Virus record (IMG/VR): IMGVR_UViG_3300025892_000012
Coordinates: 1 to 64,000 of that record
Strand: one strand, 5' to 3'
Source: a virus
DNA: 64,000 nucleotides
Every line of letters starts with the position of its first letter. Positions within the stretch are counted from its first letter, which is position 1. Under the pieces are notes generated by a model. That model saw only the letters and a program-made list of their open reading frames with translations. It made no database searches and had not been told where the DNA came from. Positions 1 to 64,000 of this stretch are shown piece after piece. The position numbers were made by a program, and so were the translations under genes.

Positions 1-170
1 ATTGAACGATACTCTACAAAATATAAATAATATCCTAATTTTACATTTTTGTTTATTACATTATCTTCTAAAGTTTTCTTATCAAACTTACCCGCGGCAT
101 CTTCACTAAAAAAAGTACCTTCATCAACTAGTGTTGAATTTTCTTTTAAAAACCCTAAAAAGCTCTTCAT
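1..170 (-). CDS. Hypothetical protein, 5' part only
   Basis: An open frame runs leftwards off the window edge, giving 56 codons. It begins MKSFLGFLKENSTLVDEG and continues with an acidic and lysine-rich stretch. The start is well supported: AAGGAG (minus strand, 180-185) lies 9 nt upstream of the ATG at 170. It is transcribed divergently from the terminase gene. I do not recognise the family. Openings of the type MKxFxxFLxE are common in T4-like phage proteins, including some head proteins, but that alone gives no function. The rest of the gene is outside the window. Confidence 0.7.
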   Translation of the reverse strand, partial: MKSFLGFLKENSTLVDEGTFFSEDAAGKFDKKTLEDNVINKNVKLGYYLYFVEYRS

Positions 171-187
171 ATATAAAATCTCCTTGA

Positions 188-195
188 AATAAATA
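188..195 (+). promoter_or_regulatory. Possible T4-type late promoter upstream of gp17
   Basis: AATAAATA matches the T4 late -10 consensus TATAAATA at 7 of 8 positions and lies about 45 nt upstream of the terminase start. In DNA this AT-rich, a 7/8 match is weak evidence. Only its position in the divergent gap supports it. Confidence 0.3.
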
Positions 196-239
196 GATAG
201 ACAGTTTATATTATTTATTTAATTCTAAAATGGTGGTTT

Positions 240-1910
240 ATGTCAGTTCAACTTCAAAACTATAAAAACAATCCAAAGCTAAAAAGAGTTGGTCAAGATA
301 TTCCATTTGAAAGAACTCAAATTGAGGAATATATTAAATGTAAAAATGATGTGATTTATTTCTTAAATAATTATTTTCAGATTGTGACTATTGATAAAGG
401 TAAACAAATTATTAAATTATGGGATTATCAGGAGGACATAATAAATCTTGTTCACCAAAATAGAAATACAATTGTTTTGTCAGCAAGACAGATTTCTAAG
501 ACAACTACCGTATGTGGATATATTCTTCATTATATTCTATTCAATAGCTCAAAGAACGTTGCTATCCTTGCCAACTACACAAAGACTGCCAGAAAGAGTT
601 TAAGACTTATCAAGCAAGCATATGAACACATACCGCTATGGATGCAGCAAGGAATACTATCATGGAATGTCAACTCCATAGAATTAGAAAATGGGTGTAC
701 AGTGATGGTTTCGGCATCCACAGGGGATAGTATACGTGGTGAGACAATCAACCTACTGTATGTGGATGAGTGTGCTTTCGTAGATAACTTTGATATCTTT
801 TGGTCAGCTACTTATCCTACTATATCATCTGGTACATCTTCTAAAGTTGTAATGACATCCACACCAAAAGGATTAAATCATTTCTATAAATTTTGGACAG
901 AAGCGGAAGCTGGTGTAAATGATTTTATTCCATACAAAGTAATGTGGTATCAAAGACCAGATAGAGGTGAAGAATGGAAAAAGAAAACTGTTGCTCAATT
1001 TGGAGAAGAGAAATTTCTTGTAGAACATTGTTGTCAATTCTTAGGTAGTACAGCAACTTTAATTGCATCTACCAAACTTAAAGATATGGCAATTGAAAGA
1101 CCAGTTAAAGAGATTGATAATTTAAAAATCTACAGAAAAGTACAAGATGAACATAATTATGTGATTGTGGCGGATGTTTCAAAAGGTAGAGAGCAAGACT
1201 TTTCTGTATTTTCTGTAATTGATGTGTCAATGAAACCTTTTAAAGTGGTTGCGGTTTTTCGTGACAACACAATACAACCGATCATATATGCCAGAGTAAT
1301 TCATAATACAGCTTTAAAATATAATAAAGCATATATTTTAGTAGAAGAAAATAATATCGGTTCTCAAGTAACTGATGTATTATCTCAAGACTTAGAATAT
1401 GAAAATATGTTTACTACTGTAAAGAGAGACATGAAAACTACACTATCTAGTGGTTTCCATAAAAATGCTAAAATGGGTATTACCACAACAGCCAGAGTAA
1501 AAAGAATAGGTTGTTCTAATTTAAAAATGTTAATTGAAAAGGAACAATTGTTGGTTACTGATTCTGATACAATTGGAGAATTCTTAACATTTTCTGTTGA
1601 TGCAAAGTCAGGTTCGTACAAAGCCGAAAACGGAAAACATGATGATTGTATAATGACCTTAGTTTTATTTTCTTGGATGGTTGATGAAGAATATTTTAAA
1701 GAGTTATATGATAGTGATATACGTGAAAATTTAATGAAATATGTAGAAGAAAAAGAAAATGAAGAAAATTATTTACCTTTTGGATTTTTGAATGATGGTA
1801 TAGATGAATTTATATCTCCATCATTTGAAGAAGACACGCAACGAGAAGACATTGAAATACTTAAACAAAATAGATGGTTATTTGATGAGTTACCAAAACT
1901 TGAAAATTGA
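240..1910 (+). CDS. 17: Terminase large subunit (gp17-like)
   Basis: This is the DNA-packaging motor: an ATPase that translocates genomic DNA through the portal, plus a nuclease that cuts the concatemer at headfuls. At 556 aa it is slightly shorter than T4 gp17 (610 aa). A Walker A-like loop SARQISKTT is at residues 81-89, the Walker B LLYVDE at 173-178 (D177, E178), and the coupling motif TSTPKG at about 207-212. The nuclease domain starts with VADVSKGREQDF (D313 and D321), with a later acidic site in KHDD. The Walker A glycine before the lysine is serine here. The start has no strong Shine-Dalgarno sequence, but the N-terminus (NPKLKRVG...) fits the family. It lies directly upstream of gp18, as in T4. 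Confidence 0.97.
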   Translation: MSVQLQNYKNNPKLKRVGQDIPFERTQIEEYIKCKNDVIYFLNNYFQIVTIDKGKQIIKLWDYQEDIINLVHQNRNTIVLSARQISKTTTVCGYILHYILFNSSKNVAILANYTKTARKSLRLIKQAYEHIPLWMQQGILSWNVNSIELENGCTVMVSASTGDSIRGETINLLYVDECAFVDNFDIFWSATYPTISSGTSSKVVMTSTPKGLNHFYKFWTEAEAGVNDFIPYKVMWYQRPDRGEEWKKKTVAQFGEEKFLVEHCCQFLGSTATLIASTKLKDMAIERPVKEIDNLKIYRKVQDEHNYVIVADVSKGREQDFSVFSVIDVSMKPFKVVAVFRDNTIQPIIYARVIHNTALKYNKAYILVEENNIGSQVTDVLSQDLEYENMFTTVKRDMKTTLSSGFHKNAKMGITTTARVKRIGCSNLKMLIEKEQLLVTDSDTIGEFLTFSVDAKSGSYKAENGKHDDCIMTLVLFSWMVDEEYFKELYDSDIRENLMKYVEEKENEENYLPFGFLNDGIDEFISPSFEEDTQREDIEILKQNRWLFDELPKLEN

Positions 1911-1916
1911 TAAATA
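1909..1916 (+). promoter_or_regulatory. Possible late promoter upstream of gp18
   Basis: GATAAATA matches the T4 late -10 element at 7 of 8 positions. It overlaps the gp17 stop codon and lies about 85 nt upstream of the sheath gene. The same variant GATAAATA occurs upstream of the portal gene, which slightly strengthens both calls. Confidence 0.4.
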
Positions 1917-1999
1917 TTTTTAAATAAAAAATTCAATAATTATAATTTATTTTTTGATGTAATTTTTATACGTAACACGCATCATAAAAAGGATATAAC

Positions 2000-4411
2000 A
2001 TGGCTGATTTCACACTATCACCGGGAATTGTTACTAATGAGATTGACAATTCAGTCCGTCAAGTTGTTGTTCCTCAAACTAGCGTAGCAGGTGTAATAGG
2101 AAGATATTCTTGGGGTCCTGCAATGATCCCTACTATGGTTCATTCAGAATCAGAACTTGCTTTAGAATTTGGGAAGCCAACATCTAATAATTATATTGAA
2201 TGGTTTAATGGTAAAAACTTTTTAGAGTATGGTGATAACTTAAACGTTGTTCGTTTGATTGATAACGATACTGCAAAGAACGCTACATTTTCAGGAAGTC
2301 CAACGTTAGTAAAAAATGACGAGGATTATCTAGATAAACTTATAATAGAAGAAGGTGGATTAAGTGATGGAACAGGAGTAGGTCCTAACTTCGGAGCTAC
2401 GAATGCTCATGGTTCTTGGGTTGCAAGATATCCAGGAATATTAGGAAATACACTCAAAGTAGATATGTGCTTTGCTACAGAAAGAGCATATAATGTAGGT
2501 TTAGCAAATGCAGGAGTAGCGAATTTAAATCAATTAGAATTTGAATCTGACCCAGAGATTGCTGGAAAATATAAAGTGAAATTTGCTCATAATAATGAAA
2601 TAGATGATCCAACATACTTTGATTTTATGAATTCAACTACTGGTTATTTTGCAGAAGATTTAACTGTAGTAGAGCAACAAAAGGTAGTATCAATTACTCT
2701 ACAATCTAATACTTATAATTTATTAATTGAAAGTATTGATACCGGAACTAAAACTGTTAATGCATACGTAACAGTTGGAAATACTACAGCACCAGCAACA
2801 ACTGTATTTGATCCTGTAAACTACGTGACAACTGCAACAGTTAAAGAAAGGTCAAGATTTAGAGAATTTTCTGTTAGTGCTAGAAGAAATTCTCCAGATA
2901 ACTTGATGGGTATGGTTTACTTCTCCAATAACACCAATATACTAAATGGTGTAGGTACTGTTTTCACAAAACAAATTTCTGTTGGTGATTTGATTACAGT
3001 GCAAGGACAAACACTAAGAGTTACTGAAGTTGTATCAAATATAGAATTAAAACTACATGCCAATTTAATTGGATTAGTCTCTTCATCAAGTCCTGTACCT
3101 TGGTATCGTTCTTGGAGATATGCAGAATTGTTCACTGGTGAACCAGCAACATCAAATAGTATACGAGCATTGAATAGTGACCCAAATGGTAATTTTAACG
3201 ATCAAATGCATATGGTTGTTGTAGATAATCATGGTCAAATTACGGGTACTATGGGAGAGGTTATTGAAAGTTATTCATTTTTATCAGTTGCTATTGATGG
3301 AGTGGATGATTATGGAGTACCTACCTATTACGTAGGGAGAGTAAATAGTAATTCGGAATGGGTAAAATGGGCAAATCATCCAATAAATGATGGTATAAAT
3401 CCTTCAAATTGGGGAAGTTCTGCTCTGAGTACAATATTCAATACATATCATCTCAATTCAAGCAAAACTTCTTCTACATTTAGTGGTGGTACAAATGGAA
3501 GTTCTGTAGGAAATGATGATTTAATTGCTGCTATTGAATTATTTAAAGCAAAAGAATCTTGGGAATTAGACTTTTTCCTCACAGGATGGACATACGATTT
3601 AGGTAATCCATTGAACTATCATTTAGCTATTTCTAAAATGATACAAGTTGCAGAAGATAGAAAAGATTGTGTAGTTTGTGTATCACCGGAATATGGTGCT
3701 ACTGCAAGAGGAGAATCAGACCCACAAAAAATTACAGATAAAATAATACAGTGGAGAGATGCTGTATATGATAGTTCTTATGGAATTATGGATGGTAACT
3801 TTAAGTACCAATATGACGGTTACTCAGATACTTATAGATGGCTACCATTGTCTGGTGATATGGCAGGATTGATGGCACTTACAGATTTAAATTTCAAACC
3901 TTGGTATTCACCAGCTGGAACAACAAGAGGTTCCATAAAAAATGTTGTAAAATTAGCTTATAATCCAGCACCAGTACATCGTGACGATTTGTATATTAAT
4001 CAAATTAATCCAGTAGTTACCTTCAGAGGTGAAGGAACTATTTTATATGGTGATAAAACATTACAACGAATTCCAAGTGCATTTGATAGAATTAATGTGA
4101 GAAGATTGTTCATCACATTAAAAGAATTTGTAATAGCTCAAGCAAGGAGAAGATTATTTGAATTTAATACCCCAACTACCCGTGCAGAATTTGCAAGAGT
4201 AGCCGAGAAGTATATGGAAACTGTAGTTGCAGACCAAGGTGCTTCTGATTTCCGCGTTGTCTGTGATGAAACTAATAATACTGACGATATTATTGAAGCA
4301 AATCGTTTTGTTGCTGATTTATATGTAAAACCAACATATGTAATTAACTTTATTAAATTAAACTTCACAGCAGTCGGCCAGTCTGTAGATTTTACTGACC
4401 TAGGCGTATAA
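2000..4411 (+). CDS. 18: Contractile tail sheath protein (gp18-like)
   Basis: It forms the outer contractile sheath around the tail tube and drives the tube through the host envelope. The 803-aa protein opens with LSPGIVTNEID, the typical sheath N-terminal arm. It ends with the conserved core region RRLFITLKEFVIAQARRRL followed by YVINFIKLNFTAVGQ. It is clearly longer than T4 gp18 (659 aa); the extra length is in the central beta-rich part (roughly residues 100-400), the region that in T4 forms surface-exposed domains. AAAAGGA precedes the ATG. A strong terminator follows directly, separating it from the tube gene. Confidence 0.96.
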   Translation: MADFTLSPGIVTNEIDNSVRQVVVPQTSVAGVIGRYSWGPAMIPTMVHSESELALEFGKPTSNNYIEWFNGKNFLEYGDNLNVVRLIDNDTAKNATFSGSPTLVKNDEDYLDKLIIEEGGLSDGTGVGPNFGATNAHGSWVARYPGILGNTLKVDMCFATERAYNVGLANAGVANLNQLEFESDPEIAGKYKVKFAHNNEIDDPTYFDFMNSTTGYFAEDLTVVEQQKVVSITLQSNTYNLLIESIDTGTKTVNAYVTVGNTTAPATTVFDPVNYVTTATVKERSRFREFSVSARRNSPDNLMGMVYFSNNTNILNGVGTVFTKQISVGDLITVQGQTLRVTEVVSNIELKLHANLIGLVSSSSPVPWYRSWRYAELFTGEPATSNSIRALNSDPNGNFNDQMHMVVVDNHGQITGTMGEVIESYSFLSVAIDGVDDYGVPTYYVGRVNSNSEWVKWANHPINDGINPSNWGSSALSTIFNTYHLNSSKTSSTFSGGTNGSSVGNDDLIAAIELFKAKESWELDFFLTGWTYDLGNPLNYHLAISKMIQVAEDRKDCVVCVSPEYGATARGESDPQKITDKIIQWRDAVYDSSYGIMDGNFKYQYDGYSDTYRWLPLSGDMAGLMALTDLNFKPWYSPAGTTRGSIKNVVKLAYNPAPVHRDDLYINQINPVVTFRGEGTILYGDKTLQRIPSAFDRINVRRLFITLKEFVIAQARRRLFEFNTPTTRAEFARVAEKYMETVVADQGASDFRVVCDETNNTDDIIEANRFVADLYVKPTYVINFIKLNFTAVGQSVDFTDLGV

Positions 4412-4419
4412 AAAATAAC

Positions 4420-4442
4420 GGACGCCTAGCGTCCACTTTTTT
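4420..4442 (+). terminator. Rho-independent terminator after gp18
   Basis: GGACGC (4420-4425) pairs with GCGTCC (4429-4434) across a 3-nt loop and is followed by ACTTTTTTC. It is unusually GC-rich for this genome. It sits between the sheath stop and the tube Shine-Dalgarno sequence, so it could reduce read-through into gp19 or define the sheath mRNA 3' end. Confidence 0.85.
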
Positions 4443-4454
4443 CAAAGGAGAAAA

Positions 4455-5135
4455 ATGGGAATCAGTGTAACCGCATTACGAAATAAATTACAGCAGGGTG
4501 GTGCTAGACCATCTTTGTTTTATAGCAAAATAAATTTTCCAACATCAGCGCAAGAATCGCTGCAATCCCTGATTGTTGAAGGATCGGGATTAAAAACAAA
4601 TGATATATCATTTTTTATTAAAACAGCGCAGATACCGGAATCAACAATCAATAGTGTTCCTATTAATTTTTTAGGAAGAGAATTTAAAGTCCCTTCTATT
4701 GATAGAACGTTTGCTGATTGGACAGTAACTATTATTAATGATGAAGATTATAGAATTCGTCATGTATTTGAAGCTTGGATTGAATACATGGCGCCAGGCA
4801 AAGCAATCTTTGAATCCAAAACTGCTTTTGGAAACTCATCAACAATTTTTGGTGACTTAGAAGTTCATCAGTTGAAAAAACAGGGTACGGTTGCTACAGG
4901 AGCAATTCCAGGTGGTGAATATAGTGCATCTTATTATTTTAAAGACGCATTTCCAATCAATATTAGTGCTATAGATTTAAGCTGGGACACTAAAGATACT
5001 ATAGAGGAATTTTCTGTTACATTCTCTTATCAATATTGGGAAAAACTACCGAACGAAGCACCAACTGACAATCCTTTTAATCCTTCGGGAGACAGTGACC
5101 TTGAAGAAGCTAAAGGGTGGGTTCAGGCTAGTTAA
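4455..5135 (+). CDS. 19: Tail tube protein (gp19-like)
   Basis: It polymerises into the inner tube through which DNA passes. The protein has 226 aa against 163 in T4. Family hallmarks are INFLGREFKVPSIDR followed by WTVTIINDEDYRIRHVFEAW (residues about 75-115) and the closing beta strand region IEEFSVTFSYQYW near residue 198. The extra length is an N-terminal extension and a polar C-terminal tail rich in Pro, Asp and Glu. AAAGGAG lies 5 nt before the ATG, a strong ribosome binding site fitting a high-copy product. It is flanked by terminators on both sides. Confidence 0.95.
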   Translation: MGISVTALRNKLQQGGARPSLFYSKINFPTSAQESLQSLIVEGSGLKTNDISFFIKTAQIPESTINSVPINFLGREFKVPSIDRTFADWTVTIINDEDYRIRHVFEAWIEYMAPGKAIFESKTAFGNSSTIFGDLEVHQLKKQGTVATGAIPGGEYSASYYFKDAFPINISAIDLSWDTKDTIEEFSVTFSYQYWEKLPNEAPTDNPFNPSGDSDLEEAKGWVQAS

Positions 5136-5162
5136 TATAATTAATTATTTGTTTTTTTTCTT

Positions 5163-5197
5163 AAAACCCACACCTTAATAAGTGTGGGTTTTTTTAT
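5163..5197 (+). terminator. Rho-independent terminator after gp19
   Basis: AACCCACAC (5165-5173) pairs with GTGTGGGTT (5182-5190) across an 8-nt loop, followed by a run of T. Flanking A and T residues can extend the stem. It is a clear intrinsic terminator isolating the abundant tube transcript from the low-copy portal gene downstream. Confidence 0.92.
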
Positions 5198-5214
5198 TTT
5201 TAAAAATTGTGATT

Positions 5215-5222
5215 GATAAATA
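5215..5222 (+). promoter_or_regulatory. Late promoter upstream of portal gene
   Basis: GATAAATA (7 of 8 to the T4 late octamer) lies directly downstream of the gp19 terminator and about 42 nt before the gp20 start. The terminator-promoter-gene order makes a real promoter likely here. Confidence 0.5.
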
Positions 5223-5263
5223 AATGATACACTTAGTTTAATTTATCAAAGGAGTTTAACTTC

Positions 5264-6967
5264 ATGGCTACATTATTTGGATGGAAATTTGAGGAACAGC
5301 AAGAAAAAGAAAATGAAAATATTCAATCTTTTTCACCTCCTGAATTTGATGACGGTTCTGCTGTTGTAGGAGCAGCCGGCGTATACGGTACGTATCTAAA
5401 CCTAGATAGTACATTTAACAATGAATTTGATTTGATGGCTAGATATCGCTCAATGTCTATGCAACCAGAATGTGAAATTGCTATTGATGAAATAGTAAAT
5501 GAATCAATAGTTTCTGGAAGAAAAACTTATCCTGTAAATATTGAACTTGATTATCTAAATTTTTCTCAACTATTAAGAGATAAAATAGGAGATGAGTTTT
5601 ATAATATTTTAGATAAATTAAATTTTAAATACGCCGGATTTGAAATTTTTAGAAAGTGGTTTATAGATGGTAGAATATTCTATCATGTTCTTATAGATAC
5701 TAAAAATCCACAAAAAGGTATAGTAGAGCTAAGACCTATAGACCCATTTAAAATAAAAAAGATACGAGAAAGACAAAAGACTGATAATGAAGAAAGTGTT
5801 CGTATAGGAATGGATGAAATACCGATAAATCAAAAATTTAATGAATATTATTTATATTCAGAAACTGGAGTTTTTAATGTAGAAAACGATGGTACTAATG
5901 TAGGTGGAGAGAGAAGTAATATTTTAAAAATAGCATCGGATTCAATTGTATATACAAACAGCGGTTTATTAGATGAAAGACGAAAAAATGTAATTTCTTA
6001 TCTTCATAAAGCATTTCGTCCATTAAATCAAATACGAATGTTAGAAGATTCGGCTATTATATACAGATTAAGCCGTGCGCCATCCAGAAGAGTGTTTTAT
6101 GTTGATGTTGGTAATTTACCAAAAGCAAAAGCCGAACAATACATGCACTCACTGATGAATCAGTATCGCAACAAGATGGTTTATGACAGTAAGACCGGTC
6201 AACTAAGAGATGACCGCAAGTTTCAAGCAATGCTTGAAGACTACTGGATGCCTCGGAGAAATGGCTCGGCAACCACGGAGATTGACACTTTACAGGGAAG
6301 TGAAGCTAATTTTACACAATTAGATGAATTAGAATTTTTTCAAAGACAATTATTCCGTTCTTTAAATGTACCAATTTCTAGAATGCAACCAGAAAGCGGA
6401 TTTTCATTAGGTAGAGCAAGCGAAATTTCTAGAGAAGAATATAAATTTTTAAGATTTATAGAAAGATTACGAGTACGTTTTTCCGGTTTATTTTTGGATT
6501 TATTAAAGAGACAATTAATTTTAAAGAATATTATTTCTTTAAAACAATGGGAAGAAATTAAAGACGAAATTCATTTTATTTACGACCAAGATAGCAATTT
6601 TAATGCTCTTAAAAATTTAGAATTACTAACAGAAAAAATGAATGTTTTGAGAGATGCTGAAGAATATAGAGGAAAGTATTTCTCAGCAAATTATATACGT
6701 AAAAATATATTAGCACTTAATGATGATGATATTGAACGTATAGAAGAAGAAATTGAAGAAGAAAAATATGACCAAAGATTTGCACCACAAGAAGGTGAAC
6801 CTGGACTTGGAGGTGGATTCGGAGGTTTAGGAGGACCTGATTTAGGAATGGGTGGTTTGGGAGGTTTAACACCGGGTACACCCGAGCCGACAGCAGGTGG
6901 AATGATTAATGATTTGGGTGGCGCAGAAACACCACCGACTACTACACCAACAACTGGAGAATTATAA
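5264..6967 (+). CDS. 20: Portal vertex protein (gp20-like)
   Basis: This is the dodecameric portal ring at the unique capsid vertex, which initiates prohead assembly and holds the packaging motor. Typical gp20 segments are visible: YRSMSMQPECEIAIDEIVNE (residues about 63-82), VELRPIDPFKIKKI, IYRLSRAPSRRVFYVDVGNLP and the CLIP/stem region GSEANFTQLDELEFFQRQL followed by SLNVPISRM. At 567 aa it is somewhat longer than T4 gp20 (524 aa). The excess is a Gly/Pro/Thr-rich C-terminal tail (from about residue 507). The AAAGGAG site is good. Its stop overlaps the next ATG by one base (TAATG). Confidence 0.97.
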   Translation: MATLFGWKFEEQQEKENENIQSFSPPEFDDGSAVVGAAGVYGTYLNLDSTFNNEFDLMARYRSMSMQPECEIAIDEIVNESIVSGRKTYPVNIELDYLNFSQLLRDKIGDEFYNILDKLNFKYAGFEIFRKWFIDGRIFYHVLIDTKNPQKGIVELRPIDPFKIKKIRERQKTDNEESVRIGMDEIPINQKFNEYYLYSETGVFNVENDGTNVGGERSNILKIASDSIVYTNSGLLDERRKNVISYLHKAFRPLNQIRMLEDSAIIYRLSRAPSRRVFYVDVGNLPKAKAEQYMHSLMNQYRNKMVYDSKTGQLRDDRKFQAMLEDYWMPRRNGSATTEIDTLQGSEANFTQLDELEFFQRQLFRSLNVPISRMQPESGFSLGRASEISREEYKFLRFIERLRVRFSGLFLDLLKRQLILKNIISLKQWEEIKDEIHFIYDQDSNFNALKNLELLTEKMNVLRDAEEYRGKYFSANYIRKNILALNDDDIERIEEEIEEEKYDQRFAPQEGEPGLGGGFGGLGGPDLGMGGLGGLTPGTPEPTAGGMINDLGGAETPPTTTPTTGEL

Positions 6968-7191
6968 TGGAAAATCTATCAAAAGAAATGATAAAAAGTA
7001 TTAATGACGGTGATATGAACAAGACAAAAGAAAACTTTGAGCAGATGATTGCTAATAAAATTTATGATAAATTAGAAGATAAAAAAATAGAATTATCTAA
7101 CAGTATTTTTAATAAAGAACCCTCGCATGAAGAACCAAAACAAACAACAGAACCCGTATCAGAGCCTGAAGTCGCAAGTGCAGAAGAATAA
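6967..7191 (+). CDS. Prohead core protein, gp67-like
   Basis: A small acidic and lysine-rich protein of 74 aa, in the slot where T4 has the prohead core protein gp67 (80 aa). The pattern EMIKSINDGDMNKTKENFEQM, then KLEDKKIELSNSIF fits the gp67 type: a helix with residues for a short amphipathic core, then an acidic disordered tail. In T4, gp67 is part of the internal scaffold and affects head length. Assignment rests mainly on position, size and composition; it overlaps gp20 by one base, so it is translationally coupled. Confidence 0.7.
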   Translation: MENLSKEMIKSINDGDMNKTKENFEQMIANKIYDKLEDKKIELSNSIFNKEPSHEEPKQTTEPVSEPEVASAEE

Positions 7192-9160
7192 TTTATTATC
7201 AGACATAATAAAAGAAAATTACGAAAATTACTATATTAATTCAGGTGTCAATCTTTTATTACTAGAAAGGTCTTTTATAGATGATGCTATAGATAAAATC
7301 ACTGCTGGTGCTAAATCAGCAGGTAAAGGATTAACTAATAAAGCCTATGCTAAAGTGCGTTCTCTTGCTCCTACTAAAAAGGGCAAACGCTTACGAATAT
7401 CAAATAAGTATCAAAAAGAATTTAATAAAAATACAAAAGAGATTGAAGATTTAAGCTATGATTTAGCTGAATTAGAAGATAATTTAGATGATATGGATAC
7501 AGATTCTTTTGAATTCAAAAGAACAGAAAAGAAATTTAACTCTATAAAAACCCGCATGAAAGAGTTAGGAGATAGAAATTCTAAATTGAGTAAATTTATA
7601 ATTTCACAACCTATAATATTTGATGCAGGTGAATCCAAAGGAAAGGGAACTGCAGAATATGCTCCTACTAAATCTGATCCAATTTTAAAAAAATTAAGAG
7701 ACCATTATTTAAATATTACATTAAAACATAGCACTGCTCTTGCTAAACTTTCACCTAATCATAATACTGTAAAATACTTAGAGAATGAAAAGAAAAAGGC
7801 GGAACAAAAACTTTATGACCGTGGATATCCAAGAATGGATGAGAATGTAGAATATGAAAATAATTCAAATTATCTTTTAGAAGGTTGGAGAGAAAGATTT
7901 GAATTTAATGTAAAAAATTATGCATCTTCATTTAAAGACTCTTTGTCTAAGGGCGGAACGATACCAAGAAATGATGATAATAAAAATAACTATGATGATA
8001 TTTTTTCTGCTTTGAAAAATCAGAAAAACTTAATGCCTGAATTTAATAATAAGAATTTGAGAACAATAGGCGAATCTATATTAAAGAGCAAAAATGAAAC
8101 CAAAAGATTTAATACAGCTAAAGAAGTTTACAATGAATTAGAAAATTTTCAAAAAAATATTCTATCTCAAAAAAGAATATCTCTTGACAACATAAAATTA
8201 AATCCAGCGGCATTGTTTCAAATGCATGTTATGTATTATCATTATGCAATAAGTTTATCTTCACTAGCTGAATTAGTTAAAAAAGACCCTGATTTAATTT
8301 TAGCTGTAGGTGAATTTTCAAATGTTCTTGATACACGTTCAAAATCAATAGTTTCTAAAGAAAATTTACTTAGTTTAATTCAAGAGATGTATAGTTTGTA
8401 TCATTTTTTAATGGATAAAAATAAATTAAAATATGATGATTTCAGCGCAAGTATAAAAAAATATAATAAAGATATTGTTAAATTATATAATTATATTCAT
8501 GGCTCCACTCATGAAAAACTTGAAGAAATATCCGAAACTCAGAAACATATAGAAATAAAGCCAGAACCTAAAAAAATAGAAAATAAATCAGAGAACTTAC
8601 CAGTAACTACTAGTAAAGCCATAGATTCAAAGAGATTATCAGCTATGATGTCACAATTTTCAGATAAAAAAAGAAAAAAAATAGTAGACCTTTTAAATAA
8701 TTTTGTAACATCTGTTGGAGAAGACGACCCAAGTATAGGAAAAAAAGTAGAAAAATTTGTATCATCTAGTGAGCAACTATTTAAAAATATGGAAATTAAA
8801 GAAGATGTTAATTTAGGTGAAGGTAGTTCACTATCGGAAAAAAAGTTATTTCAAGAAATTGTAGAAGGATTTGCTCATGTAAGATGGAGAAGAAATCCTA
8901 GAACTAAACTTGATAAAATTGTAATGACATGCAAATCGGATGAATATAAAAAACCTCTAAATAGAGAAATATCGGTAGCAGGCAAAAAAGTTAAAGAAGT
9001 TATGTGTTTACCAAAGAGTACTAAGCCCGCTAAACAAAAAGAAAAGGACCGTAAATCTTCTCTAAAAAGATGGAGAAAAATTAAATCAAATCCTGGTAAA
9101 ATGAGAAGAATGTTCGTTAAACGTAAAATGACCAAAGCACGGTCTAAAACTTTAAGATAG
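7127..9160 (+). CDS. Unknown large basic head-region protein
   Basis: I do not recognise this 677-aa protein. It lies between the gp67-like gene and the prohead protease, where T4 has only the 141-aa core protein gp68. The predicted start at 7127 overlaps gp67 by 65 nt without a visible Shine-Dalgarno sequence. The next in-frame ATG is far downstream, so the start is uncertain. Visible parts: an L-L-L-L-E stretch near residue 46 and N-Y-L-L-E-G near 250, both resembling gp21-type cleavage sites (L-x-E); coiled-coil-like regions; and a strongly basic last 100 residues (KRWRKIKSNPGKMRRMFVKR). Context suggests an internal head or core protein packaged with DNA; this is inference. Confidence 0.75.
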   Translation: MKNQNKQQNPYQSLKSQVQKNNLLSDIIKENYENYYINSGVNLLLLERSFIDDAIDKITAGAKSAGKGLTNKAYAKVRSLAPTKKGKRLRISNKYQKEFNKNTKEIEDLSYDLAELEDNLDDMDTDSFEFKRTEKKFNSIKTRMKELGDRNSKLSKFIISQPIIFDAGESKGKGTAEYAPTKSDPILKKLRDHYLNITLKHSTALAKLSPNHNTVKYLENEKKKAEQKLYDRGYPRMDENVEYENNSNYLLEGWRERFEFNVKNYASSFKDSLSKGGTIPRNDDNKNNYDDIFSALKNQKNLMPEFNNKNLRTIGESILKSKNETKRFNTAKEVYNELENFQKNILSQKRISLDNIKLNPAALFQMHVMYYHYAISLSSLAELVKKDPDLILAVGEFSNVLDTRSKSIVSKENLLSLIQEMYSLYHFLMDKNKLKYDDFSASIKKYNKDIVKLYNYIHGSTHEKLEEISETQKHIEIKPEPKKIENKSENLPVTTSKAIDSKRLSAMMSQFSDKKRKKIVDLLNNFVTSVGEDDPSIGKKVEKFVSSSEQLFKNMEIKEDVNLGEGSSLSEKKLFQEIVEGFAHVRWRRNPRTKLDKIVMTCKSDEYKKPLNREISVAGKKVKEVMCLPKSTKPAKQKEKDRKSSLKRWRKIKSNPGKMRRMFVKRKMTKARSKTLR

Positions 9161-9168
9161 GAGAATAA

Positions 9169-10038
9169 ATGAAATTACTTGTAGAAAGTTCAGATAATAT
9201 TCAAACTATTACTGAAGAATCGGAAAGTGGAGGTAGAACTCATTTTTTGTCCGGAATATTCATGCAAGCCGAAGAAACAAATAAAAATGGTAGAATGTAT
9301 ACCTTGCCGATTTTAGAAAAAGAAACTAAAAGATATGTTGAGGAAAAGGTAAATTCTCAGAGAGCATTGGGAGAATTGAATCACCCTGCAGACCCCACCG
9401 TAAACCTTGAAAGAGTATCACATATGGTTACGGAACTTAACGTAGATGGTAATCATATTTTAGGTAAAGCAAAGGTATTGGATACACCATGCGGTAATAT
9501 TGTACGTGGTCTTGTTGATGGAGGTGTAAAACTCGGAGTGTCATCAAGAGGAGTTGGTTCACTAACACAACAAGAAGGATATTCTTTAGTTGGTGAAGAT
9601 TTTCAATTGGCAGCAATTGATGTAGTATATGATCCTTCGGCTCCTAAAGCATTTGTTGATATGGTTATGGAATCTGTTGATTGGATATGGAATGAAGACA
9701 CTAAGAGTTTTTTGAAAAAAGAAGCTCAAGTAAATGAAGAAAAAAATGTATCTACAAATCCTATGCCTTGGTTTGATACATTAGTAGAAATGAAGACCGA
9801 AATTAAAACAATGCAAGATAAAATTTTTGTTCTTATGAACGAAAATAAAGAGATGAAAACTTTACTTCAAAATAAAGTAAATTCACAAGTTCGTCAAAAA
9901 GAAGTGAAACTTGAAAAACTTTTAGAAGATACAAAGAATGCAATTGAATTAAGTGTTAAAGAGAAGTTGAGAGAACGCAGAGAACATGAAACTCTTAAAA
10001 TTTTTGATAACTTCTTGAAAGAAATCGCTAAAAATTAA
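9169..10038 (+). CDS. 21: Prohead core protease (gp21-like)
   Basis: The serine protease of the prohead core cleaves scaffold and capsid proteins, then itself, before DNA packaging. The 289-aa protein shows the family catalytic signatures: NKNGRMY (residues 38-44), ELNHP with His72, and KLGVSSRGVG with the nucleophilic Ser at 125/126. T4 gp21 is 212 aa; the extra length is a C-terminal lysine- and glutamate-rich coiled coil (about 190-289) that probably binds the scaffold core. A GGAG site is present. It lies 8 nt downstream of the unknown 677-aa gene. Confidence 0.95.
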   Translation: MKLLVESSDNIQTITEESESGGRTHFLSGIFMQAEETNKNGRMYTLPILEKETKRYVEEKVNSQRALGELNHPADPTVNLERVSHMVTELNVDGNHILGKAKVLDTPCGNIVRGLVDGGVKLGVSSRGVGSLTQQEGYSLVGEDFQLAAIDVVYDPSAPKAFVDMVMESVDWIWNEDTKSFLKKEAQVNEEKNVSTNPMPWFDTLVEMKTEIKTMQDKIFVLMNENKEMKTLLQNKVNSQVRQKEVKLEKLLEDTKNAIELSVKEKLRERREHETLKIFDNFLKEIAKN

Positions 10039-10043
10039 AATAA

Positions 10044-10051
10044 TATAAATA
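10044..10051 (+). promoter_or_regulatory. T4-type late promoter for scaffold gene
   Basis: An exact TATAAATA octamer lies in the 59-nt gap between the protease and scaffold genes, about 47 nt before the gp22 ATG. The exact match in an intergenic gap makes this one of the better promoter calls in the window. Confidence 0.65.
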
Positions 10052-10097
10052 ATCTACAAACGAACTGATATATTAACAATTAAGTAAAAGGAATCTT

Positions 10098-11327
10098 ATG
10101 ACTGAAACTGAAGTAAAAAATAAGATTTCCGAGTTCATGAAAAAGAAATTCGGGGATTCTATTAAAAATACCACAGATTTAAGCACTGTTGTAGAAGAAG
10201 ACAAAGTTGATTCTACACTATCTGCTTTAATGAAGGAGATGAAAATGGATGCTTCTGCTAGTCAGGTAACTATTGAAAAAGGTACTACTGTTAATACTAT
10301 GGCAACACAAATGATGGATGAAATGAAAGATGTTGACAAAAAAGAAGATGATGAGATGATGGCAGAAGCCGCACATAAAGATGATAAAAAAGATAAAGTT
10401 GAAGTTGATGATGAAGAAGATAAAGTTGAAGTTGATGATGAAGAAGATAAAGTTGATGATGAAGTTGATGATGAAGAAGTTGAAGTTGATGATGAAGAAG
10501 TCAAGAAGAAAGCTGATAAAAAGAAAAAGAAGGACGTTAAGGAGCAGATTGAGTCTCTGTTCGCACAAGATGAAACTCTAACAGAAGAATTTAAAGAGAG
10601 AGCAGCTATCTTATTTGAAACTGTATTGACAGCAAAGGTCAATGAAGAAGTAGCTAATCTTAAAGAAGAGTTAGAAACCCAATACAATGATAATCTAAAA
10701 GAAGCAGTAGAAGCACATGCAGAACAGCTTCATGAAGAACTTGATAATCTAACAACAAAAGTTGATGAATATATTACATATGTTGCAGAAGAGTGGTTAA
10801 AAGAAAATGAATTGGCTGTTGAAAAAGGTGTTCGCACTGAAATCACAGAAAACTTTATTTTTGGTTTGAAAAATCTTTTCTCCGAAAATTACATTGATGT
10901 ACCAGAAGGAAAAGAAGATTTAGTTGTTTCATTGGAAGAAAAAACTGAAGAACTTCAAGAGCAAGTAAATACTCACTTAAAGAGAAATATGCGATTGAAG
11001 AAGCAACTACAAGAAGAGAAAAGAAGGAATATTATTTTTGAAAAAACATCTGAATTAACAATGGCTGATAGAGAACAGTTAATAGAATTAACTGAATCTG
11101 TTGATTTCGAGAGTGAAGAAGAATTTGAAAAGAAAGTTCAAATTATTAAAGAACATTATTTTTCAAATGAAAATACTGCAGTAAATGCAGAAACACAGAA
11201 TGAAGATATTATTGAAAATGAAATAAATGAAGCTTCAACTTTAGTTGAAGATTATCATTCCGAGCAAACTGCTCCATCTTCAATTGATATATATAAGCAA
11301 GCAATTTCAAAATATAATAAGTTTTGA
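10098..11327 (+). CDS. 22: Prohead scaffold protein (gp22-like)
   Basis: The main internal scaffold shapes the prohead and is degraded by gp21 during maturation. The 409-aa protein is highly charged and almost entirely helical in character. A low-complexity acidic/lysine segment (VDDEEDK-type repeats, residues about 95-145) is followed by a conserved coiled-coil section (EQIESLFAQDETLTEEFKER...) and long Glu/Lys helices. T4 gp22 is 269 aa; the acidic repeat accounts for part of the difference. Position between gp21 and gp23 confirms the role. It has its own late promoter. Confidence 0.93.
   Translation: MTETEVKNKISEFMKKKFGDSIKNTTDLSTVVEEDKVDSTLSALMKEMKMDASASQVTIEKGTTVNTMATQMMDEMKDVDKKEDDEMMAEAAHKDDKKDKVEVDDEEDKVEVDDEEDKVDDEVDDEEVEVDDEEVKKKADKKKKKDVKEQIESLFAQDETLTEEFKERAAILFETVLTAKVNEEVANLKEELETQYNDNLKEAVEAHAEQLHEELDNLTTKVDEYITYVAEEWLKENELAVEKGVRTEITENFIFGLKNLFSENYIDVPEGKEDLVVSLEEKTEELQEQVNTHLKRNMRLKKQLQEEKRRNIIFEKTSELTMADREQLIELTESVDFESEEEFEKKVQIIKEHYFSNENTAVNAETQNEDIIENEINEASTLVEDYHSEQTAPSSIDIYKQAISKYNKF
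10392..10506 (+). repeat. Acidic coding repeat in scaffold gene
   Basis: A 27-bp unit encoding DKVEVDDEE is present twice in exact tandem (10392-10418 and 10419-10445). Partial copies follow to about 10506. It encodes a negatively charged, probably disordered linker. Such units can expand or contract by slippage, so length variation between relatives is expected. Confidence 0.9.
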
Positions 11328-11377
11328 AAATTGAAAAAAGATATATATAAATAAATAAAAGAAATTATTTCAATTTT
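11327..11377. repeat. 10-bp inverted repeat around gp23 promoter
   Basis: AAAATTGAAA (11327-11336) is the exact reverse complement of TTTCAATTTT (11368-11377). The arms enclose the late promoter and lie between the gp22 stop and the gp23 Shine-Dalgarno sequence. With T residues after the right arm it might act as a weak terminator for gp22 transcripts. It contains little GC, so it may also be chance. Confidence 0.45.
11346..11353 (+). promoter_or_regulatory. T4-type late promoter for major capsid gene
   Basis: An exact TATAAATA, followed by a further AATA, lies about 42 nt before the gp23 ATG. The same distance and sequence recur before the scaffold gene. A dedicated strong late promoter fits the most abundant virion protein. 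Confidence 0.7.
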
Positions 11378-11394
11378 TTAACAAAGGAGAACGT

Positions 11395-12774
11395 ATGATT
11401 CTTAACGAACAAGTTCAAGAAAAATGGAAACCGATTTTAGAGCATGAGGAATTGCCAAATATTGATGACACTTATAGAAAAAGTGTTACCGCGATTCTTT
11501 TGGAAAATCAAGAAAAAATGATGAGACAACAAGCTCAGACAGAGAATGGTCAGGGATTGTTCTTATCAGAAGCACCTATGGGTTCTGGTATTGATGCTGC
11601 TGGTGGTAATCCTTCTGCACCAGGTTCATTTCAGTGGGTTGACCCTGTTTTGATCTCTCTTGTAAGAAGAACTATGCCAAAATTGTTGGCATATGATGTT
11701 TGCGGTGTTCAACCAATGACATCCCCCGTTGGATTAATTTTTGCAATGCGTTCACAATATGGTTCACCTGGAGACCTAGCCAATGAAGGTGGTTTATATG
11801 ATGGAACCGGTGGTGCAAATTCTGCAAATAAAGAAGCATTTTATGGTGAAGCAAACACTGTATATTCCGGTGATCATACAACTACTCATCCTGCTCTAGA
11901 CCCAGTTTCAGTATTTTTTGGTGCTGGTGGTACGGGTACAGGAATGGCAACATCTGTTGGTGAAGGTTTGGGCCTTTCTGGAAATCGTACAATTCCAGAA
12001 ATGTCATTCTCAATTGAGAAGATGTCTGTGACTGCGGAAACAAGAAAGCTCCGTGGTCAATATACGTTGGAAATGGCTCAAGACTTAAAAGCAACTCATG
12101 GATTGAATGCTGAAAGTGAATTGGCAAATATTCTTTCCAATGAAATTTTGGCAGAAATTAACCGACAAGTAATTCGCACAATTTATACTGTTGCTGAAAA
12201 AGGCGCACAAAATACTACTGCTCCAGACACATTTGACCTTCTTGTAGATTCAAATGGTAGATGGTCTGTAGAGAAGTTCAAAGGTTTGATGTTCCAATTG
12301 GAAATTGAAGCAAATCAAATCGCTAGAGAGACCAGACGCGGAAAAGGTAATGTAATTATCTGTTCTGCTGATGTTGCTTCTGCACTTCAAATGGCTGGCG
12401 TATTGGATTATTCTTCTAACTTGAAGAATAACCTAAAGAGTGACGAGACCGATAACTTGTTTGCTGGTGTATTGAATGGTCAATTTAGAGTATATATTGA
12501 CCCATATCTACCCGTAACAAGTACCGCTCTTGTGTGTGTAGGATTTAAAGGTACATCTCCATATGATGCCGGTATTTTCTACTGCCCATATCAGCCGCTT
12601 CAGATGTTGAAAGCACAAAATCCAGAAACCTTCACTCCGATTATTGGATTCATGAGTAGAGATGCAATTGTTGCCAATCCATTCTCTCAAGGTTCAACTA
12701 GAGTGACCGGTTCAGGTATTACTGCTCATGCAAATAAGTACTATCGCAAAATGATGGTTTCTAACTTGAAGTAA
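11395..12774 (+). CDS. 23: Major capsid protein (gp23-like)
   Basis: This HK97-fold protein forms the hexamers of the head. The 459-aa precursor starts with a helical propeptide containing ENQEKMMRQ. It then has FLSEAPMGSG, where gp21-type cleavage after Glu59 (consensus L-x-E before A) would give the mature N-terminus APMGSG. Further family segments are WVDPVLISLVRRTMPKLLAYDVCGVQPM (two conserved strands starting near residue 82) and the C-terminal VTGSGITAHANKYYRKM. T4 gp23 is 521 aa, so an insertion domain is reduced. The Shine-Dalgarno sequence AAAGGAG is strong. No gp24-type vertex paralogue follows. Confidence 0.97.
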   Translation: MILNEQVQEKWKPILEHEELPNIDDTYRKSVTAILLENQEKMMRQQAQTENGQGLFLSEAPMGSGIDAAGGNPSAPGSFQWVDPVLISLVRRTMPKLLAYDVCGVQPMTSPVGLIFAMRSQYGSPGDLANEGGLYDGTGGANSANKEAFYGEANTVYSGDHTTTHPALDPVSVFFGAGGTGTGMATSVGEGLGLSGNRTIPEMSFSIEKMSVTAETRKLRGQYTLEMAQDLKATHGLNAESELANILSNEILAEINRQVIRTIYTVAEKGAQNTTAPDTFDLLVDSNGRWSVEKFKGLMFQLEIEANQIARETRRGKGNVIICSADVASALQMAGVLDYSSNLKNNLKSDETDNLFAGVLNGQFRVYIDPYLPVTSTALVCVGFKGTSPYDAGIFYCPYQPLQMLKAQNPETFTPIIGFMSRDAIVANPFSQGSTRVTGSGITAHANKYYRKMMVSNLK

Positions 12775-12801
12775 TGAATTAATTTTTTAAAATTAATTTC
12801 C

Positions 12802-12838
12802 AAAAAAGGGGGAGGTGCTTTTGCATTTCCCCTTTTTT
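12802..12838. terminator. Bidirectional terminator between gp23 and 2H gene
   Basis: AAAAAAGGGG (12802-12811) pairs with CCCCTTTTTT (12829-12838); an inner TGC/GCA stem can form in the loop. A tracts and T tracts flank both sides, so it can end plus-strand gp23 transcripts and minus-strand transcripts of the convergent phosphoesterase gene, whose stop codon touches the stem. Confidence 0.88.
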
Positions 12839-13272
12839 TATTTGTTATGAGGAATGTATTTAAAAGTGCCGTTAAGATTCAATTCTATATTGCGAATTCT
12901 ATCGGGATTTTTAAGCATTTCATTTGAGTCATAAGGTTTTGCATTTTCCGTATGAGATACGGTAATATGTGCAATTCCTTCATCCATTCTTTCTAAATTA
13001 TTCATCTCTACGGTGAACGCTTGAATATTATTATTCTCACAAAGTTCTTTAGTTTTAATAGATATTCTTTTACCTAGAACTATACTTAATTTCTCAGCCA
13101 CTTCTACTGTTGGATTGAAAGCGATAGTGACATGATTAGATCTTATAATTTTATAATTTGCGTAATCTTTTACTTGATTATAAGAATCTTCGGATAATAC
13201 AACTGCATAATAACCATTTATACTAGTTTGTTCATTTAATAATTTGTCTATATCGTTTACTAATTTTTTCAT
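12838..13272 (-). CDS. 2H phosphoesterase-like protein
   Basis: The 144-aa protein carries two H-x-T motifs, NHVTIAF (H47, T49) and AHITVSH (H102, T104). This is the hallmark of the 2H phosphoesterase superfamily, whose members open 2',3'-cyclic phosphates or cut 2'-5' and cyclic nucleotides. Size and motif spacing fit both small RNA-repair cyclic phosphodiesterases and the T4 anti-CBASS protein Acb1, which also uses two H-x-T motifs. I cannot decide between them. It is on the strand opposite to the late genes, convergent with gp23. No Shine-Dalgarno sequence is visible. An Rnl1-type RNA ligase is encoded on the same strand 1.9 kb away. Confidence 0.75.
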   Translation of the reverse strand: MKKLVNDIDKLLNEQTSINGYYAVVLSEDSYNQVKDYANYKIIRSNHVTIAFNPTVEVAEKLSIVLGKRISIKTKELCENNNIQAFTVEMNNLERMDEGIAHITVSHTENAKPYDSNEMLKNPDRIRNIELNLNGTFKYIPHNK

Positions 13273-13285
13273 TTTTAAATTTTTT

Positions 13286-13293
13286 TATAAATA
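13286..13293 (+). promoter_or_regulatory. T4-type late promoter for 179-aa virion gene
   Basis: An exact TATAAATA octamer in the divergent gap between the minus-strand 2H gene and the plus-strand gene at 13341, about 48 nt before that start. Distance and sequence match the promoters before gp22 and gp23. Confidence 0.65.
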
Positions 13294-13340
13294 AATAAAG
13301 AAAACTCTAACTACTTAATATTTATTAAAGGAAATAAAAC

Positions 13341-13880
13341 ATGTCAGATGTAAAAGAATTAATGAGTAAATACTTTAATGTATCTGAGGATTCACCTGAA
13401 GTAGTTCGGGCAGAACGAGATACAAGAGAACAGAACATTGAATCAATTAATGCACAAATAAAAGAACTTGAAGTGAAATTACAGGACGCAAAACAAAGGA
13501 AAACAGAGATGATGAGAGAAGACCATAAACCAGGTGAAGACCATGAATATGATTATGAAGGTTCAATGGCAAAAACTCAGCTTTGTCAAATACATCAAGC
13601 GGCCACTAAATTGATGAAAGATATGGATGATAATGAAAATCTTCCAGAGTGGGTTCAATCTAAAATTGCAGTTGCTTGTGATTACATGATTAAAGTTGCA
13701 TCTTATCTTGATGCTACAGATGAGCAACAAGATAAAAGTGTGGATATGGAGAAATCAGATATGTCTTCTTCTATGCATTCAAAAAAGATTGTACCCTTTT
13801 CACCAAAACCTATTAGAGTAGGTCATAAAATGATGGGATTTAGTTTGGGTGGCTCACCGGATTATAATGATGAGATGTAA
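13341..13880 (+). CDS. Conserved T4-like phage protein, probable virion protein
   Basis: A 179-aa protein with an N-terminal coiled coil (about residues 23-60). A central conserved block follows (70-124): YEGSMAKTQL, then LPEWVQSKIAVACDYMIKVA. I recognise the block E-G-x-M-A-K-x-Q-L ... L-P-E-W-V-Q-S-K-(I/L) as recurrent in small proteins of T4-like and other marine phages, but its function is not established. The C-terminus is polar and Ser/Met-rich. It has a late promoter and an AAAGGAA site and lies directly upstream of another probable virion gene, supporting a late structural role. Confidence 0.8.
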   Translation: MSDVKELMSKYFNVSEDSPEVVRAERDTREQNIESINAQIKELEVKLQDAKQRKTEMMREDHKPGEDHEYDYEGSMAKTQLCQIHQAATKLMKDMDDNENLPEWVQSKIAVACDYMIKVASYLDATDEQQDKSVDMEKSDMSSSMHSKKIVPFSPKPIRVGHKMMGFSLGGSPDYNDEM

Positions 13881-13900
13881 AATAACATAAAAGGAAACAA

Positions 13901-15202
13901 ATGCAATGGTGTTCTCACAATAATACAGTAGATGTTGAAGGAAGATATGAAGTTGTCATGCTTGACGATAAAGTTACTCCTTCCGGTGGACTTGTAGATG
14001 CATTCGGTAGATTAAGAATATCTGACGCATATACTGTATTTGATTCACAACATCGTTATGAAGATAATAGAAAATGGTCAACTGCAAATACAGTAAACAC
14101 TACATTAGAGCATCATTCAGATAGTAGTTGTATTTTACTTAATGTAGATAACCAAGCGAATAGTGAAGTTATACGTGAAACTAATAAAGTTTTTTATTAT
14201 CAACCTGGTAAATCTTTATTAGTTATGAATACATTTGTTTTAAGTCCTGCTAAAGAAGGACTAAGACAACGTATAGGATATTTCAATGGACAAAATGGAA
14301 TATTTTTGGAAATGGATGATAATGTAGCATACTTAGTTTTACGTTCTTTTGTAGATGGTACAGTTCAAGAAACAAGAGTAGCACAACCAGATTGGAACAT
14401 TGACCGATTTGACGGCACACAATTATCAAACATTCCTATAAAATATGATGTACGTGCGGATGCAATAGAAGAAATTGATTTCACTAAATCTCAGATATTT
14501 TGGTTAGACATAGAATGGTTAGGTGTTGGTGATGTACGTTGTGGATTTGCAGATAATGGTATACTTAAAACTGCACACATATTTCATAATGGTAATATAA
14601 AAACAAGCACATATATGACTACAGCTTGTTTACCTGTACGATATGAAATAACAAACAAAACAAATACATCCTCACCAAGTTCTCTTATACAAATATGTTC
14701 AACTGTTATTAGTGAAGGTGGATTTAATCCAGAAGGACGTTCACCTACAATTTCTCATGGTAGAGATATCAATCAAACATATACATTAGCAAATGTAGGA
14801 ACTTTTTATAATCTAGCTACATTTAGATTAACTACAAGTCATTTAGATTCTATTCTTATACCAGAAAGAATTTCTGTCATGGGTGATAGTAATACTAACT
14901 ATCAATTTAAGATTATTAAAAATGCTACATTTGGTACGTCATTAACATATGTTGCTTCTCAAAATCCAGCACTTGAATATAGTATTACCAATACAACTGT
15001 AACTGGTGGAGATGTAATGGATTCTGGTTTTATAGAAACAAAGGGTGAAGTAACACTTACCGGATTGCAATTGTATCAACAACTAGAAAGATACTTGCAA
15101 GTTGGTGGAACATATGGTAGAGGGACATACACACTAGCTATTTCACCGGGTTCACAGCAATCAAAAGCCGCTGGTCATATGAAATGGTTAAGAGTTGTTT
15201 GA
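13901..15202 (+). CDS. Probable virion structural protein
   Basis: A 433-aa beta-rich protein. Its N-terminus contains GGLVDAFGRLRISDAYTVFD followed by SQHRYEDN (about residues 28-55). This signature is shared by a family of putative structural proteins in T4-like and other marine phages. I know no proven function; surface decoration or a fibre-base role is possible. It is 20 nt downstream of the previous gene with an AAAGGAA site. Its 3' end overlaps the convergent RNA ligase gene by 15 bp, an unusually tight tail-to-tail arrangement. Confidence 0.8.
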   Translation: MQWCSHNNTVDVEGRYEVVMLDDKVTPSGGLVDAFGRLRISDAYTVFDSQHRYEDNRKWSTANTVNTTLEHHSDSSCILLNVDNQANSEVIRETNKVFYYQPGKSLLVMNTFVLSPAKEGLRQRIGYFNGQNGIFLEMDDNVAYLVLRSFVDGTVQETRVAQPDWNIDRFDGTQLSNIPIKYDVRADAIEEIDFTKSQIFWLDIEWLGVGDVRCGFADNGILKTAHIFHNGNIKTSTYMTTACLPVRYEITNKTNTSSPSSLIQICSTVISEGGFNPEGRSPTISHGRDINQTYTLANVGTFYNLATFRLTTSHLDSILIPERISVMGDSNTNYQFKIIKNATFGTSLTYVASQNPALEYSITNTTVTGGDVMDSGFIETKGEVTLTGLQLYQQLERYLQVGGTYGRGTYTLAISPGSQQSKAAGHMKWLRVV

Positions 15203-16216
15203 TTTTCTATACTCATTTAAAAAAGATTTCAGCAATAGCTTCTCTAAGACAGAACAGTCTTTTCTCCATAGATTAAAAAGAAAAGACTGGTCTTCTTTGT
15301 GCTTTTGAATTTCTATTGCTATTTCTTTATCTTCTTTATTCTTTTCTTTTATTCCCATCAACAAAGCAGTAATTCTATTACATTCACTGTTTAATCTATT
15401 TTCATATTCTGATTTTATTTCATGAATCTCCTTGTAGAATTCATCTGGCACATCCTCTAACCATTTGAAATCTTCCTCCATTAAACTTTCTAATACCGTC
15501 TTGTGAAAATCTCTGTTTGTCACAATGCGATGAAGTTTTATATACCAATCACTTTTGACTTTGATACACAAACCATCTGCAAATTGCACAACAAAACCTT
15601 CTGAATTTTCTGGTATCTTATCATTTACTGTATATTTTTTTACTAGAGTACAATGAGGTTCAAATATTTCACGATGAGATTCAAAATCTATGATACCTGT
15701 TTTGTTGTTCACTGTTCCAATATATACTAATTCATCTCTGTCACCATAGTTTACAACAACTTGATTATTCGGATAGATGATTTCAAATATTGGAGTTAGC
15801 CCATCTTCCAACATATCCAAAACAATATTGAAAAAATCATCATTATATTCATATAATAATTCAGTGGCATATTGAGCTTGCGCTGAATGAAATGCCCCTC
15901 TGGTAGCGATGTGGAGAGTCCCATTGATGTTATATGGGATACCAAGGGAACCATCTACTTTTTCGTAAACACCCGTTGCTTCTTCTATTGGCGGATTTGC
16001 TACTTCTCCAATGTTAAAGAACTTTTTAGGTCCTCTTGCTACGATAATATTTTTATGCGCAATCAATCCACGACAATTCAAAGTTGTTTCGTTCCAGTGA
16101 CGTTTGAATTGTGTGTTCTGCGAGTAGTTGTAAATCTTGAAGTCTGAATCCGATTCATGACTAGATACGTTAATGTATTTCTCTTCAATTAATTGTTCTA
16201 AGTTGTCAAATAACAT
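15188..16216 (-). CDS. rnlA: T4 Rnl1-type RNA ligase
   Basis: An ATP-dependent ligase that joins RNA 3'-OH and 5'-phosphate ends; in T4 the homologue restores tRNAs cut by host anticodon nucleases. The 342-aa protein has the nucleotidyltransferase motifs in order: motif I EKVDGS (nucleophile Lys86), motif III FEIIYPNN, motif IV EGFVVQF, and motif V IKVKSDWYIKLH. The C-terminal 100 residues are helical, as in Rnl1 (374 aa in T4). AAGGAG lies 5 nt before the ATG. Unlike its late neighbours it has a consensus sigma-70 promoter, suggesting early expression. No polynucleotide kinase/phosphatase partner is in the window. Confidence 0.93.
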   Translation of the reverse strand: MLFDNLEQLIEEKYINVSSHESDSDFKIYNYSQNTQFKRHWNETTLNCRGLIAHKNIIVARGPKKFFNIGEVANPPIEEATGVYEKVDGSLGIPYNINGTLHIATRGAFHSAQAQYATELLYEYNDDFFNIVLDMLEDGLTPIFEIIYPNNQVVVNYGDRDELVYIGTVNNKTGIIDFESHREIFEPHCTLVKKYTVNDKIPENSEGFVVQFADGLCIKVKSDWYIKLHRIVTNRDFHKTVLESLMEEDFKWLEDVPDEFYKEIHEIKSEYENRLNSECNRITALLMGIKEKNKEDKEIAIEIQKHKEDQSFLFNLWRKDCSVLEKLLLKSFLNEYRKSNNS

Positions 16217-16235
16217 TTATGCTCCTTGTATGAAA

Positions 16236-16243
16236 TATAAATA
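16236..16243 (+). promoter_or_regulatory. T4-type late promoter, divergent from RNA ligase promoter
   Basis: An exact TATAAATA on the plus strand, 43 nt before the ATG of the 63-aa gene. It overlaps the expected transcription start of the minus-strand sigma-70 promoter (-10 element at 16245-16250), so early and late polymerase forms would compete here. Confidence 0.6.
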
Positions 16244-16244
16244 G

Positions 16245-16273
16245 ATTATACCAAAAACAAAGATAATTGTCAA
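16245..16273 (-). promoter_or_regulatory. Consensus sigma-70 (early) promoter for RNA ligase
   Basis: Read on the minus strand, TTGACA (16268-16273) is followed after exactly 17 nt by TATAAT (16245-16250). Both hexamers are perfect consensus. The RNA ligase Shine-Dalgarno sequence and ATG follow 18 and 29 nt downstream of the -10 element. This is the clearest host-type promoter I see in the window. Confidence 0.9.
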
Positions 16274-16285
16274 GTCAAAAAAACC

Positions 16286-16477
16286 ATGAACTATGTAAAT
16301 ACCAAAATGGGTTTAGCATTATCACTCCGCAAACAAATGTCGGAACAAACATTTGAAGAAGAGTATAACGGTAGTGTTATAAAATATATGAATCACATGT
16401 TTTGGGGTGATAAAAATATTTACGATGAGCAGAAAAAACTCTTCTTAAAATCTATACAAGAAGACCTTGAAAATTAA
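16286..16477 (+). CDS. Small hypothetical protein
   Basis: A 63-aa product (MNYVNTKMGLALSLRKQM...) with charged, helix-like composition and several aromatic residues near FWGDKNIYDEQKK. No family is recognised. An exact late promoter octamer lies upstream, but no clear Shine-Dalgarno sequence does. The internal ATG at codon 8 is an alternative start. It is a single plus-strand gene between two minus-strand units, ending 2 nt before the stop of the convergent 101-aa gene. Confidence 0.55.
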   Translation: MNYVNTKMGLALSLRKQMSEQTFEEEYNGSVIKYMNHMFWGDKNIYDEQKKLFLKSIQEDLEN

Positions 16478-16479
16478 TT

Positions 16480-16785
16480 CTATAGAAACCAACCAATTTT
16501 TTTAAAATCTGTTTCTATTTCTATAGTAACATCACCTTCCATTCTATTATTATTTTTAGATGGTAATGAAGGATAAAATTCTAAATAACTTTCGTTTTTA
16601 TTTCTTAATCCGGCAGTAATACGTGCGGCTTCACGAAAAGAGAAACTATTTTCTATATTTTCTTTTTTCCATATTCTATTACAAAGTGCAGTATAAAAAT
16701 CTTTTGCATAATCAAAAATTTGAAGTTTTTCTAAAATAAATGAGTTTTTAATATCTATAATTAGTTCTTTATCATATATTTCCAT
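16480..16785 (-). CDS. Small conserved phage protein of unknown function
   Basis: A 101-aa protein encoded 2 nt downstream of gp13 on the same strand, so surely in one operon with it. The C-terminal half (SFREAARITAGLRNKN, YLEFYPS and a closing GDVT...KKIGW) resembles a small family seen in phages with the pattern R-x-A-G ... YL-F-Y ... G-x-V ... GW. I know no function. Coupling to the neck gene suggests a late or assembly role. Confidence 0.7.
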   Translation of the reverse strand: MEIYDKELIIDIKNSFILEKLQIFDYAKDFYTALCNRIWKKENIENSFSFREAARITAGLRNKNESYLEFYPSLPSKNNNRMEGDVTIEIETDFKKIGWFL

Positions 16786-16787
16786 AA

Positions 16788-17669
16788 TTAACCAATAAAA
16801 AAGGTAAGTGGTTCTGAATAATCTGTATATAATTGTTCTTTTAATTTATCTAACTCAGCTTGAGCATCTGACATCATAACATTACCATCAATTTGTACAT
16901 TCCCAGGTAAAGTCATTCCGGAATATTTTGATAAATTTTGACCCCATTGATATTTAACTTTTGCTTTAAAATATTCTTTCAACCATCTATCACCATACAC
17001 ACCTGGATATTCCGCAGGATCTAAAACTTTAAAACATTCCAAGATTATAAAATCGCCAGGTTCAATATCCGCTTTTGTATCTACTCCATCAAATTCATCT
17101 ACGAATTGAAGTTGAAAATCTACACTGTCTCCCAAAATATCTTCTTCTGTTAAGAAATTTTGATCATCTTCAGTAATAATATTTGACGGAGTGAAATTTC
17201 TTCTTCCCCAATTCCAATCAATAAATATTTTATTTTGATAACGATTAAATCTTATATTATGTTTAGGTTTTAAAATTAAATCCAAAGTTTCACCATATTG
17301 TCTGAACATAGTATATGATGTTAAATCAATGCTTGCCCATTGTCTGTCTGTGGCTGCATTTAATAGATGATATATAGGATCAAATACTAAATCTATATTT
17401 CCGAATATACCTCTTGATAAGGGTATTAATCTTACTATGCCGATAACAGAAGAACCATCAATAGGGATATATTGATTATAAATGTCTTCTTCAGATACTT
17501 GATAACGAATATAATCACGATTAGTACCGCCTAAATTATATTCTTGAAATAACTCTAGGGTGTCATCTAATCGGTCTTCAAGTTGTTCATTTGTGATATT
17601 AATTTGTATCATTGGATGTCCCAACGACCGCAATGCCCATTGTACTAAGTCTTCTCTAGTTTTTATCAT
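16788..17669 (-). CDS. 13: Neck protein (gp13-like head completion protein)
   Basis: In T4, gp13 joins gp14 at the portal to form the neck, making packaged heads competent for tail attachment. The 293-aa protein (309 in T4) starts TREDLVQWALRSLGHPMIQI followed by NEQLEDRLDDTLELFQEYN, the typical opening. It ends with LKEYFKAKVKYQWGQNLSKY, GMTLPGNVQIDG and AQAELDKLKEQL, all characteristic. It is encoded on the strand opposite to gp17-gp23, unlike T4, where gp13-gp23 are co-oriented. gp14 is not adjacent. A minus-strand late promoter lies upstream; no Shine-Dalgarno sequence is evident. Confidence 0.93.
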   Translation of the reverse strand: MIKTREDLVQWALRSLGHPMIQINITNEQLEDRLDDTLELFQEYNLGGTNRDYIRYQVSEEDIYNQYIPIDGSSVIGIVRLIPLSRGIFGNIDLVFDPIYHLLNAATDRQWASIDLTSYTMFRQYGETLDLILKPKHNIRFNRYQNKIFIDWNWGRRNFTPSNIITEDDQNFLTEEDILGDSVDFQLQFVDEFDGVDTKADIEPGDFIILECFKVLDPAEYPGVYGDRWLKEYFKAKVKYQWGQNLSKYSGMTLPGNVQIDGNVMMSDAQAELDKLKEQLYTDYSEPLTFFIG

Positions 17670-17712
17670 AGGTATAATTAATTTGAATATTAATAAAAAA
17701 ATACTACATTAA

Positions 17713-17720
17713 TATTTATA
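17713..17720 (-). promoter_or_regulatory. Minus-strand late promoter for gp13
   Basis: TATTTATA on the plus strand reads TATAAATA on the minus strand, 43 nt upstream of the gp13 ATG. The same spacing is found at the plus-strand late promoters, so gp13 keeps late timing despite its inverted orientation. Confidence 0.65.
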
Positions 17721-17730
17721 AAAATAGTTT

Positions 17731-17738
17731 CATAAATA
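17731..17738 (+). promoter_or_regulatory. Late promoter for 2176-aa gene
   Basis: CATAAATA (7 of 8) lies 50 nt before the plus-strand start and only 10 nt from the minus-strand late octamer, forming a divergent late promoter pair in the largest gene-free gap of the window (17670-17788). Confidence 0.5.
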
Positions 17739-17788
17739 AAAAGAACCCTACATAGTAAATTATTGCTCTGATAATAAAGGAATTTTAA

Positions 17789-20700
17789 ATGGCAAAAACT
17801 CTACTTCCTGAAATAGCAAATAGTCCATATTTTATAAAATATCCAGGTAGAAATTTTTCACAGGTACTATTTAAACCAGGATATCCGCTACAATCTGCAG
17901 AACTCATATCTTTACAAAACATAGTAAACGAACAAATATCTAGATTTGGAGACCATGTTTTTAAAGACGGTTCTATGGTCACTACAAGTGGAGGATTTGA
18001 AAAAAACGGTGGTATAGATTATGATCACTGTCAACTTTATGAACTATCAGAAGATGCAAATTTATTAGCTTTTGTTCCAGAAAATTCAACTATAGTAATT
18101 AAAGATACAACAGTAGATATTAATCTTGATATAAGTACAGTTTTAGAAGCAGATTTTGTTACATTTAAAAACGCCTTTATTAAAGATGGTATTGTTTATC
18201 CTAATTATATGGGACTTAAATTTAATAATGGACAAATTCAGCAAAATTTAGCAGAATTATTTTCAACATCACTACCAAGTAGGTTTGACGTATATGTAAA
18301 ATTTTCTAACAATGTTTTGGGAAGTAAGATTGGCACTTTAAATTCATTAGCCGCTACAGATGGCATGTTTGCTATGATAAAAGATACCGTCTTTTATACT
18401 TCAGGATATTTTACTAATATAGAAGAACAAAAATTAATATATCATATTGGTGATGCTTCTTTAATGAATGTTGAAGTTGGTGTTGAATTGCAATGGGAAA
18501 TAGCTGATATCTCTCATCCAACATACGGTTCGCAATTATTTGACCCTGCACAAAATGCATTTAATGAAAATTCTCCAGGTGCAGATAGATTAATATTAAA
18601 TTTAATGCTAAAAGAACATGATTTAAATTATGTTCAATCTAATGATGATTGGAAATTTACACCTCTTCTGAAATTTAAAAATGGTGATTTAATTTATAGA
18701 ATAAAATATCCAATATATAGTGTCTTAGGAGACACATTAGCAAGAACCACATATGAAATTCATGGTAATTTTGTAATAGACCCCTTTAAATTAAATGTTA
18801 CATCAGATGCTTTACTTACAGGAACACATACAGTAACAGAATATGACAATAGTTTAGATGGAGAAACTGTATACACCATAACAGGTTCAGAAACTACTTA
18901 TACTAATTTAACAATAGGTAATTATGTAATGTTTGGTAGTGTGGTAGATTATAATCGCTTGTTAAAAATTGTAAGAATAGATAGCGACTTGAGAATGAAA
19001 GTGAGTGATGTTCACTATGATAGTTATCCGGATTTTTCAACAAACTCACCAGATTATTTTTCTGAAGCTAAAGTCGGAACTACAATTTCATTGAGAGATG
19101 AAGAAAAATTAAATTACGTTTTAAGTGAAGGGAAAGCTTATGTAAATGGATATAGATTTGAAACAACATTTCAAACAAAAATAGAAGATAATAAATCTCG
19201 GGATTTTAAAACAGCAGAAGCTGCAGTATTGCCAAATCAACATTATTTTGAATTATCATCATATTTTCATACTGAAAATTTTATTAATTTCAAAAAACTA
19301 GATACTCTTGATTTACATTGTACAAAAAATAAAGAGTTATATCAATTAACTATTTCTTTAAGTACTGCATTTAATTTACCGATAGTAGTTGGTATAAATG
19401 AAGAATTAGAAATAAACGGAACAATATTCAAAAATATAAAAACAACTACAACAAATGGTGGTGATGTTATTTCTAATTATGAGTTAATAAGCTATTCAAA
19501 CAATACAAACACAGGTTTACCAACTATAGGTGTTGATTACACTGTTACAAATAGAACAAATGGGACACAAAATATCTATAGATTAAAAACTATAGAAAAA
19601 ATTGCAGATACCCCTTTTGAAAGAGATTCAAGCACAAATTACAGTGCCAACATTCTTAATGATAATTACGCAAATACTAGTACAATAAGTATAGTAAGTT
19701 CCACATTAGATTTTGAAAATACATCAACATCATACAATAATTCATTTGCGCAAGATGATTATGTATTAATAGAAGATGTGAACGATGTTACTGTTAAAGT
19801 ATTTGGATTAGTAACTAACATACCTGGTAATCCTTCATCAAGTATGACAGTAAAAACAAATACAACTGTATTTACTAATAATGCAACTGAATATAGAATA
19901 ACAAAACCTTCATATAATCAATTTTATGATTATCAATATGGATCAACTAAAATAGGTACTATTCGTTCAAATTCAGTAGGTGTAGATGACCCTGAAAGAT
20001 TTAGATTTTCGCACTATGAATTAAATCATTCTATTAAATCTTTTGATGTTGTTAAAGTTAATACCGTTACAAATAAAATTGAAGCAGTTAGCTTAGAACT
20101 AAGTCAAGTTGATGATGTTTATAATGGTATGTTTATAGAGTATAATGGAAGTACTTGGGAAATTTCTGATTATGTTGGTGCTACTCAAGAATTTACATTA
20201 TTAGGAGTATCAGCTTTAAATCCTATTAATTTTGCTATTGGTGATAATATTAATTTGACGGCACATCTTTCTAATTTGAATTCAATAATAAGTTCTGCAT
20301 TTGCAAACGGAAAAGGGTTTTATGGAAATGTCGTTAAAAACACATTGGGTTATCCAGTAATAAAAACACCTAATCAGACACAAAACAAATTTTCTTCTAT
20401 TATTGATAATGAAGATGGTGAGGTTAAAAACGTTAGAGTAGATGATTATAGTATATTTTATCAAGAAAAATGGATTGTAACAGGAGTTGATATATCTTCT
20501 CTATCTAAAGCTATAGGTACAGACTTTATTTCAGATTTTAATATTGATAATAATAATGTAAAAGTTTACGCAGCAACTAATATTCTAGATGGAACAACTA
20601 ATTATCTAAAGTATAGTTCTGGTCAATCAGTTCCATTTTCAAGTGTAACTTTGGTAGGTTCTAATTTAACAATAAACTTTAATGAAACTTTCAATAACAC

Positions 20701-23700
20701 AGATGCATTTATAGTACATGCTAATATACCCGTAAGTCAACCTTTATTAAGATATAAAACTTTAAAAAACATTACAGATGCACAAGCAGATGTTGATGAT
20801 TTCACAGTTTATGTTAATGGAGATGGTACTTTATTAGGTGATATTACTAATACTAGAAATCATACTCAACAAACATTTGAATTAAAACATAGTGATATTT
20901 ACAGAATTAGAAGTGTTCAAGTTAGTGTTGGTAAACTGACAGGACCTTATGTTGACATTACAGATTATTTTACATTAGATGATGGGCAAAGAGCAACACA
21001 TTACGATCATGGAAGGCTTGTTCTTAAATCATATTTGAAACTACCTGATATCAATAATTTAGATACTTCTATAACAGAAGCAACGATTACAGCCGCATCT
21101 CAAAATGTTTATAGATTCAGAGTAAATTATGATTTTTTTGAACCTACAAATGGCCATTTTTTCACTGTAGATAGTTATACAAATATTCATTATAGAAAAA
21201 TTCCTACTTATATAGATTCTGCTAGAGACAAATTTCCACTAAGAAATGTTATTGACTTTAGACCAGTGAGAAGACCCATTGGTTCAATAAGTGATTATGA
21301 ACAAGAAACTGATATAGTAAGTATAATTAATCTTGATTTTGATTATTACTATCATAAAGAAAAAGTTATAGCTTTACAAGGTAATGGAACTTCTGAAATT
21401 AAGTTAGTTTATCAAGAAGCCGAAAATTATGTACCTTCTTTTTATAATATAAAACTTTATGAGATTACATTACCCGCATATACATTTGAATTTGAAGACA
21501 TTAATTATAAATTAATTGATAATAAAAATTATACTATGAAAGATATTTCTAAACTTCAAAAAAGAATAGAAAATTTAGAAGATATCGCACAATTAAATGC
21601 TTTAGAATTACAAGCAATACAAACTAAATTAACTGATGTAAATGGTAATCCACGTTTTACTAATGGATTGTTAGTGGATATGTTTTCTGGTTTTGCAATA
21701 GCAAAAGTAGATCAAGAAGGATTCGCAGCATCTATAGACATTGAACAAATGAAACTATATCCTTCATTTAGCTCAAACAATAGTTTATTGCATATTGCAC
21801 CAACGACTTCAATTTCTAATAATTTTCCTACAGTAAAAAATAATATAGCATATTTGCCAATTGCTGGACATAATGAAATTGTAAATTCATTTGATACGAA
21901 TATAACTTCTACGTTAAATTCACAGTTATCTTTTAAGAATGGTAAATTAACACTCCATCCTTATAGTGATGTTTGGTATAGTAAAGACTCTACACCTATT
22001 GTTTTACTAAACGAAGATAATCAATTTAAAAATTGGAAGCTATTAAGAAGTTCTGCACATGGAACACAATGGAAAGATTGGGAGCAATTTTGGTCCGGAG
22101 TGCCAGTAGAATCTAACATATTGACTGTAGCAAATGCTACTCTTTCTCAAAAAACTGGTAGATTAATTAATAATAAAAATAACATTGAGAAAGTGATAAA
22201 TGATAAGAGAGTAAATACCACACTCACATTAAAATCTAGAGCCGGAAGAATAGGATTTGTATTTGAAATGTTATCAAAAGATGTTAATGAATATGGTATT
22301 TATATTAACTCTAATTTAGTAACAACAAATGCCGGTCAAAGAATTACATTCACAACAACTAGTGGCTTATCTGTAAATAATTTTAGAACACTATATCAAG
22401 GACTCAATATCACTCAAAATGCAGTTGCTGGACTTGCAAGTGGTGTTGTGAATCATATTCAACACATTAGTAATAAAGACTATTACCTATATGTAACTAA
22501 TATAGATAATTATATATTTGATACTAGTGCAAAAATAAATGAATTAAATGGTTCAATTTCAGCTATTCATACTTATGGAACAAGTAGAGTTTCATTAGAT
22601 GATAATTCAATATTGTGCGGAGATTTCACTATAGGAGAAAGTGATTATCCTTCAGGTACAGCTTTAGATGTACAAATAAGAGATTTAAATGCACAAACGA
22701 ATAATATTGTTGGTTCTAATAAATTTTATATAAATGGTTTGTTAGAAACAAAAACTAGTTTTGTACAATCTATCAGACCCGCACAAAGAAAATTGTATTC
22801 TGATAGTGAAAGTAATTACATTGACGATAAAACATTTGTAATTAATAACACAACAAGAATACCAACACCTATACATCAACCATTTATTTTAAATGATTCT
22901 GTATTTTTGTCCAAGTTTTCTTTTAGATATACATGTAATCAAGATTCAAAGGTTATAATAACCATACAACCTATGGTAAATAATAATCTGTCACCATCAC
23001 TGGTTGTTCCGTTTAGTGAAAAAATAATTAGTTTGCCATTAAATACTACTGGTACAGAATATGAAGTAGAATATGATATACCAATATTCTTAGCATCTAA
23101 TAAAGAATATGCGATAGTTTTTAGAAGTGAAAATGATGTACATTTTTATACTCACAGTAATTTCAATTCAAATATTTTTATAGACCAAGCAGTTGGTACA
23201 AACGGAATATCATCTAATGGTAGTGTTCTTCAATTAAAATTGTATAGTGCTGTGTTTAACACAAATCAAAGAGAAATGACACTTAATATAAAAGAATCTA
23301 CTTATAATGAAAATGTTGACAGATATCGTTTAAATATAAACTCTTTAGATTTAACAGATACTAATATAAATTATCGTTGGAAAGCAAAGAATTATGATAC
23401 TAATGTACAAGACATATTATATCAAAACATTCCTGCTAATGAAACTAAATTATTAGAAAAAAGAAAAATATTTACTCCTAATGATTATGAGTTAATAGTA
23501 AACATGAATTCTAATGATGCGAGAGTCACACCTATGATAGATTTAAGTAGATTTTCATTAACTACTGTAAATCATAAAATAGATAATGGTTTATTCTTAC
23601 AAAATAATGTAAGCATTACAAGAACAGGAGCAAATACAGATAGAGTGCAATTAACACTTACAGAATACGACCCCAACGGCATTCATAATAGGAAATGTAT

Positions 23701-24319
23701 TTTTACAGTAGATGCTCTCGGAAATATTAATAATTTCTTTTCAGACCCCAAGTTCTTATTGAATGTTTCTGAATATACCGTAACCATTAAAAAGTTTGAT
23801 ACTGTTTCAAATACTTTCGTTAATTATAATCCTGCAGTAAGTATTAGTTCAGATAGTTTTGTTAGAAATAGAAAAAATATAACGGATACTACAATAGGAT
23901 TGAAAATAATATTAGATTTAATTACTGAGTATGATGCAACAGCAATAGGGAATACTTCTTATCGTTACTATTCTCCTATCGTAACACTTGCCGATGATTT
24001 TGAAGCAATGCAATTATATGTTCAAATGGATGCAGTGTTAAGAAGAACGAATGATGTATTTGTATTTTATCGTGTACTTGAAAATACACAATCCTTTGAT
24101 ACCTTTAAAGAACAGCATTATAAACTTATGAACATAAAAACTAATGATGCTGATAAATATACTAATAGTATAGCAAAGACTATAGAATTTGAGAGCAATA
24201 GAACAGATCCACCAGACTCTAGATTTAAATATTTTCAAATAAAAGTTTGTTTTACCAGTACTAATTATATAGAAATACCCGTGGTAGAAAATATAAGAAT
24301 TTTAGCATTAGACAACTAA
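17789..24319 (+). CDS. Large DUF4815-like baseplate/fibre structural protein
   Basis: A 2176-aa virion protein. The N-terminus (VLFKPGYPLQSAELISLQ, then RFGDHVFKDGSMV, residues about 27-70) is the signature of the DUF4815 family found in large tail-region proteins of T4-like marine phages. Near residue 1250 lies a coiled coil (MKDISKLQKRIENLEDIAQL) followed by GLLVDMFSGFAIAKVDQ, also typical. The C-terminal half is beta-rich, with jelly-roll-like segments. Likely role: attachment platform linking the baseplate to fibres; this is inferred from family context. AAAGGAA precedes the start. Its TAA stop is part of the next gene's ribosome binding site. Confidence 0.85.
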   Translation: MAKTLLPEIANSPYFIKYPGRNFSQVLFKPGYPLQSAELISLQNIVNEQISRFGDHVFKDGSMVTTSGGFEKNGGIDYDHCQLYELSEDANLLAFVPENSTIVIKDTTVDINLDISTVLEADFVTFKNAFIKDGIVYPNYMGLKFNNGQIQQNLAELFSTSLPSRFDVYVKFSNNVLGSKIGTLNSLAATDGMFAMIKDTVFYTSGYFTNIEEQKLIYHIGDASLMNVEVGVELQWEIADISHPTYGSQLFDPAQNAFNENSPGADRLILNLMLKEHDLNYVQSNDDWKFTPLLKFKNGDLIYRIKYPIYSVLGDTLARTTYEIHGNFVIDPFKLNVTSDALLTGTHTVTEYDNSLDGETVYTITGSETTYTNLTIGNYVMFGSVVDYNRLLKIVRIDSDLRMKVSDVHYDSYPDFSTNSPDYFSEAKVGTTISLRDEEKLNYVLSEGKAYVNGYRFETTFQTKIEDNKSRDFKTAEAAVLPNQHYFELSSYFHTENFINFKKLDTLDLHCTKNKELYQLTISLSTAFNLPIVVGINEELEINGTIFKNIKTTTTNGGDVISNYELISYSNNTNTGLPTIGVDYTVTNRTNGTQNIYRLKTIEKIADTPFERDSSTNYSANILNDNYANTSTISIVSSTLDFENTSTSYNNSFAQDDYVLIEDVNDVTVKVFGLVTNIPGNPSSSMTVKTNTTVFTNNATEYRITKPSYNQFYDYQYGSTKIGTIRSNSVGVDDPERFRFSHYELNHSIKSFDVVKVNTVTNKIEAVSLELSQVDDVYNGMFIEYNGSTWEISDYVGATQEFTLLGVSALNPINFAIGDNINLTAHLSNLNSIISSAFANGKGFYGNVVKNTLGYPVIKTPNQTQNKFSSIIDNEDGEVKNVRVDDYSIFYQEKWIVTGVDISSLSKAIGTDFISDFNIDNNNVKVYAATNILDGTTNYLKYSSGQSVPFSSVTLVGSNLTINFNETFNNTDAFIVHANIPVSQPLLRYKTLKNITDAQADVDDFTVYVNGDGTLLGDITNTRNHTQQTFELKHSDIYRIRSVQVSVGKLTGPYVDITDYFTLDDGQRATHYDHGRLVLKSYLKLPDINNLDTSITEATITAASQNVYRFRVNYDFFEPTNGHFFTVDSYTNIHYRKIPTYIDSARDKFPLRNVIDFRPVRRPIGSISDYEQETDIVSIINLDFDYYYHKEKVIALQGNGTSEIKLVYQEAENYVPSFYNIKLYEITLPAYTFEFEDINYKLIDNKNYTMKDISKLQKRIENLEDIAQLNALELQAIQTKLTDVNGNPRFTNGLLVDMFSGFAIAKVDQEGFAASIDIEQMKLYPSFSSNNSLLHIAPTTSISNNFPTVKNNIAYLPIAGHNEIVNSFDTNITSTLNSQLSFKNGKLTLHPYSDVWYSKDSTPIVLLNEDNQFKNWKLLRSSAHGTQWKDWEQFWSGVPVESNILTVANATLSQKTGRLINNKNNIEKVINDKRVNTTLTLKSRAGRIGFVFEMLSKDVNEYGIYINSNLVTTNAGQRITFTTTSGLSVNNFRTLYQGLNITQNAVAGLASGVVNHIQHISNKDYYLYVTNIDNYIFDTSAKINELNGSISAIHTYGTSRVSLDDNSILCGDFTIGESDYPSGTALDVQIRDLNAQTNNIVGSNKFYINGLLETKTSFVQSIRPAQRKLYSDSESNYIDDKTFVINNTTRIPTPIHQPFILNDSVFLSKFSFRYTCNQDSKVIITIQPMVNNNLSPSLVVPFSEKIISLPLNTTGTEYEVEYDIPIFLASNKEYAIVFRSENDVHFYTHSNFNSNIFIDQAVGTNGISSNGSVLQLKLYSAVFNTNQREMTLNIKESTYNENVDRYRLNINSLDLTDTNINYRWKAKNYDTNVQDILYQNIPANETKLLEKRKIFTPNDYELIVNMNSNDARVTPMIDLSRFSLTTVNHKIDNGLFLQNNVSITRTGANTDRVQLTLTEYDPNGIHNRKCIFTVDALGNINNFFSDPKFLLNVSEYTVTIKKFDTVSNTFVNYNPAVSISSDSFVRNRKNITDTTIGLKIILDLITEYDATAIGNTSYRYYSPIVTLADDFEAMQLYVQMDAVLRRTNDVFVFYRVLENTQSFDTFKEQHYKLMNIKTNDADKYTNSIAKTIEFESNRTDPPDSRFKYFQIKVCFTSTNYIEIPVVENIRILALDN

Positions 24320-24332
24320 GGAGGTACGTTTG
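24317..24332 (+). promoter_or_regulatory. Perfect Shine-Dalgarno with TTG start
   Basis: TAAGGAGGT (24317-24325) is a full complement to the 16S rRNA 3' end. It includes the TAA stop of the upstream gene and sits 4 nt before TTG (24330-24332). It decides the rare TTG start of the S74 fibre gene. Confidence 0.85.
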
Positions 24333-27300
24333 CAGGTTTTAAATGTTAAACCACAAAGCACAGATGTTGGGGCATCTAAACCACCCCAAAGAAGAGAAGT
24401 TATTCTTCAAGATCACCATCAAACTTGGTTAGCAAACTTTAATGAAATACGTGATGAAGTAAATCAAGCAACTTCCTATTCTATACCAAGAACATTAGTA
24501 TATAGAAATGAGTACGGAAGTTTTGGTGCAAATACTATTGCGGCAAATCAACTTATATTCGGCAACTCAGACCCAACTGCAGATCCTGAAGATTCACCAA
24601 TAATAATGAATGCGGATGGATTGACTTTAGGACCAAGCACAACACTAAATGTAAAAGGTCCTGCCAAATTTTCCAATACTGTGCATCTAGATGCTAATAG
24701 TGAATTTAATTTAGATGGTCCATTAAACAGTAACAGTGTAGCTAATTTTAGGGATGTAACTAATTTTTATGCATTTACTCATTTTCATCCATCAAGTGTA
24801 CTTTTTGTAGACACTACATCTATTTTTAATGACAGTGTTAGTATCAACGCTCCTTTAGGAGTAGAAGGTCCAGTAACTATTGTAGGAGATATCAATCAAA
24901 CGGGTAACAATACAATTGATGGAAGTGTTGATATTGAAGATGATTTAATTATCCGTGGTAATCTTACCGTTTTGGGTGAAAAAACTCAACTAGAAGTTAC
25001 CGAACTTGTTGTAGAAGATAAAAATATTGTAGTAAACAAAAATGATGTATATACGCCGTTAGATGCTGGTTTGTTCATACAAAAAGGAACAATTGAAAAT
25101 GCTGGATATTTCAAAGTTCATAGTTCTGATGATAGTTTACTTCAATTAAAAGCACCGACCGGTTTTGACATCACGATTGATATTCCATCACAAGATGTTA
25201 AATTTAGATTAGAGAGTGACTTTGCTGCAGATCAAGAGTTGCTAACAACATCTAATGTAGCATTTCGTTCACTAGTATTAGATAAAACTTTTAGTAGACA
25301 TAATTTAGTACCAAGCTATACACAAAACCATGATGCTATAGCTGCAGGAAAAGGTTGGATTTCTACTCCTTGGGTTTATACAAACGCAGTAGAGTCATCT
25401 GATAATTTAATAGATGCTAACACTACTGGCTTGTTTATGGGTACTACAACTCATACAATGAGAAATGAAATCAGTTTTTTGTCAAATGGTAACACCAAAT
25501 TTCATATTGATTATTTTGGAAATATCGGGATGGGTACTCTTAACCCTCTCTCTGATTTACATCTTGCAAGTATAAATCCAGAAATTACAATCACTACTGA
25601 AGACTATAAATCAAATGCAACTTTATCATTTACTGATTTTGCAGAACGAGTAGATGATTCTGGAATGTATCTTGCTTTTGATGCAAATACAGGTTCTGGA
25701 ATACTAGAACTCACAACTCAAGATTATCAAACCAAATTTGACATATCTGTCGGTGGATATAATAAAACTCCAGAAGTAACAATTTCAAATGACAAAGTAA
25801 GTTTCTTTACTGATGTAGATGTTTTGGGCAATGGTTATGTAGATAAAGAATTGATTGTTGATAGTACTTTATATGTAAGAAGCAATAAAGTAGGTGTAAA
25901 TGTAGTAACACCTGCGTATGCATTTGATGTTTCTGGTTCAATAAGAGGAAACAGTGATTTAATTTTAGATGGCTTAGAACCATTTATAAAGGTTGGCACG
26001 GTCACTTCTCTTGAACCAAATGGAAGAAGTGGATTAGTAGTACAAGAAGAAAGTCCTGTTGTGCAATTAAGTACTACTGAAGATGAGTACAGACATGGTT
26101 CTATTTTATATTTCAATGATTCTTATCATGATTCTAATTGGGTTATTGGAACAAGCTTAAATGGTAATAAATTAGATTTTGGTAAATCATTTAGCAAGTC
26201 TGCAAATACTCCAGAATATGGTTTGGATGAATATCATGGTCAAACTCTTTTAAGATTTACAGAAGAAGATAGAAGTGAATTTTATCTTGAAGCAGATAAT
26301 TCAAATGCAGCATTAATTCTAAACACAAGAACAAATGGTATTCATTTATATCTTGGTGAAGAAAATAATGTATTAGGACCAACAATTCCTAGACCTACAA
26401 CTACCTATACATCAAATGATTTTAGTTCTGTAATCCAATGGCATGGTAGTGAAGTAACTGTTGGTGAACTCACTTATTTCCCAAATGGAAATGACGATGG
26501 TGAATTTGGCTCATTTAGATTCTCAAGAACAGATGGTCAAGTAAATCAAGATGTACCAAGTGCAAAAGTTGGAGCAAATCAATTTTATGCTAATGATAAA
26601 ATAGCAGTTTCCCAAACTACACCTACTGCTGAACTTCATATTACAAAAGATTATTCAGAAGCTTTAATTGAAACAGAAGACGCACAAACATTTATAAAAA
26701 TGTTTGTGAATGATTCAACTGAAACTGTAAATATGCGAGGAGAAAATTCAAGTGGTGCCGCAACTTCTTATTTTGCTTTTAATGCATCAAATCCCGCTTC
26801 ACTTGATTTTACATCAGGTGACCATTCACTCACAGGTTCTTCAGATCATTCAACACAAATCATAACACTATCATTATCAGAAACAAGAAATCCATCCAAC
26901 TTTAAATTACAAACTGAGTCAAATAAGAATTTCATAGACATTACCAGAACTTCTTCTAATTTAAATTATTCATTGGATGTTATTGACCAAGATAATGTGA
27001 TAACCGACAGTAAAAGTTCAACAACTCTAGAGATGAAGTCTGAGTTAAACGAAGCTTTAAAATCTATTCAATATAATTATTATTCAAGTACAAATAATTT
27101 GATTAAATCATTTTACTTAGATGATATTAATCAAACAATTAGCGAGTTAAATGCTTCTAATAATTTAGATTATTCAACAATATTAGATGAACCAAATAAA
27201 AAATTAACTTATCATAGTAATGTATACACAGTCTTTAATAAACACACATTAACTGATGTTGATATTGAATATCGTTCTCAAATAGCTAATGATAAACATT

Positions 27301-28505
27301 ATACTCTTGAATTGGGTGCTGCAGAGAGTAATTTAAATTTATCAAGAGATAATTCTGATTTTAATTTGAAAATATTTAATGATGATACAAAATTAACATT
27401 AGAAAATAATAAAGGCATTGATGCGTATGGAACTATAGATACACCTACACAACTTGAATTAGATTTAGATTCAACAGGTAATTCTTATATGATGTTTAGT
27501 GGTTATAGATTTACTTTTAAACATGAAACACATCCTCTATTCAATGCTTATCATGATTATGTTGATTTTATTTCTCCTGTGAATTTTTATAATGATGTTT
27601 TGATAGAAGGTGCATTGACTGCAAATAGTGGTATTACATTCCCAACATCAAATCCTAATAATAAAATTGAATTCAATCTAACTGATTTAGAAGGTGAAGA
27701 CGATGATGATAGAACAAGCATTACAAACTATATTAAATGGACATGTAATACAGATGCGGCGCAAATTTATTTTGCCTCTACGGATGATACAAGTACAAAG
27801 TTTTGGGGAGATTCGCAAGAAACTGTAGATACATCAAGACTTATATTTCAATCGGAAGACAATGAAAATGAAGGTTTTGAATTTAAACATGTGTCTTCAA
27901 CGGGTAATGGTGTAAAAGAAATACTTTTATTAGACCGTCAACATGCTTATGTAAATGTACCAATATTACAAACTCATGAAGGTAGACTTATTGAGTACCA
28001 ATCAAATAATAACAAATGGTTACTAGCTGAAGAAAATACAGATACAGGTCTTTATTTTAATGTAGATTCTACAGCATTATCATTTACTAATAATTTGAGC
28101 GAATATACAAATGCTGAAAATATAAACAATCAATATGTCTTTGTAAAAGAAGGTACACCTAAAGCTAGTATAGATTTAGATACTGGCTCAATCAGAACTG
28201 CGGGAGACCTTGTAGCTGACAATGATGTAATAGGTTTTGTTACTTCAGATAAAAATTATAAAGAAAATATTATGAATATGACAAATGCTTTAGATAAAAT
28301 AGATTTGATTCGTGGCGTAGAATTTGATTGGAAAGAAAATCCAAGTGGATACAACGGTCATGATGTTGGAGTGATCGCACAAGAGATAGAAGAAGTAATA
28401 CCAGAAGCAGTAAGAGTAGGCGCAAATGGTCAAAAACAAGTTAATTATGATAGAATTATACCATTATTAATTGAATGTATTAAAGAATTAAAATCAAAAC
28501 TATAA
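24330..28505 (+). CDS. Tail fibre with C-terminal S74 self-cleaving chaperone
   Basis: A 1391-aa fibre starting at TTG behind a perfect Shine-Dalgarno sequence. The N-terminal part is beta-solenoid-like with repeated short units (GNLTVLGEKTQLEVTELVV, then EDKNIVVNKN, around residue 210-240), a segment widely shared among phage fibres. The last 86 residues form a peptidase-S74-type intramolecular chaperone: SDKNYKENI with Ser1306 and Lys1311 in the S-x4-K dyad spacing, then GVEFDWKENPSGYNGHDVGV and IAQEIEEVIPEAV. In this family the chaperone trimerises the fibre and cuts itself off. It is likely a side or tail fibre attached to the preceding large protein. Confidence 0.9.
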   Translation: MQVLNVKPQSTDVGASKPPQRREVILQDHHQTWLANFNEIRDEVNQATSYSIPRTLVYRNEYGSFGANTIAANQLIFGNSDPTADPEDSPIIMNADGLTLGPSTTLNVKGPAKFSNTVHLDANSEFNLDGPLNSNSVANFRDVTNFYAFTHFHPSSVLFVDTTSIFNDSVSINAPLGVEGPVTIVGDINQTGNNTIDGSVDIEDDLIIRGNLTVLGEKTQLEVTELVVEDKNIVVNKNDVYTPLDAGLFIQKGTIENAGYFKVHSSDDSLLQLKAPTGFDITIDIPSQDVKFRLESDFAADQELLTTSNVAFRSLVLDKTFSRHNLVPSYTQNHDAIAAGKGWISTPWVYTNAVESSDNLIDANTTGLFMGTTTHTMRNEISFLSNGNTKFHIDYFGNIGMGTLNPLSDLHLASINPEITITTEDYKSNATLSFTDFAERVDDSGMYLAFDANTGSGILELTTQDYQTKFDISVGGYNKTPEVTISNDKVSFFTDVDVLGNGYVDKELIVDSTLYVRSNKVGVNVVTPAYAFDVSGSIRGNSDLILDGLEPFIKVGTVTSLEPNGRSGLVVQEESPVVQLSTTEDEYRHGSILYFNDSYHDSNWVIGTSLNGNKLDFGKSFSKSANTPEYGLDEYHGQTLLRFTEEDRSEFYLEADNSNAALILNTRTNGIHLYLGEENNVLGPTIPRPTTTYTSNDFSSVIQWHGSEVTVGELTYFPNGNDDGEFGSFRFSRTDGQVNQDVPSAKVGANQFYANDKIAVSQTTPTAELHITKDYSEALIETEDAQTFIKMFVNDSTETVNMRGENSSGAATSYFAFNASNPASLDFTSGDHSLTGSSDHSTQIITLSLSETRNPSNFKLQTESNKNFIDITRTSSNLNYSLDVIDQDNVITDSKSSTTLEMKSELNEALKSIQYNYYSSTNNLIKSFYLDDINQTISELNASNNLDYSTILDEPNKKLTYHSNVYTVFNKHTLTDVDIEYRSQIANDKHYTLELGAAESNLNLSRDNSDFNLKIFNDDTKLTLENNKGIDAYGTIDTPTQLELDLDSTGNSYMMFSGYRFTFKHETHPLFNAYHDYVDFISPVNFYNDVLIEGALTANSGITFPTSNPNNKIEFNLTDLEGEDDDDRTSITNYIKWTCNTDAAQIYFASTDDTSTKFWGDSQETVDTSRLIFQSEDNENEGFEFKHVSSTGNGVKEILLLDRQHAYVNVPILQTHEGRLIEYQSNNNKWLLAEENTDTGLYFNVDSTALSFTNNLSEYTNAENINNQYVFVKEGTPKASIDLDTGSIRTAGDLVADNDVIGFVTSDKNYKENIMNMTNALDKIDLIRGVEFDWKENPSGYNGHDVGVIAQEIEEVIPEAVRVGANGQKQVNYDRIIPLLIECIKELKSKL

Positions 28506-28518
28506 GGAAAGTTTTAAG

Positions 28519-29994
28519 ATGCCATCAGCCATCGGCGGTCAATACGGTTTTACATTAGCTACAGATAATACGATTACGGATGTTAATGGTTTTTGGAGAT
28601 TAGCTAGTGGCATTGACACATACACATTCACTTTTTCTGCAGGCGGAACAAAGCGAGGTTCTGAGGGAGATGCTTCGTTACGGGCTGGAGGTAGTTGGCA
28701 ATGTCTGGCATATAATAATAGTGGGTTTTTTCGAGTTGCTGGTAATTTTTCCACCGCATGGCCGTCTCAAGGTAGAGGGTCAGAAACAGTTACTATAACA
28801 TTTCCTGGGTCAAATCCACCCGGAAGCCGTAATTATTTTAAGATTTATGCAAGTCTGACTGATTCACATAACAGTGGAACGTCGGTCATTTCTGGAAAAA
28901 TTCAATATCCTCCTGATAATCTTCCGCCTATTGTTACTATTATTCCAGTATCTATTATTGTTACAAATTCATCTGGTAGTAAATTTACAGCAAGTGATCC
29001 AGCAATAATTAGTGTTTCTGCTGTTGATGACAGTACTTATAATAGTGGTTTAAAATCAATTAATATTGATGGTACAGATTATAATACTTCACCGCAAAAT
29101 ATTCAATATAGTGGAGAAGTATTACATACTGTTACTGCTAGAGCGAAAGACAACAATGATAATGTATCTGCAGATTCCACATATGATTTTTCAATTGATA
29201 CCACACCACCTTCAGTAAGCATAGGTGTAGATGCTACAACCGGAACATTATATACATCAGGCACTAATCCTTATTATAATACAGACACAATAGTTGTAAA
29301 AATAGATACATCAGATTCGGGTTCGGGTCTTGATGATGGCATATTGAATATAAATGGAACAGATACAGCATTTTCTACCATACCTACCCAAACTAGCTAT
29401 CTAGCTACACTTACTCCTACTGAAGGTATAGTTGAAGGTCAAAATGTTGTAAAGTATACATCTAAAGATGTTGTTGGAAATGAAGCAAGTGATGAAGTTT
29501 CTTTTTATGTAGACACAACAGAACCGACCTGTTTTATAGTTATTTCCACTCAAGATAGTATACGTGAAAATAATAGTATTTTATATACAAAAGAATCAAA
29601 TGTAAATGTTAACTTGCATTTTGGAGACGGTGGAACAGATCCAAGTGGAACATCTAAAGGACTTGTAAAAATAAATAATAGTACAACACCAACAGTTGCT
29701 GATTTTTCAAGTGGAATAGATTTATCATCCGAAACATCTCCGAAAAACGATTACAATATTACAGGTCTTGTTGCTGGTCAATTAAATGAATTAACTTTTT
29801 TTGTCAAAGATAAAACTGATAATATTTCATCAGGAGACACAGTATCAGTTTTTGTAGACCAAACTCTCCCAACTGGTAGTATATTAATATCTACTCAACA
29901 ACTAAAATCAACTGTGAGTTCATTAGATCATGCAAACACTGTTGATTTAAAAGTAAAATTAGAACATGCAGATACAGATTCTGGATTATTTTAA
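28519..29994 (+). CDS. Ig-repeat fibre protein, C-terminally truncated
   Basis: A 491-aa protein. Residues 1-125 form a unique beta-rich domain; the rest is three Ig-like repeats marked by DTTPPSVSI, DTTEPTCFI and DQTLPTGSI, as in bacterial surface Big/Ig-like adhesins. The last repeat stops halfway, at DTDSGLF. The missing second half (AFGASVSP ... NTIYYYLMDVAQNISS) can be recognised within the next gene at about 31409, so this gene appears to be the 5' part of a once longer gene. AAGGAAAG precedes the ATG. Function: probable host-surface adhesin. Confidence 0.75.
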   Translation: MPSAIGGQYGFTLATDNTITDVNGFWRLASGIDTYTFTFSAGGTKRGSEGDASLRAGGSWQCLAYNNSGFFRVAGNFSTAWPSQGRGSETVTITFPGSNPPGSRNYFKIYASLTDSHNSGTSVISGKIQYPPDNLPPIVTIIPVSIIVTNSSGSKFTASDPAIISVSAVDDSTYNSGLKSINIDGTDYNTSPQNIQYSGEVLHTVTARAKDNNDNVSADSTYDFSIDTTPPSVSIGVDATTGTLYTSGTNPYYNTDTIVVKIDTSDSGSGLDDGILNINGTDTAFSTIPTQTSYLATLTPTEGIVEGQNVVKYTSKDVVGNEASDEVSFYVDTTEPTCFIVISTQDSIRENNSILYTKESNVNVNLHFGDGGTDPSGTSKGLVKINNSTTPTVADFSSGIDLSSETSPKNDYNITGLVAGQLNELTFFVKDKTDNISSGDTVSVFVDQTLPTGSILISTQQLKSTVSSLDHANTVDLKVKLEHADTDSGLF

Positions 29995-30007
29995 AGGTTT
30001 AAAATAA

Positions 30008-33000
30008 ATGGCAGTAGTTAACCCATCTTGGCTAGGTAGTGGAACTGTAACATACAATTATACAGGCCATTTACTAGTATATGCTCAGGCAGTAAATCAA
30101 AGTAATCCAAGTCAAGTTGGTGGCATAACCATACATTCCATAGGTGCTGAAGGTAATGCTGGAGGCAATGATATTAATAAAACACTTCAAGAATATACAG
30201 GAATTACCTTTAGTTTTAGTGGAGATGCCACAACACTGTATTATGGGGATGGTACAACAATTTGGGAAAAATATTCAGGCCAAGTGAATTCGTCATGGTC
30301 TACTATTACATGGTTATCTGGTTCAACAAGTCGCTTAGATCCAATATTTGATGAAGTTGTGAGTGATGGTTGGGAAGTAGATAGAACTAAACAAATTGCA
30401 CAAATGACTAGTATTCCAGGAGCAAGTGGTTTTTCATATGGAAGTGAGGAATGGAATCATAAATTAGCAGGTGAATCTACATTTAGTCGCAGCAATTTAA
30501 AAAACATATCAGATATTAGTGAATTTGCTGGTGCAGAATTTGACTTTAAGAATATGGATATTATTACAATTTTAGTAGAGAATGCATTAGACTTCGGTAT
30601 TTCATTTCAGGCTTCAGGTGATTTGGCAACTTTATATTGGATTTCGCCTTTTATTAAAATTGAAAAACCAAGTTTACCATCTCCACCTCCAGAACCTGAG
30701 CCAGAACCTGAGCCAGAACCTGAGTCAAGTCCTGCACCTGCACCTAATCCTGAACCTGTTTCTGCAACAGGTTGCTGGGACTGGATTGCGCCGTATGACT
30801 ATCCGATTCAATTTCTAAATTTCAAAAAGAATTATCCAGTTGGTGATGTACCCCCCGGTGTTATGTCTAACAATTTAGAATTTTTTGCTACTGATTTAGC
30901 AGGTGCTCAAAGCATAGTAAAAATAATAAATGATTTTAGACCATATGCATTATCTAATGTTTACACTGATGTTTGGAACATAAAAGATAATGCAGGATAT
31001 GCTCTACTACCTACAAGTGGATATTCCAATGGAGATCACTTACTTGTTGTGAATTTATCGGAAGCCAAAAATGGAAAATATCAAGTTGTATTTGATGATT
31101 TGGGTGTAACTGTAGGTGTAATATTTAAATCTGGAATAGAAACTGAGAATGTAACATTAAATGATACAGCTTTGTATAGTATGACGTTTAGTTTGGCAAC
31201 TTATACTTGCGGTGGAGAAAGTAGTGCACCGGAATCTAATCCCCCATCTTCATCAGAAAGCACACCAATTAGTCGCACAACAGTTACACCACCAACACAA
31301 CCGGCTACACCAACACAGACTTCATTAACTGGTGGTTCTATATTACTATTACATTCAGACACTAACCCACCAACTCAGCCAGCTACACCAACACCTGCAG
31401 ATTTTTTTGCATTCGGAGCGTCTGTATCTCCAGCGACATCATCATCTACAGACCCATATAGTTTTAACAGTGATTTTATTAGTGGAACTTCTCTGACGAA
31501 TAATTCTATTAATACAATTTATTATTATTTAATGGATGTTGCGCAAAATATTTCAAGTCTTGGTTCAGTAACTTATTATAAAGATATGGATAAACCTACT
31601 AACATAGTAGTAAATCCAACTATAAATTCACCATATACAGCGGAATGGTTAGGTGTAAATAAACTATTTTCATTCACTGGCTCAGTAAATGTTTGTGATA
31701 ATCCAACTCCTGCTAATGGTGTAGGTGGAGGAACAGGTGCGAGTCCTGCAGGTTCAGGTATTATAATTGAACATTTTGAATATAGTAATGCGAGTACACC
31801 AAGCTCAGGTACTTCATTTCAAAATAATATAAATGCAACACAATGTGTTGTCTTTGATTTAGGTTCAAGGCCGGATACGTATGTTAATATTGCAGCACAA
31901 GCAAATGGAACTGATTACTATCTACACTACAATACTAAAGACAAAGCATTAAATACTTCTGATTTTATAAAATTTGATTTTAAAATAGACAATGATGATC
32001 CTTATATTTTAAGATTTAATAATTCTGGAGGATGTACACGTATAGCTCAAGATTACTTATATGTAGTTCAAGAAGTAACAGATAATACATCTGGAGTTGT
32101 TTATTATAATCAAGGTTCATCTAAAACAGGTTCTAATAAAATTACACTTACAACTAATTATGTGAGTCCCAACCATTTAGATATATTTCAACAAGTTCAA
32201 ATCGGTTCAACTCCAGGGGCAGTAAATGTTTTCATAGAAAGTTATGACCAAGCCGAAAATCATGTAGATAATATATTCACTGTAGAGAGAACAAGTCAAA
32301 CAATAAATTGGATCACTCTTACAGGCGCTAGGTCTTCTATCTCACCTTTTGTGGTAGAAGGTACTTATAAAGCAGAAATTACTCCAACAAGTCCTGAACT
32401 TATCAATGGGTTTTTCCCAACAGCAAACTTATATTATTCACCAATGGGTACAGATTATGATACTTCAGTAGGTTCTCAAGCTATTTCTGAACAGGACTTC
32501 AGAATGTTAGTTAAAGATACAAATACAAAAGATGCTATTATGTATCTAAGAACCGATGGACATCCACATGCGTGTGCTACTAAAGCATTTACATTTACAT
32601 CAATTGATTATTCTACACTAAGCGCAACGCCACCAACTTTATCCATTGTAGAAGAAAATCAATTAACATGTACGAATAAATCAGATAATTACTACAGACT
32701 AATTGCAACTGCAGGAAATGTTACTGCAGATGGAACGACTACAGTGAATGGTGATTTAATTATAGGCTATAAAATAACAGAATCATCTACTTCTCCTGGT
32801 ATACAACCAACTTTTAATGATGTAACAGGTAAATTTGAGGATGTTACTAATGTAGGATGGACTGTTTTTGTAAGTGGAGTAAATTCTTTTGATGTAAACA
32901 AAGAGTTTTCATTTGCGGCAAATTCTTTTGGAACCAAAACTCTTTACTTACATATAGCTACTATGGCATATAGTGGTTTATATGCTTCTGTAAGTACAGG

Positions 33001-35170
33001 GTTAACATTTTCTGCATCAACACAGATAGAATATGTAAATGATTTTCAAGGACCAACATTATCAAATGTTCAAGTAACAGATTCTAATGCTGTAACAGAA
33101 AACGCAACATTAACTTCTGGTATAGCGCCTGAGCAAACATTTACTAAACCAACTGAAGTAACGGCAGATACTATAACTATTTCTGGAACATTAACAGATA
33201 ATTTAACTTCTGTAGGATGTACATGTGTTAAAAGATGGGTAGTAGGAAATTTTGGAAATCCACCCCCATATACACTAACAAAGCCTGGTGTTTGGAATAT
33301 TGTTTCCGGTACACAACAGTCTATTAACTTTACACAAGTAGTAACTTTAAATAGACCAAATTCAACAAAATCAATTTATGTCTGGGCTGTAGATTGTGTT
33401 GGTAATTTGTCTAAAAATAAAATAAGAATTACATTAAATAATCCCGCTTACGCAATACCTGATTGTGGTCAAGAAGCTGGTAATGTATTTAAGTTTGAAG
33501 GTAAAGCAGGTGATGAACACAGACTAAGAAAAACTATTTCTGCTATGTATGGAGATGGTGTATTTCATGTAGGATTTATTTCAAATAAAACAAGTAAAAT
33601 TAGATTAAATCGTGTTCATAAATTAAGTGAATATAGAGGATTAAAAATTATAAACAAAGGTAATAATGATGCACATGAAAATCTACCAATACCAAACGAA
33701 CCTTTAAAATTTTCTGATTTTTTTCCTCACAAAATACCAAGAATAGATGACTTAACTATTGTTCCATTTATACCTCCTGTTAGTCAGCCTGCAGTAACAA
33801 ATGTTCCCCAATATGTTGGTGATACAAGGGATATCGCACTCACGTTAGATATTGACACTGGCAATAATATTGTTGACCATAAATTACCAATGAATGATAA
33901 TCTTGTGGATGACAGTGCAAAATTCTTCGTAGATTTTATAGAAGAAGGTTCGGGTTTAGTGAAACCCAGAACATTCTCTTATAATCCAGTAACAGGTCAT
34001 ATTAATAATTTTGTTTTTGATAAACCTGGAGTATATTTTATAATAGGATTTTCTTCTTTTTGTCAATCAGTTAGTGCAACATATAGAATATATAAGAAAG
34101 GCGCACCTTTACCACCAATACAAGGTCCACCTATTGATGTACCTGTACCAATAGGTAATCCAGGCGGAACAACACCAGTAACCATACCATTTTTTATAGA
34201 CCAAGTTTCGCTTGCTGTAGATGCGGCTTTTGTTATAGACCGTTCGGGTAGTTATGTACCCGGATTTTCAAATGCTATGTATAGTACATTATCAGAATCA
34301 TTAGATGCTCTTGATTCATTTGCTAAAAACACTACTACAAATTCAACAGATTCAAGATATTCAGTAGTTTGGTTTTGGAATCCAACATCTAGAGGAGGTA
34401 TAGAAACTGCTCAAAATTGGACTTCTGATAGAAGTAAAATAGATGCCGCTGTTGCTAAATATAAAGATAGTGGGTCTGGTGGTTGGGAACCCAAAATAGA
34501 AGCTATTGCGAGAGTAGCAGGTGAAGACTTAGTAGGTCCTTGGAGAGAAACCGCACTTAAATTAGTATTGTTATATTCGGATGAACCTGACGGCGCTCCA
34601 ACAAATACTTCAGCAGGTTCTTCTGATAGTAAATATACTTCAGCAAATTCACCAGATTATTTTATTAATAAATTTGTTGATAATAAAGTTGCATTACTTA
34701 TTTTTGATGCTGGTTTGAATTATTCAGATCGTTCAGACCCAATAGGTCCTGGATCTACTATTAATCAAGATAATTTACTGAAGGCTATATCAGATACTAG
34801 CGAAAATGGAAGTGTTGTACAAACTTTGGGTTTAAGTGCCAGTTCAGCAGATATTGTTAATGCAATAAACAAAGCGTTTGATAAATATAAAGAAGGATTA
34901 AGTTTTGATATAGAACCGGATTTATCTACACCTGCAATATTTAAATCAAAATCTGCAAATTCAGCGCATCCTGCTGGTACACCTGTACCCATTCCATATA
35001 ATAAATTAATTGATGATGGGTCACGTAAAAAAGCATTATTTGATGTTTTATTAGATAATGATGAAGTCTATAGTTTAGGTACTCAATATATCATAACATT
35101 TGTAACTATATATAACTCTTCTGACATACCGATTGCTAGAAAAATGATAAGAATTAGAGTTGTGCCTTGA
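30008..35170 (+). CDS. Large Ig-repeat protein with C-terminal VWA/MIDAS domain
   Basis: A 1720-aa probable virion adhesin. Order of parts: a unique N-terminal domain (1-215); a Pro-Glu linker (about 220-245, P-E repeats); a second unique domain containing GCWDW; a Thr/Pro linker with a duplicated PPTQPATPT; Ig-like repeats; and from about residue 1400 a von Willebrand factor A domain. The last begins AFVIDRSGSYVPGF, with the metal-site motif D1411-x-S1413-x-S1415, followed by YSVVWFWNP and LKLVLLYSDEPDG. VWA domains bind protein or glycan ligands through the metal ion. The role in attachment is inferred. Shine-Dalgarno TAAAGG overlaps the upstream stop. Confidence 0.82.
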   Translation: MAVVNPSWLGSGTVTYNYTGHLLVYAQAVNQSNPSQVGGITIHSIGAEGNAGGNDINKTLQEYTGITFSFSGDATTLYYGDGTTIWEKYSGQVNSSWSTITWLSGSTSRLDPIFDEVVSDGWEVDRTKQIAQMTSIPGASGFSYGSEEWNHKLAGESTFSRSNLKNISDISEFAGAEFDFKNMDIITILVENALDFGISFQASGDLATLYWISPFIKIEKPSLPSPPPEPEPEPEPEPESSPAPAPNPEPVSATGCWDWIAPYDYPIQFLNFKKNYPVGDVPPGVMSNNLEFFATDLAGAQSIVKIINDFRPYALSNVYTDVWNIKDNAGYALLPTSGYSNGDHLLVVNLSEAKNGKYQVVFDDLGVTVGVIFKSGIETENVTLNDTALYSMTFSLATYTCGGESSAPESNPPSSSESTPISRTTVTPPTQPATPTQTSLTGGSILLLHSDTNPPTQPATPTPADFFAFGASVSPATSSSTDPYSFNSDFISGTSLTNNSINTIYYYLMDVAQNISSLGSVTYYKDMDKPTNIVVNPTINSPYTAEWLGVNKLFSFTGSVNVCDNPTPANGVGGGTGASPAGSGIIIEHFEYSNASTPSSGTSFQNNINATQCVVFDLGSRPDTYVNIAAQANGTDYYLHYNTKDKALNTSDFIKFDFKIDNDDPYILRFNNSGGCTRIAQDYLYVVQEVTDNTSGVVYYNQGSSKTGSNKITLTTNYVSPNHLDIFQQVQIGSTPGAVNVFIESYDQAENHVDNIFTVERTSQTINWITLTGARSSISPFVVEGTYKAEITPTSPELINGFFPTANLYYSPMGTDYDTSVGSQAISEQDFRMLVKDTNTKDAIMYLRTDGHPHACATKAFTFTSIDYSTLSATPPTLSIVEENQLTCTNKSDNYYRLIATAGNVTADGTTTVNGDLIIGYKITESSTSPGIQPTFNDVTGKFEDVTNVGWTVFVSGVNSFDVNKEFSFAANSFGTKTLYLHIATMAYSGLYASVSTGLTFSASTQIEYVNDFQGPTLSNVQVTDSNAVTENATLTSGIAPEQTFTKPTEVTADTITISGTLTDNLTSVGCTCVKRWVVGNFGNPPPYTLTKPGVWNIVSGTQQSINFTQVVTLNRPNSTKSIYVWAVDCVGNLSKNKIRITLNNPAYAIPDCGQEAGNVFKFEGKAGDEHRLRKTISAMYGDGVFHVGFISNKTSKIRLNRVHKLSEYRGLKIINKGNNDAHENLPIPNEPLKFSDFFPHKIPRIDDLTIVPFIPPVSQPAVTNVPQYVGDTRDIALTLDIDTGNNIVDHKLPMNDNLVDDSAKFFVDFIEEGSGLVKPRTFSYNPVTGHINNFVFDKPGVYFIIGFSSFCQSVSATYRIYKKGAPLPPIQGPPIDVPVPIGNPGGTTPVTIPFFIDQVSLAVDAAFVIDRSGSYVPGFSNAMYSTLSESLDALDSFAKNTTTNSTDSRYSVVWFWNPTSRGGIETAQNWTSDRSKIDAAVAKYKDSGSGGWEPKIEAIARVAGEDLVGPWRETALKLVLLYSDEPDGAPTNTSAGSSDSKYTSANSPDYFINKFVDNKVALLIFDAGLNYSDRSDPIGPGSTINQDNLLKAISDTSENGSVVQTLGLSASSADIVNAINKAFDKYKEGLSFDIEPDLSTPAIFKSKSANSAHPAGTPVPIPYNKLIDDGSRKKALFDVLLDNDEVYSLGTQYIITFVTIYNSSDIPIARKMIRIRVVP
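30689..30724 (+). repeat. Pro-Glu coding repeat, 12 bp x 3
   Basis: CCAGAACCTGAG occurs three times in exact tandem and encodes a P-E-P-E linker between two domains of the VWA protein. Such linkers are stiff and extended and prone to copy-number change. Confidence 0.9.
31289..31393 (+). repeat. Duplicated PPTQPATPT linker
   Basis: Two copies (31289-31315 and 31367-31393) of a 27-bp segment encoding PPTQPATPT, 78 bp apart. The copy in between encodes GGSILLLHS, similar to the start of the last Ig repeat of the upstream gene. This lies at the presumed right boundary of an insertion that split an Ig domain. Confidence 0.75.
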
Positions 35171-35177
35171 GTAGTAA

Positions 35178-35185
35178 TCTAAATA
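35178..35185 (+). promoter_or_regulatory. Possible late promoter before the giant Ig-repeat gene
   Basis: TCTAAATA matches the late octamer at 7 of 8 positions in the 62-nt gap, 48 nt before the ATG. The distance is like that of the better promoters, but the AT-rich context makes this tentative. Confidence 0.35.
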
Positions 35186-35232
35186 AAAAAAATACTTATT
35201 TAAAATTAAAAAAACACCACTGAAATAAAAAT

Positions 35233-38200
35233 ATGGCAATTACAGGAAGCATCTATTTAAGTACCGCAGCTATTGTATTAACTGCACCTCCAAAATATCA
35301 ATTAACATTCAATGTCAATGCAAACAGTACAAATTTATTAACAAAATATCAATTATTTGTTGATAATGTTCAAGTGGGTGTAGATCAAATTATAAATCCA
35401 AATATTAATAATTATTCTAACACAAATATTGCATATGCAGTGGATGGTACTGGTTGGCATGATATAGGTATTTTATTTTTTGATGATCAAGGAAACACAC
35501 AGTTATTTACAACTAGAATATATTTGGATTTAACAAATCCTATTTTAAATGGGTTTGCTTTAAATAGAATAGAACGTGATGCCACTAATGATTATGTAGT
35601 TTACTTTGATATAGATGTTTCTGATGAAACTGGTATTTCAAGAACTAAAATTATAAATTCAAATGATGGCACTTCCTCTGAAGTTTTAGTGCCGTTAAGT
35701 TTTAATGATTATCGGGCTGAACAAAGTATAGTTGTTCCTGGATTTAATAATAATGTCACAAAAGATTTTTATTTAGAATGGGAAGATTATTCTGGTAATA
35801 TAATACAAACTACTTCTCCCATTACTGTATTTTTTACAAATACTTTACCTGTTATAACAAATTTTGAGGTAAAGGAAATTACACAAACAGCAACAGATTA
35901 TGTAGTTACTACAGAAATTGGAACATCTTTTGCTAGTTATCAAGATATTATAGAATACTCTGTGACATATGAAGACCCTGCTTCTGTTTGGAAAAATATA
36001 TTAATAACTACTAGTGGTGGTGTGATAACAGATACATTCACAATACCACTTTCAGAACCAGCAGGTTTAAAAACATTATATGCAAAAATTAAAGATAATT
36101 ATCAAAATGAATCAAATGTTTTTCCAATTAATCATCTTATAGATAAAGTTAACCCAATAGGTTCTGTAAAATTAGAATATGCAGAAAAAATTGGATCAAA
36201 TTACTATGCTAATGTTAAATTCACAGCAACAGATGCTGGTCTAATTTCTCATTATTCTCATAATTTTATAAGTGAAAACGTAACAAATTGGAATGTAGTT
36301 AATCCTAAGACACAAACTTTTAATAAATTTAAAACGTTTAATTTAGGAACTAACGGACAATCTGTGATGTATGTTAAATATCGTGATTTTTCCGGAAATC
36401 TTTCTCCAGCATATCAATTGCCACTTGATATTGACACAACAAATCCAGAATTTGAATTTTCATTTGATCATGGTGAATTAAGAATTGATGGTGATTATAA
36501 TGCATTTTTTCATTTACTTGCAAGTGATAATAATAAAATAAAATTTATAAAGTTATTTGGTGTAAATCAAATAACGTCAAATTTAATTGGAAGTAATAAT
36601 TGGGTACAGATTGCCGAAACTAATCAATATGAAGAAATAAGACCAATTGTAATACCCGCAACAGAAAATGAAGATATTATAAAATTTTATTATCAAGTAA
36701 GAGACCTGTATGGAAATTATAGTGCTTTTAAAACTATAGATTTAAATTTTGATAAAACAGCACCAGTAGTTAATACATTTACATATAAAGATGCGGAGAA
36801 ATATTCCACATACCATAGAATACATTTTGATTTTAATGCTACTGATAATTTAGGAATTATAGCTTATAGATTAGGTTTTGATGATATCACTGTAGAATCT
36901 TGGATAAACGTAACAAATACAACAAATTTAGATAAGTCTGTATATGTAGACTTATATAATGCTAATGAACTTGGTGTTACCAAAGATGTATTGGTTCAAG
37001 TAAAAGATGTTTTTGGAAATGTAAGTAACATAGCTTCTTATTCTGTCAAATTAGAAGATCAATCACCACTCGGTTCTCTAACCTTTGCTGGTGGGGGATT
37101 GTCACCTACAGATTTCTTATTAGATTTTGATATAACAGGAGTAGATACTGATAGTGATGTTTATTGGTACTCATTAGAAATTGACGATTCAACAATTACA
37201 AATTGGTATAAAGTAAACACACCTGGTTTAAACATAGCTCAAGTTGTGCAAAAGACACTACCAAGAGCCAGTACAGGAAGACATAATTTTTATTTGAGAG
37301 TAGCAGACATTTATAAAAATGTGAGTCCGACTTATAATTTAGAATATGATTTGGATTCTATTGCAGTTGTTGGTGGTTTGGAAGTAGACGATATTGAAAA
37401 ATCTGCATTAAATTATACAGCAAATGTTCATTTATATGCATTTGATAACAGAAAAGTAAAATCATATTCTTTAAATGGTGGTGCAGATACACTTCTTGTA
37501 CCAGCAGTAAAATCATTTGATGATTATGTTTTAGTTCCTCTCGGATTAACACCTGGCCAAAAGCAAATAACTGTTCAATACAAAGACACTTTTGATAATT
37601 TATCAAATACATATAGTGTTGTTTTTAATTTAGATAATATTGACCCACATAGTAATATAGTATTCAATAATGCTACATCTAATACTACTACTATGTTTAT
37701 GAATATAGATACTCATTTAACAGATAATCAAGATGTTTATGAGTATAAATTTTGGTATGTTGGAGATTCAGAACCGTATGATTATACTACACTACCAAGA
37801 GGAATAGTTAATACTACAATAAATAAAATCTTTGAAGTTCCTAAATCAGATACATTTCCTCAATTTACAGTCAGGGTCAGAGACTTTTTTGATAATGAAC
37901 ATAGCAACACTTTATCTAAAATAGTAACTACTGTACCACCAACAATCAATTCACTTACTGTAAATTCAATTTCCTATACAGTTGCTGGTATTAATGTAGG
38001 TGTAGATTATGTTGTTACTGCGGATAATAATTCAACTGTAGATTACTTAGATGTAGTTGTAAATCCATCTGGCGCAACACAATTAGATGCATTTACTGTA
38101 AATATAGATCCGAATGTTGTAAACGCAACCGGTACTTTTTATTATGACTTTCCTATAATTTCAAATTTTAATTTTGAAGTGAAAGCTTATTCTGATTATG

Positions 38201-41200
38201 GTTATTATTCTGCTCCTTCATACTTAGCACAGAATTTTGATTCAATCGGTCCAGTTATAAGTAATGTTACATTTTTAGGAAGTTTTGATGATAACAATGA
38301 TTACATTCTTCAATTCAGAATTCAAGGAACTGATGCAACAAGCGGTATTAGAAAAATACAAGCAACTGCATTAACTACTCCGAATCCAATTACGACTTCT
38401 TATACAATTGATTTAACTAATAATTTAGATGAAGTTGTTCATTTAAGATTAGATAGGTCAAGTACATCAAATTACATTGATGTTTCATTCATACTATTTG
38501 ATTTATTAGATAATCCTTCAAATTCATATACACTATCCAATCTTTACTTAGATAGTGATGCACCTCAGATTTCAAACACAATCTTTAATTTAAATAAAAA
38601 ATATGGAGGTTCTGTATTACCAGGTGCAAATACTCCAAATATTGAAGTTTCCTTTGATGCTTATGATTTTTCAAACATAACACATTATAAGTATTCTCCT
38701 AATTTAACAGAAACGTATAATGCCAGTTGGACATCAATAGCTGAAGCACAAACAATATCTGTAACTGAAACTGTAAATTTAGATACGTTAGGATTTGTTG
38801 AAGGTGCTAGAGTATTTTACTTTCATGTAAGAGATAGATTTAACAATATTGCAACTGCTGGCATAAATGTTGAATATGATAAAACACCGCCTTCTGTTTC
38901 TACTACATTTTTAAATAGAATAGAAAGAGCAAATGTAGCCGGCATTGATACATTTGTAATACCATACACATTAGCTTATTCAGATAATTATTCAGAAGTT
39001 CTTACTTTACATGAAAATTATGAATACGGCACAACATCATCAAATACAATTTCTAAAAATTTATTACCTCAAGTAACTTCAAATACTGTTACTGAGCGTC
39101 ATTATGTTCCTGTAAACTATTATGGAGATACTACGATTAATATTGCTTTAGAAGATAGATTTGAAAATGTATCTGCAAATTCATCTTTTAATGTATTCTT
39201 AGAGAATAATCCACCAGTTATACATTATGCTAAAATTAATAATGGTGCTGTGTATACAACATCAAAAGATGTTTATATAAGAATGGATTTAAGTGATGAC
39301 CAAGGTGTGACTGAAAGATTGTTTTCTACAGCTAATAATGAAACATGGAACAGTGTAGGATGGGTTCCAATACCATATGCACCAGCAAGAAATATAACAC
39401 CTACGTTTAGTGTTGATTTAGAAGCCCTTGGATTTACACAAGGTACTTGTAATGTTTATGCATACATCAAAGACTTTTGTCAAAATATAAGTAATACTGC
39501 TCAAACTATTATATATGATTATGAACCCCCTGTAATAACAGATTTCAAAGTTAATAATATAATCAGAAACATTAATACATTTGAAGTAAGTTTAAATGGT
39601 TATTCTTATGATGTTACTTCTGGATTGGATACATATTATATTTCTCAAAGTAATAATCATAATACTTATAAATCAGTACCTAATGCACCTGTAATTGGAA
39701 ATACTCCAATATTGTTTAATCAAATTGAAAGCATATCAAATAAAGACACGGGTTGGAAATATTTCTATTTCCAAACTACAGATGCAGCAGGAAATATATC
39801 AGCTAAAGCAAATACACAAATATATATTGACGGTTTAGCACCTGTTATAGCGTTTTTCCAACCTACAAGTACAATATCAAAATACTATTTGAATGCTGCT
39901 AATAATGAATTTGAATATATTGTTTCTGATGATTATGCCTTAACATCTATTCAATATGAAATAGATAATAGTGCATTGTCAGTTGTAAACACATATGATG
40001 CTAATAATAATATATTATATGATGCAAATACTTTCTTAGCTGATTTCAGTAGTTTAGTAGATGGAGAACATACCATTTATCTAAATGCATTTGATAGTTT
40101 CAATAATAGAGTAAGAATTCCATATGAATTTTACTTTGATAATACACCTCCAGTCATAACGAATTATGACTTCAAAAAGATTAAACCTGTTGTTCCTGAC
40201 AGTACACACTATGATGTAGAACTAAGATTATCTGCATATGATAATGTATCAGTTGATTACTATGAAATTTATGTAGATGGTAATTTACTTTCTTCAGTAG
40301 ATGTTGATGCAGTTAACTTTAATCATACTCCAACAGTTAATACAACTTTAACTACTATGTTTGAATCTGACTTAGACATGACATTGGCACTCATAGTAGA
40401 TGGTTATGGTGGTGGTAAAATTCTTACTGTAGCAATGGTAGAAAATTATACAGGAACTCAAACAGAAGATGACCAAATTAAATTGTTTGCAAATGTTGAA
40501 TTAGGTATACCTACAACTGAAATTAATACATATGCCGTTTTAGGAAATGATATAGATATCATTACACAAAATACTATGCCAGGAGCAACCACTACATTGA
40601 GCGATGAGATAACAAGCATTAATTATGGTGACCCTGCATTTCCTACAAATCCATATACTCTAATACAATTACAATATGAGACTGGAACATTTCCATTCTT
40701 GCCAACATCAACATTGTCAAATTATATAACTAATAATTATTCTTATTTGGTGGGTACAGGACCTTCACCAGGGAGATATAATACAGCTTATGTAACTGGT
40801 AGATTTACTGATTTAAGTGTTAAGAAAGAATTGCATCATTATGTTGTTAAAGTATATGATAATGCCGGTAATATGACTCAAGGTACATTATCTAAATTCA
40901 TACACAATGGTGATAACTTAAAGATTGAGAATTTTACTGTAGATTCAGTTACTACAATAAATAGAACAGATATTTCAGATGAAATATTTCAAGCAGATAT
41001 TTCAAGTGATGTTGATATCATTGAATATGCATTAACAATACATCCGCAAATAGATTATGATAGTGCATTATGGAAAAATTTTGTAACTCCTGCAAACACA
41101 ATATCTTATACTGAAACAGTAAATACTGACATCTTTGCTGTTAGTACGCTATCTACAAACAAAGTATATTTACATGTGAAAGATGATTGCGGAAATGTTG

Positions 41201-42201
41201 CTAATTCTCATGTAGAAATAAATTTCAGTAGTGTACGTCCAACAATTGTGAGTGTAGATTCTCCTATTAATTTAGTAAGAGAAGGTCATTATTATAAAGG
41301 AGTTTTGAGATATGAAATGGATGATCCTAATGATGTTATTGAAGCGTATGCAATAGGATATGAAAAAGATCCTTCTAATTTTAAATCACTTCCTCTGTAT
41401 GAAGATACAATTACAAATTTACCAAGTGGGTCTTATACTGCACAAACTGATAATTCTAGAATAATTGAGCAACAATTTAAAATTCCGACAGAAGATATAG
41501 ATGGTTCTAAATTAATTTATATTCGTTTGAGAGATCAAGCTGGAAATGAATCTTTGAATTATAGAATTTCTGTGAGAGCATTGGATTTTGAAACTAATAA
41601 ATTTGAGGTGACTCCAGATTCTTATATGTTTGGAATAACAAATAATGTCAATATACTTTATGATATAGATTCTAATCCAACTGATATTACATATGGTTAC
41701 AGAGTAGATGATACCAATGAACCTCATGTATGGCATACTCCAGTATTATATAAAAATAGTATAGGAGAATATTACTTTGACTTTAATTTAGATGTAACTT
41801 CATTAACACCTGGACCACATACTTTACATGTGTGGTTAAAGAGTAAAGAAGGTGAATTAGTTTTAAAGAATTCAACATTTGTTAGTGAACAATCTCAAGT
41901 AGCACCATATGCATTTATATCTATTGCAAAAACGAAGTTTGAGGAAGGTGTGAAAAAGGTTTGGGTAGAAGCAAATATCTTTGATGATGGAGTAGGTGTT
42001 GAAAAAATATGTTTTGATGAAAATAGTAATCCTGACGTTTTTGAAAATATAAATATAGTACAAAATAAAAGAATTATTAAATTATTTCAATATGACCAAT
42101 TTAACAATAATTCAATAACATATAAGTTAAAAATGATAGATGCTGTTAACAGTCCATCTTTAACATATAACGTTTCAATTGACTTGTCTAGTGTCTATTG
42201 A
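35233..42201 (+). CDS. Giant Ig-like repeat virion protein
   Basis: A 2322-aa protein built almost wholly of about 20 Ig-like modules of roughly 100-120 residues. Each module ends in a pattern like D-x-x-G-N-x-S ... followed by a linker such as FDKTAPVVNTF, DIDTTNPEFEF, EYDKTPPSVST or YDYEPPVITDF. No enzymatic domain, signal peptide or membrane segment is seen. The modules resemble bacterial surface adhesin repeats and would make a long flexible fibre. No strong Shine-Dalgarno sequence. It overlaps the next small gene by 11 nt. A role as long fibre or adhesion fibre is inferred from location. Confidence 0.8.
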   Translation: MAITGSIYLSTAAIVLTAPPKYQLTFNVNANSTNLLTKYQLFVDNVQVGVDQIINPNINNYSNTNIAYAVDGTGWHDIGILFFDDQGNTQLFTTRIYLDLTNPILNGFALNRIERDATNDYVVYFDIDVSDETGISRTKIINSNDGTSSEVLVPLSFNDYRAEQSIVVPGFNNNVTKDFYLEWEDYSGNIIQTTSPITVFFTNTLPVITNFEVKEITQTATDYVVTTEIGTSFASYQDIIEYSVTYEDPASVWKNILITTSGGVITDTFTIPLSEPAGLKTLYAKIKDNYQNESNVFPINHLIDKVNPIGSVKLEYAEKIGSNYYANVKFTATDAGLISHYSHNFISENVTNWNVVNPKTQTFNKFKTFNLGTNGQSVMYVKYRDFSGNLSPAYQLPLDIDTTNPEFEFSFDHGELRIDGDYNAFFHLLASDNNKIKFIKLFGVNQITSNLIGSNNWVQIAETNQYEEIRPIVIPATENEDIIKFYYQVRDLYGNYSAFKTIDLNFDKTAPVVNTFTYKDAEKYSTYHRIHFDFNATDNLGIIAYRLGFDDITVESWINVTNTTNLDKSVYVDLYNANELGVTKDVLVQVKDVFGNVSNIASYSVKLEDQSPLGSLTFAGGGLSPTDFLLDFDITGVDTDSDVYWYSLEIDDSTITNWYKVNTPGLNIAQVVQKTLPRASTGRHNFYLRVADIYKNVSPTYNLEYDLDSIAVVGGLEVDDIEKSALNYTANVHLYAFDNRKVKSYSLNGGADTLLVPAVKSFDDYVLVPLGLTPGQKQITVQYKDTFDNLSNTYSVVFNLDNIDPHSNIVFNNATSNTTTMFMNIDTHLTDNQDVYEYKFWYVGDSEPYDYTTLPRGIVNTTINKIFEVPKSDTFPQFTVRVRDFFDNEHSNTLSKIVTTVPPTINSLTVNSISYTVAGINVGVDYVVTADNNSTVDYLDVVVNPSGATQLDAFTVNIDPNVVNATGTFYYDFPIISNFNFEVKAYSDYGYYSAPSYLAQNFDSIGPVISNVTFLGSFDDNNDYILQFRIQGTDATSGIRKIQATALTTPNPITTSYTIDLTNNLDEVVHLRLDRSSTSNYIDVSFILFDLLDNPSNSYTLSNLYLDSDAPQISNTIFNLNKKYGGSVLPGANTPNIEVSFDAYDFSNITHYKYSPNLTETYNASWTSIAEAQTISVTETVNLDTLGFVEGARVFYFHVRDRFNNIATAGINVEYDKTPPSVSTTFLNRIERANVAGIDTFVIPYTLAYSDNYSEVLTLHENYEYGTTSSNTISKNLLPQVTSNTVTERHYVPVNYYGDTTINIALEDRFENVSANSSFNVFLENNPPVIHYAKINNGAVYTTSKDVYIRMDLSDDQGVTERLFSTANNETWNSVGWVPIPYAPARNITPTFSVDLEALGFTQGTCNVYAYIKDFCQNISNTAQTIIYDYEPPVITDFKVNNIIRNINTFEVSLNGYSYDVTSGLDTYYISQSNNHNTYKSVPNAPVIGNTPILFNQIESISNKDTGWKYFYFQTTDAAGNISAKANTQIYIDGLAPVIAFFQPTSTISKYYLNAANNEFEYIVSDDYALTSIQYEIDNSALSVVNTYDANNNILYDANTFLADFSSLVDGEHTIYLNAFDSFNNRVRIPYEFYFDNTPPVITNYDFKKIKPVVPDSTHYDVELRLSAYDNVSVDYYEIYVDGNLLSSVDVDAVNFNHTPTVNTTLTTMFESDLDMTLALIVDGYGGGKILTVAMVENYTGTQTEDDQIKLFANVELGIPTTEINTYAVLGNDIDIITQNTMPGATTTLSDEITSINYGDPAFPTNPYTLIQLQYETGTFPFLPTSTLSNYITNNYSYLVGTGPSPGRYNTAYVTGRFTDLSVKKELHHYVVKVYDNAGNMTQGTLSKFIHNGDNLKIENFTVDSVTTINRTDISDEIFQADISSDVDIIEYALTIHPQIDYDSALWKNFVTPANTISYTETVNTDIFAVSTLSTNKVYLHVKDDCGNVANSHVEINFSSVRPTIVSVDSPINLVREGHYYKGVLRYEMDDPNDVIEAYAIGYEKDPSNFKSLPLYEDTITNLPSGSYTAQTDNSRIIEQQFKIPTEDIDGSKLIYIRLRDQAGNESLNYRISVRALDFETNKFEVTPDSYMFGITNNVNILYDIDSNPTDITYGYRVDDTNEPHVWHTPVLYKNSIGEYYFDFNLDVTSLTPGPHTLHVWLKSKEGELVLKNSTFVSEQSQVAPYAFISIAKTKFEEGVKKVWVEANIFDDGVGVEKICFDENSNPDVFENINIVQNKRIIKLFQYDQFNNNSITYKLKMIDAVNSPSLTYNVSIDLSSVY

Positions 42202-42424
42202 AAACTATAAAAGAGACCGCAATACACTTGCTATTGTTGCAGTAAATAAAGAAGATATAAATACTCATAGGTCCACAATACACCAAAGAAATTTATTACA
42301 TTCTTATTTAAATAATCAAAGTGATGAAATTCGTCTTCTTAAAAATGAATTAACAGAATTAAAAAATATTATAATCAATTTAGTAAAAAATCAAGATAAT
42401 TTAGGAAAAGCTAATGGCAATTAA
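42191..42424 (+). CDS. Small coiled-coil protein
   Basis: A 77-aa product if read from GTG at 42191 (MSIENYKRDRN...); an in-frame TTG at 42179 is an alternative. The C-terminal half (SDEIRLLKNELTELKNIIIN) is a clear heptad coiled coil. It overlaps the stop of the giant Ig gene by 11 nt and the start of the following fibre by 11 nt, so all three are translationally coupled. Similar small coiled-coil proteins occur near fibre genes of T4-like marine phages. Function unknown; a trimeric connector is possible. Confidence 0.65.
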   Translation: MSIENYKRDRNTLAIVAVNKEDINTHRSTIHQRNLLHSYLNNQSDEIRLLKNELTELKNIIINLVKNQDNLGKANGN

Positions 42425-45400
42425 TAAGATACAAACTGGTCAAACATTTGGTAATTGGCTTGATACTACAAACCAGATGATTGATGATTTAAATGCTGCA
42501 ACTCCAAATCGTATAGGCGGAAGACTAGCTAGATACAGTTCTACTGGAAATCTAGATGTATTTGATTTGGATGCCAATACACTTATATTATCTAGTGGAA
42601 CACGGATAGATAGAATTAATACCGACTACAGAACTTTTGAAGACGATAATACTATTCTTACTGCTAATGCGGTGTATCAAGCAATTCGTGCAGAAGATAA
42701 ATCTACTATTAAAGACACACCAGGTGGTTTACCGGCAAATAGTAGTATCTCAGTAGCTTTAAATGAGATGGAGTTTATTATTGATGGTGCTTTACAAATG
42801 AGTGTTTTTGCAAGTAACACTACATTTGAAAATGATTTGTATGTTAAAGGAGATTTATTTGTACAAGGAAATACTGTTGAATTTACAACAGAAACTTTAA
42901 ATGTTGAAGACAATAACATTATTTTAAATAAAAATGGAACCGTTAATAAAAGTACAGCAGAAGGAGCCGGTTTTGATGTAGATAAAACTTCAGCATTTTT
43001 TAGATTAGTAAACAGTGAGAACAGATTTCCATTATACAATGATGTTAAAAATATAGAGTTGGATACTGCAAATCCTGATAAATCACTTTATAGTATTAAT
43101 AATATTACTAATCTTCCAATTACAATAAATGAGAAAGATATCTTAGAATTAAGATATACTATTGATCCTGTTAATGAACCGAAGTCTAACAAATATCCAA
43201 TTGGCATTGGTCTAACAGAAGATGTGAATCGTGAGCAGGTGGGTAATGTAATAGAACCTGCTGTGAATGGTTTGAATCAACAAATTGGTGAAGTTGAATA
43301 TATTATTGGAGGAACTTCATATAGTGATTATAATTCATACAAAGCAGCATTTTTAGCAACGAATGTAGAGACCGATGTAGTAGTTAAATTTACACCTGAA
43401 AATGAAGGAATATATTATTATTGGGGTGGTAGAGTAGTAAACACATCTGAATTTAGAGAATTACTATTAAATGTGGGTGTAACACATAATGGTTTAGATG
43501 GTGTTTATGTAATGGATGAACCTGATGATAACATACTTGATAACAATCCATCTATTAATATGTTTCAGGGTGATACATATAAATTTGGAATTACACTATC
43601 AGATCCAGGTCAAAGAGATCATTATTTTGCTATTGGTAAAACTCCTTACACAGACCCGAATCGCACAGATGTTGATAATATTATTACTGATAAAAGAGTT
43701 ATCACATATGAAGTAGATGGCAATGTATTTGATTTTACTGCTGGAGATACGTTTGATGATTATATAGCTGCATTTACAAATAATTCCAGTCAAGTTGCAA
43801 ATATTACATTCACTCCAATTGAAACTGCAGTTTATAATTATTGGTCAAATGCCAATAATCAAATTATAAATGCTGGCGCTGAGATTAATGTCTCCGCTAA
43901 TAATATTTACATGGGCGCTCCAATCAATGTTCAATTCCCTATGGGATTGCAACATTCAAGAACAGTAAGTATTGGAACTATAAACGGTATTACCGGTATT
44001 AATTTAAATGGAAATCCAAAAGAAGATTTAATGATAGATGCCGGCGATACTATCACATTTACTGTACCCGCGGCATTAATTACTAGCAATCCTTTAGATG
44101 TAATTGGAATTGGAGAATCTGTAAATGCTGATCCTTTAGAATTTTTAGAAGGTGTTGACTATATTGTAGATGATGTATTAATTAAAACATATGCAGGCTA
44201 TGTAGGAGCATACACTACTAATAACGGTAAAGATATTACAATAAAATTTACTCCTATTACAGCAGGTGATTATTATTATTGGTCAGCAGGAAATCAAGAT
44301 TATGGAGGGAAGATTACAGTAAATGCACCAAGAGTAAAAAGTTTAAGTGCATTTCATTTGAATACTGATAATGATACAGCTACAATAGAAAATCCATCTA
44401 AGTTCAGAGTCACTAAAAATCATGTTAATGTTTTTGAATTAAATGGTGAATTCGCAGATTTCTCAGGAACAAATAAAGGATTGGTATTACCTAGCGAATC
44501 ATTTGATTTTACTGCAGCAGAAGGTGCTGTAGACGGCATTATAAGATATAATCCACTATTAAAATTATTTGAAGGTTATTCCCAAAATGAATGGAGAGGT
44601 TTGGGTGGTGTGATTGATTTAAATCAAGACACATTTATTGAAGCCGGAACAATTGCTACACCTGCTGATGATACTTTATATTTTAGTGCAAATGGTAAAA
44701 CAGTTTCAATAATAAATGAAGAACAGAATTTCTTAGAATCAGATAAAGCAACAGTAACAACTCTGGGTAATGTAACATCAGATAAAGAAGCTAAAATACG
44801 TGTAGAGTCTAATGCAAATACTGCTGAATATAGTATAATAGTAGATGGCAAGTCAGATATATCAGAAGGCGGAGTCCATACAGTTGAAGATAGAGTATCT
44901 GGAATTAGAATAGACCATGTGGGTATGGATATAGACTCTAATGGATATTTAAAATTACCAGTTGGTGAAGTTTCTGAAAGACCATTAGTAGCTAGAGAAG
45001 GTATGATTAGATTGGCTGCTGATAGTTTACAAGTATGGGATGTTGAAAGTGGAAATTATGAATCAATAGGTGCTTTAGAGTATTATGAAGATACAAGTTG
45101 GAAAACTTTAACATTTGTTACCAATGAATTTACTAGTTATAATAGACCAAGTGCTACAAATGTAATAGAATTTACAGATATTCAAGTACCTTTTGAAAAA
45201 AATGATGTTGATGTTTATGTTGATGGTTTACGAGTTCAAAAATCAGACTTTGATATTGTCACCACATCTGACAATCAAATCGCAACAACAGTAACTGTTG
45301 TCGGTAACGATTATAATTATACGACTGCAGTGCCAGCTACTGTTGGTTATAATGATGTTGTTGCATTTACTATTCCGATTGATTCTACTTCAAATACGTC

Positions 45401-46250
45401 TCCATTTTTAATAGGTATTGATGTTGGTGGTGGAAATATACAACCAGCTTCAATTGCTTATGGAGTAACATATGGAATTTACGATGGTGCAAATCTAGTT
45501 GATTACACAGGAGATATAGCGAATTATATTTCTACATTTGAAGATGCAAATACTCATGGAAATAATGCTGTAGTTACATTAACTACTAAGTCCAATCAAG
45601 TATATCACTTATACTCAAACAATGCATCAATTACTACGACTACATTGGGTGCATCTGGACACACTTTACATACATGTAGTTTAAACTTTGTAGATAATAG
45701 AGCAAGTACACAAGTTATATCAGTAGTACATAGGCCTGGTAGAACAATAGGTACTACAACTATAGATGCAGTTAATAAATCTGAATTATCTAATGGTTAT
45801 GTAAATGATATTCGTATTACTGGCACAACTCATTTAGGTGCCGGACAAAAATCTATATCAACTACTAGTGGTGCATTGATTGTTTCTGGTGGTGTGGGTG
45901 TAGGTGGAGATTTATTTGTAGAGAAGTCTATAACAGAACTTTCTGCAGCCGAACTAAAAGAAAATATATCTCCTATTGATTCTGCTCTTGATAAAATCAA
46001 ACAATTAGTTGGGGTAGAATTTACTTGGAAAGATGACAAAACAGAATCAAAAGAGTATGGATTAATTGCAGAGAACGTGGCCGAAATAACACCAAACTTA
46101 GCATCATTTAAAGATGCTAAACCTCAAGGTGTCAAATATAGTAAAGTAGTTGCGTTACTTATAGAAGCTATGAAACAACAACAAGAAGAGATTGATATTT
46201 TAAAATCTTTGATACCTAAAAAAAGAACTAGAAAAAATAAATCAGAATAA
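42414..46250 (+). CDS. Tail fibre with cupredoxin-like repeats and S74 chaperone
   Basis: A 1278-aa fibre. The N-terminus resembles fibre attachment domains (TGQTFGNWLDTTNQMIDDLN). Near residue 150 is the shared segment VEFTTETLNVEDNNIILNKN. Residues about 230-660 contain repeats ending in YYYWGGRV, YNYWSN and YYYWSAGN, which look like cupredoxin-type folds lacking copper ligands. A further similar unit lies near 960-1080. The C-terminus is an S74 chaperone: Ser1177 and Lys1182 in SAAELKENI, then GVEFTWKDDKTESKEYGLIA. Downstream comes a second S74 fibre. TAGGAAAA is the ribosome binding site. Confidence 0.87.
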   Translation: MAINKIQTGQTFGNWLDTTNQMIDDLNAATPNRIGGRLARYSSTGNLDVFDLDANTLILSSGTRIDRINTDYRTFEDDNTILTANAVYQAIRAEDKSTIKDTPGGLPANSSISVALNEMEFIIDGALQMSVFASNTTFENDLYVKGDLFVQGNTVEFTTETLNVEDNNIILNKNGTVNKSTAEGAGFDVDKTSAFFRLVNSENRFPLYNDVKNIELDTANPDKSLYSINNITNLPITINEKDILELRYTIDPVNEPKSNKYPIGIGLTEDVNREQVGNVIEPAVNGLNQQIGEVEYIIGGTSYSDYNSYKAAFLATNVETDVVVKFTPENEGIYYYWGGRVVNTSEFRELLLNVGVTHNGLDGVYVMDEPDDNILDNNPSINMFQGDTYKFGITLSDPGQRDHYFAIGKTPYTDPNRTDVDNIITDKRVITYEVDGNVFDFTAGDTFDDYIAAFTNNSSQVANITFTPIETAVYNYWSNANNQIINAGAEINVSANNIYMGAPINVQFPMGLQHSRTVSIGTINGITGINLNGNPKEDLMIDAGDTITFTVPAALITSNPLDVIGIGESVNADPLEFLEGVDYIVDDVLIKTYAGYVGAYTTNNGKDITIKFTPITAGDYYYWSAGNQDYGGKITVNAPRVKSLSAFHLNTDNDTATIENPSKFRVTKNHVNVFELNGEFADFSGTNKGLVLPSESFDFTAAEGAVDGIIRYNPLLKLFEGYSQNEWRGLGGVIDLNQDTFIEAGTIATPADDTLYFSANGKTVSIINEEQNFLESDKATVTTLGNVTSDKEAKIRVESNANTAEYSIIVDGKSDISEGGVHTVEDRVSGIRIDHVGMDIDSNGYLKLPVGEVSERPLVAREGMIRLAADSLQVWDVESGNYESIGALEYYEDTSWKTLTFVTNEFTSYNRPSATNVIEFTDIQVPFEKNDVDVYVDGLRVQKSDFDIVTTSDNQIATTVTVVGNDYNYTTAVPATVGYNDVVAFTIPIDSTSNTSPFLIGIDVGGGNIQPASIAYGVTYGIYDGANLVDYTGDIANYISTFEDANTHGNNAVVTLTTKSNQVYHLYSNNASITTTTLGASGHTLHTCSLNFVDNRASTQVISVVHRPGRTIGTTTIDAVNKSELSNGYVNDIRITGTTHLGAGQKSISTTSGALIVSGGVGVGGDLFVEKSITELSAAELKENISPIDSALDKIKQLVGVEFTWKDDKTESKEYGLIAENVAEITPNLASFKDAKPQGVKYSKVVALLIEAMKQQQEEIDILKSLIPKKRTRKNKSE

Positions 46251-46262
46251 GGATATAAGAAT

Positions 46263-47993
46263 ATGGCCACTAAAGGAAAAATATTAAGCTATGTTGATAA
46301 TGTTGTATCTAGTTATGATAGTCTAGAACAAGAAGCTAGATTTCCAAACCTTGCAATTGATAATACCGCAGACGTACAAAATCTTAATGTAGTTGATACA
46401 AATATTACTAATCAATTAAGAATAGGTGATGTCACTACTGGTTATACTTTTCCTTCTAGTAGACCATCAAATGCAGCAGGTTATTATCTATCTATGAATA
46501 ATGCAGGTAATTTTGAATTTAAGAATTTTTCAACAGAAAGTTTATCAACGGATGATATAGCAGGAATAACGCTAGATGGTGCTAATGATGGTGATATTGT
46601 ACACTTTTCTAATGGAAGTATTACAACAGAACTCACTTCTCAAATTACTGTGATTGATAATAGGCCACCATTAGACGGTAGATTCTTATCAAATTCAGAT
46701 AGACTGTTAATTTCATCTGATGCTGGAGTTGGTACAAAGTTATATAGAATTGAAATTAAAGATTTATTACAAGGATTAGAATTTCTACAAACTAGTGTTT
46801 CTGTTGTTGGGAGTTTAACGTCCAACACAAAAATGGCAGCAGGTGCAGATAATTTTACTTATATTATTGACAAAAACAATATTTTAACAACAATTGCAGA
46901 AATAGATATTGATGGGTTAGCATTAAATGGTAATATAAAATTAACAGATACTTCTATACTTTCTTTTGGAAATACTTCAGATGCTTTTATAGATACTTCT
47001 CCTGCAGAAGGTTATATATTTTCAAGAAATGGTAATACCGTAACTTTTAGTTTTAATGGAACTGAAAATTTAACTATTACAGATAATCAAATAGAAGTTG
47101 GTTCTAATTTAATATTAGATAATGGGGCGTATTTGACTTTAAATGGTGGAGGATTTTACAACTCTACAGACCGTACGTTAGAATTAAGAGCAAACTGTGT
47201 GATTGATCAAAATCTAAGGTCTACTAATACAGATTCTGTTCGCTTTTATAATCTTCAAGCATCTGATTTCATGCGTGTTGGACAACCAACAGGCTATAGA
47301 TTAGATATAAAACCAGAAGCAACATTTCTGGAAATTGATGCATATGATGATAATGACCAACGAACACCAATTTTATCAAATACAGTAATCAGTATTCTTA
47401 GTAGTGAAGCGGCTACAAATTCTGGTCTTGGTGCTTTTAGAGTTGTAGGTGGAATCTATAGTGGTGCTAATATCTATGCTGGTGGTGGAATAGATGCGGT
47501 GGGAATCATAAGTTCTGCTCTTGAAATAAGTTCTGATTATAACATAATAGCGGGAGATACATTACAAGGTTTTGATTTATCCGTAGCAAATAATTCTGTT
47601 CTCGGTACGGTAGAAGCAGAAACTTTGAATGCAAATAACATAATTATAACTAATATTCAAGTTACTGAAGATATAAATGTAGCTAATTCTGTATTTGCTA
47701 TAGACTTTATTCAAAGTTCATCAATAGAATATAAAGAAAATATACAATCGTTTGAAAATGGATTAGATTATATTATCAATATGAATCCAGTTATTTATGA
47801 CAGAAAAGATAACAATTCTAAAAATAATATAGGATTTATAGCTGAAGATATGCAAAAAATATTACCAAATGTGGTTACAACTCTAGGTGATAAAACCGGT
47901 ATTAAATATACAGAAATAATTCCAGTGTTAGTTTCTGCATTGAAAGAACAGCAAAATAAGATAAGTGAACTTGAAAGTAAAATAAATAATTAA
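46263..47993 (+). CDS. Tail fibre with S74 chaperone
   Basis: A 576-aa fibre, less than half the size of its neighbour. The main part is beta-rich with solenoid-like segments (DINVANSVFAIDF, NIYAGGGIDAVGI). The last 90 residues are a peptidase-S74-type self-cleaving chaperone: SSIEYKENI with Ser486 and Lys491 in dyad spacing, then NIGFIAEDMQKILPNVV and a C-terminal coiled coil (SALKEQQNKISELESKI). It follows the larger S74 fibre by 12 nt with an AAGGA site, suggesting a fibre pair in one operon. Confidence 0.87.
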   Translation: MATKGKILSYVDNVVSSYDSLEQEARFPNLAIDNTADVQNLNVVDTNITNQLRIGDVTTGYTFPSSRPSNAAGYYLSMNNAGNFEFKNFSTESLSTDDIAGITLDGANDGDIVHFSNGSITTELTSQITVIDNRPPLDGRFLSNSDRLLISSDAGVGTKLYRIEIKDLLQGLEFLQTSVSVVGSLTSNTKMAAGADNFTYIIDKNNILTTIAEIDIDGLALNGNIKLTDTSILSFGNTSDAFIDTSPAEGYIFSRNGNTVTFSFNGTENLTITDNQIEVGSNLILDNGAYLTLNGGGFYNSTDRTLELRANCVIDQNLRSTNTDSVRFYNLQASDFMRVGQPTGYRLDIKPEATFLEIDAYDDNDQRTPILSNTVISILSSEAATNSGLGAFRVVGGIYSGANIYAGGGIDAVGIISSALEISSDYNIIAGDTLQGFDLSVANNSVLGTVEAETLNANNIIITNIQVTEDINVANSVFAIDFIQSSSIEYKENIQSFENGLDYIINMNPVIYDRKDNNSKNNIGFIAEDMQKILPNVVTTLGDKTGIKYTEIIPVLVSALKEQQNKISELESKINN

Positions 47994-48025
47994 ACAAGTA
48001 CAATCACAATTGCAAAAGGAAAAAA

Positions 48026-49474
48026 ATGGCATTTATTAACAACACTATTTCTAAAAATGATATATTTATTAGAGTAGGTAATGTCTATGATTCTAATGTA
48101 GGAACACTTGCGTTAGCTTCTACAATTAATGTTACGTCAACTGTAGATTATTTTAGACCAGATCATGTGAATAACTTGGTTGTATTTGATAACGGACAAA
48201 CTAAATTTGTTAAATCTTTTATAGATGCTACTACTGTTACTGTAGAACCTAGTGATGTAGAAGTATTACAAGGAACAACGTTTACTATATTCTCTCCATC
48301 GTTAACAGTTGATAATGATGGTAGAATAATATTTGGAAAAGCGCAACCTAGTACCATAATGAATGGTGTGACAGGAATAGATTTAGATTTTGGATATGTT
48401 AGAAATTCAGCACTCCCAACTAATGCACATGACTTAGCCACAAAACAATATGTAGATTCTTTACGTATTGGACAATGGAATCATATTGAAAGATTTGAGG
48501 GAGATGGTGTTACTGATAGTTGGACAATAACAGTACCAATTTCTATTAAAAATGCAATTGTAAGTGTAGGTGGTGTAATTCAGGAACCTTATTATTCTTA
48601 TGTGTTTGAACAATTTGGTGAAAATACTAGAATAAAATTTTATGAAGCTCCGCCAACTGAAACATATGTAACAATTAGAACAACTACTGGAACAAATATA
48701 TCAGAAAGCACCGCTTTAGAAGAGATATTCGTTTCTGCAGATCAGCAAAGTACTTTTATTTTAGAAAATGAAGTATATGACAAATATGGATTAATTGTTT
48801 CTATTGATGGTGTTGTGCAGTCAACATTAAACTATGACATTCTTACTACACCTGCTGGTATAAGACAAGTAAATGGTTCAAATGTTTATTCTGGTAATGA
48901 ATATAAAATATTAAAATTTGCAGAAGGATTAGATCAAGGAGCAACTGTCAGAGTTTTAAATGTACGTGGAAGAGGATTTCATTCACATAGTGGAACTTCC
49001 TTTGTCATAGAAAATGATACTCTTGTTCCAAATACAATTTATTGGGATGAAAATAATTTCTTTTACAGAGATATCACAAACGCAAACGGCACATTCAATA
49101 TTACTCATGATTTAATTGCTTCCCGTGGAGGATTAAATGTTTATGCTAATACTTCATTAGATAATTTGTACATTAATTTACCAGAAATGGGTAGTGAATA
49201 TTCACCAGATCAGGCTCTTGAAGTTAAGATAGTAAAGGGTAACAACACATCAAATGTATTCATTAATTGTCATGGTAATAACTTTATGAACTATGAGGGT
49301 GTATTTGATGGTCATATTGGCGGAGGTGTTGTTTATGCAAGACAACCAGATGTTCCGAGTGTTATACACTTGGAGTGGGAAAGTTATTATAGAACATGGT
49401 ATATAAAATATGGAGTAGGAATTTGGAATGTAAATGCCAACACTATATCATATCCAAATACAGCACCTTATTAA
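48026..49474 (+). CDS. Fibre/baseplate-associated structural protein
   Basis: A 482-aa beta-rich protein. It contains LPTNAHDLATKQYVDSL (residues about 131-148), a segment frequent in phage fibre proteins ahead of the shaft, and two repeats of the type GDGVTDSWTITV ... NAIVSVGGVIQEPYYSY. These are beta-sandwich modules also found in the 56331 and 63571 genes. No chaperone domain is present. AAAAGGAAAA precedes the ATG. Probable fibre or fibre-tip component. Confidence 0.78.
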   Translation: MAFINNTISKNDIFIRVGNVYDSNVGTLALASTINVTSTVDYFRPDHVNNLVVFDNGQTKFVKSFIDATTVTVEPSDVEVLQGTTFTIFSPSLTVDNDGRIIFGKAQPSTIMNGVTGIDLDFGYVRNSALPTNAHDLATKQYVDSLRIGQWNHIERFEGDGVTDSWTITVPISIKNAIVSVGGVIQEPYYSYVFEQFGENTRIKFYEAPPTETYVTIRTTTGTNISESTALEEIFVSADQQSTFILENEVYDKYGLIVSIDGVVQSTLNYDILTTPAGIRQVNGSNVYSGNEYKILKFAEGLDQGATVRVLNVRGRGFHSHSGTSFVIENDTLVPNTIYWDENNFFYRDITNANGTFNITHDLIASRGGLNVYANTSLDNLYINLPEMGSEYSPDQALEVKIVKGNNTSNVFINCHGNNFMNYEGVFDGHIGGGVVYARQPDVPSVIHLEWESYYRTWYIKYGVGIWNVNANTISYPNTAPY

Positions 49475-49477
49475 TAT

Positions 49478-49804
49478 ATGTTTTTGAAAATTGAAAATCA
49501 GTTATTTAATACTGATAATTTACAATATTTTATATATGATGATAATAAATTAAGTATTCTATTTAATGGGTATGTTAAATGTGAACTACGTCAAAATAAT
49601 GAAGAATATTTAGATTTTTTAGATTACATAAAAACAGATGAAAATATAATTGTATTTAATAAATACTATGGTAGTAATTTAAAAAATATTAGCGGCTTAT
49701 ATCAAGAAAAAGATATAGTTACTTTTTATTTTTCAGATGGCAGTACTAAAAAATTTTCAGACATAAATTTTGACCAATTTGAAAAATTAATAACAGAGGA
49801 ATAA
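49478..49804 (+). CDS. Hypothetical protein
   Basis: A 108-aa, Asn/Asp/Tyr-rich protein (MFLKIENQLFNTDNLQYFIY...) with beta-strand-like composition (VTFYFSDGSTKKFSDI). No family is recognised. The ATG lies 3 nt after the upstream stop with no Shine-Dalgarno sequence, so translation is probably coupled. It begins a run of small fibre-accessory genes. Confidence 0.65.
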   Translation: MFLKIENQLFNTDNLQYFIYDDNKLSILFNGYVKCELRQNNEEYLDFLDYIKTDENIIVFNKYYGSNLKNISGLYQEKDIVTFYFSDGSTKKFSDINFDQFEKLITEE

Positions 49805-50008
49805 ATGCCACAGTTTTTTAATCTAAACGGCACACCAATACAATATATACCAGAGCTTAGAGTAAATGTTATTAAAGATCAATCTGCAAATTTAATGATT
49901 TTGCAGGTAGACACAGCAAATAATGCTGTGGATTTATATAACGTAGAATCTATCTATACTGTCAATGGTAGAGAAATAACTGCAAATAACATTGTAACAA
50001 ATCCATAA
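49805..50008 (+). CDS. Small paralogous protein A
   Basis: A 67-aa product (MPQFFNLNGTPIQYIPELRV...) directly abutting the upstream stop, with AGAGGA as ribosome binding site. It is clearly paralogous to the next gene: both start MPQ-[FI]-[FY]-N-L-[NG]-G, then I-Q-x-I-x-E-L-R-V-[ND], and end with a G-R-x-I-x-A motif. Function unknown; position suggests a small virion or fibre accessory protein. Confidence 0.7.
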   Translation: MPQFFNLNGTPIQYIPELRVNVIKDQSANLMILQVDTANNAVDLYNVESIYTVNGREITANNIVTNP

Positions 50009-50015
50009 ATTATAA

Positions 50016-50222
50016 ATGCCTCAAATATATAATCTTGGCGGAATGTCAATACAAAAAATAGAAGAGTTAAGAGTAGATATGTTGTCATCTTCAAATGGAA
50101 GATATAATATTATGGAACTGCATTATAATAATGGTAGTGTATTATGGAGAAATGTAAGATATATTCATACAAGTGGAGGTAGAATAATCAATGCAGAAAA
50201 AATTCAAGAATCACCAGGTTAA
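50016..50222 (+). CDS. Small paralogous protein B
   Basis: A 68-aa product (MPQIYNLGGMSIQKIEELRV...) 7 nt downstream of its paralogue, with the same motif order (I-Q-K-I-E-E-L-R-V-D ... Y-I-H-T ... G-R-I-I-N-A-E). The pair is an old tandem duplication, since the sequences differ at most positions outside the motifs. No Shine-Dalgarno sequence is seen. Function unknown. Confidence 0.68.
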   Translation: MPQIYNLGGMSIQKIEELRVDMLSSSNGRYNIMELHYNNGSVLWRNVRYIHTSGGRIINAEKIQESPG

Positions 50223-50235
50223 TAAAAGAGAATAA

Positions 50236-50514
50236 ATGGCAGCAGGAACACTAAGGTTAGCTAATGTAACAGTATTTGAAGCTAACACTACAAGTGGAAA
50301 TATTAAAGTTCCTACAGGAACAACGCTAGAAGGTATCACCGATATTCTTGATTTGAGCTTAAATAGTGCTGCATTTTCAACTTCTACTAATATTTTGTCA
50401 TTGGGAAATTTTAGCGGAAATACAGTAACAGTTGATTTAAGTACATTGAGTGGTGGAGGAGGTGGCGGCGCATCACTAGGAGATGTCACTGCATTAGCAA
50501 TAGCACTCGGTTAA
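50236..50514 (+). CDS. Small Ser/Thr/Gly-rich fibre-accessory protein
   Basis: A 92-aa product starting AAGTLRLANVTVFEANTTSG, a variant of the N-terminal tag found in the tip proteins of the downstream array. A Gly run (SGGGGGG) precedes the C-terminus GDVTALAIALG. It may be a minimal member of the tip family. The start follows a purine-rich AAAAGAGAA site. Confidence 0.65.
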   Translation: MAAGTLRLANVTVFEANTTSGNIKVPTGTTLEGITDILDLSLNSAAFSTSTNILSLGNFSGNTVTVDLSTLSGGGGGGASLGDVTALAIALG

Positions 50515-50543
50515 TTTTTTAAAAAAGTTAAAGAAATAAAAAA

Positions 50544-51965
50544 ATGGCAAAACAAACTATTAATAGAGGAATAGCACCAAATGATAACACAGGTGATACG
50601 CTAAGAGATGGTGCTGATAAAATAAATTCAAATTTTAATGATTTATACGAAAATTTGGGAGATGGGGATAATTTATCATTTAATGTACATACGTATACTA
50701 CTAGCACACAAAATCTAGAAAATAAAACATTAATTGCTGCTAACAATAATATAGTTATTAATGTAAACGAATTAAATGATGTTAGTATACCAATTCCTGC
50801 AGTAGATTCTCAAATATTAGAATACAATGGAACTCTTAATCAGTGGGTAGTAGCAGACCGTGTGGGTAGACATTTAGTTCCGAGTTCTAATAATACATTT
50901 GATTTAGGAAGTCCGAATTATCAATTTAAAGATTTATATCTAAGTGGGGAAACACTTTACTTGGGTGATATAAAATTATCTTCAAACAATGGAGAATTTA
51001 AAGTTGAATCACAAAGTAATCCATCTGCTGGAGGATTTAAGCTAAGTGGATTAATTGATGTATCTCCAACTGCACCAACAAATACTCAAGTACTAACATG
51101 GAATGCTTCTGCAAATACATGGTATGCGGCAAATGCAGCCGGAGTTAGTGGTGTTGCTTCGTATTTAAATGGAAATTTAGATACTCATATTATACCAGAC
51201 ACTAATGCCGCTTATGATATTGGTTCTGCAGAATACAAAATAAGACACTTATATCTTTCTGACAATTCATTATGGGTAGGAGATGATCATAAGATAAGTG
51301 TAGAAGAAGGTGAAATTAAATTTAAAAAGTTAAAAAGAACAGCACAACATGTACCCAAAGTAATTTTAGATGCTGCAATTGCGGAAGGCATTGGTGGTGA
51401 TTTAGATTCAGTAGTTGCTCATGCTTTGAATTGGATGAATACACAATTAGATCCAAATGCAATTGACTTATCTGATGCTAGAATAAAAATTGAATTATGG
51501 TTTAAATACGCTATTCAAAACATTACTAACTTCATTGTTAATTTTCCTACACCAGGTGATTTATTCCCCAATGTAAATGATGCTAATTATGATAATAATG
51601 ACTATGAAGAAAATGTTAAACTAGGACAAAGTACGCATATATTTGATGTAACAAATGCCAATAATACTTCATATCTCTTTACAGACTTAGGAAATATATG
51701 GTTTCCAACATCAACACCTAATCCCACACTATATCTAAGAAGAGGTGAGATTTATAACTTTAGAATAAATGCAAGCGGTCATCCATTTAGAATCCAAAAT
51801 TCAAGTGTTGATAGTGATTTAGATGCTGTTGCTACTTCGGGTATAGTTGGTAATACAACAGAATCGGGCACACTTGTGTTTAAAGTACCTATGGAAACAC
51901 CTAGTACACTTTATTATCGGTGTACTGTGCATTCAGTCATGTCAGGAACTATAAACATTGTTTAA
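50544..51965 (+). CDS. Fibre protein with C-terminal cupredoxin-like domain
   Basis: A 473-aa protein. The N-terminus (NRGIAPNDNTGDTLRDGADK, then INSNFNDLYE) is a common fibre attachment segment. In the middle are two copies of a shaft unit with NTFDLGSPNYQFKDLYLSG and AYDIGSAEYKIRHLYLSD. Residues about 375-473 look like a cupredoxin: LYLRRGEIYNFRINASGHPF followed by LYYRCTVHSVMSGTI. Candidate type-1 copper ligands are His413, Cys460, His463 and Met466; the His-to-Cys distance of 47 equals that of plastocyanin. Copper binding is inferred. In the phage this domain may act as a stable binding fold. Confidence 0.82.
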   Translation: MAKQTINRGIAPNDNTGDTLRDGADKINSNFNDLYENLGDGDNLSFNVHTYTTSTQNLENKTLIAANNNIVINVNELNDVSIPIPAVDSQILEYNGTLNQWVVADRVGRHLVPSSNNTFDLGSPNYQFKDLYLSGETLYLGDIKLSSNNGEFKVESQSNPSAGGFKLSGLIDVSPTAPTNTQVLTWNASANTWYAANAAGVSGVASYLNGNLDTHIIPDTNAAYDIGSAEYKIRHLYLSDNSLWVGDDHKISVEEGEIKFKKLKRTAQHVPKVILDAAIAEGIGGDLDSVVAHALNWMNTQLDPNAIDLSDARIKIELWFKYAIQNITNFIVNFPTPGDLFPNVNDANYDNNDYEENVKLGQSTHIFDVTNANNTSYLFTDLGNIWFPTSTPNPTLYLRRGEIYNFRINASGHPFRIQNSSVDSDLDAVATSGIVGNTTESGTLVFKVPMETPSTLYYRCTVHSVMSGTINIV

Positions 51966-51974
51966 AAAAAGTAG

Positions 51975-52319
51975 ATGGCAAATATATTTAAATTAAAAAC
52001 AAAAGCTAATGTATCTAATTCAACGGCTGATACAATTTATACAGTTCCTGCAACTACAACAGCCGTTGCTATTGGATTAGTTTTAGCAAATAAGTCTACT
52101 CATGTAGTTACTGCAACCGTTGATTTAAATTCAACTACAAATGATAACGAATTAAATACAGCAGTCACTCTTTTTCATAACATAACAATTCCTGATAAAA
52201 GTACACTTGAGGTTTTTGGCGGACAAAAACTGATACTACAAACAACAGACCAAATTAAAATAACTAGTGATACACAAAATGGCTTAGATGTAGCCTTGAG
52301 TGTCTTAGAAATAAGTTAA
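51975..52319 (+). CDS. Small beta-rich virion protein, copy 1
   Basis: A 114-aa protein with the pattern DTIYTVPATTTAVAIGLVLA ... KSTLEVFGGQKLILQTTDQI ... VALSVLEIS. This small beta-sandwich family recurs in phage tail regions, where it is annotated as structural or hypothetical. It has a same-length paralogue at 53239, with one fibre gene between the two. No clear ribosome binding site. Possible fibre-tip or decoration protein. Confidence 0.72.
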   Translation: MANIFKLKTKANVSNSTADTIYTVPATTTAVAIGLVLANKSTHVVTATVDLNSTTNDNELNTAVTLFHNITIPDKSTLEVFGGQKLILQTTDQIKITSDTQNGLDVALSVLEIS

Positions 52320-52323
52320 ACTC

Positions 52324-53235
52324 ATGCCTACAAAAATACTAGAACTTGCAAATGATTTCTCTACATTATATAAGAAATATAATAATGAAATCGTACAACA
52401 TGTTCTTGTGGAAAATTCAGTCATTGATGCCGGTTTAATTGGTAATAATCATGTATCTACTGCAAGTATTCAACTTGATAATACAATCATTAGAATTGGC
52501 ACTTCTAGAGGTCTTTTAGATAATGACCTTCTCACCTATGATGCACTTCAATATAAATTTGTAAATAAAAGTTTAGCTGAATTTGGTTTTGTTGGCGCAG
52601 CCGACATAGCTAATAGCATAACTACAGATACTCTCACTGCAAACACAATCAGCGTTACTGGTGACTTAGTTGTTGCTGGTAATACAATTACACTTGATAC
52701 TCAAACATTACTAGTTGAAGATAACATTATTGTACTTGGTGCAAACAATAATACAAATCTTATAGATTTTGGTTTTGCCGGTCAATATAGTTACGATAAT
52801 GGAGCAACTACAAAATATGCAGGTATCTTTAGAGATGCAAGTATTGGAAAATTTTATTTGTTTGAAAACTATCCTCTAGAACCTCCCACATCTACAATGA
52901 CGGGATTCAATCCCAGTTCAATGTCGGGAACATTAATACTTTCAAATCTAGAAGTTCTAGATGATATAACTTTAAACACTGCAGTAATAGCATACAATGC
53001 GGCTAACGGAACATTAGATGTAAATGGAAATGCTCTTTCTTATGATGCTGGTTCAACTCTGGCTTCTTTATCGGATGTTAATACAACAGCTAATGCCAAT
53101 CAAGTTCTCACTGCTGATGGTGTAGGTAACTTCAATTTCAACACAGTAGATTACAATAATCTGATAAATAAACCAGACGCACAACTTGCGGCCTTAGCGG
53201 ATGATGCATTCATAAATTCAATAATTTTTGGTTAA
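52324..53235 (+). CDS. Fibre shaft protein
   Basis: A 303-aa protein containing the widely shared fibre segment TVTGDLVVAGNTITLDTQTL followed by LVEDNIIVLGANN (residues about 112-145), also present in the S74 fibres at 24330 and 42414. A repeat-like section follows, and the C-terminal LINKPDAQLAALADD is a typical shaft end. No S74 chaperone is present. It may be a short fibre or a fibre lacking its own tip, with tips supplied by the following genes (inference). Confidence 0.75.
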   Translation: MPTKILELANDFSTLYKKYNNEIVQHVLVENSVIDAGLIGNNHVSTASIQLDNTIIRIGTSRGLLDNDLLTYDALQYKFVNKSLAEFGFVGAADIANSITTDTLTANTISVTGDLVVAGNTITLDTQTLLVEDNIIVLGANNNTNLIDFGFAGQYSYDNGATTKYAGIFRDASIGKFYLFENYPLEPPTSTMTGFNPSSMSGTLILSNLEVLDDITLNTAVIAYNAANGTLDVNGNALSYDAGSTLASLSDVNTTANANQVLTADGVGNFNFNTVDYNNLINKPDAQLAALADDAFINSIIFG

Positions 53236-53238
53236 TAA

Positions 53239-53583
53239 ATGGCGAATACACTTTTATCTAAAACTTATGATGGCGGAAATAATTATGTTACTGCCACAAC
53301 AGATGTTAACATTTATACTGTGCCTACAAGTACAACTTCCATTTTAATTGGGTTTACAATATCAAATTTAACAACCGGTATCATAGCTTTGAGTGTTAAA
53401 ATTTTAGATTCAGATGCGGCACAAACTGTACACTTTTTGAAAAATGTAGTCATTGATAGTGGCTCTACTCTTGAAATAATGGGGGGCAATAAAATTATTC
53501 TAAATGCTAGTGATGCAATACGTATGCAGTCCGATACACCAAATTCCTTTGATGTTGTACTATCACTAGTGGAACAGACATGA
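53239..53583 (+). CDS. Small beta-rich virion protein, copy 2
   Basis: A 114-aa paralogue of the 51975 product: VNIYTVPTSTTSILIGFTIS ... GSTLEIMGGNKIILNASDAI ... VVLSLVEQT. Key matching blocks are Y-T-V-P-x-x-T-T, S-T-L-E-[VI]-x-G-G-x-K and the closing L-S-[VL]. It overlaps the next gene by 4 nt (ATGA), so the pair is coupled. Confidence 0.72.
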   Translation: MANTLLSKTYDGGNNYVTATTDVNIYTVPTSTTSILIGFTISNLTTGIIALSVKILDSDAAQTVHFLKNVVIDSGSTLEIMGGNKIILNASDAIRMQSDTPNSFDVVLSLVEQT

Positions 53584-53834
53584 GCAAAGCTTTTAATATA
53601 GCTACAAATCTTGGAGCATATAAAAGTGCTTTTGATTCAAGTGGTAATATAAATGTACCAATGTATTCAAACCATGACACAACTGAAGATATAACTGTAG
53701 TTGCAAATACTAATTCTTTAATGCCAGGACCTATTACAGCAAACAATGTAGCTGTAAGCGGACATTTAATTGTAATAAATGAATTTCATGTAACTGGTAA
53801 TATTACAGTTACTGGTTCTGTATCATTAATATAA
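53580..53834 (+). CDS. Short cap-type beta-solenoid protein
   Basis: An 84-aa protein starting at the ATGA overlap with the upstream gene. The second half (MPGPITANNVAVSGHLIVIN, then VTGNITVTGSVSLI) is a short run of beta-solenoid turns shared with the caps at 54819, 56331, 58399 and 62291. I infer a fibre cap or adaptor. It sits just before the first tip gene of the array. Confidence 0.7.
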   Translation: MSKAFNIATNLGAYKSAFDSSGNINVPMYSNHDTTEDITVVANTNSLMPGPITANNVAVSGHLIVINEFHVTGNITVTGSVSLI

Positions 53835-53854
53835 ATGAACAAAGAGGAGAATAA

Positions 53855-54451
53855 ATGCCTACGTTTACACTAGGAGGAAAAACACTAGCAACACAAACAG
53901 GAAGTGCAGAGCCACAAATAGCAGATGCTGTAACATTTCCTGGAAAATCTGGAGCAATATTACAAACAAAAACTTATATAGATCCCACATCATGGACTCA
54001 GGTACTTGACACTGATTTTGAAACGCTTGTAAATGGGTCTGGAGTTAAATTTGCTGTATCTATTACTCCTACTCTAACAGGGTCTAAAAATATAGTAACA
54101 GTAACTTTTGGAACTTTTTATGCACACAATGCTCAAAATTATGCATTAGGAGTTAGATTGTGTAGAAATGGCACTCCAGTAAGATTAAGCACAGCCACCG
54201 ACAGTACACCTCTAGTAACTTTTAGTGCTAGTAGTTTATATGCAAACTATATGCCAGCATGTACTGCAGTTGTTCTTGATGAAACCTTGAATACTAAAGA
54301 TGTATTAGTTGAGTACACTTTACAAATGCAAAGACATGCAATAAGTACATACACAATGGGTATGAATAAAACTGGAACCACAAGAACTGATAATTCTGCC
54401 TATGGACAGCGTACATCCAGTCAAATTATGGCACAGGAGGTTGTGGTATGA
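53855..54451 (+). CDS. Tip protein 1 of cassette array
   Basis: A 198-aa protein with the N-terminal tag TFTLGGKTLATQTGSAEP shared across the array. The rest is a beta-rich domain (FAVSITPTLTGSKNIVTVTF, NYALGVRLCRNGTPVRL) of the kind common in phage tip and surface proteins. GAGGAG lies 7 nt upstream. The last bases overlap the following chaperone-like gene (ATGA). Likely a receptor-binding or decoration protein; no direct proof. Confidence 0.75.
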   Translation: MPTFTLGGKTLATQTGSAEPQIADAVTFPGKSGAILQTKTYIDPTSWTQVLDTDFETLVNGSGVKFAVSITPTLTGSKNIVTVTFGTFYAHNAQNYALGVRLCRNGTPVRLSTATDSTPLVTFSASSLYANYMPACTAVVLDETLNTKDVLVEYTLQMQRHAISTYTMGMNKTGTTRTDNSAYGQRTSSQIMAQEVVV

Positions 54452-54822
54452 TTACAATAACACAAGCAGTACAAGCACTAGGAGGAAAAAGTTTTAGTGT
54501 TGAAGAAGAAAATCCAAATAAAGTTTTTTTTAATAGAGGTAATCCATTAAACATAACAACTGCTCAAATAAAAGAAAAATTTGACGAATTAGTTGCAGAA
54601 TTTAATCAGACAGAACCCATTAGATTACTAAGAGAACAAAGGGATAAATTACTTACAGAAACCGATTGGGTAACTGCAAAAGCAATAGAAACAGAAGAAC
54701 CAATACCTGCTGAATGGAAAACCTATAGACAAGCACTCAGAGATTTACCAGCTACTGCAGAACCACAACTAGATGAGTTTGGTAATTTAATTAATGTAAC
54801 TTGGCCGGAGAAACCAGAGTGA
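54448..54822 (+). CDS. Tail assembly chaperone-like protein 1
   Basis: A 124-aa protein whose C-terminal half matches the phage tail assembly chaperone (Phage_tail_APC-like) family: PIRLLREQRDKLLTETDW (residues 57-74), then YRQALRDLP (93-101) and the ending NVTWPEKPE. The N-terminal half differs between the six copies in this window and may contact the partner tip protein. ATGA overlap with tip 1 implies coupled translation. Its last codons contain the CGGAG that serves as ribosome binding site for the next gene. I infer a dedicated folding or assembly factor; the family is not well tested experimentally. Confidence 0.8.
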   Translation: MITITQAVQALGGKSFSVEEENPNKVFFNRGNPLNITTAQIKEKFDELVAEFNQTEPIRLLREQRDKLLTETDWVTAKAIETEEPIPAEWKTYRQALRDLPATAEPQLDEFGNLINVTWPEKPE

Positions 54823-55091
54823 GTGGAACACTTAAATTAAACGATACACTATTTGCTACAGAAAATAGTGGAGATATAAGTGTAACTGCGCATTTTACAG
54901 AAACTAATGTTGTACAAAACTCAAATGTTATAACACAGAGTTTGACGATAGCAAACAATAAAAATGCAACAATTTCAGGACCTGTATCTGTAAGTGGTTT
55001 AACAATCAATGGAAGTTTAAATGTAATGGGTAATTTAACAATTCCTACAACACAAAATTTAACAATTACAGGAAGATTAAGGATATTATAA
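54819..55091 (+). CDS. Cap-type beta-solenoid protein 1
   Basis: 90 aa from GTG at 54819, which overlaps the chaperone stop (GTGA) with CGGAG 8 nt upstream; an earlier TTG at 54801 is less likely. It opens with the array tag (SGTLKLNDTLFATENSGD) and ends with solenoid turns: ATISGPVSVSGLTINGSLNV, then NLTIPTTQNLTITGRLRIL. It therefore joins tip-type N-terminus and cap-type C-terminus in one small protein. Confidence 0.75.
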   Translation: MSGTLKLNDTLFATENSGDISVTAHFTETNVVQNSNVITQSLTIANNKNATISGPVSVSGLTINGSLNVMGNLTIPTTQNLTITGRLRIL

Positions 55092-55092
55092 T

Positions 55093-55686
55093 ATGGCAGA
55101 TTTAATTTTAGGAAACACTACTGTAATGACAGAAAGTGGAGGTAATGTTACACTTGCTGATTTTTTTGAAGCTAAAATATTACAAATAGATTATGGAATG
55201 CACAGTAGCACTTATTACGACAGTGGCCAGGGTACTGCATTTCCTGGAACCACTTTACCTGGAGAACTTGGTGATGGAAGTGTAAATTTAACTCCTACCA
55301 GTTCCAGTAATTTTATAGAGATTTCGTATACAATGCATTGTGGACAACATGCCACATGGAATTTATTTTTCTTTAGAACATATTACAGTGTAGACGGAGG
55401 TAGTACTTATGCATATGTAACAGATACTGGAGGTGGAGCAATAGGTTATCATTCAGGTTGGAATGGCTCACCTTTTATAGCATCTGCCTGTGTGATTAAA
55501 CCGGTGACTTTTTTTACTAGCACAAATCAAAATATAAAATTTCGAATGAATTCTTGTAAAGAAAGTAATTCAGCAACAGGATTAGCACTCAACGTAAACA
55601 CAAGTACTAATGATAGCTCAAAAACTACAAATTTTTCAGGTGCTTGTTCATCATTGATAGTAAAAGAATTAAAAGGACCATTATGA
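55093..55686 (+). CDS. Tip protein 2 of cassette array
   Basis: A 197-aa protein with tag DLILGNTTVMTESGGN, followed by a beta-rich domain (NFIEISYTMHCGQHATWNLF, NIKFRMNSCKESNS). This resembles a fold repeatedly seen in small phage tip proteins (x-F-I-E-I-x-Y ... V-K-E-L). Four cysteines are unusual for this window. It overlaps the next chaperone gene by ATGA. Confidence 0.72.
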   Translation: MADLILGNTTVMTESGGNVTLADFFEAKILQIDYGMHSSTYYDSGQGTAFPGTTLPGELGDGSVNLTPTSSSNFIEISYTMHCGQHATWNLFFFRTYYSVDGGSTYAYVTDTGGGAIGYHSGWNGSPFIASACVIKPVTFFTSTNQNIKFRMNSCKESNSATGLALNVNTSTNDSSKTTNFSGACSSLIVKELKGPL

Positions 55687-56045
55687 CAGACATTGTTAAC
55701 GCTATAGAATCTTTAGTTGATAAAGCTAAATTCAGTATTGAAGATGGAGATTATGACAAAATTGTTTGGAAAGATGAAAGAACTATTCCCACAAAAGCAC
55801 AAATAGAAACAAAGATTACTGAATTAGAAGCTGAAGAACCTGTGCGAATTTTACGATTACACAGAGATAGATTATTACAAGAAACAGATTGGGTATCTGC
55901 TAGAAGTGTTGATTCAGGTACACCAGTGTCTCAAGAATGGGTTGCATATAGACAAGCACTTAGAGATTTGCCAGTTACAGCAGAACCACAACTAGATGAA
56001 AATGGTAATTTGACAAATGTCACTTGGCCAGTAAAACCAGTATAA
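55683..56045 (+). CDS. Tail assembly chaperone-like protein 2
   Basis: 120 aa from ATG 55683, chosen because of the ATGA overlap and AAAGGA upstream. The conserved half has VRILRLHRDRLLQETDW (54-70), YRQALRDLP (89-97) and the ending NVTWPVKPV. The N-terminal half (about 1-50) is unlike the other copies. Coupled to tip 2. Confidence 0.8.
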   Translation: MTDIVNAIESLVDKAKFSIEDGDYDKIVWKDERTIPTKAQIETKITELEAEEPVRILRLHRDRLLQETDWVSARSVDSGTPVSQEWVAYRQALRDLPVTAEPQLDENGNLTNVTWPVKPV

Positions 56046-56055
56046 AAGGATTAAA

Positions 56056-56331
56056 ATGGATTACACAATAACATTAACAGATACTGAAGACAAAGCACTG
56101 GCATATGCCGCTGCAAGTCAACAGGATTGGATTGATAACGTAGTTCACAATCGTTGTCGCATTGCAATTGATGACATTGTAAAACTTGCAATAGACAAAT
56201 TTATTGCTGCTGGTGAAAGCATGCCAGGAAATAAAGACCAAATTGTTGCAATTGCATTTGAAAGAGGTTGGGTCAAAACTGCAGCACAAAGAAATGAAGA
56301 AGCACAAGCCGAAATGGAGAAACAAGCATAA
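56056..56331 (+). CDS. Conserved small phage protein
   Basis: A 91-aa helical protein: DYTITLTDTEDKALAYAAAS, then QQDWIDNVVHNRCRIAIDDI, ending in a Gln/Glu/Ala-rich tail. I recognise this as a small family found near tail genes of many phages, often annotated hypothetical; no function is established. It is the only copy in the array and breaks the otherwise regular tip-chaperone-cap order. AAAGGA precedes the start; one-base overlap with the next gene. Confidence 0.75.
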   Translation: MDYTITLTDTEDKALAYAAASQQDWIDNVVHNRCRIAIDDIVKLAIDKFIAAGESMPGNKDQIVAIAFERGWVKTAAQRNEEAQAEMEKQA

Positions 56332-56816
56332 TGCCAGTTTTAGGAGCCGTAGCAAGACCTAATATCACTAGTTCATCAACAATCATAGATCATAAAGAAT
56401 ATCTTGGTGGACATGCGGATATAATTTCAAATCCTGGCTATTATACTTTTTATGCACACTATACACCAGGAAATGTATCTGTCATAGTGCGTGGAATAAA
56501 TATGGCGAGTAGTGACTATACGGCATCTAGTGGCAAAGATATTTTAATATCCACATCAGCAATAACATTAAACTCTGATGATATCATACAAATTATCGGA
56601 TATGGAACTAGCACTTCTGCCATATTAACCAAAAGCGATATGAACATCACTGGTGGACAGGCAATCAATCTAGAAAAAGTGGATAGTAAGATTTATATGA
56701 ATCGTAATCAGTATTCTGCAAATTTACATGTGCCCGCAGGATACAATGCATTCTTTGCTGGACCTATGAATTTTACAGGCACATTAACAATTGATGGCGT
56801 TTTAAACATAATTTAA
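56331..56816 (+). CDS. Cap-type protein 2 with binding module
   Basis: A 161-aa protein. Residues 30-105 form a beta module (YYTFYAHYTPGNVSVIVRGI, then DYTASSGKDILISTSAITL) of a type common in phage fibres. The C-terminus is the short solenoid cap (AGYNAFFAGPMNFTGTLTID, then GVLNII). It is the full-length relative of the truncated gene at 63571. Starts with a one-base overlap (TAATG). Confidence 0.75.
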   Translation: MPVLGAVARPNITSSSTIIDHKEYLGGHADIISNPGYYTFYAHYTPGNVSVIVRGINMASSDYTASSGKDILISTSAITLNSDDIIQIIGYGTSTSAILTKSDMNITGGQAINLEKVDSKIYMNRNQYSANLHVPAGYNAFFAGPMNFTGTLTIDGVLNII

Positions 56817-56825
56817 AAAGAAGAT

Positions 56826-57404
56826 ATGAGTGGAGTTATAAAACTAGGTTCAACAACATTTGGCACAGAGAACAATGGCAAGATAGATTTGACCAATGTT
56901 GGTGAAATCGCTTACAATAATCATCCTGCATTTTTTGCATGGTTAAGTACTCTTCAAAATAACTTTACTGATCAAACATATGTCAAAGTTGCGTATAATT
57001 CCATAGATATAGACACTCACAATTCTTTTGATACTACTTCTTTTGTTGGTAGATATACTATACCTGATGGTTGTAGTGGAACTTATCAAATAAGTGCTAG
57101 AGTTACTGGATGGGCAGTAACAGATACAAACCTAAGAGATGACCACTTATATTTAAGAAAAAATGGTTCTAATTATGAAGGTGTGGCGAATAGATGGGCA
57201 GGAAATGATATAGCACACCATTCTAATGTGCTAACAACAATTATAGATTTAAATGCTGGAGATTATTTAGAGATTTATTGTTTTATGAATTCAGTAAATA
57301 GTGCTGATAATAGAGTTTTATCAAAAATGGGTGACTACAACTTAAATAGTGGTTGGGAGGAAATATCAAGATTAACAACTTTTAGTGGATATCGTATAAG
57401 GTAA
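56826..57404 (+). CDS. Tip protein 3, C1q-like jelly-roll
   Basis: A 192-aa protein with tag GVIKLGSTTFGTENNGK. Residues about 37-192 read like a C1q/TNF-type trimeric jelly roll: PAFFAWLSTLQNNF, FVGRYTIPDGCSGTYQISAR, HLYLRKNGSNYEG, NAGDYLEIYCFMNS and the final FSGYRI (C1q domains end in F-S-G-[FY]-x-[IL]). Such domains form trimers that bind proteins or glycans. The domain call rests on pattern reading only. Confidence 0.75.
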   Translation: MSGVIKLGSTTFGTENNGKIDLTNVGEIAYNNHPAFFAWLSTLQNNFTDQTYVKVAYNSIDIDTHNSFDTTSFVGRYTIPDGCSGTYQISARVTGWAVTDTNLRDDHLYLRKNGSNYEGVANRWAGNDIAHHSNVLTTIIDLNAGDYLEIYCFMNSVNSADNRVLSKMGDYNLNSGWEEISRLTTFSGYRIR

Positions 57405-57411
57405 TTAACTT

Positions 57412-57981
57412 ATGGCATCAGAAATACAATTAGGCGGTAAAACAATATTCACGCAAGATGGTAACAACATGCCAGAAATGCATACGAATGTTGTAATACC
57501 CGAAGCAACAAAAACAGCATTAGGATTAAATGCTATACCAGCAGGAACAACAGCAGAAAGACCAGGTACTCCTGCAGTTGGTATGATTCGTTACAACACA
57601 GATTTTAAATGTATTGAATACTATGATACTAATAGTCTATCTGGTTCAACTTGGCACAGTGTAGGGCCTTTTGTTACTGTAAAATTTAATGGCTTTAATG
57701 GTTCTGTCATGAATTGGTGGGGTAATTATTCAAGTATAACGAGAAATGCAACAGGACATTATACATTAACTTTTGCAACAGCAGTTGGTGATTATATGTG
57801 GTATATTGATACCGATACAAATAATTCAAGGAGTGGTAATCACGTAATGGGACTAAGTGGTTTTGGTAGTTATTATTTTGTTTATAATTCAACTTATTTT
57901 ACATTTACAATAGGTGATATTATTACACCAGCACGGTCAGATGCCGATATAGTTTGGGTTTCTCTATGGAGTATATCATGA
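57412..57981 (+). CDS. Tip protein 4 of cassette array
   Basis: A 189-aa protein: tag SEIQLGGKTIFTQDGNNMPE, then AERPGTPAVGMIRYNTDFKC (a common phage fibre segment), then a C-terminal beta domain VTVKFNGFNGSVMNWWGNYS followed by HYTLTFATAVGDYMWY. The last domain resembles that of tip 8 at 60717. It overlaps the next chaperone gene by ATGA. Confidence 0.75.
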   Translation: MASEIQLGGKTIFTQDGNNMPEMHTNVVIPEATKTALGLNAIPAGTTAERPGTPAVGMIRYNTDFKCIEYYDTNSLSGSTWHSVGPFVTVKFNGFNGSVMNWWGNYSSITRNATGHYTLTFATAVGDYMWYIDTDTNNSRSGNHVMGLSGFGSYYFVYNSTYFTFTIGDIITPARSDADIVWVSLWSIS

Positions 57982-58397
57982 ATAATTTAATACTTTACAC
58001 AAATGCAGAAGGTTCAGTCTCTAGCATTTGTATCAATGGTGCAGAAGACATCACAAAAGTCAGAAAGTATATATTAGACCATAGTTTAAATGATGCTATT
58101 ATTATAGATGAAGCCGCACTACCAGAAAAAAAATTAGAGTATTGCAAAATAGTAAATGGTGAGTTAATATCAGATGAAGAATATAAAACAAATAAAGCCA
58201 TGCAATTGTTGCGAGAAGAAAGAGAAAAGTTATTGATTCAATCTGATTGGCGTGACCTTCCTTCTTATCCAGGTACAGACCAAGAAGCATGGCGAACATA
58301 TAGACAGGATCTAAGAGACATGACTGAATTAGAATCTCCTAAAATAGATCAATATGGTAATCTAATTGAAGTAGTCTGGCCAACACCACCGGAGTAA
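57978..58397 (+). CDS. Tail assembly chaperone-like protein 3
   Basis: 139 aa from ATG 57978 (ATGA overlap; GGAG 6 nt upstream). The N-terminal 75 residues are unlike the other copies and contain an IDEAALPEKKLEYCKIVNGE stretch known from other phage chaperone-like proteins. The conserved half has LLREEREKLLIQSDW (77-91), YRQDLRDM (108-115) and EVVWPTPPE. Its final codons carry CGGAG for the next gene. Confidence 0.8.
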   Translation: MNNLILYTNAEGSVSSICINGAEDITKVRKYILDHSLNDAIIIDEAALPEKKLEYCKIVNGELISDEEYKTNKAMQLLREEREKLLIQSDWRDLPSYPGTDQEAWRTYRQDLRDMTELESPKIDQYGNLIEVVWPTPPE

Positions 58398-58398
58398 A

Positions 58399-58629
58399 AT
58401 GGGAAACATTTCAATCATCAAAGGTTTTGATTCAGAAGGAATCAGACCAAGCAACGAAATAGTTGTAGACAAGAATGTAGTAGCTGAAGAAGGTTATTCA
58501 CAATTGTTAATTGGTCCTGTTACTGTTCCCAATGTTACTGTAAATGGTAATCTAAACGTGATGACTGAAATAAATATTACTGGAGACTTAACAATTGGTG
58601 AGAACGGTCAACTCAACATCATCGGATAA
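58399..58629 (+). CDS. Cap-type beta-solenoid protein 3
   Basis: A 76-aa protein; residues about 35-76 are solenoid turns: QLLIGPVTVPNVTVNGNLNV, then INITGDLTIGENGQLNIIG. It is closely similar to the cap at 62291 (same turns, same ending). The ribosome binding site GGAG is embedded in the end of the upstream chaperone gene. Confidence 0.75.
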   Translation: MGNISIIKGFDSEGIRPSNEIVVDKNVVAEEGYSQLLIGPVTVPNVTVNGNLNVMTEINITGDLTIGENGQLNIIG

Positions 58630-58634
58630 AACGA

Positions 58635-59159
58635 ATGGGTAATCTTGTATTAAATGGGCAGACAGTATTAGAGCAAGTCGGAACTGCTAAACCTACAGTT
58701 GGTTCTGGTTGGCCTTCTGGTACAATTTGTGGATTTGAAAGATACATTACACCTATTACAAGTCATCAATCTAGTACTACCACATATCAAACTATTACAG
58801 GAACACAAATAGATTATACACCAGTGACAGGTAGTACTTATGTATATTATAGTACAAGTTTTTTAATGACTGGAGAAGATAATAGTGCTTTAGGACATTT
58901 TAAACTATTATTAGATTACAATACAGTAAATGGAGCGGAGTTTACAATAAGGCAGGGAGTTTATTGGGCAGGAAATCTTATATATTTAGAATGGATATTT
59001 GATTCATGGAGTGGTCCTAAAAATATATTATGTGAGTGTAGGGAGTATAATGCCTCATACACATTTAGATTACATCAAAATGTTAATTGGGATGGAGCAA
59101 GTGATTCGGCAACTGGACCATATAAATCTCCAGTAACTAAAATATATTCTATAATGTGA
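58635..59159 (+). CDS. Tip protein 5 of cassette array
   Basis: A 174-aa protein: tag GNLVLNGQTVLEQVGTAKP, then a beta domain QTITGTQIDYTPVTGSTYVY ... HFKLLLDYNTVNGAEFTIRQ ... ILCECREYNASYTFRLHQ. This fold resembles other small phage surface proteins. It is followed by another tip gene rather than a chaperone. Confidence 0.72.
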   Translation: MGNLVLNGQTVLEQVGTAKPTVGSGWPSGTICGFERYITPITSHQSSTTTYQTITGTQIDYTPVTGSTYVYYSTSFLMTGEDNSALGHFKLLLDYNTVNGAEFTIRQGVYWAGNLIYLEWIFDSWSGPKNILCECREYNASYTFRLHQNVNWDGASDSATGPYKSPVTKIYSIM

Positions 59160-59166
59160 GAAACTA

Positions 59167-59766
59167 ATGGCAACACTTAAACTCAACAACACAACAGTTT
59201 TTACAGAATCAAATGGTGCTGCGAGTATTCCAAGTGCGGTCAAGTTTCCTGCTGGACATGTTGTACAAGTTGTAGAATTACATGATGATAATTATGTAAC
59301 AATAAATGCTGCATCCATTAAATGTTATGATGTTCAAATTACAACCAAACAATCAAATTCAAAAATTTATGTGATAGCAAATTTAGGTCACAGTAACTAT
59401 AATCATGATGTTGATAGAGCATTGGCAATGGGATATAAAGTTGGTGGGGTATCCACAAATTCTTCTGATTATATTGCTTTACAAAGTTCAAAATATACTA
59501 GGCAAATAGAAGGAAATTTAGGTAGTTTTTGGACACAAGATACAGGAGACCCAGGTGGAGGAAGTTGGAGTGGAACTTACGGAATAAGTTCGGTGATGTT
59601 TACTAAACTACATGCTCCTAATGTTCCTAAAGATACACTATTATCATATTCGTTGTGGGGTTCTTCAGATGGTACATTCTACATTGGCACATCCAATTCT
59701 ACAGGAGGTGGAACACCTAATGGTTATGACAATAGTATTACTTTAATGGAGATTTCTAATGGTTAA
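59167..59766 (+). CDS. Tip protein 6 of cassette array
   Basis: A 199-aa protein: tag ATLKLNNTTVFTESNGAAS, then FPAGHVVQVVEL (a segment shared with the products of 60133 and 61279), then a Ser/Gly-rich beta domain, and the conserved ending ITLMEISNG. The fold resembles that of tip 7 and tip 9. It overlaps the next chaperone gene by 8 nt. Confidence 0.75.
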   Translation: MATLKLNNTTVFTESNGAASIPSAVKFPAGHVVQVVELHDDNYVTINAASIKCYDVQITTKQSNSKIYVIANLGHSNYNHDVDRALAMGYKVGGVSTNSSDYIALQSSKYTRQIEGNLGSFWTQDTGDPGGGSWSGTYGISSVMFTKLHAPNVPKDTLLSYSLWGSSDGTFYIGTSNSTGGGTPNGYDNSITLMEISNG

Positions 59767-60133
59767 GCCAAAACAAATAACCATCAATAATGCTATGGTA
59801 GAATATTATGGCAATTATAGTTGGGGAATGACTGGACCGAACTATACAGATATTATTTGGAAATCTAATCCTGATGAGAAACCAAGTTTAGAAGATTTAG
59901 AAGAAAAGGTAATACTGTTACAACAACAAGAACCATTAAGATTTTTGAGAGAAAAAAGAAACATTTTGTTAAAAGAAACAGATTGGAGAGCAACAGTTGA
60001 CTATCCTGGAACAGACCAAGAGGCATGGTTGACTTATAGACAGGCACTGAGGGATTTACCTGCAACAGCAGAACCAGAATTGGATGAAAACGGAATGCTT
60101 ACAAACGTAACTTGGCCAGAGGAACCAGTATAA
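59759..60133 (+). CDS. Tail assembly chaperone-like protein 4
   Basis: A 124-aa protein; conserved half EPLRFLREKRNILLKETDW (58-76), GTDQEAWLTYRQALRDLP (84-101) and the ending NVTWPEEPV. The N-terminal half (MVKPKQITINNAMVEYYGNY) is distinct from the other copies. It overlaps tip 6 by 8 nt and shares one base with the next tip gene. No cap gene follows this copy. Confidence 0.8.
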   Translation: MVKPKQITINNAMVEYYGNYSWGMTGPNYTDIIWKSNPDEKPSLEDLEEKVILLQQQEPLRFLREKRNILLKETDWRATVDYPGTDQEAWLTYRQALRDLPATAEPELDENGMLTNVTWPEEPV

Positions 60134-60717
60134 TGGCAATACTAAAGTTAAACAGTCATGAAGTGATTACACAAAGTGGAGACAATCGTCCAGAGTTTGG
60201 TGCAAGTGTGCCTGCTGGTTGTATGTTACAACTTAAATCAACTACTAAAACCGACCATTGGGGTGGTTCTGGAGTTTCAAATGGAAATTCAGGTGTTACT
60301 CCATATGCTGTAACTGGATTATCTGTTACAATTACTCCAAAGTTTAATACAAGTAAAATATGGTTATTTGCTGATATTTTTATGGGATTAAATAACTTTG
60401 AAGGATACAATTATTATTGGTCAATTTATAGAAGTATTAATGGAGGAACTAGTTCAGCAATTGGAGTAGGTACAGATAGTAGTGCAACATTTTTTGTTAT
60501 GGGTGGTCATAATATGTATCCTTCTGGAAGTAGTATTCCTTTTGCGGGAGGTAATTCTAAAAATTATTTAGACAGTCCATCTACAATAGATAGTATAACT
60601 TATCAAATAAATGTAGGTGCTGCAGATTCAAATGCTATTTTATATGTTAATAGAAGAGCTAGTGGTGGCAATCCTTGTGGGGTATCAACAATCACAGCAA
60701 TGGAGATAGCAGCATAA
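60133..60717 (+). CDS. Tip protein 7 of cassette array
   Basis: 194 aa from ATG 60133 (TAATG overlap with the chaperone stop; AGAGGA in the chaperone codons is 11 nt upstream). Tag AILKLNSHEVITQSGDNRPE, then VPAGCMLQLKS, beta domain (VTITPKFNTSKIWLFADIFM) and ending ITAMEIAA. The architecture equals tips 6 and 9. An upstream in-frame TTG at 60112 would only add residues from the overlap. Confidence 0.75.
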   Translation: MAILKLNSHEVITQSGDNRPEFGASVPAGCMLQLKSTTKTDHWGGSGVSNGNSGVTPYAVTGLSVTITPKFNTSKIWLFADIFMGLNNFEGYNYYWSIYRSINGGTSSAIGVGTDSSATFFVMGGHNMYPSGSSIPFAGGNSKNYLDSPSTIDSITYQINVGAADSNAILYVNRRASGGNPCGVSTITAMEIAA

Positions 60718-61268
60718 TGGCAACTCTACAACTCGGAAACAAAACACTGTTTACACAATCTGGAAGTGCTGATCCGGAAATAACATCAAATGTAAATTTG
60801 ACAAATGCAGATATGTCTAATGCAGATATGTCTAATGCAAATATTAAAACATCATTTAGTTCATTAGATACTTCTGCATCTCAAGGACCAACAACAGATT
60901 TAACAAATACAACATTACCTATATTTGCTTGTAGAGCATGGGTACATTTTAACGGCATGTCATATGTTACTGTAGAAAGTGAATCTCATTGTGATATATA
61001 TGCTTCTGGTAACGTAAGTAAAGTAGTAAGGGTTGGCGTTGGTTTGTATAAAATTTATTTTTTAACCCCAATGCCAGATACTAATTATTGTGTAACTGGT
61101 TCGCATGTTGCTTCAACCAATAGTTATGGTAATGTTGGTGGAATCGGAGGTTACAATGCTACGGCAGGGGGTATTGAAACAACTTATGTAGGAATAACAT
61201 ACCAATACCACTATAGTAGTTATGGTTTCGTTGACCAAGACCATTTACATATTGCTATTTTCAGATAA
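60717..61268 (+). CDS. Tip protein 8 with short pentapeptide-like repeat
   Basis: 183 aa from ATG 60717 (TAATG overlap). Tag ATLQLGNKTLFTQSGSADPE, then LTNADMSNADMSNANI, a short repeat of pentapeptide type, then a beta domain starting ACRAWVHFNGMSYVTVESES and containing YKIYFLTPMPDTNYCVTGSH. That domain is common in phage fibre tips (R-A-W-V-x-F-x-G ... M-P-D-x-N-Y) and is related to tip 4. Confidence 0.75.
   Translation: MATLQLGNKTLFTQSGSADPEITSNVNLTNADMSNADMSNANIKTSFSSLDTSASQGPTTDLTNTTLPIFACRAWVHFNGMSYVTVESESHCDIYASGNVSKVVRVGVGLYKIYFLTPMPDTNYCVTGSHVASTNSYGNVGGIGGYNATAGGIETTYVGITYQYHYSSYGFVDQDHLHIAIFR
60804..60833 (+). repeat. 15-bp tandem repeat in tip 8
   Basis: AATGCAGATATGTCT occurs twice exactly (60804-60818, 60819-60833) followed by a partial copy; it encodes N-A-D-M-S units between the tag and the binding domain. 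Confidence 0.9.
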
Positions 61269-61278
61269 GGTATAAAAC

Positions 61279-61860
61279 ATGGCAACACTTACGATTGGTG
61301 GAAAAACAGTAGTAACGCAGACAGGCACGGATGAGCCTATAATGACAAGTAATGTTGTGATGGATAATGTTAATGTGAACAATGCATTGGCAAGTGCTAC
61401 GTTTCCTGCTGGACATATGTTAAGACATTTTTATGATGAATATAATTTTAATGGGTCTCCTGCTACAATCACAACAACCGCATCAAATTGGAGCGGTCTA
61501 CAAATTGATATAATTAATCCTAATACAAGTAATTATTTATTTTTACAAATGTTTATTCCTGACGTATATTGTAGCGGTTCAAGTAATGGACTTGGAGGTG
61601 GTTTTGTTTATAGTACAAATTCTTTTAGTTCAGAATCAATTTTAGGTTCATCTGCTTGGTATTTTAATCAACATTCATGGACAAGTTCTGGTTCAAATTT
61701 AAATAATACTAGTTTGACTGTTAGAGTATTACATCCAACAAGTAGTAACTATTCAATAAGACCATATTTTCAGGCTTATAATGCAAGTTTAAGTATAGGA
61801 CAAGGCAATAGTGGCAATAAGTCTATCGCAACATTATTTGCTATGGAGATACAAGGATGA
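61279..61860 (+). CDS. Tip protein 9 of cassette array
   Basis: A 193-aa protein: tag ATLTIGGKTVVTQTGTDEP, an Asn/Val stretch (NVVMDNVNVNNAL), then FPAGHMLRHF and a beta domain (ITTTASNWSGLQIDIINPNT ... LTVRVLHPTSSNYSIRPYFQ) with the ending LFAMEIQG. The architecture equals tips 6 and 7. It overlaps the next chaperone gene by ATGA, with GGAG nearby. Confidence 0.75.
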   Translation: MATLTIGGKTVVTQTGTDEPIMTSNVVMDNVNVNNALASATFPAGHMLRHFYDEYNFNGSPATITTTASNWSGLQIDIINPNTSNYLFLQMFIPDVYCSGSSNGLGGGFVYSTNSFSSESILGSSAWYFNQHSWTSSGSNLNNTSLTVRVLHPTSSNYSIRPYFQAYNASLSIGQGNSGNKSIATLFAMEIQG

Positions 61861-62291
61861 AAACATATTTTGAAGTGGTTATAGATTTAGTAGGTATTGA
61901 AAATATTTGTAACGGACCATCCAATGGACCTGTATCTCAAATTAAATTTATAAATGGATTTGTAAACATACCCACTGAAGAAGAAATCCAAGCAAAGATA
62001 GCAGAACTTCAAGCAGCCGAACCACTACGTCTATTAAGAATAGAACGAAACCAAATTCTTCAACAATCTGATTGGGAAGTTCAACGCAATACAGAACGCA
62101 ACATTACAGATTCAAATCTAATAGACTATCGTAATGCACTCCGAGACCTTCCACAAGAAATAGCAAATGGAAACATTCCAGCACCTACACTGGATGAGAA
62201 TGGAATGCTGGTGTTTGAACATTGGCCGAATCGCTATGAGATAAATATAGAAGATGAACCAACAGCAAACAATTCAGCTAATACAGTTTAA
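61857..62291 (+). CDS. Tail assembly chaperone-like protein 5
   Basis: A 144-aa protein; N-terminal half MKTYFEVVIDLVGIENICNG, conserved part EPLRLLRIERNQILQQSDW (55-73), YRNALRDLP (91-99), then a longer acidic tail ending NNSANTV in place of the W-P-E-K-P ending of the others. ATGA overlap with tip 9; one-base overlap with the cap gene. Confidence 0.8.
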   Translation: MKTYFEVVIDLVGIENICNGPSNGPVSQIKFINGFVNIPTEEEIQAKIAELQAAEPLRLLRIERNQILQQSDWEVQRNTERNITDSNLIDYRNALRDLPQEIANGNIPAPTLDENGMLVFEHWPNRYEINIEDEPTANNSANTV

Positions 62292-62515
62292 TGCCGTCAA
62301 AAAGTAACGCCAAACAAAAATCAATTATAGTTGGTATTAACACAAAAACTTTTACCAATGATGTTGAAGTTGCTGAAAACTATTCTGCAATTCTCAGTGG
62401 TCCTGTAAGTGTACCAAACATCACTGTCAATGGTACTTTAAATGTGATCAACAATCTAAGTGTAGATGGTGATATTGTGATTGGTCCAAATGGTAATTTA
62501 AATCTAACAGGATGA
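62291..62515 (+). CDS. Cap-type beta-solenoid protein 5
   Basis: A 74-aa protein: polar start (MPSKSNAKQKSIIVGIN), then solenoid turns SAILSGPVSVPNITVNGTLN, VINNLSVDGDIVIGPNGNLN, LTG. It is the closest relative of the 58399 cap. No Shine-Dalgarno sequence; coupled by one-base overlap (TAATG). Confidence 0.75.
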   Translation: MPSKSNAKQKSIIVGINTKTFTNDVEVAENYSAILSGPVSVPNITVNGTLNVINNLSVDGDIVIGPNGNLNLTG

Positions 62516-62516
62516 T

Positions 62517-63239
62517 ATGCCCAACGCAAGTTTGACAATAGATGGAACAGAAGTTATCAGCAAAGTAAATGGCTCAACTTCTATTCAAATTGACACCGTA
62601 GAAAGTAATGATATAAAAAATGCACATGGAAATGTTGTTGGTTTTAGATCTGTTCAAATATTTGACACTGTTGGTACATCAACATGGACAAAGCCCGCTG
62701 GTGTAAATTATATAAAAGTTTATGTTACTGGCGGAGGAGGTGGCGGTGGTTCTCACAACCAAGATGATGCTCAAGGAGGTGGTGGAGCAGGGGGAACTAC
62801 AATTAAATGGATTGATGTACGACAAGTAACAAGCGTATCTGTCACAGTTGGAGTTGGAGGTACACGTTCTATTGGTAATTCAGGAGGTGGTGGAGGTCCT
62901 GGAGGCACATCATCTTTTGGTTCGTATTGCTCTGCCACAGGTGGTGAAGAACCAGAAACTTGGGCAGTTGGTGGATATGGTGGTGTTGCTACTGGAGGAG
63001 ATATCAATTTGTATGGTAATGCAGGAATATGTGGCAACATAGATGGCGGTGGCAATGAAGAAAGTAGTGGAGTTGGAGGTGCTTCTTATTGGGGTGGAAC
63101 AGGCAGAGGAGGTAGTGTTTGGGGTGCAAGGTCTAATCCAAATGGATGGGGATGTGGTGGTTCAGGCACCCATGTAAGCACTAATAATGAAGGTGCTGAT
63201 GGATACAAAGGTGCTGTTATTGTAGAGGAATACGTATGA
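62517..63239 (+). CDS. Glycine-rich tip protein 10
   Basis: A 240-aa protein: tag variant ASLTIDGTEVISKVNGS, then FDTVGTSTWTKPAGVNYIKV and a long Gly-rich domain (YVTGGGGGGGSHN, GGGAGG, GGGGGPGG, GGGNEESSGVGG). W-T-K-P-A-G-V followed by Gly runs is a known phage tip module. Gly-rich runs in T-even gp38 adhesins form polyglycine-II sandwiches whose loops bind receptors; similar structure here is inferred. It overlaps the next chaperone gene by ATGA. Confidence 0.78.
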   Translation: MPNASLTIDGTEVISKVNGSTSIQIDTVESNDIKNAHGNVVGFRSVQIFDTVGTSTWTKPAGVNYIKVYVTGGGGGGGSHNQDDAQGGGGAGGTTIKWIDVRQVTSVSVTVGVGGTRSIGNSGGGGGPGGTSSFGSYCSATGGEEPETWAVGGYGGVATGGDINLYGNAGICGNIDGGGNEESSGVGGASYWGGTGRGGSVWGARSNPNGWGCGGSGTHVSTNNEGADGYKGAVIVEEYV

Positions 63240-63571
63240 AAAAGGCGCTTATACATTTAGATAAAATTGTACAAGTTTCAGATTCCACATTTGAAGTTCA
63301 TTCCAGTATGAAATGGGTAGACTGTCCAGATAATTGCACTACTAAATGGAAATATGAAAATGAACAATTCATTGAAAATGTTTATACAGATGAAGAAAAA
63401 TTAAGAGATTTGAGATTAGCAAGAGGAACTAAGTTAAGAAAAACAGATTGGTGGGTTTTACCAGATAGAACTCCAACACAAGAGCAATTAAACTATAGAC
63501 AAGCTTTACGGGATATTACTAACACATATACATCACTTGATGATGTTATTTGGCCGGAGAAACCTGAATAA
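63236..63571 (+). CDS. Tail assembly chaperone-like protein 6
   Basis: A 111-aa protein; the N-terminal half contains VQVSDSTFEVHSSMKWVDC and TKWKYENEQF, a beta segment found in other phage chaperone-like proteins. The conserved half is LRDLRLARGTKLRKTDW (55-71), YRQALRDI (87-94) and the ending VIWPEKPE. It follows the Gly-rich tip with an ATGA overlap. Its GGAG near the end serves the next start. Confidence 0.8.
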   Translation: MKKALIHLDKIVQVSDSTFEVHSSMKWVDCPDNCTTKWKYENEQFIENVYTDEEKLRDLRLARGTKLRKTDWWVLPDRTPTQEQLNYRQALRDITNTYTSLDDVIWPEKPE

Positions 63572-64000
63572 TGCCATTCATCGGAGCACCGTCACCTAAA
63601 GAATTACAATCCATAGAAACCATTTCTGACCGTAAAACATATACGGGGGATGGCATAAAAACTATTTTTGGCGTTAGCTATGAATCCAATCATATTAGTG
63701 TATTTCAAAACGGCTTAAAACTTATTGAAGGTATTGACTATAATATTGCATCTACTGGTCAGTATATAACATTTGTTATTGCTCCAGAAAGTGGAGATGT
63801 AATTGATTTAGTCGGTGCAAGTGGAGTTACTAATTTAGCACAATCAAGTTATTCAAGAGAAACATTTGTCTCTCTCGCAAATCAAACATCATTCATTCTT
63901 TCAACAAATATAGATGATTCTTTTAGAACAAATGTATATGTAAATGGAATAAGATTAACAGAGACTGATTATACAATATATAATTCAAATAATACACTTG
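63571..64000 (+). CDS. Cap/binding-module protein, 3' end outside window
   Basis: Open from ATG 63571 (TAATG overlap; CCGGAG upstream) to the window end, 143 codons. It starts MPFIGAPSPKELQSIETISD, like the 56331 product in layout. It holds at least two copies of the beta module YTGDGIKTIFGVSYESNHIS, VFQNGLKLIEGIDYNI and then TSFILSTNIDDSF, VYVNGIRLTETDYTI. The usual solenoid cap would lie beyond the window. Confidence 0.8.
   Translation, partial: MPFIGAPSPKELQSIETISDRKTYTGDGIKTIFGVSYESNHISVFQNGLKLIEGIDYNIASTGQYITFVIAPESGDVIDLVGASGVTNLAQSSYSRETFVSLANQTSFILSTNIDDSFRTNVYVNGIRLTETDYTIYNSNNTL

Follow-up and report, generated by a model that had tools for sequence, protein, structure and literature searches.

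One Ig-like repeat divided between two adjacent virion genes of a T4-like phage, with a dissimilar module at the break

Two adjacent virion genes of a T4-like myovirus, referred to here as A and B, hold between them the parts of a single Ig repeat (R4), which is divided at a precise point: its first half (R4N) is the C-terminus of protein A and its second half (R4C) lies inside protein B. In our view A and B encode successive portions of a single Ig-repeat virion protein, which is probably an adhesin or fibre associated with the tail. The best explanation overall is that the halves of R4 re-associate across A and B, with an exchangeable module at the break, and we would give this reading a probability of about 0.55.

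The window, that is, the whole 64,000-nt stretch of DNA that was analysed (IMGVR_UViG_3300025892_000012), is a portion of a 93.5-kb IMG/VR virus record. It contains a T4-like myovirus structural gene block: T4-like terminase, tail sheath, tail tube, portal, prohead protease, scaffold and major capsid families are matched upstream, and the major capsid protein is ~56% identical to proteins of marine cyanophages and of phages of Methylophilales. A and B sit within a run of very large virion-protein genes, and the features of this region are the following.

17789-24319: DUF4815 protein
24330-28505: S74 protein (S74 chaperone end)
28519..29994, plus strand: gene A, 491 aa, with a variable N-terminal module, R1-R3 and the first half of R4 (from the ORF and repeat analysis)
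28921-29205, plus strand: R1, complete Ig-like repeat
29206-29520, plus strand: R2, complete Ig-like repeat
29521-29865, plus strand: R3, complete Ig-like repeat
29866..29991, plus strand: R4N, first half of R4 and C-terminus of protein A (from the match to R3 and conservation in the relative L006)
29992..30010, plus strand: A/B gene border (stop TAA 29992-29994, start ATG 30008)
29995..31313, plus strand: putatively exchangeable cassette at the split point, dissimilar to L006 (from DNA comparison)
30008..35170, plus strand: gene B, 1720 aa, with modules, R4C, R5, R6, further beta-domains and a vWA-like end
30008..30667, plus strand: module 1 of protein B, 220 aa
30668-30760, plus strand: Pro-Glu-rich linker after module 1
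30761..31210, plus strand: module 2 of protein B
ending at 31321, plus strand: Pro/Ser/Thr-rich linker after module 2
31322..31591, plus strand: R4C, second half of R4, inside protein B (from the match to R3 and conservation in L006)
31592..31996, plus strand: R5, the next Ig-like domain, unbroken in the window (weak Ig assignment)
31997..32296, plus strand: R6, complete Ig-like repeat (in the repeat-HMM training set)
about 34200-34900, plus strand: vWA-like C-terminal domain of B, with a DxSxS motif
35233-42201: gene C

Proteins D and E, encoded at 42414-47993 of the window, have C-termini that resemble that of the S74 protein, giving three chaperone-like ends in this one block. The octamer TATAAATA precedes window genes in several intergenic gaps (at 10044, 11346, 13286 and 42256, for example), a placement before virion genes that is presumably what is to be expected of a T4-type late promoter octamer; its total count is not above chance in the window nor in L006.

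L006 and a third contig, L016, are the only genuine relatives with the gene block that came out of scans of IMG/VR viral and GTDB genome contigs, in which A, B, C, the S74 protein, the vWA stretch and pair alignments served as queries; contigs of the same phage were also matched. L007-L009 were rejected as relatives, since in their case the similarity is confined to short motifs in the S74 and D proteins, and no relative of A, B or C was found in the Phages collection. L006 has ~60% amino acid identity to the window (61% for the S74 protein).

The C-terminal end of protein A reads ...LEHADTDSGLF, 42 residues into the fourth Ig repeat, and R4N consists of the strands ahead of the predicted B-C loop. 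When profiles made of window and L006 sequence pairs are compared by hhalign, R4N aligns to columns 2-38 of R3 (E 6.5e-5), R4C to columns 55-113 (E 3.5e-6), and R4N and R4C joined to columns 2-113 (E 3.3e-9, probability 96%), which is nearly all of R3. For each half, taken separately, the nearest repeat is R3. The match scores (26.8 and 36.5) lie above all the nulls, for which the maxima are 19.3 and 21.0; these nulls comprised 150 column shuffles and 150 aligned but unrelated stretches taken from the S74 protein. Against an HMM built from the other repeats, R4N falls on model positions 2-39 and R4C on 38-91, and each score taken singly is weak (10.0 and 6.1 bits). In a small HMM of nine repeats, joined R4 does not rise above its halves and many control joins score equally high; since that model gives no bonus for joining, it is on the profile-profile comparison, with its nulls, that the one-domain claim is based. 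Among the complete repeats, R2 is similar to Pfam Big_12 (PF19078) over 74 residues, yet its 23.8 bits fall below the curated family cut-off of 27. The vWA-like end of B is matched by Pfam VWA_2 with an E of 7.8e-4 (20.5 bits, against a cut-off of 27), and its IDRSGS motif is identical across the three phages.

Much of this had been anticipated in an earlier note on this DNA, which had the first Ig gene ending mid-repeat at DTDSGLF and the joined halves aligning along the preceding repeat, just as they do. It also placed the second half in the next gene, correctly, but had it begin at about 31409; the actual start is at about 31322 (SLTGGSILLL), ~90 bases earlier. The ~1.4 kb that it saw between the halves, with a stop, a ribosome binding site and a new N-terminal module, comes to 1319 bp.

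Because both halves are nearest to the same sister repeat, R3, it is most likely that R4 arose intact and was divided later. The direction of this change rests on the R3/R4 sister argument, since no unsplit R4 was found in any relative in the IMG/VR and GTDB scans, and gene A and R4 are absent from L016.

At the border between the genes, an AAAGG-like ribosome binding site lies between the stop codon of A and the start codon of B, and an in-frame TAA (30005-30007) stands directly ahead of the B ATG in the window. DNA similarity between the window and L006 breaks off at 29994, in the A stop codon, and picks up again at 31314. The dissimilar stretch that this leaves between the R4 halves amounts to 1319 bp in the window versus 720 bp in L006, and the two are unrelated. 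The earlier note had suggested looking for the window's intervening segment elsewhere; its module was not found in L006, L016 or the phage records, and has no family, PDB or phage match hinting at a ligand.

The counterpart of A in L006 (A') ends at the same residue, DSGLF-stop, 18 of its last 20 residues being identical to those of A. The counterpart of B (B') opens with its own, unrelated N-terminal module and then enters R4C from the same residue as B, with 67% identity to the window over 90 residues. A' runs into B' through a TAATG overlap, suggestive of coupled translation. (Between the S74 gene and A', at L006:14103-16268, lie two adjacent RXYLT1/exostosin-type glycosyltransferase-like genes, absent in the window, with Pfam E values of about 2e-4 that are below cut-off.) Values of omega, which are rough because synonymous sites are near saturation, are 0.14 for R4N and 0.29 for R4C, compared with 0.40, 0.29, 0.22 and 0.22 for the intact repeats R1, R2, R3 and R6, and 0.52 for the less constrained N-terminal module of A. 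Both halves of R4 are under purifying selection, comparable to that on intact repeats. Taken with the position of the split at the same residue in L006, this selection speaks clearly against a recent lesion: the split of R4 is old and has been retained, and is not damage peculiar to the window genome.

L006 also presents a second break. Its counterpart of B is two genes, and R5 is interrupted by 1440 bp: homology leaves at 18765 and returns at 20206 in a new gene. In the window R5 is continuous across 31699 to 31721, where L006 has this break. The insert contains a Gly-Ser linker and a propeller-like module, which has a weak FG-GAP match (E 0.06), and then a stop codon that is separated by 60 bp from the next start codon. 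A copy of TATAAATA is found at L006:20146-20153, inside the 60-bp gap. R5 is weakly Ig-like by profile (E 0.012). The break point is 36 residues into the domain for R5 versus 42 for R4, and we infer that the two were broken at the same loop, at a similar distance from the domain start. For R5, then, the window appears to be the unsplit relative, and L006 would show the dividing process directly. The window's unbroken R5 could also be a secondary fusion, which is conceivable because L016, the most distant of the three phages, has a gene start near R5.

The claim, put forward in the earlier note, that one long adhesin gene was split in two is thus partly supported and right in outline, by way of the R3 sister argument and the R5 case in L006. 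The inserted segment is not a single conserved insertion, L006 having an unrelated module at that place. The note had looked to a relative with an unsplit gene, and one is at hand for R5, in the window, and not for R4.

In L016 the flanking order matches, with homologues of the S74 protein, B, C, D, E and F. Its B homologue seems to begin near the middle of R5, and an alignment of that start with the second part of R5 (R5C) has no significance (E 0.13). L016 differs from the other two in the stretch from the S74 protein to R6, which is therefore taken as the variable part of the block. In the place of gene A, at L016:15428-17023, is the gene of a 531-residue, vWA-like protein with a DDSGSMS motif. 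The S74 protein of L016 (L016:9371-15427) has a long run of short TTYGPGSNTTVEG-type repeats ahead of its C-terminal chaperone; none were seen in the window or in L006.

How might a domain serve when its halves belong to different proteins? We suggest that the break in the chain falls within the loop that connects the predicted B and C strands (the second and third) of R4, and that the opening strands, with which protein A ends, dock onto the remaining strands in B to make one Ig domain with no covalent link. Docking of this kind would link A to B end to end and leave the module, which stands at the new terminus of B, pointing out to the side. A module with one tether, located at a gene border, could be swapped by recombination with the shaft left undisturbed. 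The Ig loop would then be a mounting address, at which the gene breaks before the module (R4, in both phages) or after it (R5, in L006). Docking is favoured because the halves are complementary and both nearest to R3, and because the same end of A and the same restart are found in L006, with omega within or below the range of intact repeats. A mounting address is favoured by the unrelated segments at the R4 break and by the broken R5 of L006. The most economical account of why both halves have been kept may be that they still fold together and join A to B. AlphaFold2 predictions for A and for B up to residue 765 are of too low confidence (mean pLDDT 38 and 34) to lend docking structural support, and the case for it is weakened by the facts that just two genomes, the window and L006, have the R4 split and that R5 is weakly Ig-like. 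The broader proposition, that a phage shaft is built by way of Ig domains held in common in trans, with one loop as the recurrent address for host-contact modules, so that swapping and joining are the same device, is tentative, and we would place it a little short of even odds.

The serious rival to docking makes R4 a relic of gene fission, in which insertion of a module broke a long protein and left R4N and R4C unpaired, to serve as beta caps or linkers. It is left alive by the partial domain of L016: with its apparent start inside R5 and no recognisable donor strands, the B protein of that phage seems to open with a partial Ig domain that has no recognisable partner, and an incomplete domain is thus perhaps tolerated. 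Core strands that go unpaired would be expected to drift or to be trimmed, whereas the halves of R4 are conserved at full length, with omega like that of intact repeats, and between the two phages identity is 90% over the final 20 residues of A, against 32% for its N-terminal module. We consider this explanation unlikely.

Completion of each half within its own homo-oligomer, R4N by a second A chain and R4C by a second B chain, is improbable. Trimeric fibres are common in phages, and a swap of half Ig folds is conceivable in principle; R4N, however, has the first strands only and R4C the later ones only, which makes them complementary to each other and not to themselves.

It is very improbable that the frames of A and B are joined in expression, whether by frameshifting, ribosome bypassing or intron splicing. 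In L006 the open B' frame extends 12 codons ahead of its start and runs over the end of A', which would be congenial to such joining, but the B frame of the window is closed by the TAA ahead of its ATG and no frame continues R4 past the A stop codon. The segment between the halves is open, protein-like coding sequence with linkers, in frame with R4C, and no conserved slippery site is apparent by eye. A self-splicing intron is disfavoured as well, no group I or II core being matched by Rfam in either of the inserted segments.

Finally, next to no credence is given to an assembly chimera or a chance resemblance of repeats: although just one contig covers the junction 28988-37644 at about 100% identity, the independent contigs of the same phage stopping at 28987 or beginning only at 37645, L006 is a contig from another metagenome with the same gene borders at the same residues (which, by contig-level comparison, excludes assembly error at those borders), and the profile scores stand above all nulls. 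One of these independent contigs, IMGVR_UViG_3300009193_000009, with 99.98% identity to the window, ends at 28987, in R1 of gene A, ~1 kb before the split.

If the halves do pair, a natural split domain would join two virion proteins and at the same time provide a fixed site for module exchange, and this would explain how such phages might change a surface module without rebuilding the shaft. The borders of genes in phage adhesins do not have to coincide with those of domains, and a domain divided between genes escapes annotation gene by gene as well as structure prediction from single chains. In the open-access literature, a search for phage Ig-like domains of the split kind turned up no paper.

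Three known systems bear comparison with A and B. In chaperone-usher pili, donor-strand complementation completes the incomplete Ig fold of one subunit with a strand of its neighbour, and the principle, completion of an Ig fold across subunits, is the one suggested here. The details differ: in pili a single N-terminal strand is inserted into a groove between repeated subunits, whereas in A and B the first strands and the remaining strands are on different proteins. Homology between the two is not expected.

The branched lateral tail fibres of the T5-like phage DT57C are made with two proteins, LtfA and LtfB, LtfB being attached through LtfA, where T5 has one protein (PMC10713586). Two fibre proteins are also what A and B would be. 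The passages on these fibres in that source describe no domain divided between LtfA and LtfB, and the likeness drawn here is one of architecture.

The closest parallel is with RTX adhesins, in which an Ig-like domain is split within one chain and a ligand-binding domain buds from the split; V. cholerae FrhA, A. hydrophila AhLap and the M. primoryensis IBP are examples (PMC10865825, PMC12077191). As in those adhesins, an Ig-repeat protein has a discontinuous Ig-like domain with a separate module at the discontinuity, and, where AhLap has a vWA domain further along the protein, B has a candidate vWA-like one. No RTX nonapeptide repeats (GGxGxDx) were found in A, B or C. In the RTX adhesins the halves and the module are one polypeptide, whereas in the phage the split is where the chain terminates, and each half belongs to a different gene. 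We propose, by analogy, that the A/B arrangement may be a form of the split Ig-like domain of RTX adhesins that works in trans.
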